Below are positions 1-64,000 of a stretch of 64,000 bases of DNA, one piece after another. The translations under genes were made by a program, and so were the position numbers. The first letter of the stretch is position 1; every line of letters starts with the position of its first letter. The DNA is from Vreelandella profundi (GTDB lineage: Bacteria > Pseudomonadota > Gammaproteobacteria > Pseudomonadales > Halomonadaceae), in the NCBI RefSeq assembly GCF_019722725.1, contig NZ_CP077941.1, forward strand, positions 868,001 to 932,000, written 5' to 3'. The notes below the pieces were generated by a model, which ran no database searches, was not told the DNA's origin, and worked only from the letters and a program-made list of their open reading frames with translations.

Positions 1-1
1 A

Positions 2-1123
2 GAAGTTTACATCTTGATTCTGCCTGCCTTTGGCGTGTTCTCTGAAGTTATAGCCACCTTCGCCCGTAAACGGTTGTTTGGCTACATGACGATGGTATGG
101 GCAACGATCGCCATTACCTTGCTATCGTTCATTGTCTGGCTGCACCACTTCTTCACCATGGGGGCGGGTGCGAACGTCAATGCTTTCTTCGGCATAATGA
201 CGATGATTATCGCCATCCCCACCGGTGTGAAAGTGTTCAACTGGCTGTTTACTATGTTCCGTGGCAGCCTGGAGCTTACTTCACCGGTACTTTGGACGCT
301 GGGCTTTATTATTACCTTCACCATCGGTGGTATGACCGGTGTGATGCTGGCGGTACCTGCGGCCAACTTCGTACTGCATAACAGCCTGTTCGTTATTGCT
401 CACTTCCACAACGTTATCGTTGGTGGTGTGGTGTTCGGTATGATGGCGGGTCTGACCTATTGGTTCCCGAAAGCGTTCGGCTTCACGCTGGACGAGAAGT
501 GGGGCAAACGCTCTTTTTGGTGCTGGTTTGTCGGCTTCTATGTTGCCTTTATGCCGCTTTACGTACTGAGCTTCTTCGGTGCTGTACGCCGCATGAACTC
601 ATACCCGAATGCCGAATGGCAGCCGTGGATGATTCTTGCATGGGTGGGTGCGGTTATCATTGCGCTAGGCATTCTATGCACCATTATCCAGTTCGTTGTC
701 AGTATTCGTGACCGTAAGAAGAATGCTGATGTCACTGGTGATCCGTGGCATGGCCGTACGCTTGAGTGGTCTACTTCATCACCTGCGCCGTTTTATAACT
801 TTGCACGGTTACCTGAAGTCGGCGATATCGATAGCTTCTGGTCGCAAAAGCAGCGTAGCAACGAGCAGCTAGAAGAAGCGCCTTACACCGATATTCATAT
901 GCCGAAAAACACTGCCGCTGGCCCGATTATCAGCTTGTTTGCGATGATCTTCGGTTTTGCGATGGTATGGCATATCTGGTGGCTGGCAGGATTTGGTGCC
1001 ATCGGCATGTTGGTTAGCTTCTTGATGCGGGTATTCAACGACGATATCGATTACTACGTACCGGCAGCAGAGGTCGAGCGGATCGAGCGTGCCCATCAAC
1101 AACGTGTGGAGGCCCAAGCGTAA
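2..1123 (+). CDS. cyoB: Cytochrome bo3 ubiquinol oxidase subunit I, C-terminal part
   Basis: This is the catalytic subunit of the terminal quinol oxidase: it oxidises ubiquinol, reduces O2 to water and pumps protons across the inner membrane. The window opens inside the gene; the frame reads [11 protein letters not shown] from base 2, the well-known segment after the CuB-ligand histidine. Still visible are the HH pair (LHHFFTMG) that binds CuB and the [10 protein letters not shown] motif that carries the heme ligands. Many hydrophobic helices follow, then a charged tail. The stop overlaps the cyoC start by one base (TAATG), so the two are probably translationally coupled. The N-terminal part and cyoA must lie upstream of the window. 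Confidence 0.96.
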
Positions 1124-1734
1124 TGGCTACTGAAACACAACATCTCGATGCCCATGCTGAAGAGCATGAGCACCACGATGCCGCTGGTACCAAAGTGTTT
1201 GGTTTCTGGGTCTACCTAATGAGCGATCTAGTGATCTTCGGGTCACTGTTCGCAGCCTACGCCGTGCTCATGAGGGGCACGGCGGGTGGGCCGACCGGCG
1301 CAGATATTTTCGAACTGCCGTTGATTCTTGGCGGTACGTTTGCGCTGTTGATCAGTAGTTTCACCTTCGGCATGGGCGTGTTGGCAATGAATGCCAACCG
1401 CGTTGGTCAGGTGAAAATGTGGCTGGTCGTCACCTTTATCCTAGGCCTCGGCTTTTTAGGTATGGAGCTTTACGAATTCCATCACCTGATTAACGAAGGC
1501 TATGGGCCAGATCGCAGTGGCTTCCTTTCTGCCTTCTTCACGCTAGTGGGCACGCATGGGCTGCACGTTACTTTCGGTATGATCTGGATTTTGGTCATGC
1601 TGGTTCAACTGTCGACCAAAGGGCTGACTGACAAAACGCGTCCACGTATCCTATGCTTGAGCTTGTTCTGGCACTTCCTGGATATCGTTTGGATCTGTGT
1701 ATTTTCCTTCGTCTACTTGATGGGAGTGCTGTGA
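1123..1734 (+). CDS. cyoC: Cytochrome bo3 ubiquinol oxidase subunit III
   Basis: A 203-residue integral membrane protein of the heme-copper oxidase subunit III family, close to the usual length of about 204. It has five hydrophobic segments after a His/Glu-rich N-terminal tail. Subunit III has no redox centre and is thought to stabilise subunit I. It sits between cyoB (one-base overlap) and cyoD (one-base gap) in the canonical cyoBCDE order, which settles the assignment. Confidence 0.95.
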
Positions 1735-1735
1735 T

Positions 1736-2059
1736 ATGAGCTCTTCTAGCCAACCGTCTGATCACGGCACTGTAAAGTCATATGTAACGGGGCTCGTGCT
1801 GTCATTAGTGCTGACTATTATTCCTTTTGGCGCCATTATGTTTGGCTCGTTCAGCATGCCAATTAACGTCGGCATTATCGCTGTAACGGCCATTCTGCAA
1901 GTATTGGTTCAGCTTGTTATGTTCATGCATTTGAACTTCAAGTCTGATGACGGCTGGAGCATGCTTTCCTTCGTCTTCACAATATCGATACTTGTCCTAG
2001 TGATAGGAGGCTCGTTGTGGATCATGCAGCATCTGCATCTCAACATGATGATCGGCTGA
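1736..2059 (+). CDS. cyoD: Cytochrome bo3 ubiquinol oxidase subunit IV
   Basis: A 107-residue protein with three predicted transmembrane helices, the size and layout of CyoD, the small subunit that assists CuB/heme assembly. The motif QLVMFMHLNF is typical of the family. The last 43 bases overlap the start of cyoE, and the cyoE ribosome binding site lies inside this gene. Confidence 0.94.
   Translation: MSSSSQPSDHGTVKSYVTGLVLSLVLTIIPFGAIMFGSFSMPINVGIIAVTAILQVLVQLVMFMHLNFKSDDGWSMLSFVFTISILVLVIGGSLWIMQHLHLNMMIG
2004..2010 (+). promoter_or_regulatory. Ribosome binding site that sets the cyoE start
   Basis: TAGGAGG lies six bases before a GTG codon at 2017, inside cyoD. It is a near-perfect Shine-Dalgarno sequence and supports GTG initiation of cyoE with a 43-base overlap, rather than a later start. 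Confidence 0.7.
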
Positions 2060-2940
2060 TCACAACGCCTAGCCGCTGGAGCGATCTGCTCGAGCTGACC
2101 AAGCCGGGCATTATTGGCGGCAACTTGATTGCCACCCTAGGCGGCTATTTTCTAGCCGTAGAGGGGCAGTTTGAGTGGCTTAGCCTTATCTCAGTCATGG
2201 TGGGGATTGCATTAATCATTGCTTCAGGCTGTGCGTGTAACAACGTCATTGACCGCGATATTGATGCATTGATGGCGCGCACGCGCCATCGCCCCCTGGT
2301 GAGAGGAAGCATTTCAATTACCCAGGCATTGGGCGTTTCGGCGTTGCTAGGCGTGTTGGGTGTGGTATGTCTGGCGCTGGGTACCAACGGATTAACCGTT
2401 GCTTTAGCGGTGATTGGCTGGGGTGTGTATGTAGGGCTTTATAGTCTCTATATGAAGCGTCGCTCGGAATACGGCACCTTAGTTGGTAGCCTTTCCGGAG
2501 CCATGCCGCCGGTCGTAGGTTACTGTGCGGTCACGGGGCAGTTCGACAGCGGTGCGATGATGCTGCTGGTGATCTTCTGCCTTTGGCAGATGCCGCACTC
2601 CTATGCGATTGCGATTTTTCGCTATGCTGACTACCGTCGTGCATCTATTCCGGTATTGCCGGTAGTACGCGGTATCAAAATGGCGAAACACCATATCCTT
2701 GGCTACATCGTGGCTTTTATTCCTGCGTCGCTGGCATTAGGTTTAGCCAGTCAGGCAGGCGCTGGATATTTATGTGTGGCGCTCACCATGGGTGGTTACT
2801 GGCTCTACTTAGCACTGCGTGGCTATCGTTTAGACGACGATGTCCGCTGGGCCAAGCGTGTCTTTGGTGTTTCTATTCTGACCATTACGGCAATGAGCAT
2901 TGTAATGGTACTAGAAGCAATGGTGCCCATGCTGGTGTAA
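2017..2940 (+). CDS. cyoE: Protoheme IX farnesyltransferase (heme O synthase)
   Basis: A UbiA-family prenyltransferase that adds a farnesyl group to heme b to make heme O for the cyo oxidase, acting in the inner membrane. The first aspartate-rich motif NNVIDRDID is at about residues 75-83, followed by MARTRHRPL. The second motif (YADYRRASIPVLPVV) is near residue 205. The length of 307 residues and about nine hydrophobic segments fit the family. A GTG start is chosen because of the strong TAGGAGG six bases upstream. Last gene of the operon; a hairpin terminator follows. Confidence 0.96.
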   Translation: MDHAASASQHDDRLITTPSRWSDLLELTKPGIIGGNLIATLGGYFLAVEGQFEWLSLISVMVGIALIIASGCACNNVIDRDIDALMARTRHRPLVRGSISITQALGVSALLGVLGVVCLALGTNGLTVALAVIGWGVYVGLYSLYMKRRSEYGTLVGSLSGAMPPVVGYCAVTGQFDSGAMMLLVIFCLWQMPHSYAIAIFRYADYRRASIPVLPVVRGIKMAKHHILGYIVAFIPASLALGLASQAGAGYLCVALTMGGYWLYLALRGYRLDDDVRWAKRVFGVSILTITAMSIVMVLEAMVPMLV

Positions 2941-2976
2941 CTAAGTTTACTACTTAGGCCACTCGCCGTCACATCG

Positions 2977-3009
2977 CGCCCCGAGTAGATATCTGCTCGG
3001 GGCGTTTTA
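2977..3009 (+). terminator. Rho-independent terminator of the cyo operon
   Basis: A nine-base perfect stem CGCCCCGAG (2977-2985) / CTCGGGGCG (2996-3004) is followed at once by TTTTATT, 37 bases after the cyoE stop. Confidence 0.85.
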
Positions 3010-3170
3010 TTGATATCCTCTGCTCAGCCTGACCTTGCAACTCTCCAAGGATTCATTGGGCGGATTAATCAGCGCACGGAGTTAGACTTTAGTTTAGTAT
3101 GCTGCGGTGCGGAAAAAAGCCACTAGATTTCGTTAGCCTTGTCCACAAAAGCGAGGCATGCTTGATGTAG

Positions 3171-4148
3171 ATGCCCATATCTCGCTATTTCTCTTCTTAC
3201 TTTTCCACTGTGAGCCGTTTCGTTCTTATGCCTGCGTCCTCCTTGCCCAGTCTATTGCCGCGTCGTTTAGCCATTCTGTTGATGGTAACAGTGGCGACAA
3301 TGTTTGCCGCCAATCATGTCTCTGCACGGCTGGCATTTGATAACGGTGCGGGGCTATTGCTCGCAGTATTAACGCGCTCGGGTGTGGCGTGTCTGATCCT
3401 ATTGGCGCTGGTGATTGCGCAGAAAAAACGCCTGTGGCTGCCTGCGGGTAGTTGGCCGTGGCAGCTAACCGTAGGGCTGCTAATTGCGATTCAGAGCGTT
3501 AGCCTTTACTCGGCGGTAGCAAGGCTGCCCGTGGTGATTGCACTGTTACTAGTCAATACCTTTCCCATTCAGCTGGCGCTGTTAAGCTGGGCATTTGGCG
3601 GCCCGCGACCAACGCTGCGTAGCTGCTTGATTATGGGCACTATCTTAATTGGACTCCTGGTGGTGCTGGATATTCCTTCTTGGTTAGCCAATACCGATGA
3701 CATGGGGCCAGGCTGGGTCGCCGGGATTTGTTTTGGTCTCGTGGCCGCTTTTGTCTTTGCCTGTGCGCTGTGGGTGACCGAGCACCGCTTAGCTGGCGTA
3801 GGCAGTACGCTGCGCAGCCTGCTGACCATGCAGACCGTGTTTACTGCGATGGTCATTGGCGGTATCGCGGGTGTGGTGCCAGGAGGCATGAGCCTGCCGG
3901 AAAACAGCACTGGTTGGTTAGGGCTTGTGCTACTTGCCCTACTGTATGGGTCGGCGTTTTCAGTCCTGTTTATTTTTGTACCGAGGCTCGATATGGCGCG
4001 TAACGCGCCGGTAATGAACATTGAACCAGTGGCGTCGCTGGTGCTCGGTTATTTTGTTTTAGGTCAAATGCTTAGCCCTGGGCAGCTAGTCGGTGGTGCG
4101 GTTGTTGTCGGGGGGATCGTGGTGCTTAGCTTATCTAAGGGAAGGTAA
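3171..4148 (+). CDS. EamA/DMT-family permease
   Basis: A 325-residue inner-membrane protein with about ten hydrophobic segments in two homologous halves, the architecture of drug/metabolite (EamA) exporters. Sequence cues are the early TMFAANHVSARLAF segment and NIEPVASLVLGYFVLGQ in the second half. The substrate cannot be read from sequence. The start is uncertain: ATG 3171 is used, but ATG 3228 (MPASSLPSLLPRR) would drop a poorly conserved 19-residue leader. It stands alone between two terminators. Confidence 0.85.
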   Translation: MPISRYFSSYFSTVSRFVLMPASSLPSLLPRRLAILLMVTVATMFAANHVSARLAFDNGAGLLLAVLTRSGVACLILLALVIAQKKRLWLPAGSWPWQLTVGLLIAIQSVSLYSAVARLPVVIALLLVNTFPIQLALLSWAFGGPRPTLRSCLIMGTILIGLLVVLDIPSWLANTDDMGPGWVAGICFGLVAAFVFACALWVTEHRLAGVGSTLRSLLTMQTVFTAMVIGGIAGVVPGGMSLPENSTGWLGLVLLALLYGSAFSVLFIFVPRLDMARNAPVMNIEPVASLVLGYFVLGQMLSPGQLVGGAVVVGGIVVLSLSKGR

Positions 4149-4225
4149 ATATTTGCGTTATTGATAGGAATAGACCACAATGCAGTGGAGTAAGGAAACA
4201 CTGTTTTTTAACTGAGGTACAACCT

Positions 4226-4735
4226 ATGAAGATGTCCGTATTATCACTAGCATCCGCGGCACTCCTGGTTGGCGCAGGTACGTTCGCAGCATCTGCTCAA
4301 GCACAGCAATCCTTCAACTATCCACAAGGATACGTAGGCGGTGATGCGATGTTCTGGAGCCTTGATCCAGATAAAGGGTCTTCGCGTGATTCCGTAGGCC
4401 TACGCCTTCGCGGCGGTGCGCAGTTTAACGATTACTTCGCGCTAGAAGGGCACATAGGTACCGGCGGCTCCGACGGTGGTGCTGAGCTGGATTATTTAGC
4501 GGGTGCCTATGCTAAAGGTATTTTCCCTGTCTCTCCTGACGTTCGTATTTACGGCTTAGCGGGTGTTACAGACGTAGATTTTAATAGTGATCGTGAAAGT
4601 GGCTTCTCGTATGGCGGCGGCGCAGAATTTGACGTCGCACCGAATTTAGCCGTCGGTGCTGACTATATGCGCTACCTCGATAAGTCTGCCTACACGTTCG
4701 ATGCAGCCAGCGTAGGTCTACGCTATCGTTTTTAA
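4226..4735 (+). CDS. Outer-membrane beta-barrel protein (porin-like, YfaZ/OmpA-barrel type)
   Basis: A 169-residue protein with a clear Sec signal peptide (MKMSVLSLASAALLVGAG, cleavage near AQAQ). Alternating hydrophobic/polar strands rich in Gly, Asp and Tyr follow. It ends VGLRYRF; a C-terminal Phe is the signal recognised by the Bam machinery for outer-membrane insertion. The length fits an eight-stranded barrel. Function is not recognisable beyond this. Monocistronic, with its own terminator. Confidence 0.8.
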   Translation: MKMSVLSLASAALLVGAGTFAASAQAQQSFNYPQGYVGGDAMFWSLDPDKGSSRDSVGLRLRGGAQFNDYFALEGHIGTGGSDGGAELDYLAGAYAKGIFPVSPDVRIYGLAGVTDVDFNSDRESGFSYGGGAEFDVAPNLAVGADYMRYLDKSAYTFDAASVGLRYRF

Positions 4736-4763
4736 TCGTTAGTGATCTGCGTTAATCGTCAAG

Positions 4764-4798
4764 CCCATGGCCTTTATGCCATGGGTTTTTTGGTTTTT
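4764..4798 (+). terminator. Rho-independent terminator
   Basis: CCCATGGC (4764-4771) and GCCATGGG (4778-4785) pair perfectly around a six-base loop, followed by TTTTTTGGTTTTT, just after the outer-membrane protein gene. Confidence 0.87.
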
Positions 4799-4948
4799 AC
4801 GACCCGCCATTATCAACGCATATGTGCTCACTTTGCTCGCTATATTGTTAGCCAGCTAATTAATTGCTAGACTAAAGTATCTTATACAATGTGCGCCCAT
4901 CAGCGGCGCTGGCCAGGACTACCCTGGCGGCTAACAAGTGAGCCCTGC

Positions 4949-6010
4949 ATGACCCCCGATCAAACGTTTGCCCGCTGGGTGAAGGTCGCTATTGTCGCCT
5001 TCATAGTGTTATTTATTTATTTTTTAGTGGCCGACAGTTTTATGCCAATGACGCCGGAAGCGCGGGTAATGCGGCCGGTTACTCGCATTGCGCCTGAGCT
5101 TAGTGGCCCGGTAGACGAACTCTTAGTGCGCGATCATCAGCGTGTCGCAAAGGGCGATGTGCTGTTTCAGATAAAGGCGGCGCCCTTTGCGTTAGCGGTC
5201 GACCAGGCGCGCCTTAATCGTGAGCAAGCCGAGCGGGAGAATGCCCGCTTAGAGGCAGACTTAGCCTCCGCACAGGCAGATTTGGCCTCGGCAGAGGCAA
5301 CGGCCAGTGAAAGCCAGAGTGAGCGTCGGCGTGCTGAAACGCTGCTGTCTCGCCAAAGCGTATCGCGTCAGCAGTACGATCAGCAGGTGGCCGCTGAACG
5401 AACGGCGCAAGCTAGCGTCGCCGCCGCCAGGGCGAAAATCGTCAGTCTTGAAGTGCAGCTAGGCGATTCAGGTAATGCAAATCTTCGCGTTCGTCAGGCA
5501 GAAAACGCGCTGTCACAGGCTCAGTTGGACCTTGCTCATACGCAGGTGCGCGCCGCCCAGTCAGGCAATGTGACTAACCTGCAGCTAGGCGTTGGCGACT
5601 ACGTTCAAGCTGGCCAGCCGGCCGTCGCAGTGGTGGCTGAAGAAGTAGATATCATTGCCGACTTTCGTGAAAAAAGTTTGCGTCATGTTGTGCTGGGCGA
5701 CCCGGCGAAAGTCATTTTCGATGCATGGCCGGGCCAAGTGTTTGATGCGCGAGTGATTGCCGTGGACGCCGGTGTACGTGAAGGGCAGCTAGCGGCCGAC
5801 GGGCAATTAGCCGATATTCCCACATCCGATCGCTGGATTCGCGACGCCCAGCGTATGCGCGTGCACATTGCTCTCCAGCAGCCGGTTATAAGCGCGTTGC
5901 CGAGCGGTGCGCGCGCCACCGTGCAGCTCCAGCCGAGCGACTTTGTATTGGCAAAACCCTTTGGCTGGCTGCAGGCGCACCTGATTAGTTTGCTGCACTA
6001 TGTATATTAA
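4949..6010 (+). CDS. HlyD-family membrane fusion protein (EmrA/AaeA type)
   Basis: The periplasmic adaptor of an efflux system. From ATG 4949 it has a single N-terminal membrane anchor (residues about 11-28) and a first lipoyl-like half-motif (about 48-75, SGPVDELLVRD). A long Ala/Glu/Gln-rich coiled coil follows (about 82-198), then the second half-motif (about 200-225) and a beta-barrel domain (KVIFDAWPGQVF). An in-frame ATG at 4889 would add 20 residues with no hydrophobic or family character and is not used. It overlaps the next gene by 11 bases, forming a two-gene efflux unit. Confidence 0.88.
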   Translation: MTPDQTFARWVKVAIVAFIVLFIYFLVADSFMPMTPEARVMRPVTRIAPELSGPVDELLVRDHQRVAKGDVLFQIKAAPFALAVDQARLNREQAERENARLEADLASAQADLASAEATASESQSERRRAETLLSRQSVSRQQYDQQVAAERTAQASVAAARAKIVSLEVQLGDSGNANLRVRQAENALSQAQLDLAHTQVRAAQSGNVTNLQLGVGDYVQAGQPAVAVVAEEVDIIADFREKSLRHVVLGDPAKVIFDAWPGQVFDARVIAVDAGVREGQLAADGQLADIPTSDRWIRDAQRMRVHIALQQPVISALPSGARATVQLQPSDFVLAKPFGWLQAHLISLLHYVY

Positions 6011-7094
6011 GCCGCTAAGACGATGGTGGGGTAAGCGCGGTGGTTCTAATGTGCCGCGTGCTTCTCGCCCTGGGCTAACCCAAAATGGTCTTCGCCAGTG
6101 CTTGCGGGTGGCGGGGGGCGGTACGCTGGGGTTTGTGGTCAGTCAGCTAATGGGCTGGAACTACGGAGTATTTTTTACCGTTTTCCCGATGTTCTTGCTG
6201 GGAATGGTGCCTATTCTCAATGGCAGTATTATTCGCCAGTTTTTAACCAATGTTTCCCTCAACGTGCTGGAAGTTAGCCTGGTGGTTGGGCTGCTCAAAC
6301 ATATGCCGGTGATAATGACGCTGGTGGTGCTGGGTATATTTTTATTTCGATTTAACTTAATGGCAAAGGGGCCGCTGTTTTTATTCGGCGCCAATGGTGT
6401 GCTCACACTCAGCATCCTGCTTCATTTTGCCAGCTACCCCGGCACCGACTTAAACGATTTATTGGCCTGTAACTTAGCCGCGAGCGGCCTAGCGGTATTT
6501 ATTGCCATGCTGATGCATACCTTGTTTCCTGACGTCGAGGCTCGCAAACCACCGCCGAAAGGCGTTAAGTCGCCGGCGCAAATTCGCCATGAAACGTTGA
6601 TTGGGGGAATAACCGCGACGCTTTCTTTTGTTGTGTTTCAAACCTTTGACTTAAAAGACTCGCTTTCGGCACAGATGGCGACCATTTTGATTTTATTTGC
6701 CTTGGGTTACTCCGGCGCACGTCTTTCTGCCGCGAAGCGCGCGGTAGGCACGCTGCTGGGGTGCAACTTAGCGCTTCTAATGCAGCTGTTGCTGTATACC
6801 CAAAGCCATCATTTCCTGCTGGTGTTGATTATTTATTGGCTGGGATTAATGCTTTTTGGGCGTGAACATATTCACGAAGGGGGCGGCTCAGGGATCGGTT
6901 TTGGTGGGCTAACGACCTTGGGTATTCTCTTTGGTCAGTCACTTGGGCCTAATCAAGACCTTGTTTATAGTGCACTTTATCGGTTTTCTTCCATGAGCGT
7001 GGCGCTGATGTCAACGCTGCTTGTGATGTCGTGCCTGCACTATTTATTGAATTACTGGCAGCCCACGCGCTTGCCAGAAATAAAGCGATCATAA
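6000..7094 (+). CDS. DUF2955 (FUSC-like) membrane protein, efflux partner of the upstream HlyD protein
   Basis: A 364-residue integral membrane protein with two clusters of hydrophobic helices separated by a hydrophilic stretch around residues 180-195, resembling aromatic-acid exporters of the AaeB/FUSC type. I recognise it as DUF2955, a family often encoded next to a HlyD-type adaptor. The start overlaps the adaptor's last codons, which implies coupled translation. Together they probably export an organic anion or toxic aromatic compound; the substrate is unknown and no outer-membrane channel is encoded nearby. Confidence 0.8.
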   Translation: MYIKPLRRWWGKRGGSNVPRASRPGLTQNGLRQCLRVAGGGTLGFVVSQLMGWNYGVFFTVFPMFLLGMVPILNGSIIRQFLTNVSLNVLEVSLVVGLLKHMPVIMTLVVLGIFLFRFNLMAKGPLFLFGANGVLTLSILLHFASYPGTDLNDLLACNLAASGLAVFIAMLMHTLFPDVEARKPPPKGVKSPAQIRHETLIGGITATLSFVVFQTFDLKDSLSAQMATILILFALGYSGARLSAAKRAVGTLLGCNLALLMQLLLYTQSHHFLLVLIIYWLGLMLFGREHIHEGGGSGIGFGGLTTLGILFGQSLGPNQDLVYSALYRFSSMSVALMSTLLVMSCLHYLLNYWQPTRLPEIKRS

Positions 7095-7215
7095 ATAAAT
7101 TAGCGCAACTTTTTTAATAAAGACTACTCTGATGATATGTCGATGTGTGATTCGCAGTGCAATTCACACTTTCACATACGGCGTTTTCCCTACTAACGGA
7201 TTAGAGGTGCTCGTC

Positions 7216-7401
7216 ATGTCAACAGGTAAAGAAGATAAAGCGAAAGGTACTGCCAACAAGGCTGCTGGTAAAGTGAAAGAAGCAGCGGGTAAAGTAACCG
7301 GCAGCGACAAAACCGAAGCCAAAGGCAAAGCCCAGCAAGCGAAAGGTGAGCTGCAAAAAGGCAAAGGTGAAGCAAAGGACGCGTTGAAGAAAAAGCACTA
7401 A
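7216..7401 (+). CDS. CsbD-family stress-response protein
   Basis: A 61-residue, very hydrophilic Lys/Ala/Gly-rich protein with repeated KGxAxxAxGKVKEAAGK units, the hallmark of CsbD-like general-stress proteins. The start at 7216 (MSTGKEDKAKG) is preceded by GAGG eight bases away. An earlier in-frame ATG at 7132 would add 28 residues unlike the family. The biochemical role is unknown; such genes are usually induced by general stress. A strong terminator follows. Confidence 0.88.
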   Translation: MSTGKEDKAKGTANKAAGKVKEAAGKVTGSDKTEAKGKAQQAKGELQKGKGEAKDALKKKH

Positions 7402-7450
7402 TTCTTATTGCTGATTGTCATTGCTGGATAATAGTAATGACAGATAATAA

Positions 7451-7480
7451 CAGGGGGCCTTCGGCCCCCTGTTTGTGTTT
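7451..7480 (+). terminator. Terminator between the csbD-like gene and convergent aztD
   Basis: CAGGGGGCC (7451-7459) pairs perfectly with GGCCCCCTG (7463-7471) and is followed by TTTGTGTTT. It lies between two convergent genes and may serve both. Confidence 0.8.
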
Positions 7481-7498
7481 ACGGGGTTGGCCATCACA

Positions 7499-8713
7499 TC
7501 AATCGTGGTGAGAAACGCCGCTGCCGCCTACCGCCACAATATTGAACGGTTTCCCTTCTAATGGCATTTCATCCACTTCTTCAAAGCTATTAGCATCGAC
7601 AAAATGTAGCTTTTCCGCTGCGGGGTCGGTCACCACAATGTTGTCCCCAGCGACGGCAATACGTGGTCGAGGGTCGTTCCAATGGCCGTCCATGGAGTAG
7701 GGGCCTGTTAAGCGCAGCGATTGCGTCAGCTCTCCACTGAGCACATCTACCTTATGCAGCTGGCCATCTTCGGTAAACACATAGGCAAAGCGCGGACGAA
7801 TAGGATCAGTGGCAAAGTGGACGCGGCGAGTAGGCAGCTGCACTAGCTGAAAGCCTTCTTCCCCTTGGGATGGGTCGATAATCACGAGACGATCAGGGCC
7901 AAAGTTGCCAATAAAGTATTGCAGCCCTTTACCGCCGAGTAGCGTTGAAGCACTGCCTTCTGGCAGCGAAGCAGGGTAGGCCAGGTGCTCAATCTCAGGT
8001 GTGCCGTCTTGAGTTGAAATAATCAGCAGGCCGGTTTGGCACGCCAAGGCATAAAGACTGCCCGAACCCGCCGAACCATGCAGCCCTGGGCAGGCGACGT
8101 CTTCTCCAACATGATTGCCTTCAAAGTCTACTACCCGGGCACCAATGGGGCGTTGGGAAGCATCGTCAGGGTTAGCAATCGATACAACGGCGTGATGTTG
8201 ATAGGGCACTGCAACGCCGTGATGGGCAGCCTCGATGTTAGCTGTACGAATCTCTGGCTGACCCTCAAGCACACTGTTTTCGGTAAAGAAACGCGCCTCA
8301 TCTTCGCCATCAAACCACTGGGCGATATAGCCCTGCTGTTCCACAAAGTGGGCTGGACGCTCACCCGTTAGCTCTATATCCAGGCGCTCAGGTGCATCGA
8401 CATCAATATCGGCATGGTCGCCGTGGTCATGAAACGCGATACCGGTATTGATTGCCGAGACGCGGCCTTGGGAGCCTTGAACCGCAAACACCGTCTGGCC
8501 GCTGCTGGTACGATGCAGCGCCGCCGGGCCGCTAAGCTCATACGTATCGATCAGCGCTTTTTCAGTGGCATCAATAACACTCACCGTCGGGGACGCTTGG
8601 TCCGCGACGAAAAGCCGCCACTCGGTGGCACCCTCATCGTGGGCATAAGCGCTGGTGCTGCCAATAGCGACCGCTAACGCCGCGATTGAGCGGGCCAAAA
8701 TACGTTTCTTCAT
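7499..8713 (-). CDS. aztD: Zinc metallochaperone AztD
   Basis: A periplasmic beta-propeller-like protein of 404 residues that, in the described AztABCD system, hands zinc to the solute-binding protein AztC. A Sec signal peptide ends at AYA before HDEG. A His/Asp cluster HDHGDH (residues about 95-100) lies in a flexible loop, with further His-rich stretches (EAAHHGVAVPYQHH) and a C-terminal SHHD. The start at 8713 is chosen because AGGAGA sits four bases upstream; the frame stays open to 8836 but that extension has no Shine-Dalgarno. It follows aztC by 128 bases on the same strand. The aztA and aztB transporter genes are absent here. Confidence 0.88.
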   Translation of the reverse strand: MKKRILARSIAALAVAIGSTSAYAHDEGATEWRLFVADQASPTVSVIDATEKALIDTYELSGPAALHRTSSGQTVFAVQGSQGRVSAINTGIAFHDHGDHADIDVDAPERLDIELTGERPAHFVEQQGYIAQWFDGEDEARFFTENSVLEGQPEIRTANIEAAHHGVAVPYQHHAVVSIANPDDASQRPIGARVVDFEGNHVGEDVACPGLHGSAGSGSLYALACQTGLLIISTQDGTPEIEHLAYPASLPEGSASTLLGGKGLQYFIGNFGPDRLVIIDPSQGEEGFQLVQLPTRRVHFATDPIRPRFAYVFTEDGQLHKVDVLSGELTQSLRLTGPYSMDGHWNDPRPRIAVAGDNIVVTDPAAEKLHFVDANSFEEVDEMPLEGKPFNIVAVGGSGVSHHD

Positions 8714-8763
8714 AACATCTCCTGAAAACAGAACGTTTGTAGTGCCTTGCTGGGTATAAGCCA

Positions 8764-8812
8764 AAGCAAGTAAGTGAGAGAGCAAGTAAGCAAGAGCCCC
8801 TAAGCAAGAGCC
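8764..8812. repeat. Low-complexity imperfect repeats between aztC and aztD
   Basis: The units GCAAGTAAG (8766-8774 and 8782-8790) and AAGCAAGAGCC recur within about 50 bases of the aztC-aztD spacer. No gene or confident hairpin is seen in this spacer. Confidence 0.5.
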
Positions 8813-8841
8813 AGCCAGAGGAATTAAGAGTGTCAAAAGGA

Positions 8842-9780
8842 TTAAGGCGGCGTAAGCGCCGACATTAGCGTGGCAACGTTGTAGCGCATCATGGCTTCAT
8901 ACGTTGGCGCTGGCCCCGCTGCGCCAGAAAGCGCATCAGAGTAAAGGGTGCCGCCCATTGGCAGCTCCGCTTCCGTCGCAATCTGCTCTACCAAGCGCGA
9001 GCTAGAAATGTTCTCGGCAAACACCGCCGAGACCTGCTGCGCTTGAAGGTCATCGATTAAGCCTGCGACATTCGCAGCGCTGGCTTCAGACTCCGTTGAC
9101 ATGCCTTGAGGGGCGAGAAAGGTGAGGCCGTATGCGTTTTCAAAGTAGCGAAAGGCGTGATGAGCGACCACCGCTGTACGCCGCGACTCAGGAAGAGCGC
9201 TTAGCTGCTCGCGGATATCGTCATCAAGTGCTGCCAGTGTGGCCGAGTAGCGCTGTTGATTGGCTTCATATGCACTGCAGCCTGCCGTATCTGCTGCGCA
9301 GAATGCCTGGGCGATATTGCTGACATACACCTGTGCGTTGCTAACCGATTGCCAAGCGTGAGGGTCTTCCGGTGCCGCGTGGAACACAGCCTTATCGCCA
9401 ATAAAATGGTAGTGACCGCCCTGGGGGTCTTGCAGAATCTCAGCGTTGTCCGTCAGCGTGATTATCTCGGCATCGCTGCCGCTGGCCTCAATTAGGCGTG
9501 CTAAAAATCCCTCGAACATCAAGCCATTGATCAGCACGATATCTGCCTGTGCCACGGCCTTTACGTCAGCAGGCGTTGGCTCGTACATATGCGTATCTGA
9601 ATCTGGCCCGACAATGCTGGTCAGCGCGATCCGGTCACCGCCTATTTGGTTAGCAAAATCTTCAATGATGGAAAACGAAGCTACTACCTTTAGTGCGGGT
9701 TCGTTGGCCCTAGCAGCGCCTGCGCTGAGCGCAGCCATGCTCACCAGGAGTGGCGTGAATACGGCTCTTAATAATCCCAT
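8842..9780 (-). CDS. aztC: Zinc ABC transporter substrate-binding protein AztC
   Basis: A cluster A-I metal-binding lipocalin-unrelated solute-binding protein of 312 residues that captures Zn2+ in the periplasm. A signal peptide ends near AARA. Expected metal ligands are visible as H64 (DTHMYEP), H141 (EDPHAW), H207 or H208 (AHHAF) and D282 (LYSDAL). A short His-bearing loop (GGHYHF, about 121-126) is typical of zinc rather than manganese members. First gene of aztCD. A Zur-box-like palindrome ends 36 bases upstream of the start, so zinc-repressed expression is likely. No permease or ATPase gene is adjacent. Confidence 0.88.
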   Translation of the reverse strand: MGLLRAVFTPLLVSMAALSAGAARANEPALKVVASFSIIEDFANQIGGDRIALTSIVGPDSDTHMYEPTPADVKAVAQADIVLINGLMFEGFLARLIEASGSDAEIITLTDNAEILQDPQGGHYHFIGDKAVFHAAPEDPHAWQSVSNAQVYVSNIAQAFCAADTAGCSAYEANQQRYSATLAALDDDIREQLSALPESRRTAVVAHHAFRYFENAYGLTFLAPQGMSTESEASAANVAGLIDDLQAQQVSAVFAENISSSRLVEQIATEAELPMGGTLYSDALSGAAGPAPTYEAMMRYNVATLMSALTPP

Positions 9781-9815
9781 GATGCTTATCTCAAAAACGG
9801 CTTTAATTAAAATAC

Positions 9816-9828
9816 GTTATATCATAAC
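9816..9828 (-). promoter_or_regulatory. Candidate Zur operator upstream of aztC
   Basis: GTTATATCATAAC is a perfect GTTAT-N3-ATAAC palindrome and matches the core of the gammaproteobacterial Zur box. It lies 36 bases before the aztC start, in the position expected for zinc-dependent repression of aztCD. Confidence 0.7.
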
Positions 9829-9891
9829 AATATAGGCGTGTGGAAGATTCATTTGTGTGTAATGTCCGTTTGTATTTCAGCAGTGATTTGA

Positions 9892-9923
9892 AAATAAAAA
9901 GCCCTCGCTTTTGTCGCGAGGGC
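9892..9923 (-). terminator. Rho-independent terminator of tenA-thiC
   Basis: GCCCTCGC (9901-9908) pairs with GCGAGGGC (9916-9923). On the minus strand it is followed by TTTTTATTTT. It lies 27 bases past the thiC stop. Confidence 0.85.
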
Positions 9924-9949
9924 TAATAAACACTCAGCATCGACTGTGC

Positions 9950-11914
<1,965 letters not shown>

Positions 11915-12598
11915 TTAGCGGGACAGGTCTTCGTCTGTTAGCGACAGGCCCATCTGCCAGAAGTCGATTTCCAGGCGGGTAGCATCGCGGAAGATTTTGC
12001 TCAGCTCTTTAAAGCGGGCGGGCGACACATCGGCCAGGCGGACGTTGAGCCATTCAAGCTCCGACTGCATAGCTGCCTGGAACTCTTCGCCTTCGTACAT
12101 GGCAATCCATGCATCAAACGGGTTTTGCGCGCCGCGCAGGGTGGAAGGCTGGGCGTTCAGCCAATTGGCGATTTCGCCATAGCCCACTAAGCAGGGGGTC
12201 AGCGCTACGTGCAGATCAAGCAGGTCGCCGCGATTACCGGTATCCAATACGTATCGGGTGTAGGCCAGCGTGGCTCTGGCTTCGGGAAGCTCCGCCAGTT
12301 CTTGCTCAGAAATGCCCCATTCCTGGCAAAAGCCCACGTGCAGGCCCAGCTCCACATCGACAATGGCTTTTAAGCCTTCGTGGGCTTGGCGCAAATCCGC
12401 AAGTGTTTGGCTTTTATAAGCGGCCAGCGCATAGGCGCGGGCGAAGTGAATCAGAAACAGGTAATCCTGCTTTAGATAGTGGCGAAACGACGCCTCAGGC
12501 AGCGTGGCATTACCCAGCTGGCGCACAAAATCGTGCTCAATATAGGCGCGCCAGTCTTGCTGACAGGAGTTGGTAAGATCAGTAAAGCGGTAGCCCAT
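11915..12598 (-). CDS. tenA: TenA/thiaminase II family aminopyrimidine aminohydrolase
   Basis: A 227-residue TenA protein that salvages the pyrimidine moiety of degraded thiamine. Active-site residues expected from the family are present: D45 (KQDYLFL), Y113, catalytic C136 (LTPCLVGYGEI), Y168 and E210. Having Cys136 puts it in the TenA_C class. GGAGG six bases upstream supports the start. It is the first gene after the TPP riboswitch and leads into thiC, so salvage and de novo synthesis are co-regulated. Confidence 0.93.
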   Translation of the reverse strand: MGYRFTDLTNSCQQDWRAYIEHDFVRQLGNATLPEASFRHYLKQDYLFLIHFARAYALAAYKSQTLADLRQAHEGLKAIVDVELGLHVGFCQEWGISEQELAELPEARATLAYTRYVLDTGNRGDLLDLHVALTPCLVGYGEIANWLNAQPSTLRGAQNPFDAWIAMYEGEEFQAAMQSELEWLNVRLADVSPARFKELSKIFRDATRLEIDFWQMGLSLTDEDLSR

Positions 12599-12737
12599 GA
12601 TGCCTCCGGTGGTAATGATCCGGAGGGTGGGCGAAAAAGATCGAGGGAATGGCGCTGAAGGTGGCGTGCGATCGTGAGAGAGCTAGCCATGGCCATCGCT
12701 TGATCCCTACGCCGGTACCCGCGTCGCATCTCATATG

Positions 12738-12842
12738 AAATACAGCGCATTAGCCGGATCAGGTTCAGCGGGACCAACGCTCGGCATCCTTAAAAGGACA
12801 GACCCTGCGCCATCTCAGCCGGATTTCACCGGCACCCCGTCA
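12738..12842 (-). ncRNA. TPP riboswitch (THI element)
   Basis: Reading the minus strand, the conserved THI segments appear in order: GGGGTGCC near 12839-12832, GGCTGAGA near 12822-12814, then CTGAACCTGATC near 12766-12755 and GGCTAATGC near 12753-12744. A variable P3 arm lies between. It sits about 140 bases upstream of tenA and should shut down tenA-thiC when thiamine pyrophosphate is plentiful. Confidence 0.95.
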
Positions 12843-13101
12843 AGCTGTTCGTTAGCGGAGTGTATGAGGTAGGTGGGAGTGATGCAAGGGAGGAAAGAGC
12901 GTTATCCTGTTCAGTCAGGTGGCGCGGCTCAATCGCGAGGTGCTCCAAGAATTGCCTTACCTCTTCACCCGCCATCGTGACAGGGTGGCGTATTCCATGA
13001 GAACGAATGAAAAAGCGAATCCAATAGCAATACGTCTTCTCAGTACGAAGGCTATAGCGTTTTACCCGCAAGGTAGCTCGGACCCTATCCATTAGCTTCA
13101 T
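12826..13101 (-). pseudogene. intI: Integron integrase IntI, N-terminal remnant
   Basis: The first about 72 residues (MKLMDRVRATLRVKRYS, RTEKTYCYWIRFFIRSHG, FLEHLAIE) match the N-terminal SAM-like core-binding domain of integron integrases, which are normally about 320 residues long. Similarity stops at NALSSL, where functional proteins continue into LFLYR and the catalytic domain. The rest of this frame is unrelated and runs into the 5' end of the TPP riboswitch on the same strand. The catalytic R..HxxR..Y domain is gone, so no active integrase is made here. An AGGA and a LexA-like box precede the start. Confidence 0.85.
12859..12887 (-). promoter_or_regulatory. Candidate sigma-70 promoter for the thi transcript
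   Basis: On the minus strand TTGCAT (12887-12882) and TACACT (12864-12859) are separated by 17 bases, placing a start site just before the riboswitch. The match to consensus is moderate. The -35 element coincides with the point where intI similarity ends. Confidence 0.4.
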
Positions 13102-13126
13102 GGGGTATCCTTTTGCATTAATTTTA

Positions 13127-13146
13127 ATATGTATTTATATACAGTA
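13127..13146 (-). promoter_or_regulatory. LexA (SOS) box of the intI promoter
   Basis: The minus strand reads TACTGTATATAAATACATA, which matches the SOS consensus CTGT-N8-ACAG with one changed base (ACAT) and also keeps the flanking TA. It lies 26-45 bases upstream of the intI start. Integron integrase promoters are commonly LexA-controlled. Confidence 0.7.
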
Positions 13147-13252
13147 TTATTGAGAGTAGCAAATCGTGCCAGCACGCGAATTTTGGATAGGTAGCCAAAA
13201 TTTTCTTTGCTAGCAATAGAATCAATGAGGTAAATTTGATTAGAGCGGCTAG

Positions 13253-13292
13253 ATAACCTCAATGAACGTGCTGGCGCGTTCATTGAGGTTAT
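13253..13292. repeat. Perfect 16-bp inverted repeat in the attI region
   Basis: Bases 13253-13268 and 13277-13292 are exact reverse complements (arm ATAACCTCAATGAACG) around an eight-base loop. It lies between the intI remnant and the first cassette core. No T-run follows on either side, so it is not an obvious terminator. Confidence 0.85.
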
Positions 13293-13313
13293 GCAGTCGG
13301 GTTTATAATCACT

Positions 13314-13320
13314 GTTAGAT
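13314..13320 (+). other. attI-like core site at the start of cassette 1
   Basis: GTTAGAT fits the GTTRRRY recombination core and lies 17 bases before the first cassette gene. Exchange would fall between G13314 and T13315. Without the accessory integrase-binding sites in view, the call as attI rests on position. Confidence 0.5.
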
Positions 13321-13336
13321 TTCACTAGGAGGCAAC

Positions 13337-14230
13337 GTGCCACACGACACGGAGAAATACTGGGAAATATTCGAAAGAATGTCCTCCGACGAAATCGCAG
13401 AAATAAATCGCCTCAACGATGAAGAGCACCAGAAGCAGGCGAAAGCATTTAAAGAGGGATATCACAAAGGCATTTGTTATCTTTGCAGCAAGCCATTTAA
13501 AACCATTAGCAGTGAAAACCCATGTTTGCACTGGCTTTTACGTCAATGCAAATTTAAGAAGAAAGACTTCCCAAAAATATATGCGAAATATGGCTATGGA
13601 AATATAGCGGCTTATATTAGGTGGTGCGCAAACCAAGAGCGCCTCTTGTCAAACATAAACGATCTAAAAGACGAAAAACCAGATCGTAAAGTCATATCTT
13701 ATACAGTTAAGTGGAAAAATATTGACTGGACATTTGATTGCTCAAAGAACGATTTAGAGGGGCATTCTGGCACTGCAATAGACTACCCCCACTACCACTT
13801 TCAAATGAGAATAGACGGAAAACAATTTATTAATTTCAATGATTTTCATGTTCCATTTACCGACCATGATATTTTCATACTAAAAACAAGCATAGAACGA
13901 GGCGACTGGTTTAAGCAGGACTTCGGCGCAATAGGCTCTGGTATGCAGGATGCTGTAAGCATTGATCTAGACGATATCTTGGAGCATACAACCCCATCAA
14001 AAGATGAGGAAAATGCAACATACCATTTCTCCACTATGATAGACGCAAGAGATAATCCTATATCTGGTGAAGAAATTTATGAAATACAAATGGAAGCACA
14101 ACGAACAGGAAAATCTTTTGCCTTGATCGCTCAGCAACGTTTAACGGGTCGCGCTCAAGTTCAAACCATAGTCAGTCCAGCCGATTCAACCCCTGATATT
14201 GCATCCAGAACAGAGCACAAGCGCAGGTAA
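13337..14230 (+). CDS. Cassette-encoded protein with Cys/His cluster and HxH motif, function unknown
   Basis: A 297-residue protein starting at GTG after a perfect AGGAGG four bases upstream. I do not recognise a named family. Residues about 47-65 carry CYLC...NPCLH, a possible zinc-binding finger (C47, C50, C63, H65). The middle holds DYPHYHFQM (H152, H154) and FHVPFTDHD (H171, H177), a pattern that could form a metal-dependent active site. The N-terminus is highly charged and probably helical. It is the first gene of the array, so it is closest to any integron promoter. Base composition is far more AT-rich than neighbours outside the array. Confidence 0.75.
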   Translation: MPHDTEKYWEIFERMSSDEIAEINRLNDEEHQKQAKAFKEGYHKGICYLCSKPFKTISSENPCLHWLLRQCKFKKKDFPKIYAKYGYGNIAAYIRWCANQERLLSNINDLKDEKPDRKVISYTVKWKNIDWTFDCSKNDLEGHSGTAIDYPHYHFQMRIDGKQFINFNDFHVPFTDHDIFILKTSIERGDWFKQDFGAIGSGMQDAVSIDLDDILEHTTPSKDEENATYHFSTMIDARDNPISGEEIYEIQMEAQRTGKSFALIAQQRLTGRAQVQTIVSPADSTPDIASRTEHKRR

Positions 14231-14231
14231 A

Positions 14232-14307
14232 ATTTAACAACTGATTCAAACCGTTCGCTGCGCTCACTGGGACGGGCTAAAGCCCGCCCCTTAACCAAAC
14301 GTTAGAA
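14232..14307 (+). other. attC recombination site 1
   Basis: It opens with ATTTAAC (RYYYAAC box, 14232-14238) and closes with GTTAGAA (14301-14307). Between them is a hairpin-forming segment including GGGCTAAAGCCC. At 76 bases it resembles Pseudomonas/Xanthomonas-type cassette repeats. It ends the first cassette. Confidence 0.8.
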
Positions 14308-14342
14308 CTGCATCTCGCGAAAACCACTTATAGGGAGTTAAC

Positions 14343-15539
14343 ATGACAGACGAGAAAGAAAAATCTGAAACAAAGCAGCCAGGTCCGAGGGCGGGGAGAA
14401 AACAGATTTCGACAAATGATCTCCCTAAGAAAACGCTGGAGGAATGTCTTGTTGTTATCAAGCCAATTCACGAAATATATGCAGGAGGGTCGGCTACTTG
14501 GGATGAGATTGCAGGAGCAATGAATGTTGGTGCAAAGTCTCCTAATACCAAATATCTAATTTGGGGAGCACAAGCTTATGAATTGATTCTTAAAGATGGT
14601 GAAAAATTTCAGTTAACTGAAACGGGCCGAAAGCTACTGGCTCCTAATTACCCTGAAGAAAAGTCGGAAGCGGCTATCAAGGCAGTTCGTATACCTACGA
14701 TACCAAGTAAGTTTTATTCTGATTATGATGGGAAGTTAATTCCAGATGATGAGTTTCTGAATAATGTTTTAGAGAACAGATATACGATTCCTCGTGATCG
14801 TGTTGAAGAAGCCAAAAGTATAATTATTTCTAATGCAGAATATGCAGGAATTATACTAGAACATACAGGCGGAAAAAAAACCATTCGGCTGGACGGCGTC
14901 GTTCAAAATATCACCAAAAAAGCCCCACAGAATGAAGATAAACAAGGAGTCAAGGAAGAGGCGGAGCTCGATGAAGATGCTGCCTTATCTGAAGACCTGA
15001 ATGAAAGTCAGGCTAATATTTCTGATGTAGAAAAACTGTGTTTTTATATTACTCCAATTGGTGAGGATTCATCCGCTGAGCGAAAGCATGCGGACATGCT
15101 TCTTAAACATCTTGTCGAACCTGCTTTCTCAAAGTTTGGAATCAAGGTTGTACGAGCAGATAAAATAGGAAGGTCTGGGCTAATATCTCAACAAATTTTC
15201 GAGCATATAGTTTCTAGTAAATTCTGTGTGGCTGACCTTTCTTTTGGCAATCCAAATGCTTTCTACGAATTGGGTGTAAGGCACATGACAAAACTCCCAA
15301 CCATTCAAATTATCCGGAAAGGAGACAAAATTCCATTCGACGTAGCTCAGGGAAGAACCATAGTCATCGACGTGTCCGACATTTATACGTTAATGGATAG
15401 AATGGAGTCGGCCAAGAATGAGCTAATTGAGCATATAAAAAACTATTTGAGTCCATCAGACAGTAATAGGGGCGAAGATAATCCAATCAGTATCTATCTC
15501 CCTGGTCTGCAAGTAAAACTCCCTAAAATTGGTGGATAG
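14343..15539 (+). CDS. Cassette-encoded protein with C-terminal TIR/nucleoside-deoxyribosyltransferase-like domain
   Basis: A 398-residue cytosolic protein. The N-terminal half (about 25-190) looks like one or two winged-helix or other small alpha/beta modules (QLTETGRKLLAPNYPEE). An acidic linker (about 195-228) follows. The C-terminal domain (about 231-370) has FYITPIGEDSSAERKHAD, then CVADLSFGNPNAFYELG. The NPNxFYELG motif, with the candidate catalytic glutamate E309, is characteristic of TIR-like or nucleoside 2-deoxyribosyltransferase-like folds that cleave NAD or nucleotides. Such domains are frequent effectors in antiphage systems. Function here is inferred; no partner gene is in the same cassette. 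Confidence 0.75.
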   Translation: MTDEKEKSETKQPGPRAGRKQISTNDLPKKTLEECLVVIKPIHEIYAGGSATWDEIAGAMNVGAKSPNTKYLIWGAQAYELILKDGEKFQLTETGRKLLAPNYPEEKSEAAIKAVRIPTIPSKFYSDYDGKLIPDDEFLNNVLENRYTIPRDRVEEAKSIIISNAEYAGIILEHTGGKKTIRLDGVVQNITKKAPQNEDKQGVKEEAELDEDAALSEDLNESQANISDVEKLCFYITPIGEDSSAERKHADMLLKHLVEPAFSKFGIKVVRADKIGRSGLISQQIFEHIVSSKFCVADLSFGNPNAFYELGVRHMTKLPTIQIIRKGDKIPFDVAQGRTIVIDVSDIYTLMDRMESAKNELIEHIKNYLSPSDSNRGEDNPISIYLPGLQVKLPKIGG

Positions 15540-15542
15540 TTC

Positions 15543-15614
15543 TTCTAACAATCGCATGTTGTCGGACTGGTTTTCCGCTGCGCTCCAAACCAGCCGCAAG
15601 TGCGGGCGTTAGTT
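15543..15614 (+). other. attC recombination site 2
   Basis: TTCTAAC (15543-15549) and GTTAGTT (15608-15614) bound a 72-base segment with complementary inner arms (GGACTGGTTTTC against CCAAACCAGCC). It immediately follows the stop of the TIR-like gene. Confidence 0.78.
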
Positions 15615-15627
15615 TTAAAGGATGTAT

Positions 15628-16104
15628 ATGTTCAGAAAATTAATAAAAACTAAGTCTTTCAGATGTAATGTTGGAATGATTGTACTTGTCTCTTTACTTG
15701 CTTCTATCATAGGTATTTCTGCCTACTGTATTCAAGGGAAGACAGCTACGTTAGATTGGTTCAATTTAGCTAACTCTATTTTAAAATTTTCGGCTTGGTT
15801 TATGTTTGGTTACGGAACACTTCAAGCTTTTGGTAGAAAAATAGAACATGACAATATTGAGCGTAAAATAATAAAAATTGATCACGAATCTTTAAAGCAG
15901 AAAAACAATAATGATAGTGAGGATGGGAATAGTAAAAGAAAAGAAAAAAAGATAAATGAACAAGTTTTGCCAGTATATAAAAAGCAAGTTGATGAATTGG
16001 ATAAGATTGAAAAAGATAATAACACTACTGTTAAATTATATGTCATCGGTGTCATTATATTTTTCTTTACCAGTTTAGCTGATATTGTTCTCCCTGTATT
16101 TTAA
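15628..16104 (+). CDS. Cassette-encoded membrane protein, function unknown
   Basis: A 158-residue protein with two N-terminal hydrophobic helices (about 15-37 and 50-68) and a C-terminal helix (about 135-155) on either side of a highly charged Lys/Asn/Glu-rich loop. The start at ATG 15628 is preferred over 15622 because AAAGGA lies at the right distance only for the second. No family recognised. Very AT-rich. The whole cassette runs from 15609 to 16196. Confidence 0.72.
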   Translation: MFRKLIKTKSFRCNVGMIVLVSLLASIIGISAYCIQGKTATLDWFNLANSILKFSAWFMFGYGTLQAFGRKIEHDNIERKIIKIDHESLKQKNNNDSEDGNSKRKEKKINEQVLPVYKKQVDELDKIEKDNNTTVKLYVIGVIIFFFTSLADIVLPVF

Positions 16105-16202
16105 AACTAACAAGTTACTCAAACGGACGCTAAATTGTTGGCTAACGCTCGTTCCTCGCAATTTTAGCCAACAATTTAGCGCCGCTTAGTAAAGCGTTAT
16201 AC
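16105..16202 (+). other. attC recombination site 3
   Basis: It opens with AACTAAC (16105-16111) and closes with GCGTTATAC (16194-16202). Inside is a perfect 17-base inverted repeat, 16129-16145 against 16164-16180 (GCTAAATTGTTGGCTAA). The 98-base length and long palindrome are typical of chromosomal-integron attC sites. Confidence 0.82.
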
Positions 16203-16607
16203 CTAAATCAAGAACGGAGACCCTATGAGAAAAATAATCATTTTTGGAAACTCTGGTTCTGGGAAATCTACGTTAGCCTAAAAATTTAAAAACCAAGGAC
16301 TAACCCATCTCGATTTAGATGCTTTAGCGTGGCTGCCTTCGGACCCGCCAGAACGACGGCCGATAGGTCAGGTGTGTGAGCAGATTCAGTCTTTCATTGG
16401 TGAAAATAGAGAGTGGGTCGTAGAAGGCTGTTACGCTGACTTGCTTGCGCTGGTCAAGCCGTTTGCAAGCGAATCAATATTTATGAATTTGCCCGTTCAT
16501 CTTTGCCAGGAAAATGCGAGAAATAGGCCGTGGGAGCCTCATAAATACGCATCAAAAAAAGCACAAGATGATAATCTTCCCATGCTCCTTGGTTGGATTG
16601 CGGGATA

Positions 16608-16611
16608 TAGG
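16608..16611. repeat. Target-site duplication, left copy
   Basis: TAGG, repeated at 18294-18297 on the other side of the IS. Deleting the IS plus one copy rejoins the kinase reading frame exactly, which confirms the duplication. Confidence 0.8.
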
Positions 16612-16648
16612 CGGTAATCGTCAAGTAAGTTGTCGTCTCTGACTATAT

Positions 16649-17722
16649 TTATGCAGCCTTCTTTTCTGGTTCGTTTACCGTCACACTCAGCTCTCTTTCT
16701 GGGTTAAGTGATACTGTCTTTACGGGTGTCCAGTTACGTGTGTTGCCGCTCCATCGCGCTGGGTTGGCGTTGCGCGCTGCTCGATTGATTTGATCGCGCT
16801 TAATCAGTATTTCCGTGTCCTGACCCGCGTGCCGTTGGGCGGGGGTGACGAGACGGATTCCGCTGTGGCGGTGCTCGTGGTTGTACCACTGAACGAAGCC
16901 AGCTACCCATTCCCGTGCAGCATCAACATGGGCGAAGCCCTTCGTTGGATAACAGGGACGATACTTGCACGTACGGAACAGCGACTCTGAGTAAGGGTTA
17001 TCGTTGCTGACCCGGGGTCGACTGAACGAGGGGGTGATGCCTAGCTCATGCAGTTTCTCTAATAGCGTGGCCCCCTTAAACGGGCTGCCATTATCGGCAT
17101 GAAGTACCAAGGGCTGATCGACGACCTGCTCGGCCAGCACTGCACGTTCCAGCACCGTGCGGGAGTTATGGGCTGATTCCGCGAGGAAGACTTCCCAGCC
17201 GATGATTTTGCGGCTGTAAATATCAAGCATCATGACCAGATAGTAATACTCACCTTTGATGGGGCCACCCAGCCAGGTCGCGTCCCACGTCCAAACGCAG
17301 TTAGGCGCCGTCGCCTGATACGTCGTCGGTCGGGCGTGACGCTTCGGCAACTTGGCGCGGCCCCGATGGATCGCTTCTTTGTGTTTATGCAACACGCGAT
17401 AGAAGGTGGAAGCTGAGGCGAGGTAGCGCGCTTCCTCATCGAACAGTCTTACCACGATCTGTTCCGGCGGCAAGTGGGCATAGTCTGGCCGGTGGCAAAT
17501 GTCGAGGATTTCCTGCTGCTCTATCGGCGTGAGCGCATTCGCCGGTGTGGGCCGCTCAACTAAAGGCCGCAGGTCTTCGCGAAGTTCACCATCGCGTGTC
17601 CAGCGTTGATACGTCCGAGCACTCATGCCCAGTTCACGGCAGGCGGCTGCTAAACGTGCACCGTGAGCACGGGCGTTATCGATCAGCGCAATGGCATGTC
17701 GGCGATCAGGGGTGCTAATCAT
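16649..17722 (-). CDS. IS3-family transposase OrfB (DDE integrase core)
   Basis: A 357-residue protein with an N-terminal helix-turn-helix/HTH_21 region (about 40-130) and an rve-type catalytic core. The first Asp is in WTWDATWLGG, the second in LHADNGSPFKG, and the Glu in NDNPYSESLFRT, completing the DDE triad. The WYNHEHRHSGI motif is typical of IS3 transposases. Its ATG overlaps the OrfA stop (ATGA), which suggests coupled translation rather than a long frameshift product. Confidence 0.93.
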   Translation of the reverse strand: MISTPDRRHAIALIDNARAHGARLAAACRELGMSARTYQRWTRDGELREDLRPLVERPTPANALTPIEQQEILDICHRPDYAHLPPEQIVVRLFDEEARYLASASTFYRVLHKHKEAIHRGRAKLPKRHARPTTYQATAPNCVWTWDATWLGGPIKGEYYYLVMMLDIYSRKIIGWEVFLAESAHNSRTVLERAVLAEQVVDQPLVLHADNGSPFKGATLLEKLHELGITPSFSRPRVSNDNPYSESLFRTCKYRPCYPTKGFAHVDAAREWVAGFVQWYNHEHRHSGIRLVTPAQRHAGQDTEILIKRDQINRAARNANPARWSGNTRNWTPVKTVSLNPERELSVTVNEPEKKAA

Positions 17723-18216
17723 TCGTCCTCGTCCCCCCAGATCGCCGCTGCTTTTTTTCGCAGCGTTAACAAGGCCGCTGTTTCGGCTAACGCACTGTTC
17801 TTGCGAGCCAGTTCTTTCTCCAGTGCTTTAATATGTTTGCGCTGCTGTTTGAGCTCATCTGCCTCACGCTGGCGTTCTGACTGTGACAAGCAGGCCGCCT
17901 GTTCACAGTCAGAACGCCATTGCTCCAATTGTTCTGGATAGAGGCCGCGACGGCGGCAATACTCAGCCACGTCGTGAGCATTCATTGAGGCCGTCTCAAC
18001 AACAGCGCTAAATTTATCACGGGAAGACCATCCATCAGCGCCTTTGCCCAAGGCATCTGGTAAACATTTTCCATTAATACGTGCTTCTTTACGCCATTTA
18101 TAAACCGTGGCTAATGAGATGCCTTCCTGTGCTGCAATCTCATGGGGTGAAAGGGCATGAGGCGGCAGTAATTTGGCCACCACCGCTTGCCGACGTTCAT
18201 CTGAATAGCGAGGCAT
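17719..18216 (-). CDS. IS3-family transposase OrfA (helix-turn-helix)
   Basis: A 165-residue DNA-binding protein. The HTH is at about residues 20-45 (SPHEIAAQEGISLATVYKWR), and a Gln/Lys/Glu-rich leucine-zipper-like coiled coil lies near 115-145 (RKHIKALEKELARKN). The start at 18216 follows AAGGAG; an upstream in-frame ATG at 18243 has no such site. It binds the IS ends and partners OrfB. Confidence 0.9.
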   Translation of the reverse strand: MPRYSDERRQAVVAKLLPPHALSPHEIAAQEGISLATVYKWRKEARINGKCLPDALGKGADGWSSRDKFSAVVETASMNAHDVAEYCRRRGLYPEQLEQWRSDCEQAACLSQSERQREADELKQQRKHIKALEKELARKNSALAETAALLTLRKKAAAIWGDEDE

Positions 18217-18387
18217 GAGTGTCTCCTTTGACCCCCTGATCAATGTTTAAGAAAGAATATCAGAGGGTGCGACACTTATCCTGACACTGGGGGTAGGGAA
18301 AGAGATGACGCTCTTTCATACAGTGCGCATAACGCTCTTTTTAAAGGCTTTGAAGGTAGTAAGACAGAGCTAACCTACAATAAAAAT

Positions 18388-18445
18388 GTATAATAATAGG
18401 CTCAAAAAGACGCTGAAAAGTGCACTTTTTAAAGCGGCGTTAAAT
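18388..18445 (+). other. Degenerate attC-like site after the split kinase gene
   Basis: GTTAAAT (18439-18445) is a good GTTRRRY core. Upstream a CAAAAAG...CTTTTT hairpin and a poorly conserved GTATAATAA left box are found. The position, just past the restored kinase stop and before the next gene, fits an attC, but the left box is weak. Confidence 0.45.
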
Positions 18446-18465
18446 ACCAAAAGGGAGATCATTCA

Positions 18466-18867
18466 GTGGGGTTGAAAGGAAGCTGTTTGTGCAGCGAGAT
18501 TGGTTATGAAATAGATTCCTTGGATATGCCGATCGTGCACTGCCATTGTCAGACGTGTCGTAAGGCGCACGCGGCCCCATTTGCCTCAACGGCGGGTGTA
18601 AAACGCGAACATTTCCGCTGGCTCAAAGGTCTTGAATCTCTTTCAACCTATGAATCATCACCTGGGAAGCTCCGTCATTTCTGTAGGCACTGTGGCTCTC
18701 ACTTGGTGGCGGAAAGGGTCGCGCAGCCACATGTCATTGTTCGAGTGGCCACGTTGGATGATGATCCTGATTTGAAACCTGAAACGCATATTTGGGTTTC
18801 ACACGATGTACCATGGCTTGAATACGACAATGTTTGTAAGTACTTAGAATGGAAGAATAATGTGTAA
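18466..18867 (+). CDS. GFA-family (glutathione-dependent formaldehyde-activating-like) zinc protein
   Basis: A 133-residue protein with the GFA/CENP-V zinc pattern: GSCLCSEIGYE near the N-terminus, VHCHCQTCRKAHAAPF (about 24-39), and FCRHCGSHL (about 71-79). These cysteines bind two zinc ions. Family members include S-hydroxymethylglutathione synthase, but most have no proven reaction. The start is GTG with GGGAG eight bases upstream. It lies directly after a GTTAAAT core and may be cassette 5. Confidence 0.85.
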   Translation: MGLKGSCLCSEIGYEIDSLDMPIVHCHCQTCRKAHAAPFASTAGVKREHFRWLKGLESLSTYESSPGKLRHFCRHCGSHLVAERVAQPHVIVRVATLDDDPDLKPETHIWVSHDVPWLEYDNVCKYLEWKNNV

Positions 18868-18944
18868 CAAGTTGCGGTCTATGGCAGCCGGACGCAGCTG
18901 ACGTGTCGCCACTATGCTCAGCGTCATGGTTCATGAAATAGCCA

Positions 18945-18979
18945 GGAGCGGCAGTCGGTCGATTTCTCTCTGCCGCTCC
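18945..18979 (+). other. Hairpin downstream of the GFA gene
   Basis: GGAGCGGCAG (18945-18954) and CTGCCGCTCC (18970-18979) are perfectly complementary with a 15-base loop. No T-run follows, so it is not a standard terminator; it could be a relic of an attC site. Confidence 0.4.
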
Positions 18980-19027
18980 AACCGGTGACTAAGCCCAAGC
19001 GCAAGCGCAAGCTATTCAGAGGATACG

Positions 19028-19627
19028 ATGACAGCATTAAAAAATAGCGAGCATTATTTCGACGTTTCGTTTGAGAATCTTTCTTTACCTGATAAGCACT
19101 ATATCGGCATCGAATTCGAAGATTGCCGGTTCTCCGATTGTGATTTCTCAGCGTCTAAATTTCAGAACTGTAAGTTCACAAGCTGCACATTTGATCGTTG
19201 TAATCTCAGCTTGGTTGATTTTTCCAATACAAAGCTATTTGAGCTTGATTTTCAAGATAGTAAGCTGGTTGGAGTTGATTGGACGAAAGCGACGTGGTCA
19301 GCTTTCCACTTAGATTTTGAGCTGAGTTTTAAGCGCTGTATTTTAAATGACTCGTCTTTCTTTGGTCTTACCTTGAGTGAGTTGGTTTTTGATGAATGTA
19401 AGTTACATGATATTGACTTTCGTGAAGGTAGTTTTGTTAGTTCGAAAATGATAGATAGTGATTTCAGCCGTAGCCTTTTCATGAGAACAAACTTGCAAGA
19501 AGTCGATTTTAGCGAGTCAACTGGGTATACCATTGACATACTAGAAAACAATGTCAAAAAGGCTAAGTTTTCACGATATGAAGCGTTAAGCTTGTTAGAA
19601 GTCTTAGGTGTTGAGTTGGTTGATTAA
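19028..19627 (+). CDS. Pentapeptide-repeat protein
   Basis: A 199-residue protein made almost entirely of A(D/N)LxF-like five-residue repeats (for example FEDCRFSDCDFSASKFQNC and LFELDFQDSKLVGVDW), predicted to form a right-handed quadrilateral beta-helix. Relatives include Qnr and McbG, which mimic DNA and protect gyrase, but many others are uncharacterised; resistance is not claimed. GAGGA precedes the ATG closely. Its AT-rich composition and orientation match the cassette genes upstream. Confidence 0.85.
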   Translation: MTALKNSEHYFDVSFENLSLPDKHYIGIEFEDCRFSDCDFSASKFQNCKFTSCTFDRCNLSLVDFSNTKLFELDFQDSKLVGVDWTKATWSAFHLDFELSFKRCILNDSSFFGLTLSELVFDECKLHDIDFREGSFVSSKMIDSDFSRSLFMRTNLQEVDFSESTGYTIDILENNVKKAKFSRYEALSLLEVLGVELVD

Positions 19628-19630
19628 TTA

Positions 19631-19708
19631 ATAGCCTAAAGCTGTTTCAGTAGGAGTAGTCTGAATTTCTCCAGCTTTGTTAAATTTGGCGTTATGCCCT
19701 AAGGCTAT
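19631..19708 (+). other. Degenerate attC-like inverted-repeat block
   Basis: Nested complementary pairs occur: ATAGCCT/AGGCTAT (19631-19637, 19702-19708), AAAGCTG/CAGCTTT (19638-19644, 19672-19678) and TTCAG/CTGAA. A GCGTTATGC core lies at 19689-19697. The layout resembles an attC, but the RYYYAAC box is not clear. Confidence 0.4.
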
Positions 19709-19711
19709 GCG

Positions 19712-20227
19712 ATGGATGAATTCGAGATCAGCGTATTAAATCCAGAAGATTGGGTTTTATACAAAATAGTCAGATTGAAATCTTTAAGGGATTCGCCGGA
19801 TTCGTTTGGGTCCACTTATGAACAGGAAGCCGTATTATCAGATGCTGAGTGGCAGTTACGCCTAGATCTTAAATCACGAGCTCTGGATGCGCTTCCACTC
19901 ATCGTACAAATTGGCGACCTGCCCGTCGGCCTTGCTTGGGGCGTGGTACATAAGCCTGATGTGGCAACGGCGCATATCTATCAAATGTGGGTTTCGCCAG
20001 CGCTAAGAGGAAAGGGCATAGCAATATCTCTTCTTCGGGCAATTAAAGCCTGGGCAATTGGCCAAGGGTGTCATCTATTAGCGCTTGCCGTGACGACAGG
20101 CAACGAAGACGCCGTTAACTTATATACATCGTCTGGTTTTATCGCAACAGGGCAGCTTGAAGCGCTGAGAGTCGGTTCGACGCTTTGCGTACAGCCAATG
20201 GTGATGAAGCTGGGTAGCGCGCTATAG
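19712..20227 (+). CDS. GNAT-family N-acetyltransferase
   Basis: A 171-residue acetyltransferase. The acetyl-CoA pyrophosphate loop is IYQMWVSPALRGKGIAISLL (about residues 89-108), followed by LALAVTTGNEDAVNLYTSSGF, a classic motif B. The substrate is unknown; small-molecule or protein N-termini are possible. It lies 14 bases after a GCGTTATGC core and is often the sort of gene found in integron cassettes. The stop overlaps a GCCTAAC box. Confidence 0.86.
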   Translation: MDEFEISVLNPEDWVLYKIVRLKSLRDSPDSFGSTYEQEAVLSDAEWQLRLDLKSRALDALPLIVQIGDLPVGLAWGVVHKPDVATAHIYQMWVSPALRGKGIAISLLRAIKAWAIGQGCHLLALAVTTGNEDAVNLYTSSGFIATGQLEALRVGSTLCVQPMVMKLGSAL

Positions 20228-20252
20228 CCTAACGCTTGGGACTATAAACAAC

Positions 20253-20618
20253 ATGATAAGACCGCTGCTATCGATATGCCTGATACTGGTCGCACCCGCC
20301 GTTTTATCACAGGAAACTGACCTTTTCCCCAAAACAAAGCCAGTGCCGGCCATTGCGCAGGCTGATTGGGTAGCGTATCGGGATGACTATCAGCAAAGCC
20401 CTTTGTGCGATCAGGAAGAGGCCACGCTGAGGAGCTGTGAAGCGGATAATCGTGTGTTTTCGCTCTGCTCGTCGCCTGTGTTAAACCGTACTTCCATAGC
20501 GGTAACGGGCCCTGCCCCAGCGGGGCGAAGCAGCGAGATTGAATGCGACGGTAACCAAAAGCTTCAGCTCAACTACACCATGCGCCTCATGCATGATTCA
20601 GGCCTCTGGGAACGCTAA
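20253..20618 (+). CDS. Small exported protein, function unknown
   Basis: A 121-residue protein with an N-terminal signal peptide (MIRPLLSICLILVAPAVLS, cleavage near SQE) and four cysteines (LCDQEEATLRSC, FSLC, IEC) that could form disulfides in the periplasm. No family recognised. It lies just after a GCCTAACGC sequence that resembles the left box of an attC. No strong Shine-Dalgarno is seen. Confidence 0.6.
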   Translation: MIRPLLSICLILVAPAVLSQETDLFPKTKPVPAIAQADWVAYRDDYQQSPLCDQEEATLRSCEADNRVFSLCSSPVLNRTSIAVTGPAPAGRSSEIECDGNQKLQLNYTMRLMHDSGLWER

Positions 20619-20781
20619 ATATTAAGGGGATTGCAAGCTAATGCAGGCCAAAACGGTGGCCGCTAGTCAATCAGAGGATGATGTCGGCGTTGTTTTTATC
20701 GACAGCGTGTTTTCCGTTTTAACGCTAGCTTCTGTTAGCCTGTCCGGGTTCCTTGGCCCATTGAAGACAGGAGAAAACCAA

Positions 20782-21810
20782 ATGAAACGCCCGTTTATTT
20801 CCCCCGTACTATTAGCCGGTTGCACTATTGCAGCAGGCGGTTATGCCAGCAGCGCAGTGGCCAATGACACGCCTGAATATGATGCCGAGCTGTCCGGTTT
20901 TGAATACGCTTACCCGGTTGAACGCTTTGCCTTTAGCTCTCAGGGCCAGGAGCTGCAAATGGCCTACCTGGATGTACAGCCTGAAGAGGGCAACGCCAAC
21001 GGTAGAACCGTGGTGCTGATGCATGGCAAAAATTTCTGCGCGGGCACTTGGGAAGGCACTATTAGCGAATTGCACGAGGCGGGTTATCGCGTCATTGCGC
21101 CGGACCAAATAGGTTTTTGCAAGTCGACCAAGCCCGAGCATTATCAGTTCAGCTTCCATCAGTTGGCGTCCAATACTCAGGCGCTGCTGGAAGAGCTGGG
21201 CGTTGATAATGCCACCATTATGGGCCACTCCATGGGCGGCATGCTGGCGACACGTTACGCCTTGATGTATCCCGAGCAGACCGAGCAATTGGTGATGGTC
21301 AACCCGATTGGCTTGGAAGACTGGAAAGCCCTCGGCGTGCCTTATCAGAGCATTGACGATGGCTATCAGGCCGAGCTTGGCAAAAATGCTGAAGGCATTC
21401 GTGCTTATCAGGAGGCCACTTACTATGTGAATACCTGGGAGCCTGAATACGATCGTTGGGTTGAGATGCAGGCAGGCATGTACGCCGGGGAAGATAAAGA
21501 ACTGGTGGCGTGGAATCAGGCACTGACCTCGGATATGGTTTTCACTCAGCCGGTAGTCTATGAGTTTGACGAGCTTGCGATGCCAACGCTGTTACTGATT
21601 GGCGAGAAGGACAATACCGCGATCGGCAAGGCGAATGCGCCTACAGACATTCAAGAGACGCTAGGCCGCTACGATGTGCTTGGCGAACAGGCCGCAGAGG
21701 CTATTCCACAAGCGACGCTGGTCGAGTTCCCCGATCTAGGCCACTCACCTCAGATCCAGGAGCCGGAGCGTTTTCATGAGGAGCTGCTCAAGGGATTATC
21801 GGACCTTTAA
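20782..21810 (+). CDS. Exported alpha/beta hydrolase
   Basis: A 342-residue hydrolase with an N-terminal hydrophobic signal (cleavage likely after SAVA; an LAGC lipobox-like sequence is also present). The catalytic triad is visible: nucleophile Ser in MGHSMGG, Asp in IGEKDN and His in DLGHSPQ. The oxyanion region is VLMHGKNFCAGTW. The start at 20782 follows AGGAG eight bases away; the open frame extends back to 20641 but without family character. The substrate is unknown; esters or haloalkane-like compounds are possible. The stop codon falls in a TTTAACAAG sequence that looks like the start of an attC. Confidence 0.85.
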   Translation: MKRPFISPVLLAGCTIAAGGYASSAVANDTPEYDAELSGFEYAYPVERFAFSSQGQELQMAYLDVQPEEGNANGRTVVLMHGKNFCAGTWEGTISELHEAGYRVIAPDQIGFCKSTKPEHYQFSFHQLASNTQALLEELGVDNATIMGHSMGGMLATRYALMYPEQTEQLVMVNPIGLEDWKALGVPYQSIDDGYQAELGKNAEGIRAYQEATYYVNTWEPEYDRWVEMQAGMYAGEDKELVAWNQALTSDMVFTQPVVYEFDELAMPTLLLIGEKDNTAIGKANAPTDIQETLGRYDVLGEQAAEAIPQATLVEFPDLGHSPQIQEPERFHEELLKGLSDL

Positions 21811-21931
21811 CAAGCCCGTTACTCAAAAGCCCGTCATAAAGTAGACGAATCTTGATATGCCGCCACATTGACTCAGCTTGTGTGGCGGTACGTAGAAGCA
21901 CTGTTAGCCGCCCAGTGGTAAGGCGTTATTG
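21807..21931 (+). other. Possible long attC-like (VCR-like) block
   Basis: It begins with TTTAACAAGC and ends with GGCGTTATTG, and contains the hairpin CCGCCACA...TGTGTGGCGG. Its length of about 125 bases and its ends recall Vibrio-type cassette repeats. Internal L boxes were not resolved, so the call is tentative. Confidence 0.35.
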
Positions 21932-21945
21932 TTGAGGAACATTTT

Positions 21946-22119
21946 ATGACGAAGAAAGTAGTGATGTTTGAATACGAAAAAGAAACTAAAAATAGCGTGC
22001 GCTACAAAGAAGTGCCTGATGAAGGAACGGCGCCTATCGTAGGTACGCTGTACGTTCAGAAATGGTTTGCTGGCGACAGTAAATCTCTTGAGATAACGAT
22101 AGACAAAAAAGACGAATAG
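21946..22119 (+). CDS. Small hypothetical protein (57 aa)
   Basis: It reads MTKKVVMFEYEKETKNSVRY to KSLEITIDKKDE. GAGG lies eight bases upstream of the ATG. The sequence is charged and predicted to be a small beta-sheet domain, with VGTLYVQKWFAG as the central block. It resembles small cassette-borne proteins of unknown function. It sits directly after an attC-like GCGTTATT and before the convergent ModF gene, and could be the last cassette of the eroded array. Confidence 0.6.
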   Translation: MTKKVVMFEYEKETKNSVRYKEVPDEGTAPIVGTLYVQKWFAGDSKSLEITIDKKDE

Positions 22120-22163
22120 CCAGCCATTTTCAATCTTGTGCCTGTTTCTAACTATTTGAAAGA

Positions 22164-23648
22164 CTAGTTGTTCTTCTCTAACGCTAAATAATTGTCTATG
22201 CCTGCTATCTGGTCTTCCGCGTGGTGGTTGACGTAGAGCACCGTGGTTTCGAAGCCTTGGCAGATTTTTTCGATCAGAGCCAGGACGAGTTGGCGGTTCA
22301 TTTCGTCTAGGCCTAGGCAGGGTTCGTCTAGAATCAGCAGAGGCGGGTGCTTGACCATCGCGCGGGCGATGAGTAGCAGGCGCTGGTCGCCGTAAGAAAG
22401 CTTGTTAAACGGCTGGTCGGCGCGCTCGGTCATGCCCAGTAGCGCAAGCCACTGATCGGCAATTTTTTTCTGGCTGTCGGTGGACTTGGTGTACATGCCG
22501 ATGCTGTCGTAGAAGCCAGAAATAATCACGTTTTTGCAGCTGGTGCTAACGCGGTATTCCCATTGCAGGTTAGTCGATACATAGCCGATAAACTGTTTAA
22601 TCTGCCAGATGCTTTCGCCGTTACCGCGCTGGAATCCAAACACAAAAATATCGTTGGTGTAGCACTGCGGATGATCGCCGGTGATCAACGACAACACGCA
22701 GGTTTTGCCGCTACCGTTAGGCCCGCTCAGCTGCCAATGCTGGCCCTGCTCTATGGTCCAATCGAGCTTATCAACAATCACGGTGTCGCCGTATTGAATC
22801 GTTGCCTGCGTTAGTTTTACCAATGGCTGGCTTGGATCGAGAGCGGGTAGCTTATGAGTAGGGTCGGCCTCCGGTACGCTTAGATCGGTGGTTTTCAAAT
22901 GCAGCAACTGATATAGCTCATTGAAGGCGGCCTGGTCCTGACGATCTACCGTGAGCGCTAGGCGCCCCTGGTCGCCCGTCTTTTTACCTTTTCTATTGTC
23001 CGCGCTTTTTTTGTCTAGATAGGCCACGTGCGTGATGAAATCCGGCATTTCATCAAAGCGATTCAGCACCATGACCATAGGGACGATGTCGATAACAGAG
23101 GCGAGATGTGCTTGCAGCATGGCCAGCGTGGCTACATCCAGGCCATCGAACGGCTCGTCTAAAATAAGTAAATCAGGCTTGTTGGCCAGTGCGCGAATCA
23201 GCATGACTTTACGCGATTCGCCGGTGGATAGTTTGCGAAACGCGCGGTCGAGTAGCGTTGTCAGCCCGAACTTTTCTACCAGTTCGCTGGCGAGTTGATG
23301 ATCTTGGCAATAATCAAAAATCATTTCACTAACGGGCGTGCCGAGTGAAATGACGTCCATAATATCGGCGTCGTCTTTTTTGAGCTCCTGGGCGATAAGC
23401 TCCGCCTGGGCTTCAAAAGAGACGATGCCCACGTTGCTGGGCAGCCCCTGAATGCTTCCCCCCGTGATATCGCCAATGCCCGCTAGCGCAGCCGCCAGGG
23501 CCGATTTTCCCGCGCCATTGGTGCCCGTAATCACCCAGTGTTGTTCTGGCGTAATGGTCCAATCAATCTCGCTTAGCGTGAAGCGATCATCAAAGCTAAC
23601 CGTCGCTTTTGTTAAGCGGATAGTGCCTGGGCGGATTAATGGATCCAT
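22164..23648 (-). CDS. modF: ModF-like double ATPase ABC protein
   Basis: A soluble protein of 494 residues with two ABC ATPase domains. Domain one has Walker A TGTNGAGKSALA, signature LSTGESRKV and Walker B LLILDEPFDGLD. Domain two has SGPNGSGKTCVL, LSYGDQRLL and LLILDEPCLGLDE. No membrane segments, so it is not a classical transporter by itself. This matches ModF (once named photorepair protein PhrA). The start at 23648 has AGGAAG upstream; the open frame reaches 23714 without support. It lies downstream of ilvC beyond a terminator and is unlinked to the mod operon at 38-41 kb. Confidence 0.86.
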   Translation of the reverse strand: MDPLIRPGTIRLTKATVSFDDRFTLSEIDWTITPEQHWVITGTNGAGKSALAAALAGIGDITGGSIQGLPSNVGIVSFEAQAELIAQELKKDDADIMDVISLGTPVSEMIFDYCQDHQLASELVEKFGLTTLLDRAFRKLSTGESRKVMLIRALANKPDLLILDEPFDGLDVATLAMLQAHLASVIDIVPMVMVLNRFDEMPDFITHVAYLDKKSADNRKGKKTGDQGRLALTVDRQDQAAFNELYQLLHLKTTDLSVPEADPTHKLPALDPSQPLVKLTQATIQYGDTVIVDKLDWTIEQGQHWQLSGPNGSGKTCVLSLITGDHPQCYTNDIFVFGFQRGNGESIWQIKQFIGYVSTNLQWEYRVSTSCKNVIISGFYDSIGMYTKSTDSQKKIADQWLALLGMTERADQPFNKLSYGDQRLLLIARAMVKHPPLLILDEPCLGLDEMNRQLVLALIEKICQGFETTVLYVNHHAEDQIAGIDNYLALEKNN

Positions 23649-23700
23649 TACTGTCTTCCTTACGCTGTTCGGTAGAGATTGTTTGAGCACAGAAGGGGCA

Positions 23701-23740
23701 AAAAAGCCGAGCATATCGTGATGATATCTCGGCTTTTTTT
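23701..23740 (-). terminator. Terminator after ilvC
   Basis: AAAAAGCCGAG (23701-23711) and CTCGGCTTTTT (23728-23738) form an A/T-flanked stem, symmetrical enough to act in both directions. It separates ilvC from modF. Confidence 0.82.
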
Positions 23741-23788
23741 GACGGCTTAGAGTGTGATGACCTGAGCGTCTATCGGTTAATCAGGCGA

Positions 23789-25261
23789 TTAAACGATTTT
23801 TTTCATGTCAGCCATATAGCCACGCAGAACCGAGCCAACGGCTTCTACGGGGTGCGCACGAAGGGCGGCATTTACTTCGATCAAGCGTGCGTTATCAACG
23901 CCGTTGTCGTCTACAGAAAGCCCTTTACCGATCACGTCGGATTTAATGCCTTTCATAAAGTCTGCCAACAGCGGTACGCAGGCGTGGTTGTAGAGGTAGC
24001 AGCCGTATTCTGCGGTATCAGAGATCGTCGCGTTCATTTCATACAACTTCTTACGCGCGATGGTGTTGGCGATGAGCGGCGTTTCGTGCAGCGACTCGTA
24101 GTAAGCCGATTCAGCAACGATGCCCGCCGCCGTCATGGTTTCGAACGCAAGCTCAACGCCAGCTTTAACCATGGCGACCATCAAAATGCCGTTGTCGAAG
24201 AACTCTTGTTCAGAGATTTCTACATCGCCAGCCGGGGTTTTCTCGAAGTTCGTTTCAGCGGTATCGGCGCGCCACTGGAGCAGATTTTTGTCATCATTGC
24301 CCCAGTCTTCCATCATTGTATGAGAGAAGTGGCCACTGATGATGTCGTCTTGATGCTTGTTGTACAGCGGGCGCATGATGTCTTTTAACTCTTCAGAAAG
24401 ATCAAACGCTTTGATCTTCGCTGGGTTAGAAAGACGGTCTAGCATGTTCGTTACGCCGCCGTACTTCAGCGCTTCGGTAACGGTTTCCCAGCCGAATTGG
24501 ATCAAGCGAGACGCGTAGCCTGCATCGATACCTTCTTCGATCATTTTGTCGAAGCAAAGCAGAGAGCCCGTTTGCAGCATGCCGCAAAGGATCGTTTGCT
24601 CGCCCATCAGGTCGGATTTAACTTCCGCGATGAAAGACGACATCAACACGCCCGCTTTGTGGCCGCCAGTACCTACCGCGTAGGCTTTTGCCAGCGCTAG
24701 GCCTTCACCTTTAGGGTCGTTGGCTTCGTGAACGGCGATCAGGGTAGGAACACCGAATCCGCGCACGTATTCAGCGCGAACTTCAGAGCCTGGGCACTTC
24801 GGTGCCACCATGATGACGGTTAAGTCTTCGCGAACTTTCATGCCTTCTTCTACGATGTTGAAACCGTGAGAGTAAGACAGGCAGGCGTCTTTCTTCATCA
24901 TCGGCATAACAGCTGTCACAACCGACGTGTGCTGCTTGTCGGGTGTCAGGTTTAAAACAACGTCTGCAGTGGGGATCAACTCTTCGTAAGTACCCACCAC
25001 AAAACCGTTTTCAGATGCGTTTTTCCAAGACTGACGCTTTTGCGCAATGGCTTCAGGGCGCAGTGCGTAAGAAACGTCTAGGCCGCTGTCGCGCAGGTTC
25101 AAACCTTGGTTAAGGCCCTGTGCGCCACAGCCGATCACTACCATTTTTTTGCCTTTTAGCGCTTCGACGCCATCAGCAAACTCAGCGCTGTGCATGAAGC
25201 GGCATTGCGCTAACTGAGCCAATTGCTCGCGCAGCGGTAAGGTATTGAAATAGTTAGCCAT
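23789..25261 (-). CDS. ilvC: Ketol-acid reductoisomerase, class II
   Basis: The second enzyme of branched-chain amino-acid synthesis: NADPH-dependent rearrangement and reduction of acetolactate or acetohydroxybutyrate. At 490 residues it is the long, enterobacterial class II form with a duplicated knotted domain. The NADPH loop is [14 protein letters not shown] (about residues 41-54) and metal-binding residues lie in the IlvC domain ([11 protein letters not shown]). The start at 25261 has AGGA upstream. The open frame runs 42 codons further but that leader is not family-like. Divergent from ilvY, its expected regulator. Confidence 0.96.
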
Positions 25262-25437
25262 CGTTAACATCCTAATGTTTGGTGAGCATAATATTGATAT
25301 AAAAAAATCGGTGTATGACACGCCGATACTAAGAATTCGGTATTCAAAATGCGTGGCATGGCCGCTCAATATGTAATTCAGCGCCATGTGAGTAAGGCTA
25401 ATCTATACAAAAGTGACTATTTCTTAAATTGATATAT

Positions 25438-25465
25438 TTGCAATAACACGTCCCGTTTTATGCAA
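25438..25465. promoter_or_regulatory. Candidate IlvY operator
   Basis: TTGCAATAA (25438-25446) and TTTATGCAA (25457-25465) form an imperfect inverted repeat in the ilvC-ilvY spacer, just upstream of ilvY. The TTGCA...TGCAA arrangement fits LysR-type and IlvY sites. Confidence 0.45.
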
Positions 25466-25486
25466 CGATAAGATAAGATGCCGCTT

Positions 25487-26365
25487 ATGAATTTTAAAAT
25501 CTTAAAACAATTTCTCGCGCTGGCGGAAACGCTGCATTTCGGGCGTGCCAGCGATGAGTGCTATATCAGCATTTCTGCGCTGTCGCGTAATATTCGTCAT
25601 TTAGAAGATGAGCTGGGGGTGCCGCTGTTTAATCGCGACAATAGAACCGTAGCGCTGACCCAGGAAGGCCAGAAGTTTCTTAACTACGCGCGCGATACCA
25701 GCAGCCAGTGGAATCTTATCCGCCATGAGTTAACCGACAACTCTGATCAGTTAAGCGGTGAAGTCAGCCTGTACGGTTCCGTCACCGCTAGCTACAGCTT
25801 TCTTTATGAGCTGCTGCGCCGCTTTCGAATTGCCTATCCTGCGATTGAAATCAAGCTGCGCACGGGGGATCCAGAGCACGCGATTGCGCATGTTTTAGAT
25901 GGTAAGGAAGACCTCAGCATCGCCGCACGACCCGCGAACTTACCTCGTGGGCTGGCCTTTAAGCCCATTGCTACATCGCCGTTGCTGTTTATTGCGCCGC
26001 TTGAGCAGCAGGTTCCGAATGTTCCCACCAACTCGCCAACGGCACCGGAAGAGTGGGCGAGCATCCCGATGATTTTATCTGAAAGCGGGGTCTCAAGAAC
26101 GCGCGTAGATGAATGGTTTCGCCAACGGGATATCGCCCCGCGCATTTATGCACAGGTCACGGGTAATGAGGCGATTGTGAGTATGGTGAGCTTGGGCTTT
26201 GGGATTGGCGTGGTGCCAAAAATTGTGCTTGATAACAGCCCGCTGATGGACCGTATCCGGGTGCTCGACGTGACGCCTAAGCTGGAACCCTACGATATTG
26301 GCTTGTTTACGTTAAAGAAGAACTTAAAAAATCCACTGGTGGATGCATTTTGGAGCTTGATGTAG
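25487..26365 (+). CDS. ilvY: LysR-family regulator IlvY
   Basis: A 292-residue LysR-type regulator. The N-terminal HTH is FGRASDECYISISALSRNIRHLE (given as about residues 19-42) and the effector domain follows. Divergent orientation to ilvC and similarity to IlvY indicate activation of ilvC in response to acetolactate or acetohydroxybutyrate. The start at 25487 (MNFKILKQFL) aligns with other IlvY proteins; an in-frame ATG at 25478 adds only three residues and neither has a clear Shine-Dalgarno. Confidence 0.92.
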   Translation: MNFKILKQFLALAETLHFGRASDECYISISALSRNIRHLEDELGVPLFNRDNRTVALTQEGQKFLNYARDTSSQWNLIRHELTDNSDQLSGEVSLYGSVTASYSFLYELLRRFRIAYPAIEIKLRTGDPEHAIAHVLDGKEDLSIAARPANLPRGLAFKPIATSPLLFIAPLEQQVPNVPTNSPTAPEEWASIPMILSESGVSRTRVDEWFRQRDIAPRIYAQVTGNEAIVSMVSLGFGIGVVPKIVLDNSPLMDRIRVLDVTPKLEPYDIGLFTLKKNLKNPLVDAFWSLM

Positions 26366-26434
26366 ATCTAGCTATAGCCCTGGAATAGATATGAATCTGA
26401 CAAAGATAGGAATTTGAAATAGAGACAAATCTAT

Positions 26435-26466
26435 AAGACGCGGCAGTCCCTTGCCGTGTCTTGTTC
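26435..26466 (+). terminator. Terminator after ilvY
   Basis: AAGACGCGGCA (26435-26445) pairs with TGCCGTGTCTT (26452-26462) with one G-T wobble, followed by GTTCCCTT. The T-run is weak. Confidence 0.55.
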
Positions 26467-26508
26467 CCTTACCGCTTTAACGGTGCTAACCGTCTTTTAA
26501 TCGTTATT

Positions 26509-26640
26509 TCACACCAGCTCGCGTTTGTCGCGTCGTGCAATGCGGATGTCTTTAACGGTGGCGATGCCGATAACCGCGAAAATGGCGAGGGTGATTAACG
26601 GCCAGATCAGTACATATAGCGCCAATATTAAGGTTTGCAT
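26509..26640 (-). CDS. Putative small subunit of the adjacent sodium:solute symporter
   Basis: A 43-residue peptide with one hydrophobic helix (LILALYVLIWPLITLAIFAV) and a basic C-terminal tail. AGGAG is five bases upstream of the ATG. It lies 73 bases downstream of the symporter gene on the same strand. Short one-helix proteins of this type are known as putative transporter small subunits next to certain SSS-family symporters, which fits the context. Confidence 0.75.
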   Translation of the reverse strand: MQTLILALYVLIWPLITLAIFAVIGIATVKDIRIARRDKRELV

Positions 26641-26713
26641 ATTCACTCCTATTGTCTAGCGGGTGCGCTAGTGCACACCCCATAATTAACATGGCTCTCG
26701 CGATGCGAAGGCC

Positions 26714-28366
26714 TTAAGCCTGAACAGCAGGCTTGGCCGGGTCATAGTTGATGACCTTCTGATCGATCTTCGTAAAGTCGAACTTGCTAGAACTCAGCAG
26801 GCTGATGCCGATGCACACAAGCGTACTGACGCCGTAGGCCATTAAGGAGGCCAGCAGCACCGTGTAGTCGCGCAGGAAACCCACACAGAAGTAGGCCAGT
26901 ACGACGGCGCTGAGTGCGCCAACGACCAAGCCGACTCGTCTGCCGCAGAAGCCAAAGGCCATTAGGCCCAGCACCACGCCACCGCCAATGGCCGCAAGCA
27001 ACTCGAACAGCCCCGCGGTGAGGCCGACCATCGGCACTAGCTCAAAGCGGGCGACGCAGAACATCACCAGGCCCGCGATGACCGCTGCGGTGAATGCCGT
27101 ATTGGTAACTCGGCTCCAAAAGCAGCTGGCGATAACCGGGAACACAATGGCACCCCAGAGTGCGCCGACAAACACCAGCAGAATCAGAATATCCATCGAG
27201 AAGCTGGCCAGAATCACGCCGATCAGCGTGGCAACGATCATTGTCAGCCTGCCAATAAACAGCATCTTGGTGGGATCAGGTTTGTTTTTGGCGATGTTCT
27301 TGCCGTACACATCGGCCATCACAATGGCTGACATGGCGGAAAGATCCGAGTCGGCGGTAGAGGAGAGCGAACCGATGACGAGAATAAAGAACAGCCCAAT
27401 AAATACCGGTGACAGATACATCGACACCATTTGCGGTATCAGGTTGTTCATATCGCCATCGATAGGCTCCATGCCGGTCATCAGCGCCATCAAACCAATC
27501 ATGCCTAAACCAATAACAATCGCACCGTAGCCAATCGTCGCGGTGATAAAGGTCGGTTTGATATGATCTTCACGCACGGCGAATAGCCGCTGGGAAATAG
27601 TCTGGTTGCCAATGGCGTAGGCCAGCACGGCGACGAAGAAGGGCGCACCCTGATTGAGAATCGCGTCCATCGAGAACAGGTTTGCCTGCTCTGGCGTCAG
27701 TAAGCTCATGCCATCGGCTAGCGTTTGCGGGCCACCGAGCGCAAACATGACCGCTGGGATGATTAGGATAGCCACGGCCATCATCGCCATCAGCTGGGCA
27801 AAGTCGGTGAGCACCGACGCGCGAAAGCCCGACCACAGCGTATAAGAAAGCACGCCGACACCGGCAATCACAACGCCCGCTTGGAACGACAGCGGCGAGA
27901 GCACCGAAACCAGTGCGCCTGATGCCGTGAAGTTGACCATCAGACTAATGATGCTGCCCAGAATGTTTGAAGAAGCGAGAATTAGCTGGCTGGAAGAACC
28001 GTGCCGCGCATGAATCAGCTCACCTAAGGTGTGCGCATTGGGAGCCAACTTGCGAAAGCGCCGCCCGAAGGGGTAGATGAACAGAATCATCAGCGCGCCC
28101 CATAGCCCATAATGCAAGGGGCCTGAAATGCCGTAGGTATAGCCCGAGGTGGCGGCACCGTAGAAGGACGCAGCCCATATCCAAGTGGCGGTCATACTGG
28201 CGGCACCTAGGCCAAAACCGATTTGATGGTTAGATACCATAAAGGCGTCGGTATTTTCCTTTTTCTTTTTGATGAGCAAGGTCAGCAGGTAAGTGCCGCC
28301 ATAAAAGGCCGCCAATAAGGCGAGCACGGTCAGCGTAGAGAACTGATAGAAACTTTCTTCGTTCAT
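26714..28366 (-). CDS. Sodium:solute symporter (SSS family)
   Basis: A 550-residue inner-membrane protein with 13 or 14 hydrophobic segments and the LeuT-like SSS pattern (GLGAASMTATWIWAASFYGAA early; GSLSSTADSDLSAMSAI, the conserved sodium-site helix, near residue 325). It imports an organic solute driven by Na+. The substrate is not determinable; family relatives carry urea, proline, pantothenate or carboxylates. A 43-residue one-helix protein lies just downstream, probably in the same transcript. Confidence 0.88.
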   Translation of the reverse strand: MNEESFYQFSTLTVLALLAAFYGGTYLLTLLIKKKKENTDAFMVSNHQIGFGLGAASMTATWIWAASFYGAATSGYTYGISGPLHYGLWGALMILFIYPFGRRFRKLAPNAHTLGELIHARHGSSSQLILASSNILGSIISLMVNFTASGALVSVLSPLSFQAGVVIAGVGVLSYTLWSGFRASVLTDFAQLMAMMAVAILIIPAVMFALGGPQTLADGMSLLTPEQANLFSMDAILNQGAPFFVAVLAYAIGNQTISQRLFAVREDHIKPTFITATIGYGAIVIGLGMIGLMALMTGMEPIDGDMNNLIPQMVSMYLSPVFIGLFFILVIGSLSSTADSDLSAMSAIVMADVYGKNIAKNKPDPTKMLFIGRLTMIVATLIGVILASFSMDILILLVFVGALWGAIVFPVIASCFWSRVTNTAFTAAVIAGLVMFCVARFELVPMVGLTAGLFELLAAIGGGVVLGLMAFGFCGRRVGLVVGALSAVVLAYFCVGFLRDYTVLLASLMAYGVSTLVCIGISLLSSSKFDFTKIDQKVINYDPAKPAVQA

Positions 28367-28797
28367 TGAATACCCATAGGCTTTGCAGCCTTAGCATCCT
28401 TATATAGCAACCCACACTCCATTCTCGGAGCGGCCGCCACAGGAAGTAAGCAAAAAACAGAACATCTTTCTAGTTATGTCTGTAGCGAGATGAGACTGCG
28501 GTTAGCCGTCTGGTAAAGCAATATCCGGCGTTGGAGACGCCGTCGTAAGGGAGCCAGATCAATACCATCAGTGAGCTGTTATAAGCCACTTTAGGGATCG
28601 AGCCGGTGGCGCATTCTACTCTTTTAAGCCCGAACAGTACAGGTTGGCACCCTAGCGGGGCCAGTGTTCAAGGGGCTTGAGTGATGGGAGGAACTTGCGC
28701 GCAGGTATGTATCGAAAGGCTGGTTAGACCGGCTATCGCTGGCGGTGGCCGGCTTTTAAGTGACGTGCAATGGGCGGCCTTGGCGTGCTGAAGTGAT
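28367..28797. other. Gene-free spacer between the symporter and mntP
   Basis: No credible coding frame was found in 431 bases. Short hairpins such as GGCGTTGGAGACGCC (28527-28541) occur, and a weak CCGGC/GCCGG stem with a short T-run near 28729-28757 could end mntP transcription. It must also hold the symporter promoter, which I could not place. Confidence 0.4.
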
Positions 28798-29358
28798 TTA
28801 AAAAATAGCAGTATGCTGAGCCAATACCGCCAGCCCAATGCCAACTAATACAACGCCGCCGATTAACTCTGCCCAGTGGCCTACAAACTTGCCGAGCCTG
28901 TGGCCCAGTAGCGTACCCATTGACGCCATGACCGTTGTGGCAAGGCCAATGGCAAAACTAGTGGCGATAATATTGGCATCGATAAAGGCAAGGCTTGCGC
29001 CGACCGCCATCGCATCAATGCTGGTCGCGGTGGCGGTGATGATTAATAGCCAGAGCGTTTGTTTGCGATGCTCTACTTTGCCGTCTTTTTTGAGCCCGGC
29101 GACAATCATATGTAGACCAATCACCGAAAGCAGGGTGAACGCCACCCAGTGATCCCAGGCCTGCACATACTGCTGCGATGCCTTGCCCGCCGCCCAGCCG
29201 AGCACCGGCGTGATGGCTTCAATAATGCCAAAGACCAGGCCAATACCGATCGCATGGCGAAAGGTTGGTTTCTTAAGCGCTGTGCCTTTGCTGATGGAGG
29301 CAGCGAAGGCATCCGCTGACATTGAGACGGCCAGGAAGAGCAGGGTGATTGGTGTCAT
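28798..29358 (-). CDS. mntP: Manganese efflux pump MntP
   Basis: A 186-residue membrane protein with six hydrophobic segments, the MntP/YebN (DUF204) fold exporting Mn2+ from the cytoplasm. Conserved acidic motifs are SMSADAFAASI (about 12-22) and TATSIDAMAVGASL (about 110-123), the expected metal-path residues. Monocistronic. In enterobacteria mntP is controlled by MntR and a yybP-ykoY riboswitch; neither could be recognised with confidence in the leader here. Confidence 0.93.
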   Translation of the reverse strand: MTPITLLFLAVSMSADAFAASISKGTALKKPTFRHAIGIGLVFGIIEAITPVLGWAAGKASQQYVQAWDHWVAFTLLSVIGLHMIVAGLKKDGKVEHRKQTLWLLIITATATSIDAMAVGASLAFIDANIIATSFAIGLATTVMASMGTLLGHRLGKFVGHWAELIGGVVLVGIGLAVLAQHTAIF

Positions 29359-29895
29359 GACTTAACAACTCTTTTTGAGTAGGCGCTTTAGCAATAGAAA
29401 CTCAAGCAATAAAAGCGCTAGCTGAAACAACTACTGCGTACTGCGTATGTGTCTACTGACGAGAATGGCGATAGGGCCATACCTGAGTACAAAAGTCGGG
29501 TATTCAATAGCGGTGAATCCTAGCACGCTTTAATGATTAAAAAACTGTAATGATTAAAAAATAAAGTTCGTAATGGTGAACTAACATAGCCTTTGCTAAC
29601 AATGTGTGTGCTGGCTGATTATGTTGGTTTTTTTTAAATTTTAGTGATGGATTTGTCTATTCGATAGGCCGTTATTTTTAGTTTATGGCCCTTTTTTTAC
29701 GCTGAAGTTGTTCTCTTTTTGGACATTTTTTTACCATTTTTTTTGGCGCTTATATCGACGCTTCGAGAGGTTTAAAAATACGCTCCCTGCAATGTGTTTA
29801 TAGAGTTTATGAATAGATTGGTTGTCCCGTCAGGCTCTGTTTAATGCCATCGTTTTCCTTTTTATCGACGGCTTGAGCGAAGAAATTTATTTCCC
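29359..29895. other. AT-rich spacer between mntP and the Lrp-type gene
   Basis: No coding frame. The mntP leader contains a GCGCTTT...AAAGCGC hairpin (29383-29389 / 29412-29418) and a TACTGCG direct repeat near 29432-29446. From about 29520 the sequence becomes strongly AT-rich with runs of T, which suits a regulatory region bound by an Lrp-type protein. Confidence 0.45.
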
Positions 29896-29924
29896 TTGAC
29901 GGAGCAATATTTTGAATATATAAA
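29896..29924 (+). promoter_or_regulatory. Sigma-70 promoter of the Lrp-type regulator/operon
   Basis: TTGACG (29896-29901) and TATAAA (29919-29924) are separated by exactly 17 bases, 36 bases upstream of the start codon. This is a ten-of-twelve match to consensus. Confidence 0.65.
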
Positions 29925-29960
29925 AAATTATTCTAATAATTTGGCCTGAAGGAAAATAAA

Positions 29961-30428
29961 TTGCTTATTGATCGCTTTGACTTAAAAATTCTTGAACAGC
30001 TTCAGCATGATGATAGTCTTTCTATTGCGCAGCTAGCAGAAGGGATTGGGTTGTCGATAACGCCGTGCTGGCGAAGAATTCAGCGTTTAGAAAAAGACGG
30101 ATTTATAGAAAAAAGAATTGCCGTTCTCAACCCTGAGAAACTAAATCTTCGTCTTGTTGTGTTTGTCATGATTAAAACAGATAAACATAACCAAGCCTGG
30201 CTAGATACATTTCAGGAAGCTGTTCAGTCTTTTCCTGAAATTATGGAAGTTAATCGTTTGGCCGGTGAGTATGATTATTTGCTTAAGGTCATTACGCGCG
30301 ACAATCAGTCTTTCGATGCCTTTTATAAAAGGCTAATTTCGACAGTAGAGTTAAGCAATGTCACATCATGTTTTTCAATGGAACAAGTCAAAAAAACCAC
30401 CGAGTTGCCTCTCGGACAATTCTCCTGA
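29961..30428 (+). CDS. Lrp/AsnC-family transcriptional regulator
   Basis: A 155-residue protein with an N-terminal HTH (LSIAQLAEGIGLSITPCWRRIQRLEKDG, roughly residues 20-47) and a C-terminal RAM/AsnC ligand domain (NRLAGEYDYLLKVITRDNQSF). The start is TTG, with AAGGA seven bases upstream. Such regulators often sense amino acids. Its last 71 bases overlap the next gene, so it is co-transcribed with, and probably controls, the catabolic operon that follows. Confidence 0.9.
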   Translation: MLIDRFDLKILEQLQHDDSLSIAQLAEGIGLSITPCWRRIQRLEKDGFIEKRIAVLNPEKLNLRLVVFVMIKTDKHNQAWLDTFQEAVQSFPEIMEVNRLAGEYDYLLKVITRDNQSFDAFYKRLISTVELSNVTSCFSMEQVKKTTELPLGQFS

Positions 30429-32076
30429 GTGGGTAGCATTTCTTCGCGATGACGTGATAGGCGAAGGCACGTCTATTCCTACCGCGTTTGGCATGCGCCC
30501 GCTGCTTTATGCTGATTACACGGCTTCAGGGCGTGCGTTAGGTTTTGTTGAAAACGCCGTTTACCAGCAGCTGCTACCGTTTTATGCCAATACGCACACC
30601 GAAACTTCTTATACCGGCAAAGTGACCACTCGCTATCGCGAGTCAGCCCGCCAAGTGGTGGCCCACGCTGTTGGGGCTAATGACGACTATGCGGTGCTGT
30701 TTGCAGGTGCCGGGGCAACGGCAGCGATTGACCGCTGCTGTAAGATTTTAGAGCTACAGCCGCGGGAGGATACGTCGAGTGACGTTAGGCCGGTGATTTT
30801 TATCGGGCCTTACGAGCATCATTCCAACGATCTTATCTGGCGAGAATGCGATGCCGACTTGGTACGTATTTCGCTAGGCTCAGATGGCCTTATATGCCTT
30901 GAAGAGCTAGAGACGCAGCTAAAGCGCTACGTTGACCGGCCGCTAAAAATTGCCGCGTTTTCGGCAGCCTCTAACGTAACCGGCATCAAAACTGACGTTT
31001 CGGCTATCGCCATGCTGGTGCATCGTTACGATGGGCTGGCGCTTTTTGACTATGCCGCCAGCGGCCCTTACGTCGAGATTAATGTGGCGGGCACCGGAAA
31101 AAATGATCACCTGGACGCGGTGTTTGTCTCGCCGCATAAATTCATAGGTGGGCCGGGTAGTTCAGGCGTATTGGTGATTAGAAAAGCGCTGTGCCGTAAC
31201 GCCATACCCTCGGTTGCAGGCGGCGGCACGGTGTCTTATGTCACCGCGACCGAGCACCGCTATGTGAGCGATATTCAGCGACGGGAGGAGGGCGGCACTC
31301 CGGATATCTTGGGCAACATCCGAGCGGGCCTTGCCTTTCGCGTTAAATCGCTGGTCGGGGTGGATTACATTGAAGCGCAGGAAAAAGCCATGATAACGAT
31401 GGCCATGGCGCGCTGGTCAACGCTTGATAACTTAACGCTTTTGGGGCCGGTGGATGCGCCGCGGCTGTCTATTTTCTCTTTTAACATTCGCGCCGGGCAG
31501 CGTGATATCCACCATAATCTCATCGTTGCCATGCTCAATGACCTGTTTGGCATTCAGGCAAGAGGAGGTTGTTCGTGTGCAGGCCCTTATGGTCATGAGC
31601 TGCTTTCAATTGATGCGGACACGGCGTTAGAGCACGAACGCTTAGTCCAAAAAGGTCGAAGCTTATATCGTCCAGGCTGGGTAAGACTCGGATTTCATTT
31701 CTTTTTTAGCAATGAGTCGGCTAACTATGTAATATCTGCCGTCGAGTTTATTACACGTTACGCAGCGGTATTGATGAAGCTCTACACCGCCGATGAAAAA
31801 TCCGGTGTGTGGACCGTTCGCCAACACCTGGTGGAAAATCAGCCCAGCATGCCGGCAATCTCTCTGGACGCGCTTTTCACCCAGGCGAGCTCTGCATCAG
31901 AGGCCACGTTCGAAGAAGGCGAGGATTACTTCGCTAAGGCGCGGGATATAGTTGCGTTGGCAGAACAGGCCGACCTGCCCGCAAGCACCGCTAGCTCAGA
32001 TGAACCTATCCGTTGGTTTTGGTGGCCTCATGAAGCAGACAAGGCCATGCAGTCCCAGATTGAGATGACGCAATGA
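30358..32076 (+). CDS. PLP-dependent aminotransferase class V / cysteine-desulfurase-like enzyme
   Basis: A 572-residue fold-type I PLP enzyme. The Schiff-base lysine is K261 in VSPHKFIGGPGSSG, and D231 (LFDYAASGPY) should contact the pyridine nitrogen. A cysteine pair in the RGGCSCAGPYGH loop occupies the place of the catalytic Cys in SufS/NifS-type desulfurases. The last about 95 residues are an extension not usual in desulfurases. This suggests a C-S, C-Se or C-N cleaving lyase; the substrate is unknown. It overlaps the regulator gene by 71 bases, and its stop overlaps the next start (ATGA). Confidence 0.85.
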   Translation: MSHHVFQWNKSKKPPSCLSDNSPEWVAFLRDDVIGEGTSIPTAFGMRPLLYADYTASGRALGFVENAVYQQLLPFYANTHTETSYTGKVTTRYRESARQVVAHAVGANDDYAVLFAGAGATAAIDRCCKILELQPREDTSSDVRPVIFIGPYEHHSNDLIWRECDADLVRISLGSDGLICLEELETQLKRYVDRPLKIAAFSAASNVTGIKTDVSAIAMLVHRYDGLALFDYAASGPYVEINVAGTGKNDHLDAVFVSPHKFIGGPGSSGVLVIRKALCRNAIPSVAGGGTVSYVTATEHRYVSDIQRREEGGTPDILGNIRAGLAFRVKSLVGVDYIEAQEKAMITMAMARWSTLDNLTLLGPVDAPRLSIFSFNIRAGQRDIHHNLIVAMLNDLFGIQARGGCSCAGPYGHELLSIDADTALEHERLVQKGRSLYRPGWVRLGFHFFFSNESANYVISAVEFITRYAAVLMKLYTADEKSGVWTVRQHLVENQPSMPAISLDALFTQASSASEATFEEGEDYFAKARDIVALAEQADLPASTASSDEPIRWFWWPHEADKAMQSQIEMTQ

Positions 32077-33542
32077 CAGTAAATTCTTCCTCCCCCTCGC
32101 TGGCTGGCGCTGGTCTTGAAGCGCTGAATGAACGCGTCCGCTATGACTTGGCGTGTTTAAATCTGCCCCGTGAAAACTGGGTGCCTAGCCGAGCCGCTCA
32201 CGATGGCCGACATGTTTATGATGTCGTCATCATTGGCGGCGGGCAGTGCGGTATGGTCGCAGCGTTTGCACTATTATCTGCGGGTATTCGGAATATTCGT
32301 ATCTTCGATCGCAATGACGCGGGTCTTGAAGGGCCATGGATGAACTATGCGCGAATGGAAACGCTACGTTCGCCTAAAACGCTACCTGGCCCTAGCTATG
32401 GATTCGCGTCGCTGACATTTCGCGCCTGGCATGAAGCTCAGTTCGGTAACGAGGCATGGGAAGCATTGGATAAAATTCCCCGCCCCATGTGGATGGACTA
32501 TTTATGCTGGTATCGTCAGGTGCTGGCACTGCCGGTCGATAATAACGTTAACGTTGAGCATGTTAAGCCAGAAGGCGATTTATTGAGCCTTGAGCTTTCC
32601 GGTACCGGTGCCAGCGGCGGGTCGGTGCTGACCCGTAAGCTCATCATGGCGACCGGGCGTGAAGGCACCGGTGCACCCAAAATTCCGGGTTTTGTGGCCA
32701 CCTTGCCTGAGCGGGTTTGGGCGCATACCGCAGATGATATCGACTTTACTGCGTTAAAAGGCAAGCGGGTTATTGTCGTAGGCGTGGGCGCATCGGCCAT
32801 TGATAATGCCGCCGAAGCGCTTGAGAACAGCGCGCAATCGGTGCGCTTTCTGATTCGCCGTCCGCAAATGCCCACCGTCAATAAAATGATGGGTATCGGC
32901 TCGTTTGGCTTCACTCAAGGCTATGCCGGTTTGAGCGACGACTGGCGTTGGCGCTTTATGCATTACTCCTTTATTACCCAAACGCCGCCACCGCGTGGCT
33001 CGACCTTGCGCGTTAGCCGTCATGAAAACGCCTATTTTCATTTTGACTGCGGTGTCCGTTCAACACGAATGGATGGCGATGAAGTTGTGCTCGAAACGCA
33101 GCAGGGCGAGGTTCGCGGCGACTTTCTGATTATGGGGACCGGGTTTGAAGTCGACCCCTTGGCCCGCACGGAATTAGCGGGTTACGCCGACCGTATTCTG
33201 CTGTGGCGCGACTGCTATCAGCCGCCGCGTGAGCTTGAGGACGACGAGCTGGGAAAATTCCCGTATGTCGGGCGCGACTTCGCCTTTCAAGAGCGTGAGC
33301 CCGGTTCAGCGCCATGGTTACGCCACATACACTGCTTCAACTACGGTGCGTCCGTCAGTCTTGGCAAGGTAAGTGGCGATATTCCGGGCATTAGTGAGGG
33401 AGCCAGCTGGCTGGTTAACGCCATCGCTGCGTGTTTTTACCAGCAAGACGTTGAGCGCCACTGGCAGCAGTTTCAGGACTATGACACCCCGGAACTCCAG
33501 GGCGACGAGTGGCAGGCATCGCCGCTGCCGTCACCGTTTTAA
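32073..33542 (+). CDS. FAD/NAD(P)-dependent flavin monooxygenase-like protein
   Basis: A 489-residue two-dinucleotide-fold flavoprotein. The FAD motif is VVIIGGGQCGMVAA (about 51-64), an ATGREGTG motif follows near 193-200, and the NADPH motif is VIVVGVGASAIDNAAEA (about 233-249). This order is that of class B flavin monooxygenases and lysine/ornithine N-hydroxylase relatives. It presumably oxygenates a nitrogen- or sulfur-containing substrate. Translationally coupled to the PLP enzyme upstream by ATGA; the CMD gene follows after ten bases. Confidence 0.85.
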   Translation: MTVNSSSPSLAGAGLEALNERVRYDLACLNLPRENWVPSRAAHDGRHVYDVVIIGGGQCGMVAAFALLSAGIRNIRIFDRNDAGLEGPWMNYARMETLRSPKTLPGPSYGFASLTFRAWHEAQFGNEAWEALDKIPRPMWMDYLCWYRQVLALPVDNNVNVEHVKPEGDLLSLELSGTGASGGSVLTRKLIMATGREGTGAPKIPGFVATLPERVWAHTADDIDFTALKGKRVIVVGVGASAIDNAAEALENSAQSVRFLIRRPQMPTVNKMMGIGSFGFTQGYAGLSDDWRWRFMHYSFITQTPPPRGSTLRVSRHENAYFHFDCGVRSTRMDGDEVVLETQQGEVRGDFLIMGTGFEVDPLARTELAGYADRILLWRDCYQPPRELEDDELGKFPYVGRDFAFQEREPGSAPWLRHIHCFNYGASVSLGKVSGDIPGISEGASWLVNAIAACFYQQDVERHWQQFQDYDTPELQGDEWQASPLPSPF

Positions 33543-33552
33543 GGACATAAAG

Positions 33553-34047
33553 ATGACAAACGTAATAGAAGCAGCGGCCAATGTGCCGAGTACCGGCCCA
33601 CTCGCTGACGCGTTAGCGATGCGTAGCAAGCTGATGGACTTGACGCAGGCCTCTTATGAAGCGGCCCTGTTGCCCAGCGACCCAGGTGGGCTGACGCGCG
33701 AAACAAGGGCAGCGTTTGCCTGCCGGATGGCGAAAATTTGCCAGCAAGAGGGGCTAAGGCGCCACTACGGCGAACTACTGTCCAGCTACGGTAGCGAAGC
33801 CGACCCGCTGAATCTAGCAACGACGGACAGTTGCCCACCGGCTAGTGAGCCGCGCCTAGCCGCCATGGTGAGCTATGTGGATTTAGTCACTCGTTCACCC
33901 AAAGATGCCAGCGAAAGCGATATTGAAAGCCTGCGTAAAGCGGATATCAATGAATCTGACATCGTGCGCTTAGCTGGGCTGGTCGCTTTCGTTAATTATC
34001 AGCTGCGGGTTGCCGCTGTGTTAAGTGTGATGGGAGAAGCGCAATGA
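33553..34047 (+). CDS. CMD-domain (carboxymuconolactone decarboxylase-like) protein
   Basis: A 164-residue helical protein of the AhpD/CMD superfamily, similar in type to the Avi_7170-family proteins that travel with a second peroxidase-like partner. It lacks the CxxC redox pair (only C57 and C63, with H71). AAGGA seven bases upstream supports the start at 33553; the open frame reaches back to 33373 inside the monooxygenase gene but that part is a shadow. Its stop overlaps the next start. Confidence 0.78.
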   Translation: MTNVIEAAANVPSTGPLADALAMRSKLMDLTQASYEAALLPSDPGGLTRETRAAFACRMAKICQQEGLRRHYGELLSSYGSEADPLNLATTDSCPPASEPRLAAMVSYVDLVTRSPKDASESDIESLRKADINESDIVRLAGLVAFVNYQLRVAAVLSVMGEAQ

Positions 34048-34622
34048 GCCGCGTTATTCATAAATTTACGACGCGTGTGCCTACGTGGCGCCCCCATGTC
34101 ACGCCGATTGACTATGAGCAGGCGACGCCCGCCCAGCGCGAAGCGCTGCAGGAGACGCCCTCTAATACCAAGATATCCGATTACGTGCTGGTGTTGGCCC
34201 ACGACCCGGAGTCGCTGCGCATTCGCACCTCGCTGTTTAACGGAATTATGTACGACAAGGGCGGCCTTGCCCGCGAAGAGCGTGAGCTGGGCGCGGTGGC
34301 TGCTTCTGTGGTCAATCGCTGCATATACTGTGCTGCTGTTCATGCCCAGCGTTACAACAATATTGTCGGCGATGATCGGGTCATGGGGGATATCTTTCTG
34401 CGGGGGAAAGAGGCCGATCTTGATCCGCGCACGCGCGCCATTCTGAAATTCGGCATGCGCCTTTCCGAATGTCCTCCTAACGTTACTCCAGAAGATATTG
34501 GGAGCCTGAAAGAGGTGGGGCTAAACGATCAAGAAATCTTGGATTTAACGCTTTCAACGACGCTATTTGGATGGGCCAATCGCCTAATGCACACACTCGG
34601 CGAGCCGGTATCGGGCAAGTAG
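34044..34622 (+). CDS. Alkylhydroperoxidase AhpD-like protein
   Basis: A 192-residue AhpD-fold protein with the full catalytic set: Glu near 79-81, C93 and C96 in NRCIYCAAVH, and H100. It should have thiol-peroxidase or disulfide-reductase activity. Paired with the upstream CxxC-less CMD protein by an ATGA overlap, it probably forms a heteromer or handles a peroxide made by the flavin monooxygenase. It resembles the Avi_7169-type peroxidase family. Confidence 0.85.
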   Translation: MSRVIHKFTTRVPTWRPHVTPIDYEQATPAQREALQETPSNTKISDYVLVLAHDPESLRIRTSLFNGIMYDKGGLAREERELGAVAASVVNRCIYCAAVHAQRYNNIVGDDRVMGDIFLRGKEADLDPRTRAILKFGMRLSECPPNVTPEDIGSLKEVGLNDQEILDLTLSTTLFGWANRLMHTLGEPVSGK

Positions 34623-34669
34623 CCATACGGTCCTTTTGCTAACAATATATCGACAAAGGAATCTCCACG

Positions 34670-35653
34670 ATGACCCGCACTCTCTCAAGCATTGCCCTAT
34701 TAAGCGCGGCGGCTCTGTTGACCGCAACGCCAGCGTTGGCAGAAACGCTGCGCCTGGGTACCGTCGTCACCGCTCCCCACCCCTGGGTTGACGCGGCGGA
34801 AGCTTTTAAAACAGAAGTCGAAGAAGCTACCGACGGTCGTGTGAAAGTACAAATTTTTCAAGGCGGACAGCTGGGCAACGACCAAACCATGGTCGACGAA
34901 ATACGCATTGGTACGACCGACATGATTATTGGCGGGGTTATGAATATTTCCCCCTATATTCCTGACTTTGAGATCTTCAGCCTCAACTATTTGTTTGATG
35001 ATATGGATGACTTTCGCGCAGCCACATCGTCTGATTCTCCTGTCTATGCGTATTTCGACAATGCCATGAGCGAGTCTGGTGTTGGTTTAAAACTGCTTAG
35101 CTTAACCGGCGGTGGTACACGCAACTTAAGCAGCAATGTGGGGCCGATTGTTGAGCCTGCCGACCTTGAAGGCGTCAAAATGCGCGTTACCGGCTCGCGC
35201 CTGGATGCAGAAATGTGGCAAGCAGCGGGTGCGCTGACAACGTCGCTCCCCTGGACAGAAATCTACACCGGTATGCAAACCGGCGTCGTCGGCGCCTTTG
35301 AAAGCACTATCAGCGGCTATTTCTCAAGCCGACTCTACGAAGTTGCCCCGTATCATGCCAAAACCGAGCATCAGATAATGATGAGCCACATCTCGATTAG
35401 TGAGAACCGCTTCAATCGCTTCTCCGAAGAAGATCAGGCCATTATTCTCGAAGCGGCACAGCACGCGGGTGAGTACGGCACGGAAAAAGGCGTTGAGTAT
35501 GATGCCGAAGTCATTCAGCAGTTTGCAGACCTGGGCGTAACGGTAACGGAGGTCGACAAACAGGCCTTTATTGATCAAATCGTTCCTCTTCATGACCAGT
35601 TTGCGCAAGAGCGTAACTTGACCGAACTGCTTGAAACGATTCGTAATCTTTAA
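34670..35653 (+). CDS. dctP: TRAP transporter substrate-binding protein (DctP family)
   Basis: A 327-residue periplasmic binding protein with a signal peptide cleaved after ALA (residue 24). Family blocks include GGQLGNDQTMVDEIRIGT, GVKMRVTGSRLDAEMW (with the conserved Arg that binds a ligand carboxylate) and GMQTGVVGAFEST. It captures an organic acid for the DctQM permease. It follows the AhpD gene by 47 bases, tying uptake to the catabolic enzymes. Confidence 0.92.
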   Translation: MTRTLSSIALLSAAALLTATPALAETLRLGTVVTAPHPWVDAAEAFKTEVEEATDGRVKVQIFQGGQLGNDQTMVDEIRIGTTDMIIGGVMNISPYIPDFEIFSLNYLFDDMDDFRAATSSDSPVYAYFDNAMSESGVGLKLLSLTGGGTRNLSSNVGPIVEPADLEGVKMRVTGSRLDAEMWQAAGALTTSLPWTEIYTGMQTGVVGAFESTISGYFSSRLYEVAPYHAKTEHQIMMSHISISENRFNRFSEEDQAIILEAAQHAGEYGTEKGVEYDAEVIQQFADLGVTVTEVDKQAFIDQIVPLHDQFAQERNLTELLETIRNL

Positions 35654-35732
35654 GCCGTCATCGATAAGTCACTTGGTTAGCTGACCACTCCCCGTTAACG
35701 GGGAGCGGTACCGCGAAGGAAAGGGCGCACGC

Positions 35733-36239
35733 ATGCGACGAATAAACAATGTAATAGAGAAGGCGCTGACGTTTGTGGCGAGCAGTTTGTTTGCGGGCTT
35801 TATTCTTACGGTTCTCTATCAGGTTGTGGCGCGCAACTACTTGAAAATTTCGGTTTCCTGGACGGATGAAGTGGCCATGGCGTTCTTCGTGTGGTCGGTC
35901 TTCCTGGGGGCCGCTATTGCGGTGCGCAGGCGCAGTCACTATGTGGTTGATGTCTTTCCATCACGCTTTGTGATCACCCAGCGGGCACTGCGTCTGTTTG
36001 GCAACGTAGCCTGTTTGCCGGTGATCTATGTCTTAATTGTCCACGGCAATGTGCTGGTTGATATGGGCTGGAGTCGCCGTTCAGTCGCGCTAGGAACACC
36101 CATGGCCTATATGTTTGCCGCGATTCCTGTAGCGGGATTAGCGATGTTGCTATTTTCCTTTGAAATCATAATGGATGATATTGCGATGCTCAAAAAAGCT
36201 AACAGCGTGGATAGCACGCGCGAGGCAACCAAAATATGA
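35733..36239 (+). CDS. dctQ: TRAP transporter small permease (DctQ family)
   Basis: A 168-residue membrane protein with four hydrophobic helices and the SWTDEVAMAFFVWSVFLGAA motif of DctQ subunits. Its stop overlaps the dctM start (ATGA). Confidence 0.9.
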   Translation: MRRINNVIEKALTFVASSLFAGFILTVLYQVVARNYLKISVSWTDEVAMAFFVWSVFLGAAIAVRRRSHYVVDVFPSRFVITQRALRLFGNVACLPVIYVLIVHGNVLVDMGWSRRSVALGTPMAYMFAAIPVAGLAMLLFSFEIIMDDIAMLKKANSVDSTREATKI

Positions 36240-37525
36240 ACCCTTTGTTGGTCTTGATTGGCAGCTTCTTGCTTCTTATTGCGCTTAGCGTACCCATTGC
36301 GTTTGCCATTGGCTTAGCATCTATTATTACGATCACCCAACTAGGGCTACCGTTGACCTCTGTCGTCAACCAGATGTTTGCCAGCATTAATTCATTTCCG
36401 CTGCTGGCCGTGCCGTTCTTTCTATTGTTAGGCCGGCTGATGAACGACGGCGGCATTACTGATCGCCTGCTGAACTTTGCTGACAGTACGGTCGGACATG
36501 TTCGTGGGGGTCTTGGCCACATCAACGTCATGGTGTCGATGATGTTCGCCAGCCTGTCGGGCTCCGCCGCTGCTGATACGGCCAGCGTCGGCGCCGTACT
36601 TATTCCCGCGATGAAGAAGTCCGGATATCCCGCGCCTTTTGCTGTTGCCTTAACGGCGGCGTCTTCGGTACTTGGCGGTATTATTCCACCCTCGATTTTG
36701 ATGGTGATTTACGGTGCTTTCGGCAATGTGTCTGTCGGCGCGTTGTTCATGGGCGGCGTACTGCCTGGTGTGCTGGTGGGCTTGATGCAGATGGGCTACG
36801 TCTATTACGTTGCTAAGCGTCATGGTATCAAGGCAACGGGCAAGTTTTCGTTCTCAAAAGTGGGCCGCACCGCCCTGACGGCCGCACCACCCATGATGTT
36901 ACCGCTGGTCGTGCTAGGCGGTATTACCGCCGGTGTCTTTACCGCGACAGAAGCAGCTTCGGTAGCCGTTCTGGTCGGTGGGCTTTTAGCCTTTGTGTTT
37001 TATCGTGCGATTCATATTAAGCAATTGCCGGGGATTTTAGCCGATTCCGTGGTGGGCTTTTCGCTGCCGATGTTTGCCGTTGCGTCAGCTGGCATCATGG
37101 GATGGCTTATCTCGTACCTGGGGATTGCGCAGGAGGTTGCCGACTTTATCTTGTCTGTTACCCAGGCCCGAGTCGGTATCATGCTGATGGTGATGTTCTT
37201 CATGCTCGTCATCGGCACAGTGCTTAGCCCGGTAACGGCGGTGATCATCTTCCTGCCTATCATTCAAGGGCTTTGCGTGTCGGCAGATATCAACCAGATC
37301 CATATGGGCCTGGTGGTGATTTTATCGCTGACGCTGGGACTGATCACGCCGCCATACGGTATTTGCCTGCTGATAGCCACGCAGATAGGTGAGGTATCGA
37401 TGGGGCGTGCTTTCGTGGCAGTCATGCCGCTGATAGTGCTTATTATGCTAGTGATTATCGCCATGATAATGCTGCCTAGCGTGTTTCTATACCTGCCACA
37501 AATGATGTTCCCCAAAACGTTTTAA
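36236..37525 (+). CDS. dctM: TRAP transporter large permease (DctM family)
   Basis: A 429-residue membrane protein with about 12 hydrophobic segments and the DctM signatures SGSAAADTASVGAVLIPAM and GIIPPSILMVIYG. It carries the Na+-coupled transport pathway together with DctQ. Last gene of the operon; a strong terminator follows. Confidence 0.94.
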   Translation: MNPLLVLIGSFLLLIALSVPIAFAIGLASIITITQLGLPLTSVVNQMFASINSFPLLAVPFFLLLGRLMNDGGITDRLLNFADSTVGHVRGGLGHINVMVSMMFASLSGSAAADTASVGAVLIPAMKKSGYPAPFAVALTAASSVLGGIIPPSILMVIYGAFGNVSVGALFMGGVLPGVLVGLMQMGYVYYVAKRHGIKATGKFSFSKVGRTALTAAPPMMLPLVVLGGITAGVFTATEAASVAVLVGGLLAFVFYRAIHIKQLPGILADSVVGFSLPMFAVASAGIMGWLISYLGIAQEVADFILSVTQARVGIMLMVMFFMLVIGTVLSPVTAVIIFLPIIQGLCVSADINQIHMGLVVILSLTLGLITPPYGICLLIATQIGEVSMGRAFVAVMPLIVLIMLVIIAMIMLPSVFLYLPQMMFPKTF

Positions 37526-37558
37526 CGATGCTTTTCTATCGCTTACGCAGCGTTTAAC

Positions 37559-37595
37559 GTTGGCCCGACACGATGATTGTCGGGCCAACTGTTTT
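37559..37595 (+). terminator. Terminator of the PLP/FMO/TRAP operon
   Basis: GTTGGCCCGACA (37559-37570) pairs perfectly over 12 bases with TGTCGGGCCAAC (37578-37589), followed by TGTTTT. Confidence 0.87.
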
Positions 37596-37689
37596 AGGGC
37601 GGCTGTGCGCAGCAGCTGAGTGCACCATCTGAGCATTCCGCAAGATGTTCCTTTTTGGGATACAGCGAACTGCTTTTATCCTGACCTGA

Positions 37690-38817
37690 TTAATAGTGGG
37701 CAACCGATACGCTGCGAATGAGCGCTGTGATCTGGTGGCCTATATGCAGCCCCATTTCATCCCGGGACTTTCGCGTTAGCCTTGCCCTTAGGCGGATATC
37801 ACCAACGTTCAAAAGTAGCTCAACCGAGTGCGGGCTTGTCGATAGCGAGGTCATGTCTTCAATGGTGGCACTTAGCTGGTTGCGGTAGCTGGTTGACTGT
37901 AATGGCGTCAGCGCTAAGGCAATATCTCGTGCGAGGATACGCACGCGCAATGGGCTGCCAATAGGAGCCGACGTGCCCGGTATCACTAATCGATGGGTGT
38001 CATTAAGGGCGAGGTGAGTCAGATTGTAAGCCGCGTCGTGCTCAGCTACTCGGCCTTCAAGAATCGATGCAGCGTCAAACCCACCGAGTTCCTGAGTCAA
38101 ATCAAAGCGCTGTAGCAAATGATTCAATCGGTCGCTTGCCACGACTCGGCCCGCCTTCATCAGTACCAAATGATCGGCGATGGCTGAAATCTCCTCCGCA
38201 TCATGGCTGACGTAAATCACCGGAATGTCTACCTGCTTGGTCAGTCGAGCAATAAAGCGAAGTAGCTCGTCTTTGCGCGCGCCATCTAGCCCGGTCAGTG
38301 GTTCATCCATCAGCAGCAGCTGAGGATCGCTGAGCAGCGCTCGGCCAATGGCAACCCGCCTAGCTTCCCCGCCCGATAGCGTGCCGGGCATGCGTTCGAG
38401 CAACGCTTTAATACCCAGGAGCTCGACGATTTCATCAAATCGGGCTGCTGCATGGGCTGGCATGCCATAAGTGAGATTGCCGCGTACTCGGTAGTGGGGG
38501 AACAGCCGGGCTTCCTGAAACACGACCCCGATTCTGCGTTTATGGGCAGCAACGCTAATACGGCGCCGGGTATCCAGCAGAACTTGGTCACCCAGCGTAA
38601 TAATCCCGCTATCAGGGTATTCAAGACCCGCAATAAGGCGCAGCAGGCTGGTTTTGCCACTGCCTGACGTGCCAAAAATGCCGGTCACGCCGTGGGCGGG
38701 GAGTACCAGTTCGGTTTGAAGGTGAAAACTACCGAGCCGCTGGTCGATAGACAATGACAGCGACGAGGTATCCGCAGGCAATCCAGGATTAATCGGGTTA
38801 GTAGGATTAGTAGGCAT
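37690..38817 (-). CDS. modC: Molybdate ABC transporter ATPase ModC
   Basis: A 375-residue ATPase energising molybdate import. Walker A is GTSGSGKTS, the signature LSGGEARRV, Walker B LLLMDEPLTGLD and the H-loop YVSHDAEE. The C-terminal part (about 290-370) is a molybdate-binding TOBE domain. The N-terminus carries an odd PTNPTNPINPG repeat, so the true start may be further in. It overlaps modB by 11 bases. Confidence 0.93.
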   Translation of the reverse strand: MPTNPTNPINPGLPADTSSLSLSIDQRLGSFHLQTELVLPAHGVTGIFGTSGSGKTSLLRLIAGLEYPDSGIITLGDQVLLDTRRRISVAAHKRRIGVVFQEARLFPHYRVRGNLTYGMPAHAAARFDEIVELLGIKALLERMPGTLSGGEARRVAIGRALLSDPQLLLMDEPLTGLDGARKDELLRFIARLTKQVDIPVIYVSHDAEEISAIADHLVLMKAGRVVASDRLNHLLQRFDLTQELGGFDAASILEGRVAEHDAAYNLTHLALNDTHRLVIPGTSAPIGSPLRVRILARDIALALTPLQSTSYRNQLSATIEDMTSLSTSPHSVELLLNVGDIRLRARLTRKSRDEMGLHIGHQITALIRSVSVAHY

Positions 38818-39508
38818 CGCGTTCCTGCAGCCGTTGTTTGGTACGTCGGGCCAGCCATTCAGAGGCGATCAATGAGAATAGGGCGATGATAATAGCGATA
38901 ATACACAGCCGCGCTGCCGCTGATTCCTGGCCGGGCGTCTGGATCAGCGTATAGAGGGCTAGCGGCAAGGTACGTGTTTCACTGGGGATATTGGAGGCAA
39001 ACGTGATGGTGGCGCCAAACTCGGAAAGAGCGCGGGCAAAGGCCAAGACGGTGCCCGTCAGCAGGCCTGGAATGGCCAATGGCAGCGTAATGGTGGTAAA
39101 CACTCGCCAGCGATTGGCGCCTAGCGTCCGCGCTGCGGCTTCAAGTTTGGGGTCCACCGCTTCCAATGATAGGCGTAATGCTCGTACCAATAATGGAAAT
39201 GCCATCACGCCGCTGGCAACGGCGGCGCCTTGCCATGTGAAGGGTAGCGATACGCCGAGAGTGGCGTATAACCACTGACCGACCATCCCTTGTCGACCGA
39301 GCGACACTAAGAGTAAATAGCCGACTACCACAGGCGGCAGCACCAGCGGCAGATGAATAAGGCCATCGACGATGGATTTGCCTCTGAAGTCGTGTCGGGC
39401 TAACCACCAGGCGACCGCAATGCCCGGCGGTAAAATCCAGGCCACGGCCGCTAGGCCAATGAGTAGACTAAGGCGGATAGCTTCCCATTCGGCCGGCGAC
39501 AGTATCAC
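38807..39508 (-). CDS. modB: Molybdate ABC transporter permease ModB
   Basis: A 233-residue permease with about six hydrophobic helices and the EAA loop (EAAARTLGANRWRVFTTITLP) that contacts ModC. FARALSEFGATITFASN is typical of ModB. It overlaps modA by four bases and modC by 11. Confidence 0.94.
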   Translation of the reverse strand: MILSPAEWEAIRLSLLIGLAAVAWILPPGIAVAWWLARHDFRGKSIVDGLIHLPLVLPPVVVGYLLLVSLGRQGMVGQWLYATLGVSLPFTWQGAAVASGVMAFPLLVRALRLSLEAVDPKLEAAARTLGANRWRVFTTITLPLAIPGLLTGTVLAFARALSEFGATITFASNIPSETRTLPLALYTLIQTPGQESAAARLCIIAIIIALFSLIASEWLARRTKQRLQERDAY

Positions 39509-40290
39509 GGGCTGCTAATGTCGGTGTCGAAACCATAGTCAGCAAAAATAGTCAGCGCTTCTTCGCTCGCTAACCACTCGCGCAGCGCCACGGCCGCGTT
39601 GTTTTGCTCTGCCCCTATCAGTGCAATGGGGTAGGTGATGGGGTCATGGCTTGAGTTGGGAAATAACCCGAGTACCCGCACGCGGTCACTCGCAAAGGCA
39701 TCTGTTTGATACACAATGCCAAGCGGTGTTTCCTGTCGTTCTACCAGCGTTAACGCCGCGCGTACGTCGTTGCCGCGTGCAAGCCTTGGCTCAAGCTCCC
39801 CCCACTCACCGAGGAATTCCAGCGCCTGCTGGGTGTAGATGCCGGCCGGCACGTGATCCGGGTCGCCGACGGAAAGACGGTCACGATCTTCTAGCAGCGA
39901 AGCAATGCGTGCCTCGTCGCCCGGGACGAACTGCTCCGGCAGGTCAGGGCTTGCTGAGACCAGCGCTAAACGATTCTGGAGCAAGTCGCTGCGCTGTTGG
40001 ATGTTGACGCCTTGCTCTTCGAGCCAGTCCATCCACTGCACGTTGGCAGATAAGAATAGATCCGTTGGGCTACCATTGGCGATTTGTCGAGCAAGCGTCG
40101 AGGACGATGCATAAATGGGCGTCACGTCAACGTCATGCTGAGCTTCATAGACGGCAATGGCGTCATTGAGTGCATCGGTGAGCGAGGCGGCAGCGGCGAC
40201 CTGAATATGGTCTGTGGCAAAGGCTGAGGTGGGAAGCGCCAGCGCTAGCACAGTGGTTAATAAACGGCGATTCATAGCATGGATAAGCAT
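39505..40290 (-). CDS. modA: Molybdate-binding protein ModA
   Basis: A 261-residue periplasmic protein with a signal peptide (cleavage near AFA-T). It shows the molybdate-site blocks AAAASLTDALND (about 33-44) and YASSSTLARQI. First gene of modABC. The start is either 40290 or the in-frame ATG at 40275; neither has a strong Shine-Dalgarno. A ModE-type palindrome ends 12 bases upstream of 40290. Confidence 0.93.
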   Translation of the reverse strand: MLIHAMNRRLLTTVLALALPTSAFATDHIQVAAAASLTDALNDAIAVYEAQHDVDVTPIYASSSTLARQIANGSPTDLFLSANVQWMDWLEEQGVNIQQRSDLLQNRLALVSASPDLPEQFVPGDEARIASLLEDRDRLSVGDPDHVPAGIYTQQALEFLGEWGELEPRLARGNDVRAALTLVERQETPLGIVYQTDAFASDRVRVLGLFPNSSHDPITYPIALIGAEQNNAAVALREWLASEEALTIFADYGFDTDISSP

Positions 40291-40301
40291 TGTACTGATT
40301 C

Positions 40302-40325
40302 CGTTATTACCATTTGGATATAGCG
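40302..40325 (-). promoter_or_regulatory. Candidate ModE operator
   Basis: Minus-strand CGCTATAT-N8-TAATAACG is a near-palindrome matching the ModE box pattern (CGnTATAT spaced from a TATAACG-like half). It lies between modE and modA, right at the modA start. Confidence 0.65.
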
Positions 40326-40372
40326 GAGATTACACAAAACGGCTCATCAGCTCAATACGTTAATGGGCACGC

Positions 40373-40750
40373 TCATGGATGGGCAGGGCTGACCGGCGCC
40401 AATAGCGACAGCAGCGCCTGGGCATCAGCCGAGCCCTCCAGCGAGAGCTGGCGTTCCAACGCGCGGTAGTGAGTCAGCACCTGCTTGCCAAGCTCCGTAA
40501 GATGGGCGCCGCCACGCTCGTTACCGCCAGAGCTGGTTGACACGAGAGGGGATGAAAAGTGGTTGTTCATGGTGTCGATGAGCTGCCAAGCTTTTTTGTA
40601 GCTCATCTTGAGTGTGCGTCCAGCGGCAGAAATGGAGCCTGTCTGGCTAATCATTTCTAGCAGCTCCGCCTTGCCCGGCCCAATAATCACGTCACGGTGT
40701 AGCACCAAACGTAATTGATACGTTGGCTTTAAATGGTGGGTCCGTGTCAT
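40373..40750 (-). CDS. modE: ModE-type DNA-binding regulator lacking the molybdate-binding domain
   Basis: A 125-residue protein equal to the N-terminal winged-helix domain of ModE (GSISAAGRTLKMSYKKAWQLIDTMNN, about residues 37-62). Full ModE proteins (about 260 residues) carry two C-terminal molybdate-binding TOBE modules, absent here. It therefore may sense molybdate through a partner or act constitutively. The start at 40750 has AGGGG seven bases upstream; an in-frame ATG at 40780 is weaker. Upstream of and parallel to modABC. Confidence 0.86.
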   Translation of the reverse strand: MTRTHHLKPTYQLRLVLHRDVIIGPGKAELLEMISQTGSISAAGRTLKMSYKKAWQLIDTMNNHFSSPLVSTSSGGNERGGAHLTELGKQVLTHYRALERQLSLEGSADAQALLSLLAPVSPAHP

Positions 40751-40774
40751 GTAAAGCCCCTTGCACATGGAAGT

Positions 40775-40795
40775 TTTCATATGGCTTTCATATGG
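40775..40795. repeat. Tandem direct repeat upstream of modE
   Basis: TTTCATATGG occurs at 40775-40784 and again at 40786-40795, 25 bases before the modE start. The 11-base period places both copies on the same helix face, so a regulator site is possible. Confidence 0.45.
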
Positions 40796-41004
40796 TTTTT
40801 GTATAGTTTAGCAGCGTCCTGGTACATAAGGCCTACCTATCAAGCCGGAAATATCGCGAGGCCAATATGTGTTCTTCATCGCATATATTAAAGAAATGGC
40901 TGTCATAGATGAAATGCGCACGGCTGGTGGTGACATGTTCACGAACGTCAGTATTCAGTTCAGTTTTTAAGATCGGCAGTAACGATGGAGATTAGGAATC
41001 AGAG

Positions 41005-41415
41005 ATGAAAAAACGCTTAGTAGAAACAATGGGTTTGGTCATGCTCGTGGGTGCTGTATCCATCCCTATGGCGCATGCTGCAGATGTCCTGTGCGAAGAA
41101 AAAGCGGAAGACGTTCGAGAACAGCTTGAGTATGCCCGAGAGCATGATAACCAGCATCGTGTTGAAGGTTTGCAGCGTGCTCTTGCATCCATTGAGAAAG
41201 ACTGTACCAACGAAACGGTGTTCGAGGATGCGGTAGAGGACGTGCGTGAGAGCCAAAGCGATGTACAGGAACAACAGGCAGAACTTGAAGAAGCCCTCAG
41301 AGACGGTGATGAAGGCGATATCCAAGAAAGTCGTGCCGATTTAGAAGAAGCCACACGTGAACTGGAAGCTGATACAGAAGCCTTGAAGACACTTCAGCAT
41401 CGGCTGGCTGAGTAG
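41005..41415 (+). CDS. DUF1090 periplasmic protein (YqjC-like)
   Basis: A 136-residue protein with a signal peptide (cleavage after AHA) and a long Glu/Arg-rich alpha-helical, coiled-coil region. Two cysteines (LCEEKAEDVREQL and EKDC) match DUF1090/YqjC. Function unknown. Monocistronic and convergent with the next gene. Confidence 0.85.
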   Translation: MKKRLVETMGLVMLVGAVSIPMAHAADVLCEEKAEDVREQLEYAREHDNQHRVEGLQRALASIEKDCTNETVFEDAVEDVRESQSDVQEQQAELEEALRDGDEGDIQESRADLEEATRELEADTEALKTLQHRLAE

Positions 41416-41421
41416 CTCTGC

Positions 41422-42147
41422 TTAGGGTGTAGATCTTACGTAGAGCCACCGTACATCGACCCCGAATGAATAAACTAATGACACTAGCGCGCTGAGCGCT
41501 AGTAGATTAGCCATTAGCGGTGAGCTGAGCGGCGTTAGCGCTAGCAGTAGCGCCGCCACTTGCCAAACGCATACTACTTTGCGACGAAAGCTGGCAAACA
41601 GGGGGGCGGTTAGCCACTTGAGTCGCCAGCCCGCCATCACAAACAGATAGCGCATGCCGCCAATGAGCAACACCCAGGCGCCCAGCGATTCAAACTCCCA
41701 CAGCCCGACGCACAGCAGCATAATCAGCAGGGCATCTAGCTCCATGTCAAAGCGCGCGCCAAAGCTTGAGTGGCTGCGCGTGTATCTCGCAACCCAGCCA
41801 TCCACGCCGTCAAGCAGCAGCGCTATTACCGCAATCAGCAGCCACTGCCAAATAGCGCCCTTAAAGGCACCCGCGAGCAGGCCAGCAGCGACTATGGCCA
41901 CCAGTATCCCGCGTATCAGCGTGACGCGATTTGCCCATCCCAGCGCCCCATGGGGCCAGAAAATTAGAATCAGTATAGAAATGAACGCGTAGAAACCACC
42001 GGCCACCCACCAGTTGCTGGAAGCCAGCATGAGTAACGGCAGGGCATTGCCAATGATAATTAGTGCTAGGCTGCCTAAAAGCAGTTCAAAGGCGGTATAA
42101 AGCGACTTGTGCAAAGTGCAGGGAGACGCGTTTGAGAAAAGCGGCAT
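41422..42147 (-). CDS. CDP-alcohol phosphatidyltransferase family membrane protein
   Basis: A 241-residue membrane protein with about six hydrophobic segments. It contains the full family signature D(x)2DG(x)2AR(x)8G(x)3D(x)3D, in DGVDGWVARYTRSHSS and GARFDMELD. It should transfer a phosphatidyl or other CDP-linked group to an alcohol acceptor. It is not obviously PgsA or PssA. It is divergent from the pterin-like cluster at 42.5 kb and may belong to it. Confidence 0.86.
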   Translation of the reverse strand: MPLFSNASPCTLHKSLYTAFELLLGSLALIIIGNALPLLMLASSNWWVAGGFYAFISILILIFWPHGALGWANRVTLIRGILVAIVAAGLLAGAFKGAIWQWLLIAVIALLLDGVDGWVARYTRSHSSFGARFDMELDALLIMLLCVGLWEFESLGAWVLLIGGMRYLFVMAGWRLKWLTAPLFASFRRKVVCVWQVAALLLALTPLSSPLMANLLALSALVSLVYSFGVDVRWLYVRSTP

Positions 42148-42492
42148 GGTGGCTCACGAAGCGGCGTCGCTGTCCGCAGTTAAAGTAAGTGATGCAACTA
42201 TTTTTATATGTACCATTCTTGTAGAAGAAGGTAGGGTTGTCCATAGAGCAACTTAAAGGCAGTCCTAGTATCAAGTGTTTAAAATTGTTAATCGAATATT
42301 TTCTTTCCAAGCGCTACGCTAAGCTAGGTGAGCCATTGAAAACTATTCTACAGGTGGCCACCCGCTATATGACAACGCTAACGGATTTATCGTGCAAGAC
42401 GTTGTTAATTAGCGGTCTAGTGATAAAACGTAGCATTCAATGGAATGAGCATGGGCTCGGGTTAGTTGAGCTCGCAACGAAAAGGAATGGCC
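42148..42492. other. Divergent promoter region
   Basis: A 345-base, relatively AT-rich spacer between the CDP-alcohol transferase and the dehydrogenase. An 89-codon plus-strand frame crosses it but has no ribosome binding site or family resemblance. Promoters for both flanking genes must lie here; none is clear enough to place. Confidence 0.4.
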
Positions 42493-43473
42493 ATGCTGGC
42501 GCCTGACTACGCCACTGCCTTTTGGGTGACCAACCCCCAGCAAGGCGAGATGCGGCGTGAAATACTCAAGCCCCCAGGGCAAGATGAAGTGCATGTACGC
42601 ACCTTATACAGCGGGGTTAGCCGGGGTACCGAGTCGTTGGTATTCACTGGCCGTGTCCCCGAGAGCGAGTTTGCACGCATGCAGGCCCCTTTTCAAAAAG
42701 GGGAATTTCCTGGCCCGGTGAAATACGGGTACTGCAGCGTTGGGCTTGTCGAGCAAGGTCCCAGTGAACTACTGAATAAATCCATTTTTTGTCTGTTTCC
42801 CCACCAAGATCACTATGTGGTGCCTGCCTCGGCGGTCATTCCCATTCCCGCTAATGTGCCTGCTCAGCGCGCGGTGCTGGCTGCTAATATGGAAACGGCA
42901 GTTAACGGCGTGTGGGATGCAGAGCCCATGCTGGGCGAACAGGTTTGTGTCATTGGTGCGGGCGTAATAGGCGCTTTAGTCGCCTATTTGTGCAACCAAA
43001 TTCCCGGTGTCAACGTACACCTAATCGATATTAACCCTGAGCGCGAAGCGATTGCCGCTCATTTAGGGGTGGCGTTTAGTACGCCCGACCAGGCCCCTCA
43101 TAACCAGGACTGCGCTATTCACGCCAGCGGGCATCCTGACGGGCTGCGTCAGGGGCTTGACCTATTGGGTAACGAGGGGCGGCTCATTGAGATGAGCTGG
43201 TTCGGCGAAGGTGACGTGACGCTGCCTTTAGGCGGCGCCTTTCATTCCCAGCGTTTGACGCTGCGCGCCAGCCAGGTCGGCCAGCTTCCCGCGAAACTGC
43301 TTTCCCGCTGGGACTATCGTCGCCGCTTAACGCTAGCGCTAAGTTTGTTGGCCGACGAACGGCTGGACGTTTTAGTGAGTGGTGAAAGCGATTTTTACGA
43401 TTTTTCCGCGCTTGCACCGCATTTGTTGGGGCCGGGAGGCACCGCGCTGTGCCACCGATTACGCTATTCGTAA
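42493..43473 (+). CDS. MDR-superfamily dehydrogenase (BchC-like, non-zinc type)
   Basis: A 326-residue medium-chain dehydrogenase/reductase. The N-terminal TLYSGVSRGTESL motif and KYGYCSVG match BchC-like members; the usual catalytic-zinc cysteines are absent. The Rossmann motif is VCVIGAGVIGALVAYL (about 146-161). Probably oxidises or reduces a cyclic or sugar-linked alcohol. The start at 42493 follows AAAGGA six bases away; the frame extends to a TTG at 42466. First gene of a plus-strand set continuing with the PTPS-like gene. Confidence 0.83.
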   Translation: MLAPDYATAFWVTNPQQGEMRREILKPPGQDEVHVRTLYSGVSRGTESLVFTGRVPESEFARMQAPFQKGEFPGPVKYGYCSVGLVEQGPSELLNKSIFCLFPHQDHYVVPASAVIPIPANVPAQRAVLAANMETAVNGVWDAEPMLGEQVCVIGAGVIGALVAYLCNQIPGVNVHLIDINPEREAIAAHLGVAFSTPDQAPHNQDCAIHASGHPDGLRQGLDLLGNEGRLIEMSWFGEGDVTLPLGGAFHSQRLTLRASQVGQLPAKLLSRWDYRRRLTLALSLLADERLDVLVSGESDFYDFSALAPHLLGPGGTALCHRLRYS

Positions 43474-43499
43474 CTATTTTTTGATAACAAGGAGTCTCT

Positions 43500-43898
43500 A
43501 TGTATCGTTTATGCGTTCGTGACCATTTTATGATTGCGCATAGCTTTAAAGGCGAGATTTTTGGTCCTGCCCAGCGTACCCACGGCGCCACCTATGTTGT
43601 GGATGTGGTTTTTCAACGCCCTGAGCTGGATGAAGATGGCTTAGTGATCGATATCGGCCTGGCGAGTGAGACGGTAAAAGAAGTGCTTGCGGGCTATAAC
43701 TTTCGCAATTTGGACGAAGAATCCGAGTTTTCAGGCAAAAATACCACCACGGAATTTATGGCCAAGGCGATTTTCGACCGGCTCGCCGGCGCGATTGGCG
43801 AGGGTAAAATGGGCCAAACGGCCCGTGGTATTACCCATATGGAAATCAAACTCCACGAGTCTCATGTGGCCTGGGCAAGTTTCGAAGGCGCGCTATGA
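43500..43898 (+). CDS. 6-pyruvoyl-tetrahydropterin synthase (QueD)-like protein with altered active site
   Basis: A 132-residue T-fold protein. The overall PTPS pattern is present (FMIAHSFKGEIFGPAQRTHG, then VIDIGLASETVKEVL, and LHESHVAWASFEG with the substrate-anchoring Glu120). However, the third zinc-ligand His is Ala30 (HGA instead of HGH), the catalytic Cys before HGH is missing, and the DH pair is replaced by YN (AGYNFRNLD). H14 and H28 remain. It therefore should not do standard PTPS or QueD chemistry. It overlaps the glycosyltransferase gene by four bases. Confidence 0.82.
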   Translation: MYRLCVRDHFMIAHSFKGEIFGPAQRTHGATYVVDVVFQRPELDEDGLVIDIGLASETVKEVLAGYNFRNLDEESEFSGKNTTTEFMAKAIFDRLAGAIGEGKMGQTARGITHMEIKLHESHVAWASFEGAL

Positions 43899-45832
43899 AT
43901 CGACATTTCACGTTAATCGTTGCTGGCGACCCGGCTCAGCGCACCGGTGGCTATCTGTACGATGCGCACATCGTCGCAGCCCTGCGTGAGCAGGGCTGGG
44001 AGATTGACGTGATGGGCCTTTCTGGCGTGTTTCCTGACCCCGATAGTGAAGCGAAACAGCAGCTCACCAAAGCGCTTGAGTCGTTGCCGCAAGGGGCGTC
44101 GGTGGTGATTGATGGGCTGGCCATGGGGGCATTGCCAGAGGTGATTGCCCTGCACGGCCAGCGCTTGGATATTACCTCGCTGCTGCATCATCCATTAGGT
44201 GATGAGCTGGGCCTGAACGCGGCCGACCAGAAGCACTTTCATCGCAGCGAGCTTGCGGCCCTGGCGGGCGTTGCGCGCATTATCGTCACTAGCCATTTTA
44301 CCGCTCGGCGTGTGCTGGAACTGGCAACGAACTATGCCATGCCGCTCAATGCCGACATTTCGGTCGTTGAGCCGGGTGTGGCTCAAGCGCCGGTAAGTCC
44401 CGCCGACGAGCCAGGCGAACCGCTGCGGCTATTGTGTGTAGCGACACTAACGCCCCGCAAAGGGCAGGATGTTTTAGTTCAGGCGTTGGCAGGCGTAGCG
44501 GGGGATAACTGGCAGTGCGACTGCTATGGCGGTGTGCGTGACGCTGCGTTTACCCAGCGCGTTCAGCAGCTTATCGAGCAACATCAGCTTGCCGGTCGAG
44601 TGATCTTGCACGGTGAATGCGACGATAAAACCCTTGAAGCAGCGTATCAGCGTGCCCACGCCCTCGTGCTGCCGTCATGGTATGAAGGGTACGGCATGGT
44701 GATTACTGAGGCGCTGGCCCACGGCCTGCCGGTGATTACCACTACCGGCGGTGCGCTGCGCGATACGCTGCCGCCGGGTGCGGGCTTGAGCGTTCCGCCG
44801 GGTGATAGCGAGGCGCTGCAAGATGCCCTTAGCCAGTTTTGCGGTGACCCTGTTTTACGCCATCAGCTGCGTCAAGGCGCTGCGCAAGCACGCCATAACC
44901 TTAATGACTGGCAGGCAGCGGGCGCTGACTTTGCTGCTGCGTTAACCACGCCAAGGGCTCAGCTGGGCTTTAGTGCCGGCAGCCAGTTTGCTGCAGACTG
45001 GCTGACGCTGCGCGAAGAGGCAGACATTGCCGCGCGCAGCCAACCGCTGGCCATGCAGGCGTCTGAGTGGCTGAGCGCGCGCGCAGCATCACCCCGGATA
45101 GCGGATCTTGGCTGCGGTCGGGGCAGCAATATGCGTTTTCTTGCCCCGCACCTGGGCAGCTACCAGCGTTGGAAATTAATTGATCACGACGCTGGGTTGT
45201 TGGAGCAGGCCCAGCAGCGAGCGGTTGAATTTAGCGATTGCCAGGGGCTACCCGTGGCAGTTGAAACACACTGCGTATCGCTTGAGCCGCTGAGCGATGT
45301 GCCGATGAATGATTCACATTTAGTGACCGCGTCAGCGCTGCTGGATTTGGTTTCACAGCAGTGGATTGATGAACTGGTCGCTCGCTGTGCTCATCAGCAT
45401 CAGGCGCTATTGATTGCCTTAAGCGTGACCGGCGAGTGGCACTTTACGGATGCCAGCGGCACCCCGGTATTAGACGATGAAGATCACTGGATGCTGGCGA
45501 TGTTTATGGCTCACCAGCAGCGTGATAAAGGGCTAGGCGCCGCGCTGGGTGGCCAGGCCCATGATGCCTTGATCGCCGCCTTAGAAAAGGCGCAGTTCCG
45601 CGTTGAACAAGCTGAAACGCCTTGGCATCTAAGCGCTGGCAATCGCGAGCAGCTGTCGTTGATGTCGGCGCTGCTTGAAGGCTGGGCGCTGGCCGTAACA
45701 GAACAAGTACCTGAGTCATCGGCACGTATTGCCGCCTGGTTGCAGCATCGTCAGCAGGCGGTTGCTGGCGGTGAATTAGGTGTCTGGGTGGGGCATCGTG
45801 ATGTGTTCGCCATGCCCCAGGCAGAGGCGTAA
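43895..45832 (+). CDS. Glycosyltransferase family 4 - SAM methyltransferase fusion
   Basis: A 645-residue two-domain protein. Residues about 1-350 form a GT-B glycosyltransferase: TPRKGQDVLVQAL starts the donor domain, and EGYGMVITE (264-272) is the EX7E motif of GT4. Residues about 365-640 form a class I methyltransferase with motif I IADLGCGRGSNM (402-413) and the following acidic residue in LIDHDAG. One polypeptide could thus glycosylate and methylate the same product. It overlaps the PTPS-like gene (ATGA) and is followed four bases later by the membrane protein. Confidence 0.88.
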   Translation: MNRHFTLIVAGDPAQRTGGYLYDAHIVAALREQGWEIDVMGLSGVFPDPDSEAKQQLTKALESLPQGASVVIDGLAMGALPEVIALHGQRLDITSLLHHPLGDELGLNAADQKHFHRSELAALAGVARIIVTSHFTARRVLELATNYAMPLNADISVVEPGVAQAPVSPADEPGEPLRLLCVATLTPRKGQDVLVQALAGVAGDNWQCDCYGGVRDAAFTQRVQQLIEQHQLAGRVILHGECDDKTLEAAYQRAHALVLPSWYEGYGMVITEALAHGLPVITTTGGALRDTLPPGAGLSVPPGDSEALQDALSQFCGDPVLRHQLRQGAAQARHNLNDWQAAGADFAAALTTPRAQLGFSAGSQFAADWLTLREEADIAARSQPLAMQASEWLSARAASPRIADLGCGRGSNMRFLAPHLGSYQRWKLIDHDAGLLEQAQQRAVEFSDCQGLPVAVETHCVSLEPLSDVPMNDSHLVTASALLDLVSQQWIDELVARCAHQHQALLIALSVTGEWHFTDASGTPVLDDEDHWMLAMFMAHQQRDKGLGAALGGQAHDALIAALEKAQFRVEQAETPWHLSAGNREQLSLMSALLEGWALAVTEQVPESSARIAAWLQHRQQAVAGGELGVWVGHRDVFAMPQAEA

Positions 45833-45836
45833 GCCG

Positions 45837-47780
45837 ATGGCCCAGGCGCCAAGACCCCACACGCGGCTACGCGCGATGATAGGCAGCCCATGGCTTCGCC
45901 GTGGCGTTGTCAGCGTCGTCTTGCTGGGGGCCGTTGCACTGTGGGTTGATCCTAGGGCGATTGTTGATGAGATACAGCGTTTTTCTGCCGGCTGGGTAGT
46001 CCTGGCGTTTGTTATCAGTACGCTACAGATCATGCTTAGCGCTTGGCGTTGGCAGTTCACTGCGGGGCTCATTAACGTGCCGCTGAGATTCGGCTATGCG
46101 CTGCGCGAGTATTACCTCGCGCTGTTAGTCAATCAGCTGTTGCCGGGGGGAGTGCTGGGCGATGCAGGCCGCGCTCACCGCCATGCCCGCCAAGCGCAGT
46201 CCCGGGGCAAGGCCTGGCGAGCGGTGATTATTGAGCGTGCGTCGGGCCAGCTAGCGTTAGTGCTATTAACGCTAACGGCGCTGCTGTTTTCGCCGCTTTG
46301 GCATACCGCTTTGGGCATGTCCGTGATCGCGGCGGTTGGCCTCAGCATAGTGGCGGGGCTAGGTGTAGCGATTGCCGGCGGGCTGCTGCTGCGCCATCGC
46401 TTTAACGCCTGGTCTCGGCGACTGCCAGACTGGAGCCAAGCTTTAGCGCGCGATATTAAGCGTGGTTTATTGCAGCGCGGCGTCTGGCCTCTGCAGCTGC
46501 TGTCGTCGCTGATGATTGTCTTGAGCTATGGTTTAGTGATGGTCTGCGCAGCCCGTGCGATTGGCGTTGAGCTGCCCGTATTTCAGCTGCTTGCGCTCAC
46601 GCCGGTATTGCTCTTAGCAATGGTGATCCCTTTGTCGGTCGCGGGCTGGGGGCTGCGTGAAGGTGCCGCGGCCGGTGTTTGGGCGCTGGTGGGGTTGCCG
46701 GCAGCCCAGGGCGTGGCGGTATCGCTGGCTTACGGTGTGTTAGTGTTGCTGGCCAGTTTGCCGGGTATCTGGGTTGCGCTGAGCCGTCGTGAAAAGGCGT
46801 CGCCCTCAGGGAGCAGCCTTCCTCAGCAGCATATCGAACAAGGTGTCCTCACCGCAGCGGAAGGTTCGCGTGGGCGGACGCAGCGCTTTATCAAGCGTGT
46901 CGATGGGCGTCATTTTGAGTCCCGGCCTGCCGGAGCCAATCAGCAGGGGGGCGATGAGCAGATGCAAACGGTCAACGGCGTGCGCTTCGATGAACTGAGA
47001 AACCGTAATGCCGCCACCTTCCACCAGCACGCGATGCAAGCCTCTCTCGGCCAACAGCGCAATGATATCTTGAGGGTTGAACTGGCTGTTAGCGTTCAGC
47101 GGCAGCACGCAGCGTTCAAGGTGGGAATGGGACGTTGGCACCGACACCTCCGGCCCCACAATATGCAGCGTCGGTGCGGCATCGGTGCACATCAGGGCCA
47201 AGCTGCTTGGTGCCCGCCCGCGAGGGTCCAGCAAGACGCGGGCAGGGTGCTCGCCGCTAACGTGGCGCACCGTCAACTGCGGGTTGTCGGCACAGGCGGT
47301 TCCCGCGCCGATCACCACGGCATCAACCATGGCGCGCAGCCGGTGCAGATGCACCAAGCTTTCGTCGCCGTTGATATAGTGCGAATGACCGCTTTCTGTC
47401 GCGATGCGCCCATCAAGGCTTTGCCCCAGCTGAGCAACAACCCATGCCGATTGGCTAGCCAGCGGCGTCAGGCAGTCCAACAGCTCACGGGCTTGCGCGC
47501 TAAGGGTCAGAGACGTTGCCCACTCACCGGTAGGCATCAGTTTGATCGACACGGAGCTGGCGCGCCGGTGGCGCAGCGCCAGCAGCCACTCCCAGGCATC
47601 TGCCGCCTCAATACGGCCATCTTGCGGGGTGACAGACGAGGTAGCGCCCGTGTTGACGTTGGGATTGGGCATGACGCCTCCGTGTTAAAAGTTACGTTTC
47701 ATCATGCGGGCGCTGCTTGGTTAAGAGCAAGCACTTCGAGTCAGCACTTCGCAGCAAGTAGCGCACAGCGCAAGACCTAA
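45837..47780 (+). CDS. UPF0104/lysylphosphatidylglycerol-synthase-TM-like membrane protein, with anomalous readthrough tail
   Basis: Residues about 1-318 are a flippase-like membrane domain with about eight hydrophobic helices and the family motif NQLLPGGVLGDAGRAHRH (about 99-116); such proteins are linked to lipid or sugar-lipid transfer. The recognisable protein ends near WVALSRRE (46791), but no in-frame stop follows until 47780. The extra about 328 residues are the antisense of ribD and look artificial. A TGA in another frame at 46790-46792 suggests a lost stop by a one-base change, or a sequencing error. Confidence 0.7.
   Translation: MAQAPRPHTRLRAMIGSPWLRRGVVSVVLLGAVALWVDPRAIVDEIQRFSAGWVVLAFVISTLQIMLSAWRWQFTAGLINVPLRFGYALREYYLALLVNQLLPGGVLGDAGRAHRHARQAQSRGKAWRAVIIERASGQLALVLLTLTALLFSPLWHTALGMSVIAAVGLSIVAGLGVAIAGGLLLRHRFNAWSRRLPDWSQALARDIKRGLLQRGVWPLQLLSSLMIVLSYGLVMVCAARAIGVELPVFQLLALTPVLLLAMVIPLSVAGWGLREGAAAGVWALVGLPAAQGVAVSLAYGVLVLLASLPGIWVALSRREKASPSGSSLPQQHIEQGVLTAAEGSRGRTQRFIKRVDGRHFESRPAGANQQGGDEQMQTVNGVRFDELRNRNAATFHQHAMQASLGQQRNDILRVELAVSVQRQHAAFKVGMGRWHRHLRPHNMQRRCGIGAHQGQAAWCPPARVQQDAGRVLAANVAHRQLRVVGTGGSRADHHGINHGAQPVQMHQAFVAVDIVRMTAFCRDAPIKALPQLSNNPCRLASQRRQAVQQLTGLRAKGQRRCPLTGRHQFDRHGAGAPVAQRQQPLPGICRLNTAILRGDRRGSARVDVGIGHDASVLKVTFHHAGAAWLRASTSSQHFAASSAQRKT
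46806..47672 (-). CDS. RibD C-terminal-type pyrimidine reductase
   Basis: A 288-residue protein whose residues about 75-285 are the RibD_C/DHFR-like reductase: VAQLGQSLDGRIAT, DAVVIGAGTACADNPQLTVR and RVLVEGGG. The zinc deaminase domain of bifunctional RibD is missing, replaced by a 75-residue unrelated segment. It should reduce a ribosyl to a ribityl group with NADPH, acting before any deamination as in fungi and archaea. Divergent from the GTP cyclohydrolase II gene, with 140 bases between them. Confidence 0.87.
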   Translation of the reverse strand: MPNPNVNTGATSSVTPQDGRIEAADAWEWLLALRHRRASSVSIKLMPTGEWATSLTLSAQARELLDCLTPLASQSAWVVAQLGQSLDGRIATESGHSHYINGDESLVHLHRLRAMVDAVVIGAGTACADNPQLTVRHVSGEHPARVLLDPRGRAPSSLALMCTDAAPTLHIVGPEVSVPTSHSHLERCVLPLNANSQFNPQDIIALLAERGLHRVLVEGGGITVSQFIEAHAVDRLHLLIAPLLIGSGRPGLKMTPIDTLDKALRPPTRTFRCGEDTLFDMLLRKAAP

Positions 47781-47812
47781 AATCTCCCACGCCAGGAAGC
47801 CAGGAGGCACAC

Positions 47813-48916
47813 ATGTATCAGATTGAACGCGCTATTTTCGATATTCGTCGTGGTTTGCCCGTGGTGATTAATGCCGGCAACCAGCGTTTATTAGTGCAGG
47901 CGCTGGAAGGCAGTGAGTCGGTAGATGCCCTCGCGCAGTTGGCCGGTAGCCCGCCTTCACTAGTGCTTACCCGCCATCGCTTAGCGGCTATTGGTGTGGC
48001 GGTCACCGCTGAGGCGGCAAGCTTACCGTTAGCGGCGAACATTGGCGCCGGCGAGCTGCATCGCTTAGCCACCTCAGAAGATCAGCAGTCAGCGGGCAGT
48101 GAGCAATTAAAGGGCTTAAAGCCCGCGGCGCTAGCGGAAGTGGGGGCAGTGACGCTGATGCGTCGCGCTCTGCTAATACCGGCAGCGCTCTGCGCTTTTG
48201 TGAGCGAAAAAGCCGCCGCGGATATTGAGCAGCAGCTTGCCGAAGGGCGGCTGCTAGCCGTTAATGCCGAAGATGCTCAGCAGTGCTTGGCCGGTGCGCC
48301 GGGCATGCTTAAGCGGGTGAGCGAAGCGCAAATTCCGTTGGAAGAAGCGGCCGACAGCCGCTTTGTGCTCTTTCGTGAGCCGGACGGCCTGCGCGAGCAT
48401 GTGGCCGTGGTCATCGGTAAGCCTGAAGAGTGGGAAGCCGCGGTGCCGCTGCGTATGCATTCGGCCTGCTTAACGGGAGATCTCTTCGCCAGCCTGCGCT
48501 GTGACTGTGGAGAACAGCTGCGCAATGCCGTGAAGGATATCCAGGCCATGGGGGGCGGTGTGCTGCTCTATTTGGCCCAAGAGGGGCGAGGTATTGGCTT
48601 GGCTAACAAGCTGCGTGCCTATACGTTGCAAGACGGCGGCCTGGATACGGTGGATGCCGACCAAGTGTTGGGTTTCGGTGATGATGAGCGCCAGTATAGC
48701 GTCGCGGTGGATATGCTTAGTGCCCTTAAAATCGATCAGGTGCAGCTGCTGACCAATAATCCGCTGAAAATGGACGCCCTGCGCCAAGGCGGCATCGACG
48801 TGGTTTCGCGCCAAGCGCTCTACGGCAGCGTTACCGATCATAATCAGCGCTACCTAAACGCCAAGGCAACCCGTGGCGGGCATCTGCTAGAAGACGTATT
48901 AAGTAGCCAGCGCTAA
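47813..48916 (+). CDS. ribA: GTP cyclohydrolase II with degenerate DHBP-synthase-like N-terminus
   Basis: A 367-residue protein. The C-terminal about 195 residues are a complete GTP cyclohydrolase II: HSACLTGDLFASLRCDCGEQ with three zinc cysteines, EGRGIGLANKLRAY and TNNPLKMDALRQGGIDVV. It opens GTP, releasing formate and pyrophosphate, to a diaminopyrimidine ribotide. The N-terminus (IERAIFDIRRGLPVVI) recalls DHBP synthase (RibB) but lacks the DDEDRENEGD active site and is shortened. It is thus a RibBA relative that has lost RibB activity. It probably feeds the local pathway rather than housekeeping riboflavin. Confidence 0.9.
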   Translation: MYQIERAIFDIRRGLPVVINAGNQRLLVQALEGSESVDALAQLAGSPPSLVLTRHRLAAIGVAVTAEAASLPLAANIGAGELHRLATSEDQQSAGSEQLKGLKPAALAEVGAVTLMRRALLIPAALCAFVSEKAAADIEQQLAEGRLLAVNAEDAQQCLAGAPGMLKRVSEAQIPLEEAADSRFVLFREPDGLREHVAVVIGKPEEWEAAVPLRMHSACLTGDLFASLRCDCGEQLRNAVKDIQAMGGGVLLYLAQEGRGIGLANKLRAYTLQDGGLDTVDADQVLGFGDDERQYSVAVDMLSALKIDQVQLLTNNPLKMDALRQGGIDVVSRQALYGSVTDHNQRYLNAKATRGGHLLEDVLSSQR

Positions 48917-48940
48917 CCGCAACCGTCGCTAGCCGGAGCG

Positions 48941-49720
48941 TTAGTCTTGCTCTGCTAGCGGCGGCAGCCGGGCGGTTTCTGCTACTACCATGGCAAGTTG
49001 GCTTGCGTAGTGACGCACTAACCGCTCGCCTAATTCAGCGCTAGCGTGAGTGGCATCGCCTGCCACGCCCTGGGCGCTTAAGTCTTCCGCTAGCCATGCA
49101 AACGCCGCGGCGCCTTCTGCACTGACGAGTGCGTTGCCCTGTGGCGCCGCGGTGGGGGCGGCTTGGTAGTCATCAAGCTGTACAAGCGACGGGGCTAAGT
49201 GTCGCATCATGGCGGTCTCCAGCAGCCCGCCGTGTAATCCATAGCGTAGTTCTTCAGCAGCAACGGCACCTTCAAGAGGAGGTAGCCGCGTATAGGTCGC
49301 TTTTACCACACGCATCGCATATCGCCGCCGCAGCGTTAGCCCGGCGATGTCCATCACCGCTTTGTTACCGCCATGGCTGTTTAGCAGCACCAGGCGGCGA
49401 ATGCCTGTCTGGGCTAGGCTATCGCCGTAGGCTTCCAAGGTGGCAATGGCAAGCGGCGCGGGCAAGCTCAGCGTGCCGGGAAAGCTTGCGTGCTCGTCAC
49501 TGGCGCCTACGGAAATAGGCGGTAGGCAAATGACATTAAGCGAGTCATCCAGCTGCTCCAACATGGCCGCCTGAAGGCCTAGACCAATAGTGAGATCAGT
49601 GGCTAACGGCAGGTGAGTGCCGTGCTGTTCTATGGCACCGAGCACCAGTACCGCCACCGGGTCACGCTGGGCGATATCGGCGAGTTGTGAAGAGGTGAGC
49701 GCTTGCCAGTGGTAAATCAT
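48941..49720 (-). CDS. Creatininase-family amidohydrolase
   Basis: A 259-residue metal-dependent hydrolase with the family motifs GAIEQHGTHLPLATD (about 28-42), NSHGGN (about 114-119) and GLHGGLLETAMM (about 160-171). The Glu/His/Asp set binds two metal ions. Relatives include creatininase, mycofactocin peptidase MftE and ArfB, the deformylase for a formamidopyrimidine made from GTP. Next to GTP cyclohydrolase II and RibD, action on a GTP-derived pyrimidine amide is the most likely. Convergent with ribA, 24 bases away. Confidence 0.88.
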   Translation of the reverse strand: MIYHWQALTSSQLADIAQRDPVAVLVLGAIEQHGTHLPLATDLTIGLGLQAAMLEQLDDSLNVICLPPISVGASDEHASFPGTLSLPAPLAIATLEAYGDSLAQTGIRRLVLLNSHGGNKAVMDIAGLTLRRRYAMRVVKATYTRLPPLEGAVAAEELRYGLHGGLLETAMMRHLAPSLVQLDDYQAAPTAAPQGNALVSAEGAAAFAWLAEDLSAQGVAGDATHASAELGERLVRHYASQLAMVVAETARLPPLAEQD

Positions 49721-49780
49721 AACGTGAACGACCTGTAGCGGATGTTGAGGCAGATAATTGATAGCGTTGTGTTGCTTGGG

Positions 49781-51355
49781 TCAGACATCTGGATACCACA
49801 CGTAATTCCAGGTTTCGCTAACCGGTTCGCCGTTGACAGTCAGCCTGAGGCTAACATCGCTAGGCTGATCGCTGGCGGGCAGTCGGAAGCTGGCGCGCCA
49901 GCCCTTATTAGGTAGCGCGGTGACTTGAGGCAACAGCACCTCACCGTTTTGGATACTGATATCAAGCTCAACCGGTTGGTCGGCTGCTAGCTTATCTAGC
50001 GCACCCCCCTGGAAATCGACAATAAATTGGCGCTGCTCTGATGAGTCGGAATCTTCCTGCGTGATAATGCCGACACGGCCATGGCGGGTGCGAATGACTT
50101 GCCCAAGCATATTGTTTTCTGGCTGAGCATTGAGCGTATAGGTAAGGTAGTGCAGGCGGCGAGACTCACCGGCCTTCAGCGCGTCATCGGCAACCCAGTA
50201 GGCAACGATATTGTCGTTAGTTTCATCGTCAGTGGGGATCTCAACCAGCTCAACGTGACCAGGGCCCCAGTCGTCTAAGGGCTCCACCCACTGGCTGGGG
50301 CGCCGATGATATTGGGCTTCCGTATCTAAGTAGCGGTTAAAATCGCGCTCGCGCTGCATGAGACCAAACCCCTGTGGCGAGGCATCAACAAACACTGACG
50401 TGTGAAGATCATCAGGATTGTTCAGCGGTCGCCAGATCCACTCATCGCTACCGGTATGCATTAGTAGCCCATCTGAATCGTGTACCTGCGGGCGAAAATC
50501 GTCCGGGCGCTCGCGGCTCGCTTCGCCGTACGTGAACATGCTGGTGAGTGGGGCAACGCCTAGCTTGGCGATGTCGTCTCGCGCAAACAGCTCGGCTTCT
50601 ACTTCAACCTGCGTATCGTCACCGGGCCGGATAATAAAGCGATAGGCGCCGCTGACAGAAGGGCTATCCAGCAGTGCCAATAGCTCAAGGTGATCGGCAT
50701 CGGCGGCGGGCTTATAAAACCAAAATTCGCGAAACGCTGGAAACTCTTCGCCTTCAGGGGAAGTCGTATCGATCGCCAGCCCTCGCGTCGAGAGCCCGTA
50801 CACTTGATCACGTCCTACGATGCGAAAATAGCTCGCGCCAAGGAAAACCGCTACTTCGTCTGCGTACTCTTCGTTATTGAGTGGGTAGTGCAGGCGGAAT
50901 CCCGCATGACCGCTACCCGATAAATCCTGTTCCTTCAGCGCTTCGGCATTGCCGTCGTAGTTGTAATCCTCGGGCGCAAACGGCAGGGAGGCGACGCTGC
51001 CGTTCTCAATAACATTGAGCGCAATGGGGGTTTGGAAAAGGAAGCCGCTGTGGAAAAGCTGTAAGTTAAACGGGCTTTCGTCTTTCCAATAAGCATTTTC
51101 TGGATCAAAGCGAATTTGCCGATAGGTATCGTAACTAAGGTCACGCAGCGCATCGGGCAGCGTCTCTTCGGGGGCTTGGTACGTATTTTTAGCAAGCTGC
51201 TGCGCGCAATCTATCACAGCGTTGAAGTGCCGATCATCGTCGGCAAACGCAGCCGATGCGATCGTACAGCCGAGTAGTACTATCAAATTGCCAGCACCCC
51301 ATCTAATCGTCTGTCCTCTACCAACCGGCTCTCTACCAACACTGTGAACACACAT
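49781..51355 (-). CDS. opgG: Periplasmic glucan biosynthesis protein OpgG/MdoG
   Basis: A 524-residue periplasmic protein with a signal peptide (LIVLLGCTIASAAFA). It has the OpgG beta-sandwich blocks (YDTYRQIRFDPENAYW, GASYFRIVGRDQVYGLSTRGLAID, FREFWFYKP). It is needed for branching or assembly of osmoregulated periplasmic glucans. The usual partner opgH is not in the window. AAAGGA about eight bases upstream supports the start. Divergent from a sulfatase-like gene that may modify the same glucans. Confidence 0.93.
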   Translation of the reverse strand: MCVHSVGREPVGRGQTIRWGAGNLIVLLGCTIASAAFADDDRHFNAVIDCAQQLAKNTYQAPEETLPDALRDLSYDTYRQIRFDPENAYWKDESPFNLQLFHSGFLFQTPIALNVIENGSVASLPFAPEDYNYDGNAEALKEQDLSGSGHAGFRLHYPLNNEEYADEVAVFLGASYFRIVGRDQVYGLSTRGLAIDTTSPEGEEFPAFREFWFYKPAADADHLELLALLDSPSVSGAYRFIIRPGDDTQVEVEAELFARDDIAKLGVAPLTSMFTYGEASRERPDDFRPQVHDSDGLLMHTGSDEWIWRPLNNPDDLHTSVFVDASPQGFGLMQRERDFNRYLDTEAQYHRRPSQWVEPLDDWGPGHVELVEIPTDDETNDNIVAYWVADDALKAGESRRLHYLTYTLNAQPENNMLGQVIRTRHGRVGIITQEDSDSSEQRQFIVDFQGGALDKLAADQPVELDISIQNGEVLLPQVTALPNKGWRASFRLPASDQPSDVSLRLTVNGEPVSETWNYVWYPDV

Positions 51356-51494
51356 GGGCGAAATCCTTTCGACATAACATGATGATGTTGTTTTTCAGTG
51401 GCCTTATGCCTGTATATTACCTTTCAATAAGGTAGGACACCGATAATTCTTATCTTAGGCATCTTAAGCTAAAGCAGGCACACACGAGAATTCG

Positions 51495-53075
51495 ATGATC
51501 CGATTATTATCAACGATACTGCTGCTCAATCTACTGTTTATTGCGCCGCTGTGGTGGCGTTTTAGTGATATCAGCTCACATCTGCTTGCTTGGGAAGCGT
51601 TGATCATCGCGTCTTTAATGCTGTTGCTGCCACGCGGCAAGGCGCGCCTCATCGCGGCAGTGGGATTGGTGAGCTGGGTGGTATTGGCCACCGCTACTAG
51701 CCTGGGAACCGCCGCGACGCATATGGCCTTTGCCCGGCCACTTAATCTCTATCTTGATTTACCTTTACTCAGCGCTGTTTATAACTTGCTGGAAGGTAAT
51801 CTCGGGCAATTTTTGGCCGTGTGCGCAATGCTGGCCGGCGCCGCCTTATTGCTTGCTATTACCGCGGGCTTGGCATGGTTGCTACTGCCACCGGCATCTT
51901 TTGCTATTAAGCGCTTGCCCCGAGCGGTTGCATTAGCGCTGCTGGTTATTGCGACCAGCGGTGCCGCGCTTGAGCTTAAAGGTATGCGGTTAGTGGATAG
52001 CGCCCGCCTGCCGTTGGTCAACATCACGCGTTTTCAATGGCAGCAAATAACCGCTACCCATGCTGCTCGCAGTGAATTTACCGCACAGCTGAAAGATGCA
52101 CCTATGCAGGCCCAGGCCTTACCAGGGCTTGAAGGACATAATGTGCTGCTGACTTTCATTGAGTCTTACGGCATCTCGGCGCTGAATGACCCGCGCTATG
52201 CTGACGTGCTGCTGCCCACTCTCGCCGAGATGCAGCAGCGTTTAGAAGCGCGAAATCTTCACGTTGTGTCAGGTATGTTAGAAGCCCCGATTCGCGGCGG
52301 GCAGTCGTGGCTGGCGCACGCGACCACGCTCAGCGGCCGGTGGATCGATAACCAGCTGTGGTATCGGCTTATGTTAGACAGCGACCACTCCACGTTGATT
52401 GATGATTTTCGTGCCACCGGGCAGCGTACGCTGGCCGTTATGCCCGCTATTACCATGGCGTGGCCGGAAGGCAAGATTTACGGTTTCGATGAAATAGTCG
52501 CTGCTAAAGATATCGACTACGCCGGTCCCGCCCTTAACTGGGTGACGATGCCCGATCAGTTCACCCTCGATTACACTCAAAAACACCTGTTAGGCGACTC
52601 GCCGGTGTTTGCACAGCAGGCGTTAATTTCGAGCCATGCGCCCTGGACACCGATACTGCCGGTCATTGAAGACTGGTCGTTAATCGAGGATGGCCGCATT
52701 TTTACACCGTGGGAAAACGCCGGCGATCCACCAGAAGTGCTGTGGAAAGACATCGAACGCATTCGCGATCACTATGCCTGGTCGGTGGACTACGCTGTAA
52801 AAGTCACCGGGCGCTGGGCGGAGCGGGTGGTTGACGATAAGACGCTGATGATCGTTCTTGGTGATCATCAGCCCGCGCCGTTAATTACCGGTGGTAATGC
52901 TAGTGCGGCGGTGCCGGTGCATATCATCAGTGCAGACCCAGCGCTTCTGGCACCGTTTATTGCCCGCGGGTTTGTACCCGGCACGCTGCCTGCGCTCGAA
53001 CAGGCTGCCAATGCGCCCAGAATGAGCGAACTGCGTCACTGGCTACAGGCTGATTTCGGTGAGCCTGTTCGCTAA
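51495..53075 (+). CDS. Membrane-anchored sulfatase / phosphoglycerol-transferase-like enzyme
   Basis: A 526-residue protein with four N-terminal hydrophobic helices (to about residue 160) and a periplasmic alkaline-phosphatase-superfamily domain. VLLTFIESYG carries the first metal ligand, RGGQSWLAHATTLSG the region of the nucleophile, and MIVLGDHQPAPL the DH metal pair. This layout is that of LtaS/OpgB-type phosphoglycerol or phosphoethanolamine transferases. Since it is divergent from opgG, decoration of periplasmic glucans is a reasonable guess, not proven. Confidence 0.8.
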   Translation: MIRLLSTILLLNLLFIAPLWWRFSDISSHLLAWEALIIASLMLLLPRGKARLIAAVGLVSWVVLATATSLGTAATHMAFARPLNLYLDLPLLSAVYNLLEGNLGQFLAVCAMLAGAALLLAITAGLAWLLLPPASFAIKRLPRAVALALLVIATSGAALELKGMRLVDSARLPLVNITRFQWQQITATHAARSEFTAQLKDAPMQAQALPGLEGHNVLLTFIESYGISALNDPRYADVLLPTLAEMQQRLEARNLHVVSGMLEAPIRGGQSWLAHATTLSGRWIDNQLWYRLMLDSDHSTLIDDFRATGQRTLAVMPAITMAWPEGKIYGFDEIVAAKDIDYAGPALNWVTMPDQFTLDYTQKHLLGDSPVFAQQALISSHAPWTPILPVIEDWSLIEDGRIFTPWENAGDPPEVLWKDIERIRDHYAWSVDYAVKVTGRWAERVVDDKTLMIVLGDHQPAPLITGGNASAAVPVHIISADPALLAPFIARGFVPGTLPALEQAANAPRMSELRHWLQADFGEPVR

Positions 53076-53092
53076 AAATGCGCGCTCTGATG

Positions 53093-53124
53093 CAAGGACG
53101 ACTACAAGGACGACTACAAGGACG
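53093..53124 (+). repeat. Tandem 12-bp repeat carrying three Shine-Dalgarno copies
   Basis: CAAGGACGACTA is repeated 2.7 times (53093, 53105, 53117). Each unit contains AAGGA, and the last lies seven bases before the manC start at 53130. Confidence 0.85.
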
Positions 53125-53129
53125 GAATC

Positions 53130-54539
53130 ATGATTCAGCCGGTAATTTTAAGCGGTGGTAGCGGCACTCGGCTTTGGCCGCTATCAAGAGAGCAAATGCC
53201 TAAACAGTTTTTGCGCTTAACGTCGCCGCAGAGTTTGTTGCAGCAAACGCTCAGCCGCTTGATCGGGCTGACCGATAAAGCCCCGATGCTGATGGGGCAT
53301 CAGAGTCACCGGTTCTTAATGGCCGAACAGCTGCGCGAAATGAATCAAGCGGCCACGCTGGTGCTGGAGCCCGAAGGGCGTAATACCGCACCCGCAATTG
53401 CCTGTGCGGCATTGCTGGCGCGGCAAGCCGGCGATGATCCGCTACTCTTGGTGCTGCCGGCGGATCATGAGATAGGCGATGTTAGCGCGTTTCAGCACAG
53501 CGTTGCGCTTGCTACGCCGCTCGCCGAAGCAGGCTACCTGGTGACGTTTGGCGTCGTGCCGACCCAGCCTGAAACCGGCTATGGCTACATTGGCTGCGGT
53601 GCGCCTTTAGAGGGCGGGCATCATCTTGCCGCCTTTATCGAAAAGCCCGACGCCGAGCGCGCCGCTGAGCTGGTAGCCAGCGGCAACTACCTGTGGAACA
53701 GCGGCATGTTTTTGCTGCGTGCCTCCAGCTATTTAGAGCAGTTAGAGCGCCTGCAGCCGACGATGCTCGCGGCCTGCGAGGAGGCGGTTAGCTCGGCCCA
53801 TCGCGACTTAGATTTTCTGCGCCTGGGCGAAGAAGCTTTTTGCCGCTGTCCGGCGGACTCTATCGACTATGCGGTCATGGAACACTGCGAGCGCGCCGCG
53901 GTGGTGCCACTGAGAGCGCAGTGGAGCGACATCGGTAGCTTCGATGCGCTGTGGGCAACAGTGGCGTGCGATGAGGCTGGCAACGCTGTCAAAGGCGATA
54001 CCTGGTTAACCGATACCCAGGACTCGCTGGTGATTGCCGAGCACCGTTTGGTGGCAACGCTGGGTGTGCAGAATCTGATTGTTGTTGAGACATCTGACAG
54101 CGTATTAATCGCTCACCGTGAGCAGGCGCAGCAGGTCAAACAGCTGGTGGCGGCACTCTCTCAGGCGGGGCGTCGCGAGCCTGAATGCGCGCCTCAGGTT
54201 CAGCGTCCTTGGGGAAGCTTTCAAGCGATGGATAGCGGCGAGCGTTATCAGGTAAAGCACATTACCGTGAAACCCGGTGGGCGGCTTTCGCTGCAGCGCC
54301 ACCACCATCGCGCTGAACATTGGGTGGTGGTGAGCGGCACGGCACGGGTAACGCTTGAAGAGCGGAGTTTCTTAGTCAGTGAAAATCAGTCGACCTATAT
54401 TCCCATCGGGGCGCTTCACCGGCTGGAAAACACCGGCAAGATTCCTCTTGAACTGATCGAGGTGCAGTCGGGAAGCTATCTGGGTGAGGACGATATTGAG
54501 CGCTTAGACGATGTGTATGCTCGCAACAATAACGAGTGA
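53130..54539 (+). CDS. manC: Bifunctional mannose-1-phosphate guanylyltransferase / mannose-6-phosphate isomerase
   Basis: A 469-residue cytosolic enzyme making GDP-mannose for polysaccharides. The nucleotidyltransferase domain opens with LSGGSGTRLWPLSREQMPKQ (about 7-26), has FIEKPDAE near residue 170, and ends near 345. The C-terminal cupin isomerase domain has RPWGSF, GGRLSLQRHHHRAEHW and the metal histidines. The length is typical of AlgA/XanB/CpsB. No capsule cluster is adjacent. A tandem repeat with several ribosome-binding-like copies precedes it. Confidence 0.95.
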   Translation: MIQPVILSGGSGTRLWPLSREQMPKQFLRLTSPQSLLQQTLSRLIGLTDKAPMLMGHQSHRFLMAEQLREMNQAATLVLEPEGRNTAPAIACAALLARQAGDDPLLLVLPADHEIGDVSAFQHSVALATPLAEAGYLVTFGVVPTQPETGYGYIGCGAPLEGGHHLAAFIEKPDAERAAELVASGNYLWNSGMFLLRASSYLEQLERLQPTMLAACEEAVSSAHRDLDFLRLGEEAFCRCPADSIDYAVMEHCERAAVVPLRAQWSDIGSFDALWATVACDEAGNAVKGDTWLTDTQDSLVIAEHRLVATLGVQNLIVVETSDSVLIAHREQAQQVKQLVAALSQAGRREPECAPQVQRPWGSFQAMDSGERYQVKHITVKPGGRLSLQRHHHRAEHWVVVSGTARVTLEERSFLVSENQSTYIPIGALHRLENTGKIPLELIEVQSGSYLGEDDIERLDDVYARNNNE

Positions 54540-54563
54540 CCAGCCGTAAGAGTAAGGTGCTGA

Positions 54564-55499
54564 TCAATACGGCCGAAAGTCGCGGAAGTTGGGCAATTGC
54601 TGCTGTTCTTGCACCACCTTACGGTAGCGTTTGTACTCCCACTGATACTGCGCGGGGTCCAAGGCAATGGCATTCTCCACGCTAGCGTTGACTCCCGTGG
54701 CAGACTCCACGTCATCGGCGCTATAGACGCGCTCGTCGGCATCTAGAAAGTGGATCTCAAAGCCTTTGCCAGGAACGCGTAGCGCCACGCCGGTCACTAC
54801 TCTTGCCTGGGTACGAGCCACTAGTTTCGGCAGCAGCGTAGCGGTGTAGGCATCGCGACCAAAAAAAGGTGCGAAAACACCGCTGCCCCAGTCGGGTTCC
54901 TGATCGGGCAATATGCCAATAGCTTCGCTACGCTTAAGCGCTTTGAGCAATGCCGCGACGCCGCGAGGATTCGTCGGCACCAGGCTTGCACCCATACGCT
55001 CTCGGCCATGGCGAATAATAGGATCCAGAGCGGTAATTTTGGGTGGTTCGTACATCGCGGTAAAGGGGAAGTGGCTCGACAACCAGAAGTTGAGCACCTC
55101 CCAGTTACCAAAGTGCGGGGCTAGCACGATCACTCCACGGCCTTGCTCCCGGGCACTGTCGAGTTTTTCGCGCCCAAAGACCGCCAGAATACCGGCTTCT
55201 ACGCTATCTGGCTCCGCCATCCAGGCATGCCCTAGCTCTAACATGGTTGCCGTTGAGTGGCGCAGGCTATGCCGGGCAAGCGTCTTGCGCTCGGCAACCG
55301 AAAGGTCGGGGTAAACAACGCCTAAGTTGCGCTCCGTGATAAAACGTTCGCGCTTACTAAAGCGGTAAACCTGCGGCCCTAGGGCCGAGGAAACCCGCCA
55401 CAGGCGTGAAAGCGACCAGCCTGACAAATGACGCCAAAGCCCGCTAATGGCACTGGCTTTTGAGAAACGCCGATCGGATTCAGACCTGTGTTGAGTCAT
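54564..55499 (-). CDS. LpxL/HtrB-family lipid A acyltransferase
   Basis: A 311-residue inner-membrane-associated acyltransferase that adds a secondary acyl chain to lipid A. The catalytic HX4E box is APHFGNWEVLNFW, with later blocks DQEPDWGSGVFAPFFG and YQWEYKRYRK. The start is the ATG at 55499; the open frame begins with TTG at 55514. It lies directly after the DUF4870 gene on the same strand, with a two-base gap. Confidence 0.9.
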   Translation of the reverse strand: MTQHRSESDRRFSKASAISGLWRHLSGWSLSRLWRVSSALGPQVYRFSKRERFITERNLGVVYPDLSVAERKTLARHSLRHSTATMLELGHAWMAEPDSVEAGILAVFGREKLDSAREQGRGVIVLAPHFGNWEVLNFWLSSHFPFTAMYEPPKITALDPIIRHGRERMGASLVPTNPRGVAALLKALKRSEAIGILPDQEPDWGSGVFAPFFGRDAYTATLLPKLVARTQARVVTGVALRVPGKGFEIHFLDADERVYSADDVESATGVNASVENAIALDPAQYQWEYKRYRKVVQEQQQLPNFRDFRPY

Positions 55500-55501
55500 T
55501 G

Positions 55502-55888
55502 TTAGAGCAGCCAAGTGTCTACGTTGGAGGGTGCACGCTTCTCTTGCAGCCCTTTAAAGCCTTTAACGCAGCGGACAATCAGCCACACGCCGAGTGCCAA
55601 CAGTAATGGGAAGCCGATCAGAATGAAGGTCAGTAGCGAAAAGACGATGCCGTACACTAGCCCTATCCAGAAGGTGCGAATCTGGTAGCGATAGTGTTCT
55701 TCTAGCCAGGCAGGGCCTTTGCCTTTATACACGTAGGCGATGACCAGCCCGACAATCGACGTAAAGCCGAGAAAAAAACTGGCCAGATAAAGCGCATAGA
55801 TAACCATCGCCATCGTAGTGTCGGGTTTATGGCGCTGCTCTTCGCTGACGATTTCGCCTTCAAGCGGCGCATTGTCATTATCACGCAT
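55502..55888 (-). CDS. DUF4870-type small membrane protein
   Basis: A 128-residue protein with a charged N-terminus and three hydrophobic segments. GLVIAYVYKGKGPAWLEEHYRYQIRTFWIG matches DUF4870-like proteins in type. Function unknown. Probably co-transcribed with the lipid A acyltransferase gene downstream. Confidence 0.75.
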   Translation of the reverse strand: MRDNDNAPLEGEIVSEEQRHKPDTTMAMVIYALYLASFFLGFTSIVGLVIAYVYKGKGPAWLEEHYRYQIRTFWIGLVYGIVFSLLTFILIGFPLLLALGVWLIVRCVKGFKGLQEKRAPSNVDTWLL

Positions 55889-56021
55889 AGCGTTTCCTTT
55901 CGATCAATTTATATAAGTGCATAGAGCTCGCTGCGCATTAACTCGCGCATCTCAGCCGGTGCTGTTCAAGAGCATTATGATACCTTGCGATCTTCGGCTT
56001 AGCATTAACGCGAGCCAAGAC

Positions 56022-56405
56022 TTAACGTGAAGAAGGCCGGCAAATCTCCAGCAGGTTGCCGTCCGGATCGCGTAGGTAAATGGACTCAATCGGCCCGTTG
56101 GCGCCTTGGCGAGCCACAGGGCCAAGCTCAACCTCAATCGCCAAGGCGTCCAGGTGCTGCTTAAATTCGTCCAGCGGCAGCTGGCAGCGCAGGCATAAAT
56201 CCAGGCTGCCGGGGGTGGGCGTTGCTGAGACGGGGGCGATATCGGTGTCTGTTTGATGCAGGCGTAGCGCGGTATCCCCCAGCATTAGATCGACCCGCTG
56301 GGCATCGCGATAGCGTACGTCTAAGCCCAGCACGCGAGAGTAAAAATCTACTGCGCGGCCCATGTCCGTGACGGTAACAACAAGATGATCCAGACCTGTT
56401 AGCAT
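56022..56405 (-). CDS. VOC-family (glyoxalase/bleomycin-resistance-fold) protein
   Basis: A 127-residue single VOC domain: MLTGLDHLVVTVTDMGRAVD at the start with the first metal His, LRLHQT in the middle and YLRDPDGNLLEI near the end with the metal-binding Glu. The start at 56405 has AGGAAAGAGG upstream; the frame is open to 56483 without support. The substrate is unknown. Confidence 0.87.
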   Translation of the reverse strand: MLTGLDHLVVTVTDMGRAVDFYSRVLGLDVRYRDAQRVDLMLGDTALRLHQTDTDIAPVSATPTPGSLDLCLRCQLPLDEFKQHLDALAIEVELGPVARQGANGPIESIYLRDPDGNLLEICRPSSR

Positions 56406-56448
56406 GCCTCTTTCCTTAAAACATAACGATAAGCCAGAGAATACGATG

Positions 56449-56715
56449 ATGCGCCGTTGCCCGCTATGCGCGGAATCTAACACTGTGCTTTACCACAGGG
56501 AGCTGCATTGTGACTATTACCAGTGTGCCACGTGCACGCTGGTATTTGTCCCCCCGGGGCAGCATTAGAGCGCTGCTGCTGAAAAAGCCGAATACGATAA
56601 ATATTAAAACTCGCCGCATGATACGGGATGCCGGCGCTTTTTAGGGCGATTATTTACCCCGCTGGTGGGTACAAAAGGATAGTTTAGCAGTGGAATTTCC
56701 TGGCCCCGACACGGT
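56449..56715 (+). pseudogene. Zinc-ribbon SAM methyltransferase pseudogene
   Basis: The frame from 56449 reads MRRCPLCAESNTVLYHRE, then DYYQCATCTLVFVPPGQH, a zinc ribbon typical of a class of methyltransferases. It stops at TAG 56566. The same frame then continues with AEKAEYDKY, a TAA, NSPHDTGCRRFLGRLFTPLV, and another stop. The conserved order EYDxxxNSPxDxGYRRFL of the family is plain despite the nonsense codons. The catalytic part that should follow is not recognisable. This is a decaying gene, partly overlapping the region upstream of the VOC gene. Confidence 0.7.
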
Positions 56716-56908
56716 TATTGCTCATAAACCGCCAGCGTGGGTGAGCGAAGCATTCGAAAAGCATTGACTTTGTACCATTGAGGGCAATAATTGCGCGCCG
56801 ATATCCCAGCCTGACTAGGTGTGCCAGGTGAGATGACGGTGGTTTCGAGCACATTTGGCAACATGTTTCATGTGTGTTTTTCACTCCTGTAGGCAAGGTG
56901 AGGTTTTC

Positions 56909-58282
56909 ATGTCGCCGCAACTATTAGCCATGGCGCTGGCGCCCCTGTTAGGGCTATTCATTCTCGGGATTGGCAACGGTTTTCTTGCCACCTTAATTAC
57001 CGTGCGCCTGGACGCCGCCGGTGAGTCGGCCACAGTGATCGGTATTGTGTCGTCGGCTTACTTTATCGGCTTAGCGCTGGGTGCGCTGGTGAACGACCGT
57101 CTGTTGCTGCGCATTGGTCACATTCGGGCCTACGGCAGTTTTGCCTCACTCGTCGCGGTTACGGTACTGCTGCAGGGCTTGTTTTTCGATCCCTGGGCAT
57201 GGTTTGGACTACGCCTAATCGGCGGCTGGGCGACGGTGGGCGTTTATTTGGTCATTGAGAGCTGGCTGCTGACCGCCGGGGATCAAAAGGTCCGAGGGCG
57301 CCTGCTAGCGCTGTATATGATTTCGCTGTACGGGGCCGGGGTGTTGGGCCAGCTGCTGCTAGGGGTGACTAACGCCATGGGCGTCACCGCGCCCTTTATG
57401 GTGATTGGCCTGCTGGCCTCGCTGTCCGTCCTGCCAATGGCAATGATTCCCCGCGTCTCGCCGATCATGGAGCACGCCGAGCCGCTGCCTCCCCACCGTT
57501 TGATTATGCTGACCCCCACCGGAGTGATGGGTAGTTTGGGCTCGGGGATGGTGGTTGCGGCGGCGTATACGCTGCTACCGCTCTATTTGCAGCGTAACGG
57601 TATGAGCGTTAGCCAGGTGGGGCAGATGATGGCGGTGGTGATTCTGGGGGCTATGCTGCTGCAGTATCCGATTGGCCGCTGGTCGGACCGCCACGACCGT
57701 CAGATGGTGTTGATTGGGATTAGCGGCTTCTGTGTATTGATCTCGGCGGCGATGCTCTGGCTGCCGCTCTCGACACCGCTGCTAGCGGTGTTGCTGTTCT
57801 TGCTGGGCGGTGGGGTGTTTGCGCTTTACCCCGTCGCGGTTAGCCACGCCGCTGACCGTGCACCTGCGGGTGCGTTAGTGCGTATGAGCCAGGGGTTGCT
57901 GTTGATCAATTCGATTGGCGCCACGCTCAGCCCGCTAATGATTTCACCGGTCATGACGGCAATAGGCGACGCAGGGCTATTCTGGGCTTTTGGTTCGCTC
58001 AGCCTGTTCCTGGTGATGTTCTTTTCCTGGCGTCGTCATGTGCGTCCAGCGCCGGTGCCCGTGGCTCCGTTTACGCCGACAACGCCAATGACCGCAGCGG
58101 GCGCCGAGCTAGTGGTGACCGAAGAGTTGATGCAAGGCGCGCTGGAGCACGAGTACCTGGAAGATTTGTCCGACGTGGTTTGGGATGTTGACGCCGTTGA
58201 GCCCGTGGTGGGACCGCCTGCCGAAGATGAAAGTCATATCACCTATTATGATGATGTGGAGCAGGTGGGTGTGCGTAAGTAG
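56909..58282 (+). CDS. Major facilitator superfamily transporter (YcaD-like)
   Basis: A 457-residue protein with 12 hydrophobic helices in two halves (to about residue 390). An acidic cytoplasmic tail of about 65 residues (EHEYLEDLSDVVWDVDAVEP) is unusual for the family. VNDRLLLRIGHIRAYGSF and WSDRHDRQMVLI are the MFS A-type loops. GGTGAGG six bases upstream fixes the start at 56909. The substrate is unknown. Confidence 0.87.
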   Translation: MSPQLLAMALAPLLGLFILGIGNGFLATLITVRLDAAGESATVIGIVSSAYFIGLALGALVNDRLLLRIGHIRAYGSFASLVAVTVLLQGLFFDPWAWFGLRLIGGWATVGVYLVIESWLLTAGDQKVRGRLLALYMISLYGAGVLGQLLLGVTNAMGVTAPFMVIGLLASLSVLPMAMIPRVSPIMEHAEPLPPHRLIMLTPTGVMGSLGSGMVVAAAYTLLPLYLQRNGMSVSQVGQMMAVVILGAMLLQYPIGRWSDRHDRQMVLIGISGFCVLISAAMLWLPLSTPLLAVLLFLLGGGVFALYPVAVSHAADRAPAGALVRMSQGLLLINSIGATLSPLMISPVMTAIGDAGLFWAFGSLSLFLVMFFSWRRHVRPAPVPVAPFTPTTPMTAAGAELVVTEELMQGALEHEYLEDLSDVVWDVDAVEPVVGPPAEDESHITYYDDVEQVGVRK

Positions 58283-58419
58283 CGCAATATAGAGGCATTA
58301 TCGGCGGCGGCTGATACCTTGGGCTAATGGTATCTGGGAGAGAGTATTACTACTATCGTAGCGCTACTTTCAAACAATTGTTTAAGAACGTCCAGATCCA
58401 CTCTCCGCCGAGGTTCGCC

Positions 58420-60207
58420 ATGAATGTTTACGCCGCGCCCGTACGCGACTTGCGCTTTGTACTCGAAGAGCTGCTCGCGCATCGCTCGCTAAACCTGCCA
58501 GGCTTTGAAGAAGCCACGCCCGATTTAGTTGAGGCAGTGCTCGAAGAAGCGGCAAAGCTTGCGGGTGATGTCTGGGGGCCGCTCAATGCTAGCGGTGATC
58601 GGCAGGGTGCCAAGCGTCATACCGATGGCAGCGTGACGTCACCGGATGGCTTTGCAGCGGCCTATCAGGCGTATGTAGAGGGTGGCTGGAACGGTATTGG
58701 CGTGTCTGCGGCGTTAGGTGGGCAGAACTTGCCTGAAGTGGTGGCCAGTGCCGTTCAGGAAATGCTTCACGGTGCCAATATGGCGCTGGGTCTTTGCCCC
58801 ATGCTAACCGCTGGCGCTATTGAGGCTCTTGCGCACCACGGCAGCGATGCCCTCAAATCCATTTACTTGCCCAAATTAGTGGAAGGTAGCTGGACGGGCA
58901 CGATGAACCTTACCGAATCCCAAGCGGGGTCGGATCTTTCCCAAGTGCGCACGCGCGCCGTGCCCGAAAACGACCACTACCGCATCAGCGGTCAGAAAAT
59001 CTATATCACCTGGGGCGAGCACGAGGCCGCTGACAACATTATTCATCTGGTCCTGGCCCGAAAACCCGATGCGCCGCAAGGCAATAAAGGCATCTCACTG
59101 TTTTTAGTACCCAAGCTTTTGGTCAATGACGACGGCTCGCTGGGTGAGCGCAACGACGTTACCTGCGCATCCATTGAGCACAAGCTGGGTATTCACGGTT
59201 CCCCTACCTGCACGCTAAGCTTTGGCGAAAACGGCGGCGCGATTGGCTACTTGGTCGGCCAAGAAGGGCGTGGCCTGAATCATATGTTTACTATGATGAA
59301 CGAGGCGCGCCACAAAGTAGGTATTCAAGGCATTGGGGTGGCTGAGCGTGCCTGCCAGCATGCCTTCGCTTACGCGCTTGAGCGACGTCAGGGACGGGCG
59401 CCGGCATCCCGTGGCGGCGCTGAATGCAGTATTAGCGATCATCTCGACGTGCGCCGTATGCTGCTTTCAATGCGCTCGCGTACCGATGCATTGCGGGCAC
59501 TGGCGCTGTATTGCGCCGCCGAGCTGGACACAGCCCGTCATGCAGACGATCACGATACGCGCAGCGCTGCTCAGGCCCGCGCCGATATTCTTATTCCGGT
59601 GATTAAAAGTTTTTCCACTGACCAAGCGGTCGATATCGCGTCCATGGGCATTCAAGTGCACGGTGGGATGGGCTACGTGGAAGAGACCGGCGCTGCCCAG
59701 CTGCTGCGCGATGCGCGCATTGCCCCGATTTACGAAGGCACTAACGGTATTCAGGCGCTTGATTTGGCGGGGCGTAAGCTTCAACGCGACGGCGGCGAAG
59801 CGCTGACTGCACTGCTAGACGACGTTGCCATTACCGTCGAACAACTCAACGCTAACCCCGCACTTGCTGCGTTAGGCAGTGGCTTAGCCGCCGGCTTAGA
59901 CGATCTAAAAACTGCCCAAGCGATAGTGCTCAAGCAGGGCGCCGACCCTGAAATAGGGGCGGACGCGGTACAGGCCTACGCCACGCCGTTTCTCAGCTTA
60001 ACCGGGCACGTGCTGTGCGCCTGGCAGATGGGGCAAGCGGCGCTTAGCGCTCAGGCCGCGCTTGATAACGGCAGCGACGATCCTTTCTACACTGCCAAAC
60101 TGCGCAGCGCAGAGTTTGCTATCACTCAGTGGCTGCCGGTTGGCCGCGCCCAGCGTGCGGTCATTGAGGCGGGCATGCAGTGTCTGAGTGACTTTGAGGT
60201 TCATTGA
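58420..60207 (+). CDS. Acyl-CoA dehydrogenase with C-terminal extension
   Basis: A 595-residue FAD-dependent dehydrogenase that introduces the alpha-beta double bond in acyl-CoA. Blocks are MNLTESQAGSDLSQVRTRA (FAD site), ITWGEHE, and YEGTNGIQALDLAGRK with the catalytic-loop glutamate. The extra C-terminal domain of about 120 residues is normal for this long subclass. GAGG seven bases upstream supports 58420; the frame is open to 58327. First of four beta-oxidation genes on this strand. Confidence 0.92.
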   Translation: MNVYAAPVRDLRFVLEELLAHRSLNLPGFEEATPDLVEAVLEEAAKLAGDVWGPLNASGDRQGAKRHTDGSVTSPDGFAAAYQAYVEGGWNGIGVSAALGGQNLPEVVASAVQEMLHGANMALGLCPMLTAGAIEALAHHGSDALKSIYLPKLVEGSWTGTMNLTESQAGSDLSQVRTRAVPENDHYRISGQKIYITWGEHEAADNIIHLVLARKPDAPQGNKGISLFLVPKLLVNDDGSLGERNDVTCASIEHKLGIHGSPTCTLSFGENGGAIGYLVGQEGRGLNHMFTMMNEARHKVGIQGIGVAERACQHAFAYALERRQGRAPASRGGAECSISDHLDVRRMLLSMRSRTDALRALALYCAAELDTARHADDHDTRSAAQARADILIPVIKSFSTDQAVDIASMGIQVHGGMGYVEETGAAQLLRDARIAPIYEGTNGIQALDLAGRKLQRDGGEALTALLDDVAITVEQLNANPALAALGSGLAAGLDDLKTAQAIVLKQGADPEIGADAVQAYATPFLSLTGHVLCAWQMGQAALSAQAALDNGSDDPFYTAKLRSAEFAITQWLPVGRAQRAVIEAGMQCLSDFEVH

Positions 60208-60225
60208 CGCAATAACACCGCCACT

Positions 60226-60256
60226 CGCCGCCGCCTTTAAGGGCGGCGGCGCTGTT
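60226..60256 (+). terminator. Possible terminator or attenuating hairpin after the acyl-CoA dehydrogenase gene
   Basis: A ten-base GC-rich stem CGCCGCCGCC (60226-60235) / GGCGGCGGCG (60242-60251) with a short loop. The following CTGTTTGTA is only moderately T-rich. Confidence 0.5.
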
Positions 60257-60319
60257 TGTACGCTATCAAAACAAGCATTTAAAACGATCGCTTTGAATAA
60301 CAATACGTAGGAGCCGACC

Positions 60320-61948
60320 ATGAGCGCTATCTTCGAACAAGGCTTGCCCAAAACCGTTGCCAATCACGTACCGCTTTCGCCGCTGACCTTTATTGAGCGC
60401 TCGGCGTCGATTTATCCCGATTATCCCGCCATCGTGCATGGCAACACTCGCCGCACCTGGGGCGAAACCTGGATGCGCTGTCGCAAGCTAGCCTCTGCGC
60501 TCAAACAGCGGGGTATTCAGCCGGGTCAAACGGTAGCCGCCATGCTGCCTAATATTCCAGCTATGTTTGAAGCGCATTTTGGCGTGCCGCTAGCGGGCTG
60601 TGTGCTCAATACCTTAAATATTCGCCTGGATGCTGAGGCGATCAGCTACATGCTTGCGCATGGCGAAGCCAAGGCGATTCTGGTGGACCCGGAGTTTGCT
60701 GACGTTATCCAGCAGGCCGTTGCCAAGCTTGAACATAAGCCGCTGATCATTGATGTGGCCGACGTGACGTTTCTCGGTGAAACAAACGCTATTGGGGAGA
60801 TTGAGTACGAAGCGCTGCTCAATGAGGGTGACGCCGATTTCGCTTATCAACTGCCTGACGATGAATGGAATGCGATCTCGCTCAACTACACCTCGGGCAC
60901 AACGGGAAAACCTAAGGGTGTGATTTATCACCACCGCGGCGCTTACCTGAACGCGGTGAGCAATATTATGGAGTGGGCGATGCCCCATCATCCGATCTAT
61001 CTGTGGACGCTGCCTATGTTCCACTGTAACGGCTGGTGCTTTCCATGGACAATTGCCGCTAATGCAGGCGTCAACGTGTGTCTGCGCCGTTTCGAGCCTA
61101 AAAAGGTTATGCAGCTAATTGCCGATGAAAAGGTTAGCCACTTCAGCGGCGCACCGATTATTCTCAATGGCTTAGTTAATTTGCCCGCTGAAGATAAGCG
61201 CCAGTTCGATCATTCGGTAAAAGTCACCACCGCCGGTGCTGCGCCCCCCGCCGCGGTGATAGCTGGCGTTGAAACGCTGGGCATAGAGGTTACCCACGTT
61301 TACGGCTTAACCGAAGTGTACGGGCCGGTGACCGTTTGTGCCTGGCGTGAGGCGTGGGATGAGCTGCCGCTTGAGGCGCGGGCGAAAATAAAAGCGCGCC
61401 AGGGCGTGCGCTATCACATGCTTGAAGCGTTATGTGTGGCCGACCCGCTCACGCTGGAACCTGTCCCCAAAGACGGTCAAACCATGGGTGAGATACTGAT
61501 GCGCGGTAATAACGTGATGAAGGGCTACTTAAAAAACCCTGAGGCAACCGAGCAGGCGTTAGCGGGTGGTTGGTATCACACCGGCGATTTGGCTGTGTGG
61601 CATCCAGATGGCTATATCGAGATCAAAGACCGCTCTAAAGACATCATTATTTCCGGTGGTGAAAACATCTCGACCATCGAAGTAGAAGACGCTATTTACG
61701 GCCATCCCGCCGTTGAAGAGGCGGCGGTAGTGGCTAAGCCTGACGAGAAGTGGGGCGAAACGCCCTGTGCATTTGTGAAGCTGAAAGTCGGCTATGGGGA
61801 AATCACTGAGGCCGATATTATCGCCCACTGTCGCGAGCGTTTGGCGAGCTACAAAGTGCCTAAGACGGTAATTTTCAGCGAACTGCCGAAAACCTCAACG
61901 GGTAAGATACAAAAATTCGTACTGCGTGAAGAAGCTAAAAATCATTGA
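60320..61948 (+). CDS. Acyl-CoA synthetase (AMP-forming)
   Basis: A 542-residue ANL-superfamily ligase that activates a carboxylic acid to its CoA thioester. The P-loop is YTSGTTGKPKGV (about 192-203), followed by YGLTEVYGP, GWYHTGDLAVWHPDGY and the C-terminal catalytic lysine motif KTSTGKIQKF. It belongs to the group containing medium-chain and methylmercaptopropionyl-CoA ligases, so the exact acid is open. 22 bases before the hydroxyacyl-CoA dehydrogenase gene. Confidence 0.92.
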   Translation: MSAIFEQGLPKTVANHVPLSPLTFIERSASIYPDYPAIVHGNTRRTWGETWMRCRKLASALKQRGIQPGQTVAAMLPNIPAMFEAHFGVPLAGCVLNTLNIRLDAEAISYMLAHGEAKAILVDPEFADVIQQAVAKLEHKPLIIDVADVTFLGETNAIGEIEYEALLNEGDADFAYQLPDDEWNAISLNYTSGTTGKPKGVIYHHRGAYLNAVSNIMEWAMPHHPIYLWTLPMFHCNGWCFPWTIAANAGVNVCLRRFEPKKVMQLIADEKVSHFSGAPIILNGLVNLPAEDKRQFDHSVKVTTAGAAPPAAVIAGVETLGIEVTHVYGLTEVYGPVTVCAWREAWDELPLEARAKIKARQGVRYHMLEALCVADPLTLEPVPKDGQTMGEILMRGNNVMKGYLKNPEATEQALAGGWYHTGDLAVWHPDGYIEIKDRSKDIIISGGENISTIEVEDAIYGHPAVEEAAVVAKPDEKWGETPCAFVKLKVGYGEITEADIIAHCRERLASYKVPKTVIFSELPKTSTGKIQKFVLREEAKNH

Positions 61949-61970
61949 TAGTGGATTTAGGAGAGAGTGA

Positions 61971-62819
61971 ATGAGTGACCAGCTAATTGGCATCGTCGGT
62001 GCGGGTACGATGGGGCAGGGGATTGCCCAGGTAGTGGCCGCCAGCGGATTTACGGTGCGTCTTTTTGATGTGGCCGAAGAGCAGCTGGGTCGCGCTGAGG
62101 CGAACGTCGACAAAGGCTTAGCCAAGCTGGTTGCTAAAGAAAAAATCACAGAGGCAGATAAAAAGGCCGCTTTGGCGCGCCTCTCGACCACGACCTCGCT
62201 ACAGGCGCTTAGCGACTGTGCGGTGATTATTGAGGCAGCGCCTGAGCAGCCAGCCCTCAAAGAGGAGCTGTTTCGCGATCTAAGCCAATTGAACAGCACG
62301 GCTATTTTGGCCTCCAATACCTCATCACTGTCGCTCACCCGTTTGGCGGCGGTGTGCGAACATCCCGAACGCGTGGTAGGCATGCACTTCTTTAACCCCG
62401 TGCCGGTGCTCAAATTGGTAGAAGTGATTCGCGCCGAGCAGACCTCTGACGCTACCGTTGAGCGTATCGAGCAGCTTGCCAAGGCATTAGGCAAAACCGC
62501 CGTGCCGGTGGGCGATGCGCCGGGCTTTGCAGTGAATCGCTTATTAGTACCGATGATCAATGAGGCGGCGTTTATCGTTCAAGAGGGTACCGCCACTCCA
62601 GAAGCGATTGATGACGCCATGAAGCTAGGTGCCGCTCATCCGATGGGGCCGCTAGCGCTGGCAGACCTGATTGGCTTAGATGTCTGTTTAGCGATCATGA
62701 ACGTGCTTCAGGAGGGCTTTGGCGACCCCAAATACCGCCCGTGCCCGCTGCTTAAACGCATGGTAGCCGCAGGCTATCTCGGCCGTAAAACTGGCCGTGG
62801 CTTTTATCACTACGATTAA
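61971..62819 (+). CDS. 3-hydroxybutyryl/3-hydroxyacyl-CoA dehydrogenase
   Basis: A 282-residue NAD-dependent dehydrogenase. The Rossmann motif is [18 protein letters not shown] (residues about 6-23). The catalytic His lies in [17 protein letters not shown] and the Glu nearby; the signature [14 protein letters not shown] follows. Length matches Hbd/PaaH. It oxidises the hydroxy intermediate made by the hydratase encoded downstream. Confidence 0.93.
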
Positions 62820-62980
62820 TTGAGAGCTGGGTGGTCTCGATGCTGGGGCATTAAAGTTTGCCCATCGTAAGAACCCAATAAATAAGTCATTGCCACTCAA
62901 CCAAGCGTTCGCTAGGGTTGAGTGGTATTCCTCCAGCTACGATATAACCGCGTATGCCCATAACAATTAAGGAGCCCGCC

Positions 62981-63754
62981 ATGAGTGAGTCAGTGATTGA
63001 GAAAGTTGATAACGATGGAGTGGTGCGTTTAACCATTAATCGCCCTAAGGCGCTCAATGCATTAAACAGCGAAGTGCTCGCCGCGTTAGAAGCCCATTTA
63101 GTGGCGCTGGAAGCTCACCCGAGTTTACGCGCGGTACTCATTACGGGGGCGGGCGAGAAATCCTTCGTGGCGGGAGCCGATATTACCGAAATGCGCGAAA
63201 AAACGCCTGAAGAGGCGCGGGCATTTGCCAGCCAAGCGCTGCGCACGATTAAACGCTTAGAGACATTGCCAGTGCCGGTGGTCGCGCTGGTGAACGGGTT
63301 TTGCCTTGGCGGCGGCTGCGAATTGGCACTGGCCTGCGACTGGGCCGTAGCCAGCGATAACGCCGTGTTTGGGCAGCCAGAAGTACTGCTGGGTGTTATC
63401 CCGGGCTTTGGTGGCACCCAGCGTCTGCCGCGTCGCGTTGGCCCCGCCATGGCGATTGACCTTGTTACCACGGGTCGTAAGATCGATGCCCAAGAGGCGC
63501 TGCGTATCGGGCTCGTTAACCGAGTAATGCCGCAGGCTGAGCTGGAGAGCTACGTCGAAGAACTCACCAAGCAGCTTAAAGGCAATGGCCCGCAGTCTGT
63601 ACGCGGTGCCAAACAGGCGGTTCACGATGGATTAGACCAAGACCTTGATAGCGCGCTGGCGCTGGAAACGAGCCTATTTGCCCTATGCTTCGCCGGTGAA
63701 GAACAGAAAGAAGGCATGGCCGCTTTTGTAGATAAGCGCAAGGCTAACTTTTAG
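62981..63754 (+). CDS. Enoyl-CoA hydratase/isomerase
   Basis: A 257-residue crotonase-fold enzyme. KSFVAGADITEM (about 59-70) is the first oxyanion block. GFCLGGGCELALACDWAVA and FGQPEVLLGVIPGFGGTQRLPR contain the two catalytic glutamates. AAGGAG seven bases upstream fixes the start at 62981, not the ATG at 62954. It hydrates trans-2-enoyl-CoA between the acyl-CoA dehydrogenase and hydroxyacyl-CoA dehydrogenase steps. Confidence 0.94.
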   Translation: MSESVIEKVDNDGVVRLTINRPKALNALNSEVLAALEAHLVALEAHPSLRAVLITGAGEKSFVAGADITEMREKTPEEARAFASQALRTIKRLETLPVPVVALVNGFCLGGGCELALACDWAVASDNAVFGQPEVLLGVIPGFGGTQRLPRRVGPAMAIDLVTTGRKIDAQEALRIGLVNRVMPQAELESYVEELTKQLKGNGPQSVRGAKQAVHDGLDQDLDSALALETSLFALCFAGEEQKEGMAAFVDKRKANF

Positions 63755-63824
63755 CATCTCGCTTTAAGGTCTGTTTTGTAAGACCAATTTATAAGCGTTC
63801 GTTTAATAAATTTTGACTGGTAAT

Positions 63825-63857
63825 GGGGGTGGCGTCTGCGTCACCCCCGTTTTATTT
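63825..63857 (+). terminator. Rho-independent terminator
   Basis: GGGGGTGGCG (63825-63834) pairs with CGTCACCCCC (63839-63848) with one wobble, followed by GTTTTATTT. It lies between two convergent genes. Confidence 0.83.
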
Positions 63858-63879
63858 CTACGATTTATTCCTGCGTTTG

Positions 63880-64000
63880 TTACTTCCAAAGCTCAATCAA
63901 CACCTTGCCGGATACTTGCGCATCTTTAGCAATCGAAAAAGCGTGCTGGGCATCTTCGGCAGGCAGTACGTGAGTGATGACGCTATCGAAGCGGGCATCG
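63880..64000 (-). CDS. Zinc-type alcohol dehydrogenase, C-terminal end (partial)
   Basis: Forty codons read from the window edge: DARFDSVITHVLPAEDAQHA, then KDAQVSGKVLIELWK and stop. This is the characteristic end of MDR alcohol, threonine or sorbitol dehydrogenases (HVxPxEDAQxAF...SGKVLI). The rest of the gene lies beyond the window. Confidence 0.75.
   Translation of the reverse strand, partial: DARFDSVITHVLPAEDAQHAFSIAKDAQVSGKVLIELWK

Follow-up and report, generated by a model that had tools for sequence, protein, structure and literature searches.

A recurrent PTPS-IV gene set in Vreelandella profundi and a possible pterin-type branch from GTP beside riboflavin synthesis

Analysis of a 64,000-nucleotide stretch of the Vreelandella profundi genome (here called the window) revealed that the genes surrounding a PTPS-IV protein are not a chance grouping. 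The set recurs in Alpha-, Beta-, and Gammaproteobacteria and in Actinomycetes, bearing out an earlier expectation that these genes keep together in other genomes, and its core is also present in two haloarchaea, in both of the haloarchaeal loci opened. The gene set, its extra ribA and ribD copies, its co-occurrence pattern, its residue changes, and its neighborhoods were all established computationally. That the genes serve one shared product is well supported. We favor, at a probability of a little under one-half (about 0.48), a dedicated pathway that starts from GTP, runs alongside riboflavin synthesis, and yields a pterin-type compound that is decorated, lipid linked, and flipped outward; within this reading, the end product and the lipid link are what we infer.

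Every gene named in a preliminary description of positions 42493 to 49720 was found in place by Pfam and NCBIfam scans of the window proteins, with the CDP-alcohol phosphatidyltransferase adjacent (Table 1). Two recurrent neighbors, the OpgG/MdoG and sulfatase-fold membrane genes, lie outside that range. The start ATG of the glycosyltransferase-methyltransferase fusion overlaps the stop of the PTPS gene; in several annotated plasmid loci, the glycosyltransferase and the methyltransferase are separate adjacent genes.

Table 1. Genes of the PTPS-IV locus and its neighbors, in window coordinates
Feature	Position	Strand	Basis
CDP-alcohol phosphatidyltransferase	41422-42147	-	Pfam PF01066; D..DG..AR........G...D...D motif complete
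BchC-like medium-chain dehydrogenase (MDR)	42493-43473	+	NCBIfam bchC below cutoff; Rossmann motif present
PTPS-IV protein (FGPAQ)	43500-43898	+	PDB match 3d7j SCO6650
GT4 glycosyltransferase fused to SAM methyltransferase	43895-45832	+	Pfam
LPG_synthase_TM/UPF0104 flippase-like protein	45837-47780	+	Pfam
RibD reductase domain without deaminase	46806-47672	-	Pfam PF01872; nested antisense in flippase frame
GTP cyclohydrolase II, PRK08815-like	47813-48916	+	Pfam/NCBIfam
Creatininase-family hydrolase	48941-49720	-	Pfam; not ArfB by curated model
OpgG/MdoG paralogue	49781-51355	-	Pfam
Sulfatase/alkaline-phosphatase-fold membrane protein	51495-53075	+	Pfam PF00884, below cutoff

Related loci were compared using the best 80 of 105, and genes within 10 kb of the PTPS gene were counted in 26 sampled loci; one locus (L138) seems to repeat the genome of another (L011), so pooled locus counts may include one genome twice, and L144 ends at a contig end. 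A dehydrogenase was found near the PTPS gene in all 26 sampled loci, a glycosyltransferase in 25, a methyltransferase in 24, and RibD in 22, and dehydrogenase, PTPS, glycosyltransferase, methyltransferase, and RibD occurred together in 19. Lower frequencies were seen for the CDP-alcohol phosphatidyltransferase (12/26), the flippase (11/26), the cyclohydrolase RibA (11/26), the creatininase (6/26), and the sulfatase-fold gene (5/26), and, given how infrequent the lipid genes are, a lipid branch could be optional. The complete set, with both phosphatidyltransferase and flippase, recurs in loci of Halomonas type and in those of Methyloversatilis (L058 and L060), Thauera (L074), and Streptomyces (L129). 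Sixteen of the 22 plasmid records were opened, with L129, L132, and L135, which carry no annotation there, read by HMM only; PTPS-IV stands alone in 3 of these 16, all from Streptomyces (L090, L096, and L136), and RibD was not seen in L132 and L134. The dehydrogenase was not seen in L068, L070, L078, L081, L083, and L087, five of which are Competibacter/Contendobacter assemblies and some of which have short contigs. PTPS-IV was found in 43 of the 49 genomes of the window's own genus, and of the six without a hit, two have assemblies less than 72% complete.

The window PTPS protein has a single PDB match, 3d7j (SCO6650), with which it is identical at 75 of 132 residues. Its FGPAQ signature, at residues 21 to 25, replaces CxxxHGH. 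On columns to which we assume the catalytic Cys and zinc His residues of QueD can be mapped, Ala occupies the third zinc His and catalytic Cys places and the pterin-anchoring Glu is retained. This pattern holds across the alignment, in which Glu120 is present in 30/30 sequences, the third zinc His is lost in 29/30, Cys is lost in 30/30, and Ala24 is found in 29/30. QueD/PTPS-I identity was rejected on these two substitutions and on a QueD model score of 44 bits against a cutoff of 89. The PTPS-IV subfamily of COG0720 was published in 2017 as a network of 561 sequences with GTP cyclohydrolase II (PF00925) and RibD_C (PF01872) neighbors (PMC5445326), and the passages of that paper on PTPS-IV name neighbors and give no product. 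With this published group and SCO6650, the window shares the FGPAQ motif and nearby PF00925 and PF01872 genes. The present analysis adds a wider gene set, the co-occurrence of PTPS-IV with a RibD carrying a residue change, and an adjacency to periplasmic-glucan (OPG) genes; an open antisense flippase frame, described below, is also new here. The cluster had been called undescribed, which holds to the extent that neither a product for it nor a reaction for PTPS-IV was found in the literature searched; the PTPS-IV neighborhood itself was already in print, as was the structure of a relative in the PDB.

The tie between PTPS-IV and RibD is seen in 398 Pseudomonadota genomes, where a distinct cluster-type RibD was found in 24 of the 27 genomes with PTPS-IV and in none of the 371 others (Fisher P = 1.5e-35, a test that, like all the co-occurrence statistics here, ignores phylogeny). 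Cluster-type RibD proteins scored at least 266 bits, and the next best RibD scored 167 bits. Candidates scored per genome numbered seven at first look for RibD, up to 10 for PTPS-IV, and up to three for OpgG, and misses are not proof of absence. Cluster RibD was not found at 1e-45 genome-wide in G086, where the cluster contig is cut, G382, or G392.

By Pfam scan, the cluster RibD lacks the deaminase domain. The position equivalent to RibG Lys151, which we take to be the residue selecting deaminated substrate, is Gln or His in 98 of 98 scorable rows, Gln in the window; three fragment rows (two from L013 and one from L016), apparently frameshifted, were unscorable. Lys occupies this place in the genome's own other RibD and in the five next-best RibDs, and Asn does so in 6p8c, deposited as a reductase acting on un-deaminated substrate, and in archaeal 2azn. 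The change from Lys to Gln or His suggests that the probable substrate of the cluster RibD is the GTP product before deamination, in which case the 2-amino group would be kept as in pterins. Like the 6p8c/2azn type, the cluster RibD stands alone as a reductase domain and has no Lys at the Lys151 place; it differs in having Gln or His rather than Asn, a GQSLDG signature, and a putative role beside, not within, riboflavin synthesis. RibD was not seen within the stretch opened in either haloarchaeal cluster (n = 2), as would be expected if the archaeal riboflavin route, in which reduction comes first, already supplies the reduced intermediate.

The window GTP cyclohydrolase II has the zinc Cys triad and an extra N-terminal region. 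Its switch residue is Tyr, which is also found at this place in the 71 scorable proteobacterial locus rows (the genome's own ribBA and rows from L013 and L016 were unscorable); Met occurs only in L129 and L134. Tyr at this place presumably gives the deformylated product directly, and Met120 of the SCO6655-type cyclohydrolase is taken to give the formyl product, reportedly from work by Spoonamore in 2006 and 2008. The Streptomyces clusters L129 and L134 share with the SCO6655 type both Met and a creatininase, in distinction to the window enzyme, which differs from this FAPy-forming type in having Tyr. An analogy between the window creatininase and ArfB, drawn in the preliminary description, did not survive: against the ArfB model NF033501 (cutoff, 180), the window protein scored 19.8 bits and six of seven relatives scored 16 to 37 bits (scored rows excluding L058), and its cyclohydrolase is of the Tyr type. 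The switch residue was likewise rejected as the reason for the creatininase, which is also found beside Tyr-type cyclohydrolases.

Among the remaining proteins, the dehydrogenase scored 58 bits against bchC (cutoff, 291) and lacks Cys/His zinc ligands at the aligned positions, which we take to be those of MDR enzymes. The CDP-alcohol motif is invariant in 23/23 aligned proteins. The sulfatase-fold protein scored 19.9 bits against PF00884 (cutoff, 25), its homologue in L066 scored 27 bits, and E223, S271, D457-H458, and H476 are conserved in a 19-row alignment; chemistry of the LtaS/OpgB type is known for such proteins.

Envelope functions recur around the set. As in opgGH systems, the window holds OpgG, and MdoH or MdoG lies within 10 kb of the PTPS gene in 14 of the 26 other sampled loci, in differing arrangements; a sulfatase-fold membrane enzyme, cytochrome b561, or YceI was near the set in fewer of the 26 than the glucan genes. 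Of the 27 PTPS-IV genomes, 22 had an OpgG match, as did 87 of the 371 others (up to three candidates scored per genome, phylogeny ignored). The V. profundi genome has at least three such matches, the window OpgG/MdoG among them; three candidates were scored, and all matched. In three genomes (G012, G047, and G297), MdoH adjoins the cluster, yet an OpgG match is absent among the up to three candidates scored per genome, which weakens a simple OPG reading. OPG genes were not seen in the opened Actinomycete and haloarchaeal loci, and the literature found holds no link between opgGH systems and pterin-type genes. Collectively, the envelope neighbors suggest a new lipid or glucan decoration.

The flippase frame runs about 340 codons beyond its family domain, and 289 of these extension codons are antisense to ribD, covering the whole gene (about 870 shared bases); in the window, its stop lies 33 nt upstream of the ribA ATG. 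In the Halomonas/Vreelandella group, the frame stays open through antisense ribD toward ribA (0 stops against 332 expected, 42 loci), and the flippase is absent from one own-group contig (L036). This open frame argues for its translation. The stop-in-ribA count is 45/50, and conserved ribA codons account for the constant stop position inside ribA. Fourfold-site divergence is 0.477 in ribD, 0.475 in PTPS, and 0.540 to 0.592 in the other eight genes, values that point to at most weak selection on the antisense protein sequence. A GC-rich codon effect was rejected, with A at fourfold sites at 0.097 in ribD and 0.105 to 0.157 elsewhere. The layout resembles a noncontiguous operon in that an opposite-strand gene, ribD, sits between flippase and ribA. 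The published description of the noncontiguous operon treats its antisense stretch as internal and untranslated (PMC7154746), whereas the window frame is kept open.

For the favored pathway, every chemical step, the lipid link, and the end use are inferred as follows. GTP cyclohydrolase II would convert GTP to 2,5-diamino-6-ribosylamino-4(3H)-pyrimidinone 5'-phosphate, which the cluster RibD would reduce before any deamination, giving a ribityl compound that still carries its 2-amino group. PTPS-IV, lacking one zinc ligand, may bind this pyrimidine, or a pterin derived from it, through the conserved Glu and may assist in closing or altering the second ring. Decoration of the product would fall to the dehydrogenase, the glycosyltransferase, and the methyltransferase. 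In the full form seen in the window, the CDP-alcohol phosphatidyltransferase and the flippase would attach it to a lipid and carry it over to the outer side of the inner membrane. In Proteobacteria, its use may lie beside periplasmic glucans, with OpgG/OpgH and the sulfatase-fold transferase, and beside the membrane electron carriers cytochrome b561 and YceI. The preliminary description had proposed a glycosylated and/or methylated pterin- or flavin-like compound, perhaps membrane linked. A GTP-derived pyrimidine branch with glycosyl or methyl decoration and a membrane link is still the best reading; the RibD residue and the co-occurrence favor the pterin (2-amino) type over the lumazine or flavin type. 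A bolder and unlikely extension is a new class of membrane lipid with a glycosylated, methylated 8-ribityl-pterin-type head group made from GTP on a phosphatidyl anchor and flipped outward. In this picture, the sulfatase-fold enzyme of Proteobacteria would transfer the head group to a periplasmic glucan specific to the cluster, where it might act as a redox group supplied by cytochrome b561, and the Halomonas/Vreelandella operon would be held together by a translated bridge antisense to ribD.

The same 2-amino branch could instead end in a glycosylated pterin-like cofactor or pigment that is soluble or secreted, in which case the phosphatidyltransferase, the flippase, and the OPG genes would be neighbors with their own envelope role. 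The five-gene core, tighter than the lipid genes, points this way, and the recurrence of the full set in four kinds of locus points back to a lipid-linked product; we hold a soluble product to be a tentative possibility. It is improbable that PTPS-IV only binds or regulates and that the genes form a loose envelope neighborhood with no single product: the missing catalytic Cys and zinc ligand and the solitary PTPS-IV genes on some Streptomyces plasmids would fit such a view, but PTPS-IV co-occurs with a special RibD and is paired with the dehydrogenase in every sampled locus.

Cyclohydrolase II and RibD homologues would also suit a set whose product is riboflavin, a flavin analogue, or additional riboflavin precursor. 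The cluster copies are, however, extra to others in the genome, confirming the separate rib genes that had been suggested as a check: PF00925 frames lie at 3411152 (212 amino acids) and 1088454 (407 amino acids, ribBA length), and a PF01872 frame lies at 1087035 (410 amino acids, ribD length). These copies and the Gln at the Lys151 place led us to reject riboflavin supply, and the absent deaminase domain and the tie of cluster RibD to PTPS-IV further make this origin very improbable. Least likely is an F420/deazaflavin-like cofactor. PMC5041015 carries an unpublished remark that ties PTPS-IV to archaeal F420, but the best CofH score genome-wide is 23 bits against a cutoff of 374 and no CofH-type gene is present among the cluster genes scanned; F420 biosynthesis was therefore rejected.

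PTPS-IV is a large family with a solved structure, for which the link to a RibD that probably acts on un-deaminated substrate provides a concrete candidate substrate. The same link accounts for the extra ribA and ribD copies in genomes that already have others. The long antisense frame formed where flippase and ribD overlap has strong comparative support and makes it possible to test directly whether bacteria translate such frames.

All eight genes named in the preliminary description, which had proposed a biosynthetic cluster built on a GTP-derived pyrimidine, were found in the window by translation and by Pfam and NCBIfam scans. Elsewhere in the V. profundi genome (3.64 Mb, single contig), GTP cyclohydrolase II is also matched at genome positions 3411152 (212-aa frame) and 1088454 (407-aa frame, ribBA-type judged by length alone), and RibD_C at 1087035 (410-aa frame, full RibD judged by length). 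The cluster copies are therefore extra, and not the sole riboflavin-type genes of the genome.

Features of the cluster and its surroundings in window coordinates
Feature	Position	Strand	Remark
Molybdate-transporter-like ABC ATPase, permease and binding protein; ModE-like regulator	37690-40780		Upstream of cluster; translations by eye
BchC-like dehydrogenase	start 42493		
Flippase (LPG_synthase_TM/UPF0104)	45837-47780	+	Most likely start
ribD	46806-47672	-	Nested antisense inside flippase frame
ribA (GTP cyclohydrolase II)	47813-48916	+	
Sulfatase-fold protein	51495-53075		
Mannose-1-phosphate guanylyltransferase-like gene	53130-54539		After sulfatase-fold gene; translation by eye; could supply a sugar donor or be part of another set

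At a threshold of 1e-15, the PTPS-IV profile matched 59 of 398 sampled Pseudomonadota genomes. Matches were strong (4.4e-51 or better) in 27, own genome included, and weak (6e-20 or worse) in the remaining 32; the one weak match inspected, at locus L164, was accompanied by none of the other cluster genes. PTPS-IV was present in 45 of 78 relatives and in 43 of the 49 from the same genus. Neighbors were counted within 10 kb of the PTPS gene in the 26 strong-match genomes besides the own genome, one locus being cut by its contig. The dehydrogenase was found at 26 loci, the glycosyltransferase (GT) at 25, the methyltransferase (MT) at 24, and RibD at 22, followed by the phosphatidyltransferase and OpgH (12 each), flippase and RibA (11 each), FkbM (8), cytochrome b561 (7), OpgG and creatininase (6 each), sulfatase-fold protein (5), and YceI (4). 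The five-gene core was whole at 19 of these loci. The full set was found too in Streptomyces globisporus (L129), Methyloversatilis, and Thauera, and in two haloarchaea (L093 and L133) the core consisted of dehydrogenase, PTPS, GT, and MT. As counter-evidence, the dehydrogenase was absent from six loci, and PTPS-IV occurred without the rest of the set on three Streptomyces plasmids. On these plasmids (L090, L096, and L136) the lone gene lies in another context, near sigma-70/BTAD regulator, cupin, and metallo-hydrolase genes. A Halomonas-like cluster copy (86% PTPS identity) was also seen on a contig labeled as a Rhodovulum metagenome-assembled genome (L036), which is probably misbinned.

The sole PDB match of the window PTPS was 3d7j, SCO6650 (E value, 2e-49; 75 of 132 residues identical). 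His14, His28, Asp51, Glu85, and Glu120 were present in all 30 aligned PTPS rows. At the positions that we take, by mapping onto QueD, to be those of the zinc histidines and the catalytic cysteine, the third zinc His was replaced by Ala in 29 rows, and none of the 30 kept the Cys (29 have Ala and a haloarchaeal sequence has Glu). The FGPAQ motif of the window protein is the PTPS-IV signature. The zinc cysteines are present in the cluster GTP cyclohydrolase II. The window enzyme and 71 locus rows, every one proteobacterial, carry Tyr as the switch residue; the two Streptomyces rows carry Met, in agreement with SCO6655, which reportedly has Met there. The phosphatidyltransferase motif was unbroken in 23 of 23 sequences. 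In the dehydrogenase, Ser and Tyr-Gly-Tyr stood where Cys and Gly-His-Glu were expected, at alignment positions presumed to be those of the zinc ligands. The proposed analogy of the creatininase to ArfB was not borne out, as the window protein scored 19.8 bits against a model cut-off of 180, and six of seven relatives scored 16 to 37 bits. Neighborhoods of PTPS-IV with PF00925 and PF01872 already appear in PMC5445326, so the nucleus of this observation is published; an F420 role for PTPS-IV is mentioned as unpublished in PMC5041015. Among the papers listed by literature searches on the cluster, none gave its product or described a broader set of genes.

A profile of the cluster-type RibD matched 29 of the 398 genomes at 1e-45. 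Every one of the 24 genomes scoring 266 to 334 bits was a PTPS-IV genome, and none of the other five (159 to 167 bits) was (24/3/0/371; Fisher P value, 1.5e-35, ignoring kinship and with seven candidates scored per genome). Cluster-type RibD was not found at this threshold in G086, where the cluster contig is cut, G382, or G392, and in G016 it lay about 62 kb from PTPS. We assume that Lys151 of Bacillus subtilis RibG selects the deaminated substrate. At the corresponding place, Gln (84) or His (14) stood in each of the 98 rows that could be scored, the window's among them; some genomes may repeat. Lys was found there in the V. profundi genome's own RibD and in the five next-best RibDs, and Asn in 2azn and 6p8c. 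In archaea, pyrimidine reduction precedes deamination. The simplest reading is that the cluster RibD would likewise reduce before deamination, so that the pterin 2-amino group would be retained. No RibD was nearby in the two haloarchaeal clusters, which is consistent with reduction first because archaea make that intermediate anyway; these are only two clusters, and bacterial loci L132 and L134 also have no RibD nearby.

In 47 of 51 Halomonas/Vreelandella loci (L009 to L056 and L137 to L139), the flippase frame runs more than 200 codons beyond its domain, antisense to ribD. The exceptions are L013 and L016, which appear frameshifted, the short L054, and a contig that has no flippase gene. Outside this group the frames measured 290 to 476 aa from stop to stop, except for one split fragment and the GC-rich Streptomyces L129, whose 1092-aa frame also covers ribD. 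In the ribD genes of 48 group loci, TTA and CTA were absent and TCA occurred once, against 213.6 such codons expected from the genes' own third bases; these codons were commoner than expected in the eight other genes tested at those loci. With same-locus codon usage, ribD of 42 loci had 0 antisense stops against 331.7 expected, and after thinning to 6 to 21 loci (>0.55 to 0.40 apart at 4-fold sites) there were 0 against 56 to 160 (log10 P, -28.0 to -78.6). A-ending codons were not generally avoided in ribD (0.097 versus 0.105 to 0.157 in other genes), and its 4-fold divergence was just slightly below that of most other genes. Outside the group the deficit was mild (30 versus 66 expected in 17 nested loci; 92 versus 153 in 31 others) and its tie to nesting not clear; single loci, nested and non-nested alike, were free of such codons. 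The frame stops at one fixed place inside ribA in 45 of 50 loci, its TGA ending 14 nt into ribA at the junctions inspected; in L009, L056, and the window it stops 23 to 39 nt ahead of ribA. Judged from sequence, it is fairly likely that selection keeps ribosomes moving over antisense ribD up to ribA, and does not act for a folded domain; the benefit would perhaps lie in countering Rho-dependent termination. In noncontiguous operons, as described in PMC7154746, the antisense stretch is untranslated, whereas here the frame is kept open.

Of the 26 loci, 14 had the periplasmic glucan (OPG) genes MdoH or MdoG within 10 kb of PTPS (binomial P value, 2e-19 at an assumed chance rate of 1.5% per genome, relatives not being independent). 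These genes are divergent and upstream where the locus is of the alphaproteobacterial type, and downstream in Halomonas-type loci. The adjacency spans 10 of 19 genera, own genus counted, and the five MdoH proteins checked were named by NCBIfam models above cut-off. Of the 398 genomes, 109 had an OpgG match, comprising 22 of 27 PTPS-IV genomes versus 87 of 371 others (Fisher P value, 1.8e-9). Against a simple OPG reading, three genomes with MdoH beside the cluster (G012, G047, and G297) gave no OpgG match. At least three copies of OpgG are present in V. profundi, whose single OpgH match, at genome position 501074, is distant from the cluster. Literature searches for an OPG-pterin link found nothing relevant among the papers listed. 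The sulfatase-fold family, presumably comparable to phosphoglycerol or phosphoethanolamine transferases, keeps metal-site-like residues in alignment. A YceI-family gene adjoins the phosphatidyltransferase in several proteobacterial loci, namely L147 (11878-12645 of that locus), L145, L148, L149, L058 to L060, L069, L073, and L074. In other loci (L091, L130, L150, and L158), cytochrome b561 genes are found close to RibD.

The pathway is real, widespread, partly noticed before, and uncharacterized. A single GTP-derived 2-amino product with a lipid link is a tentative proposal, at just under even odds, and transfer of the product to glucans is unlikely; that the cluster genes serve one GTP-derived product keeping its 2-amino group is probable (about 0.8).
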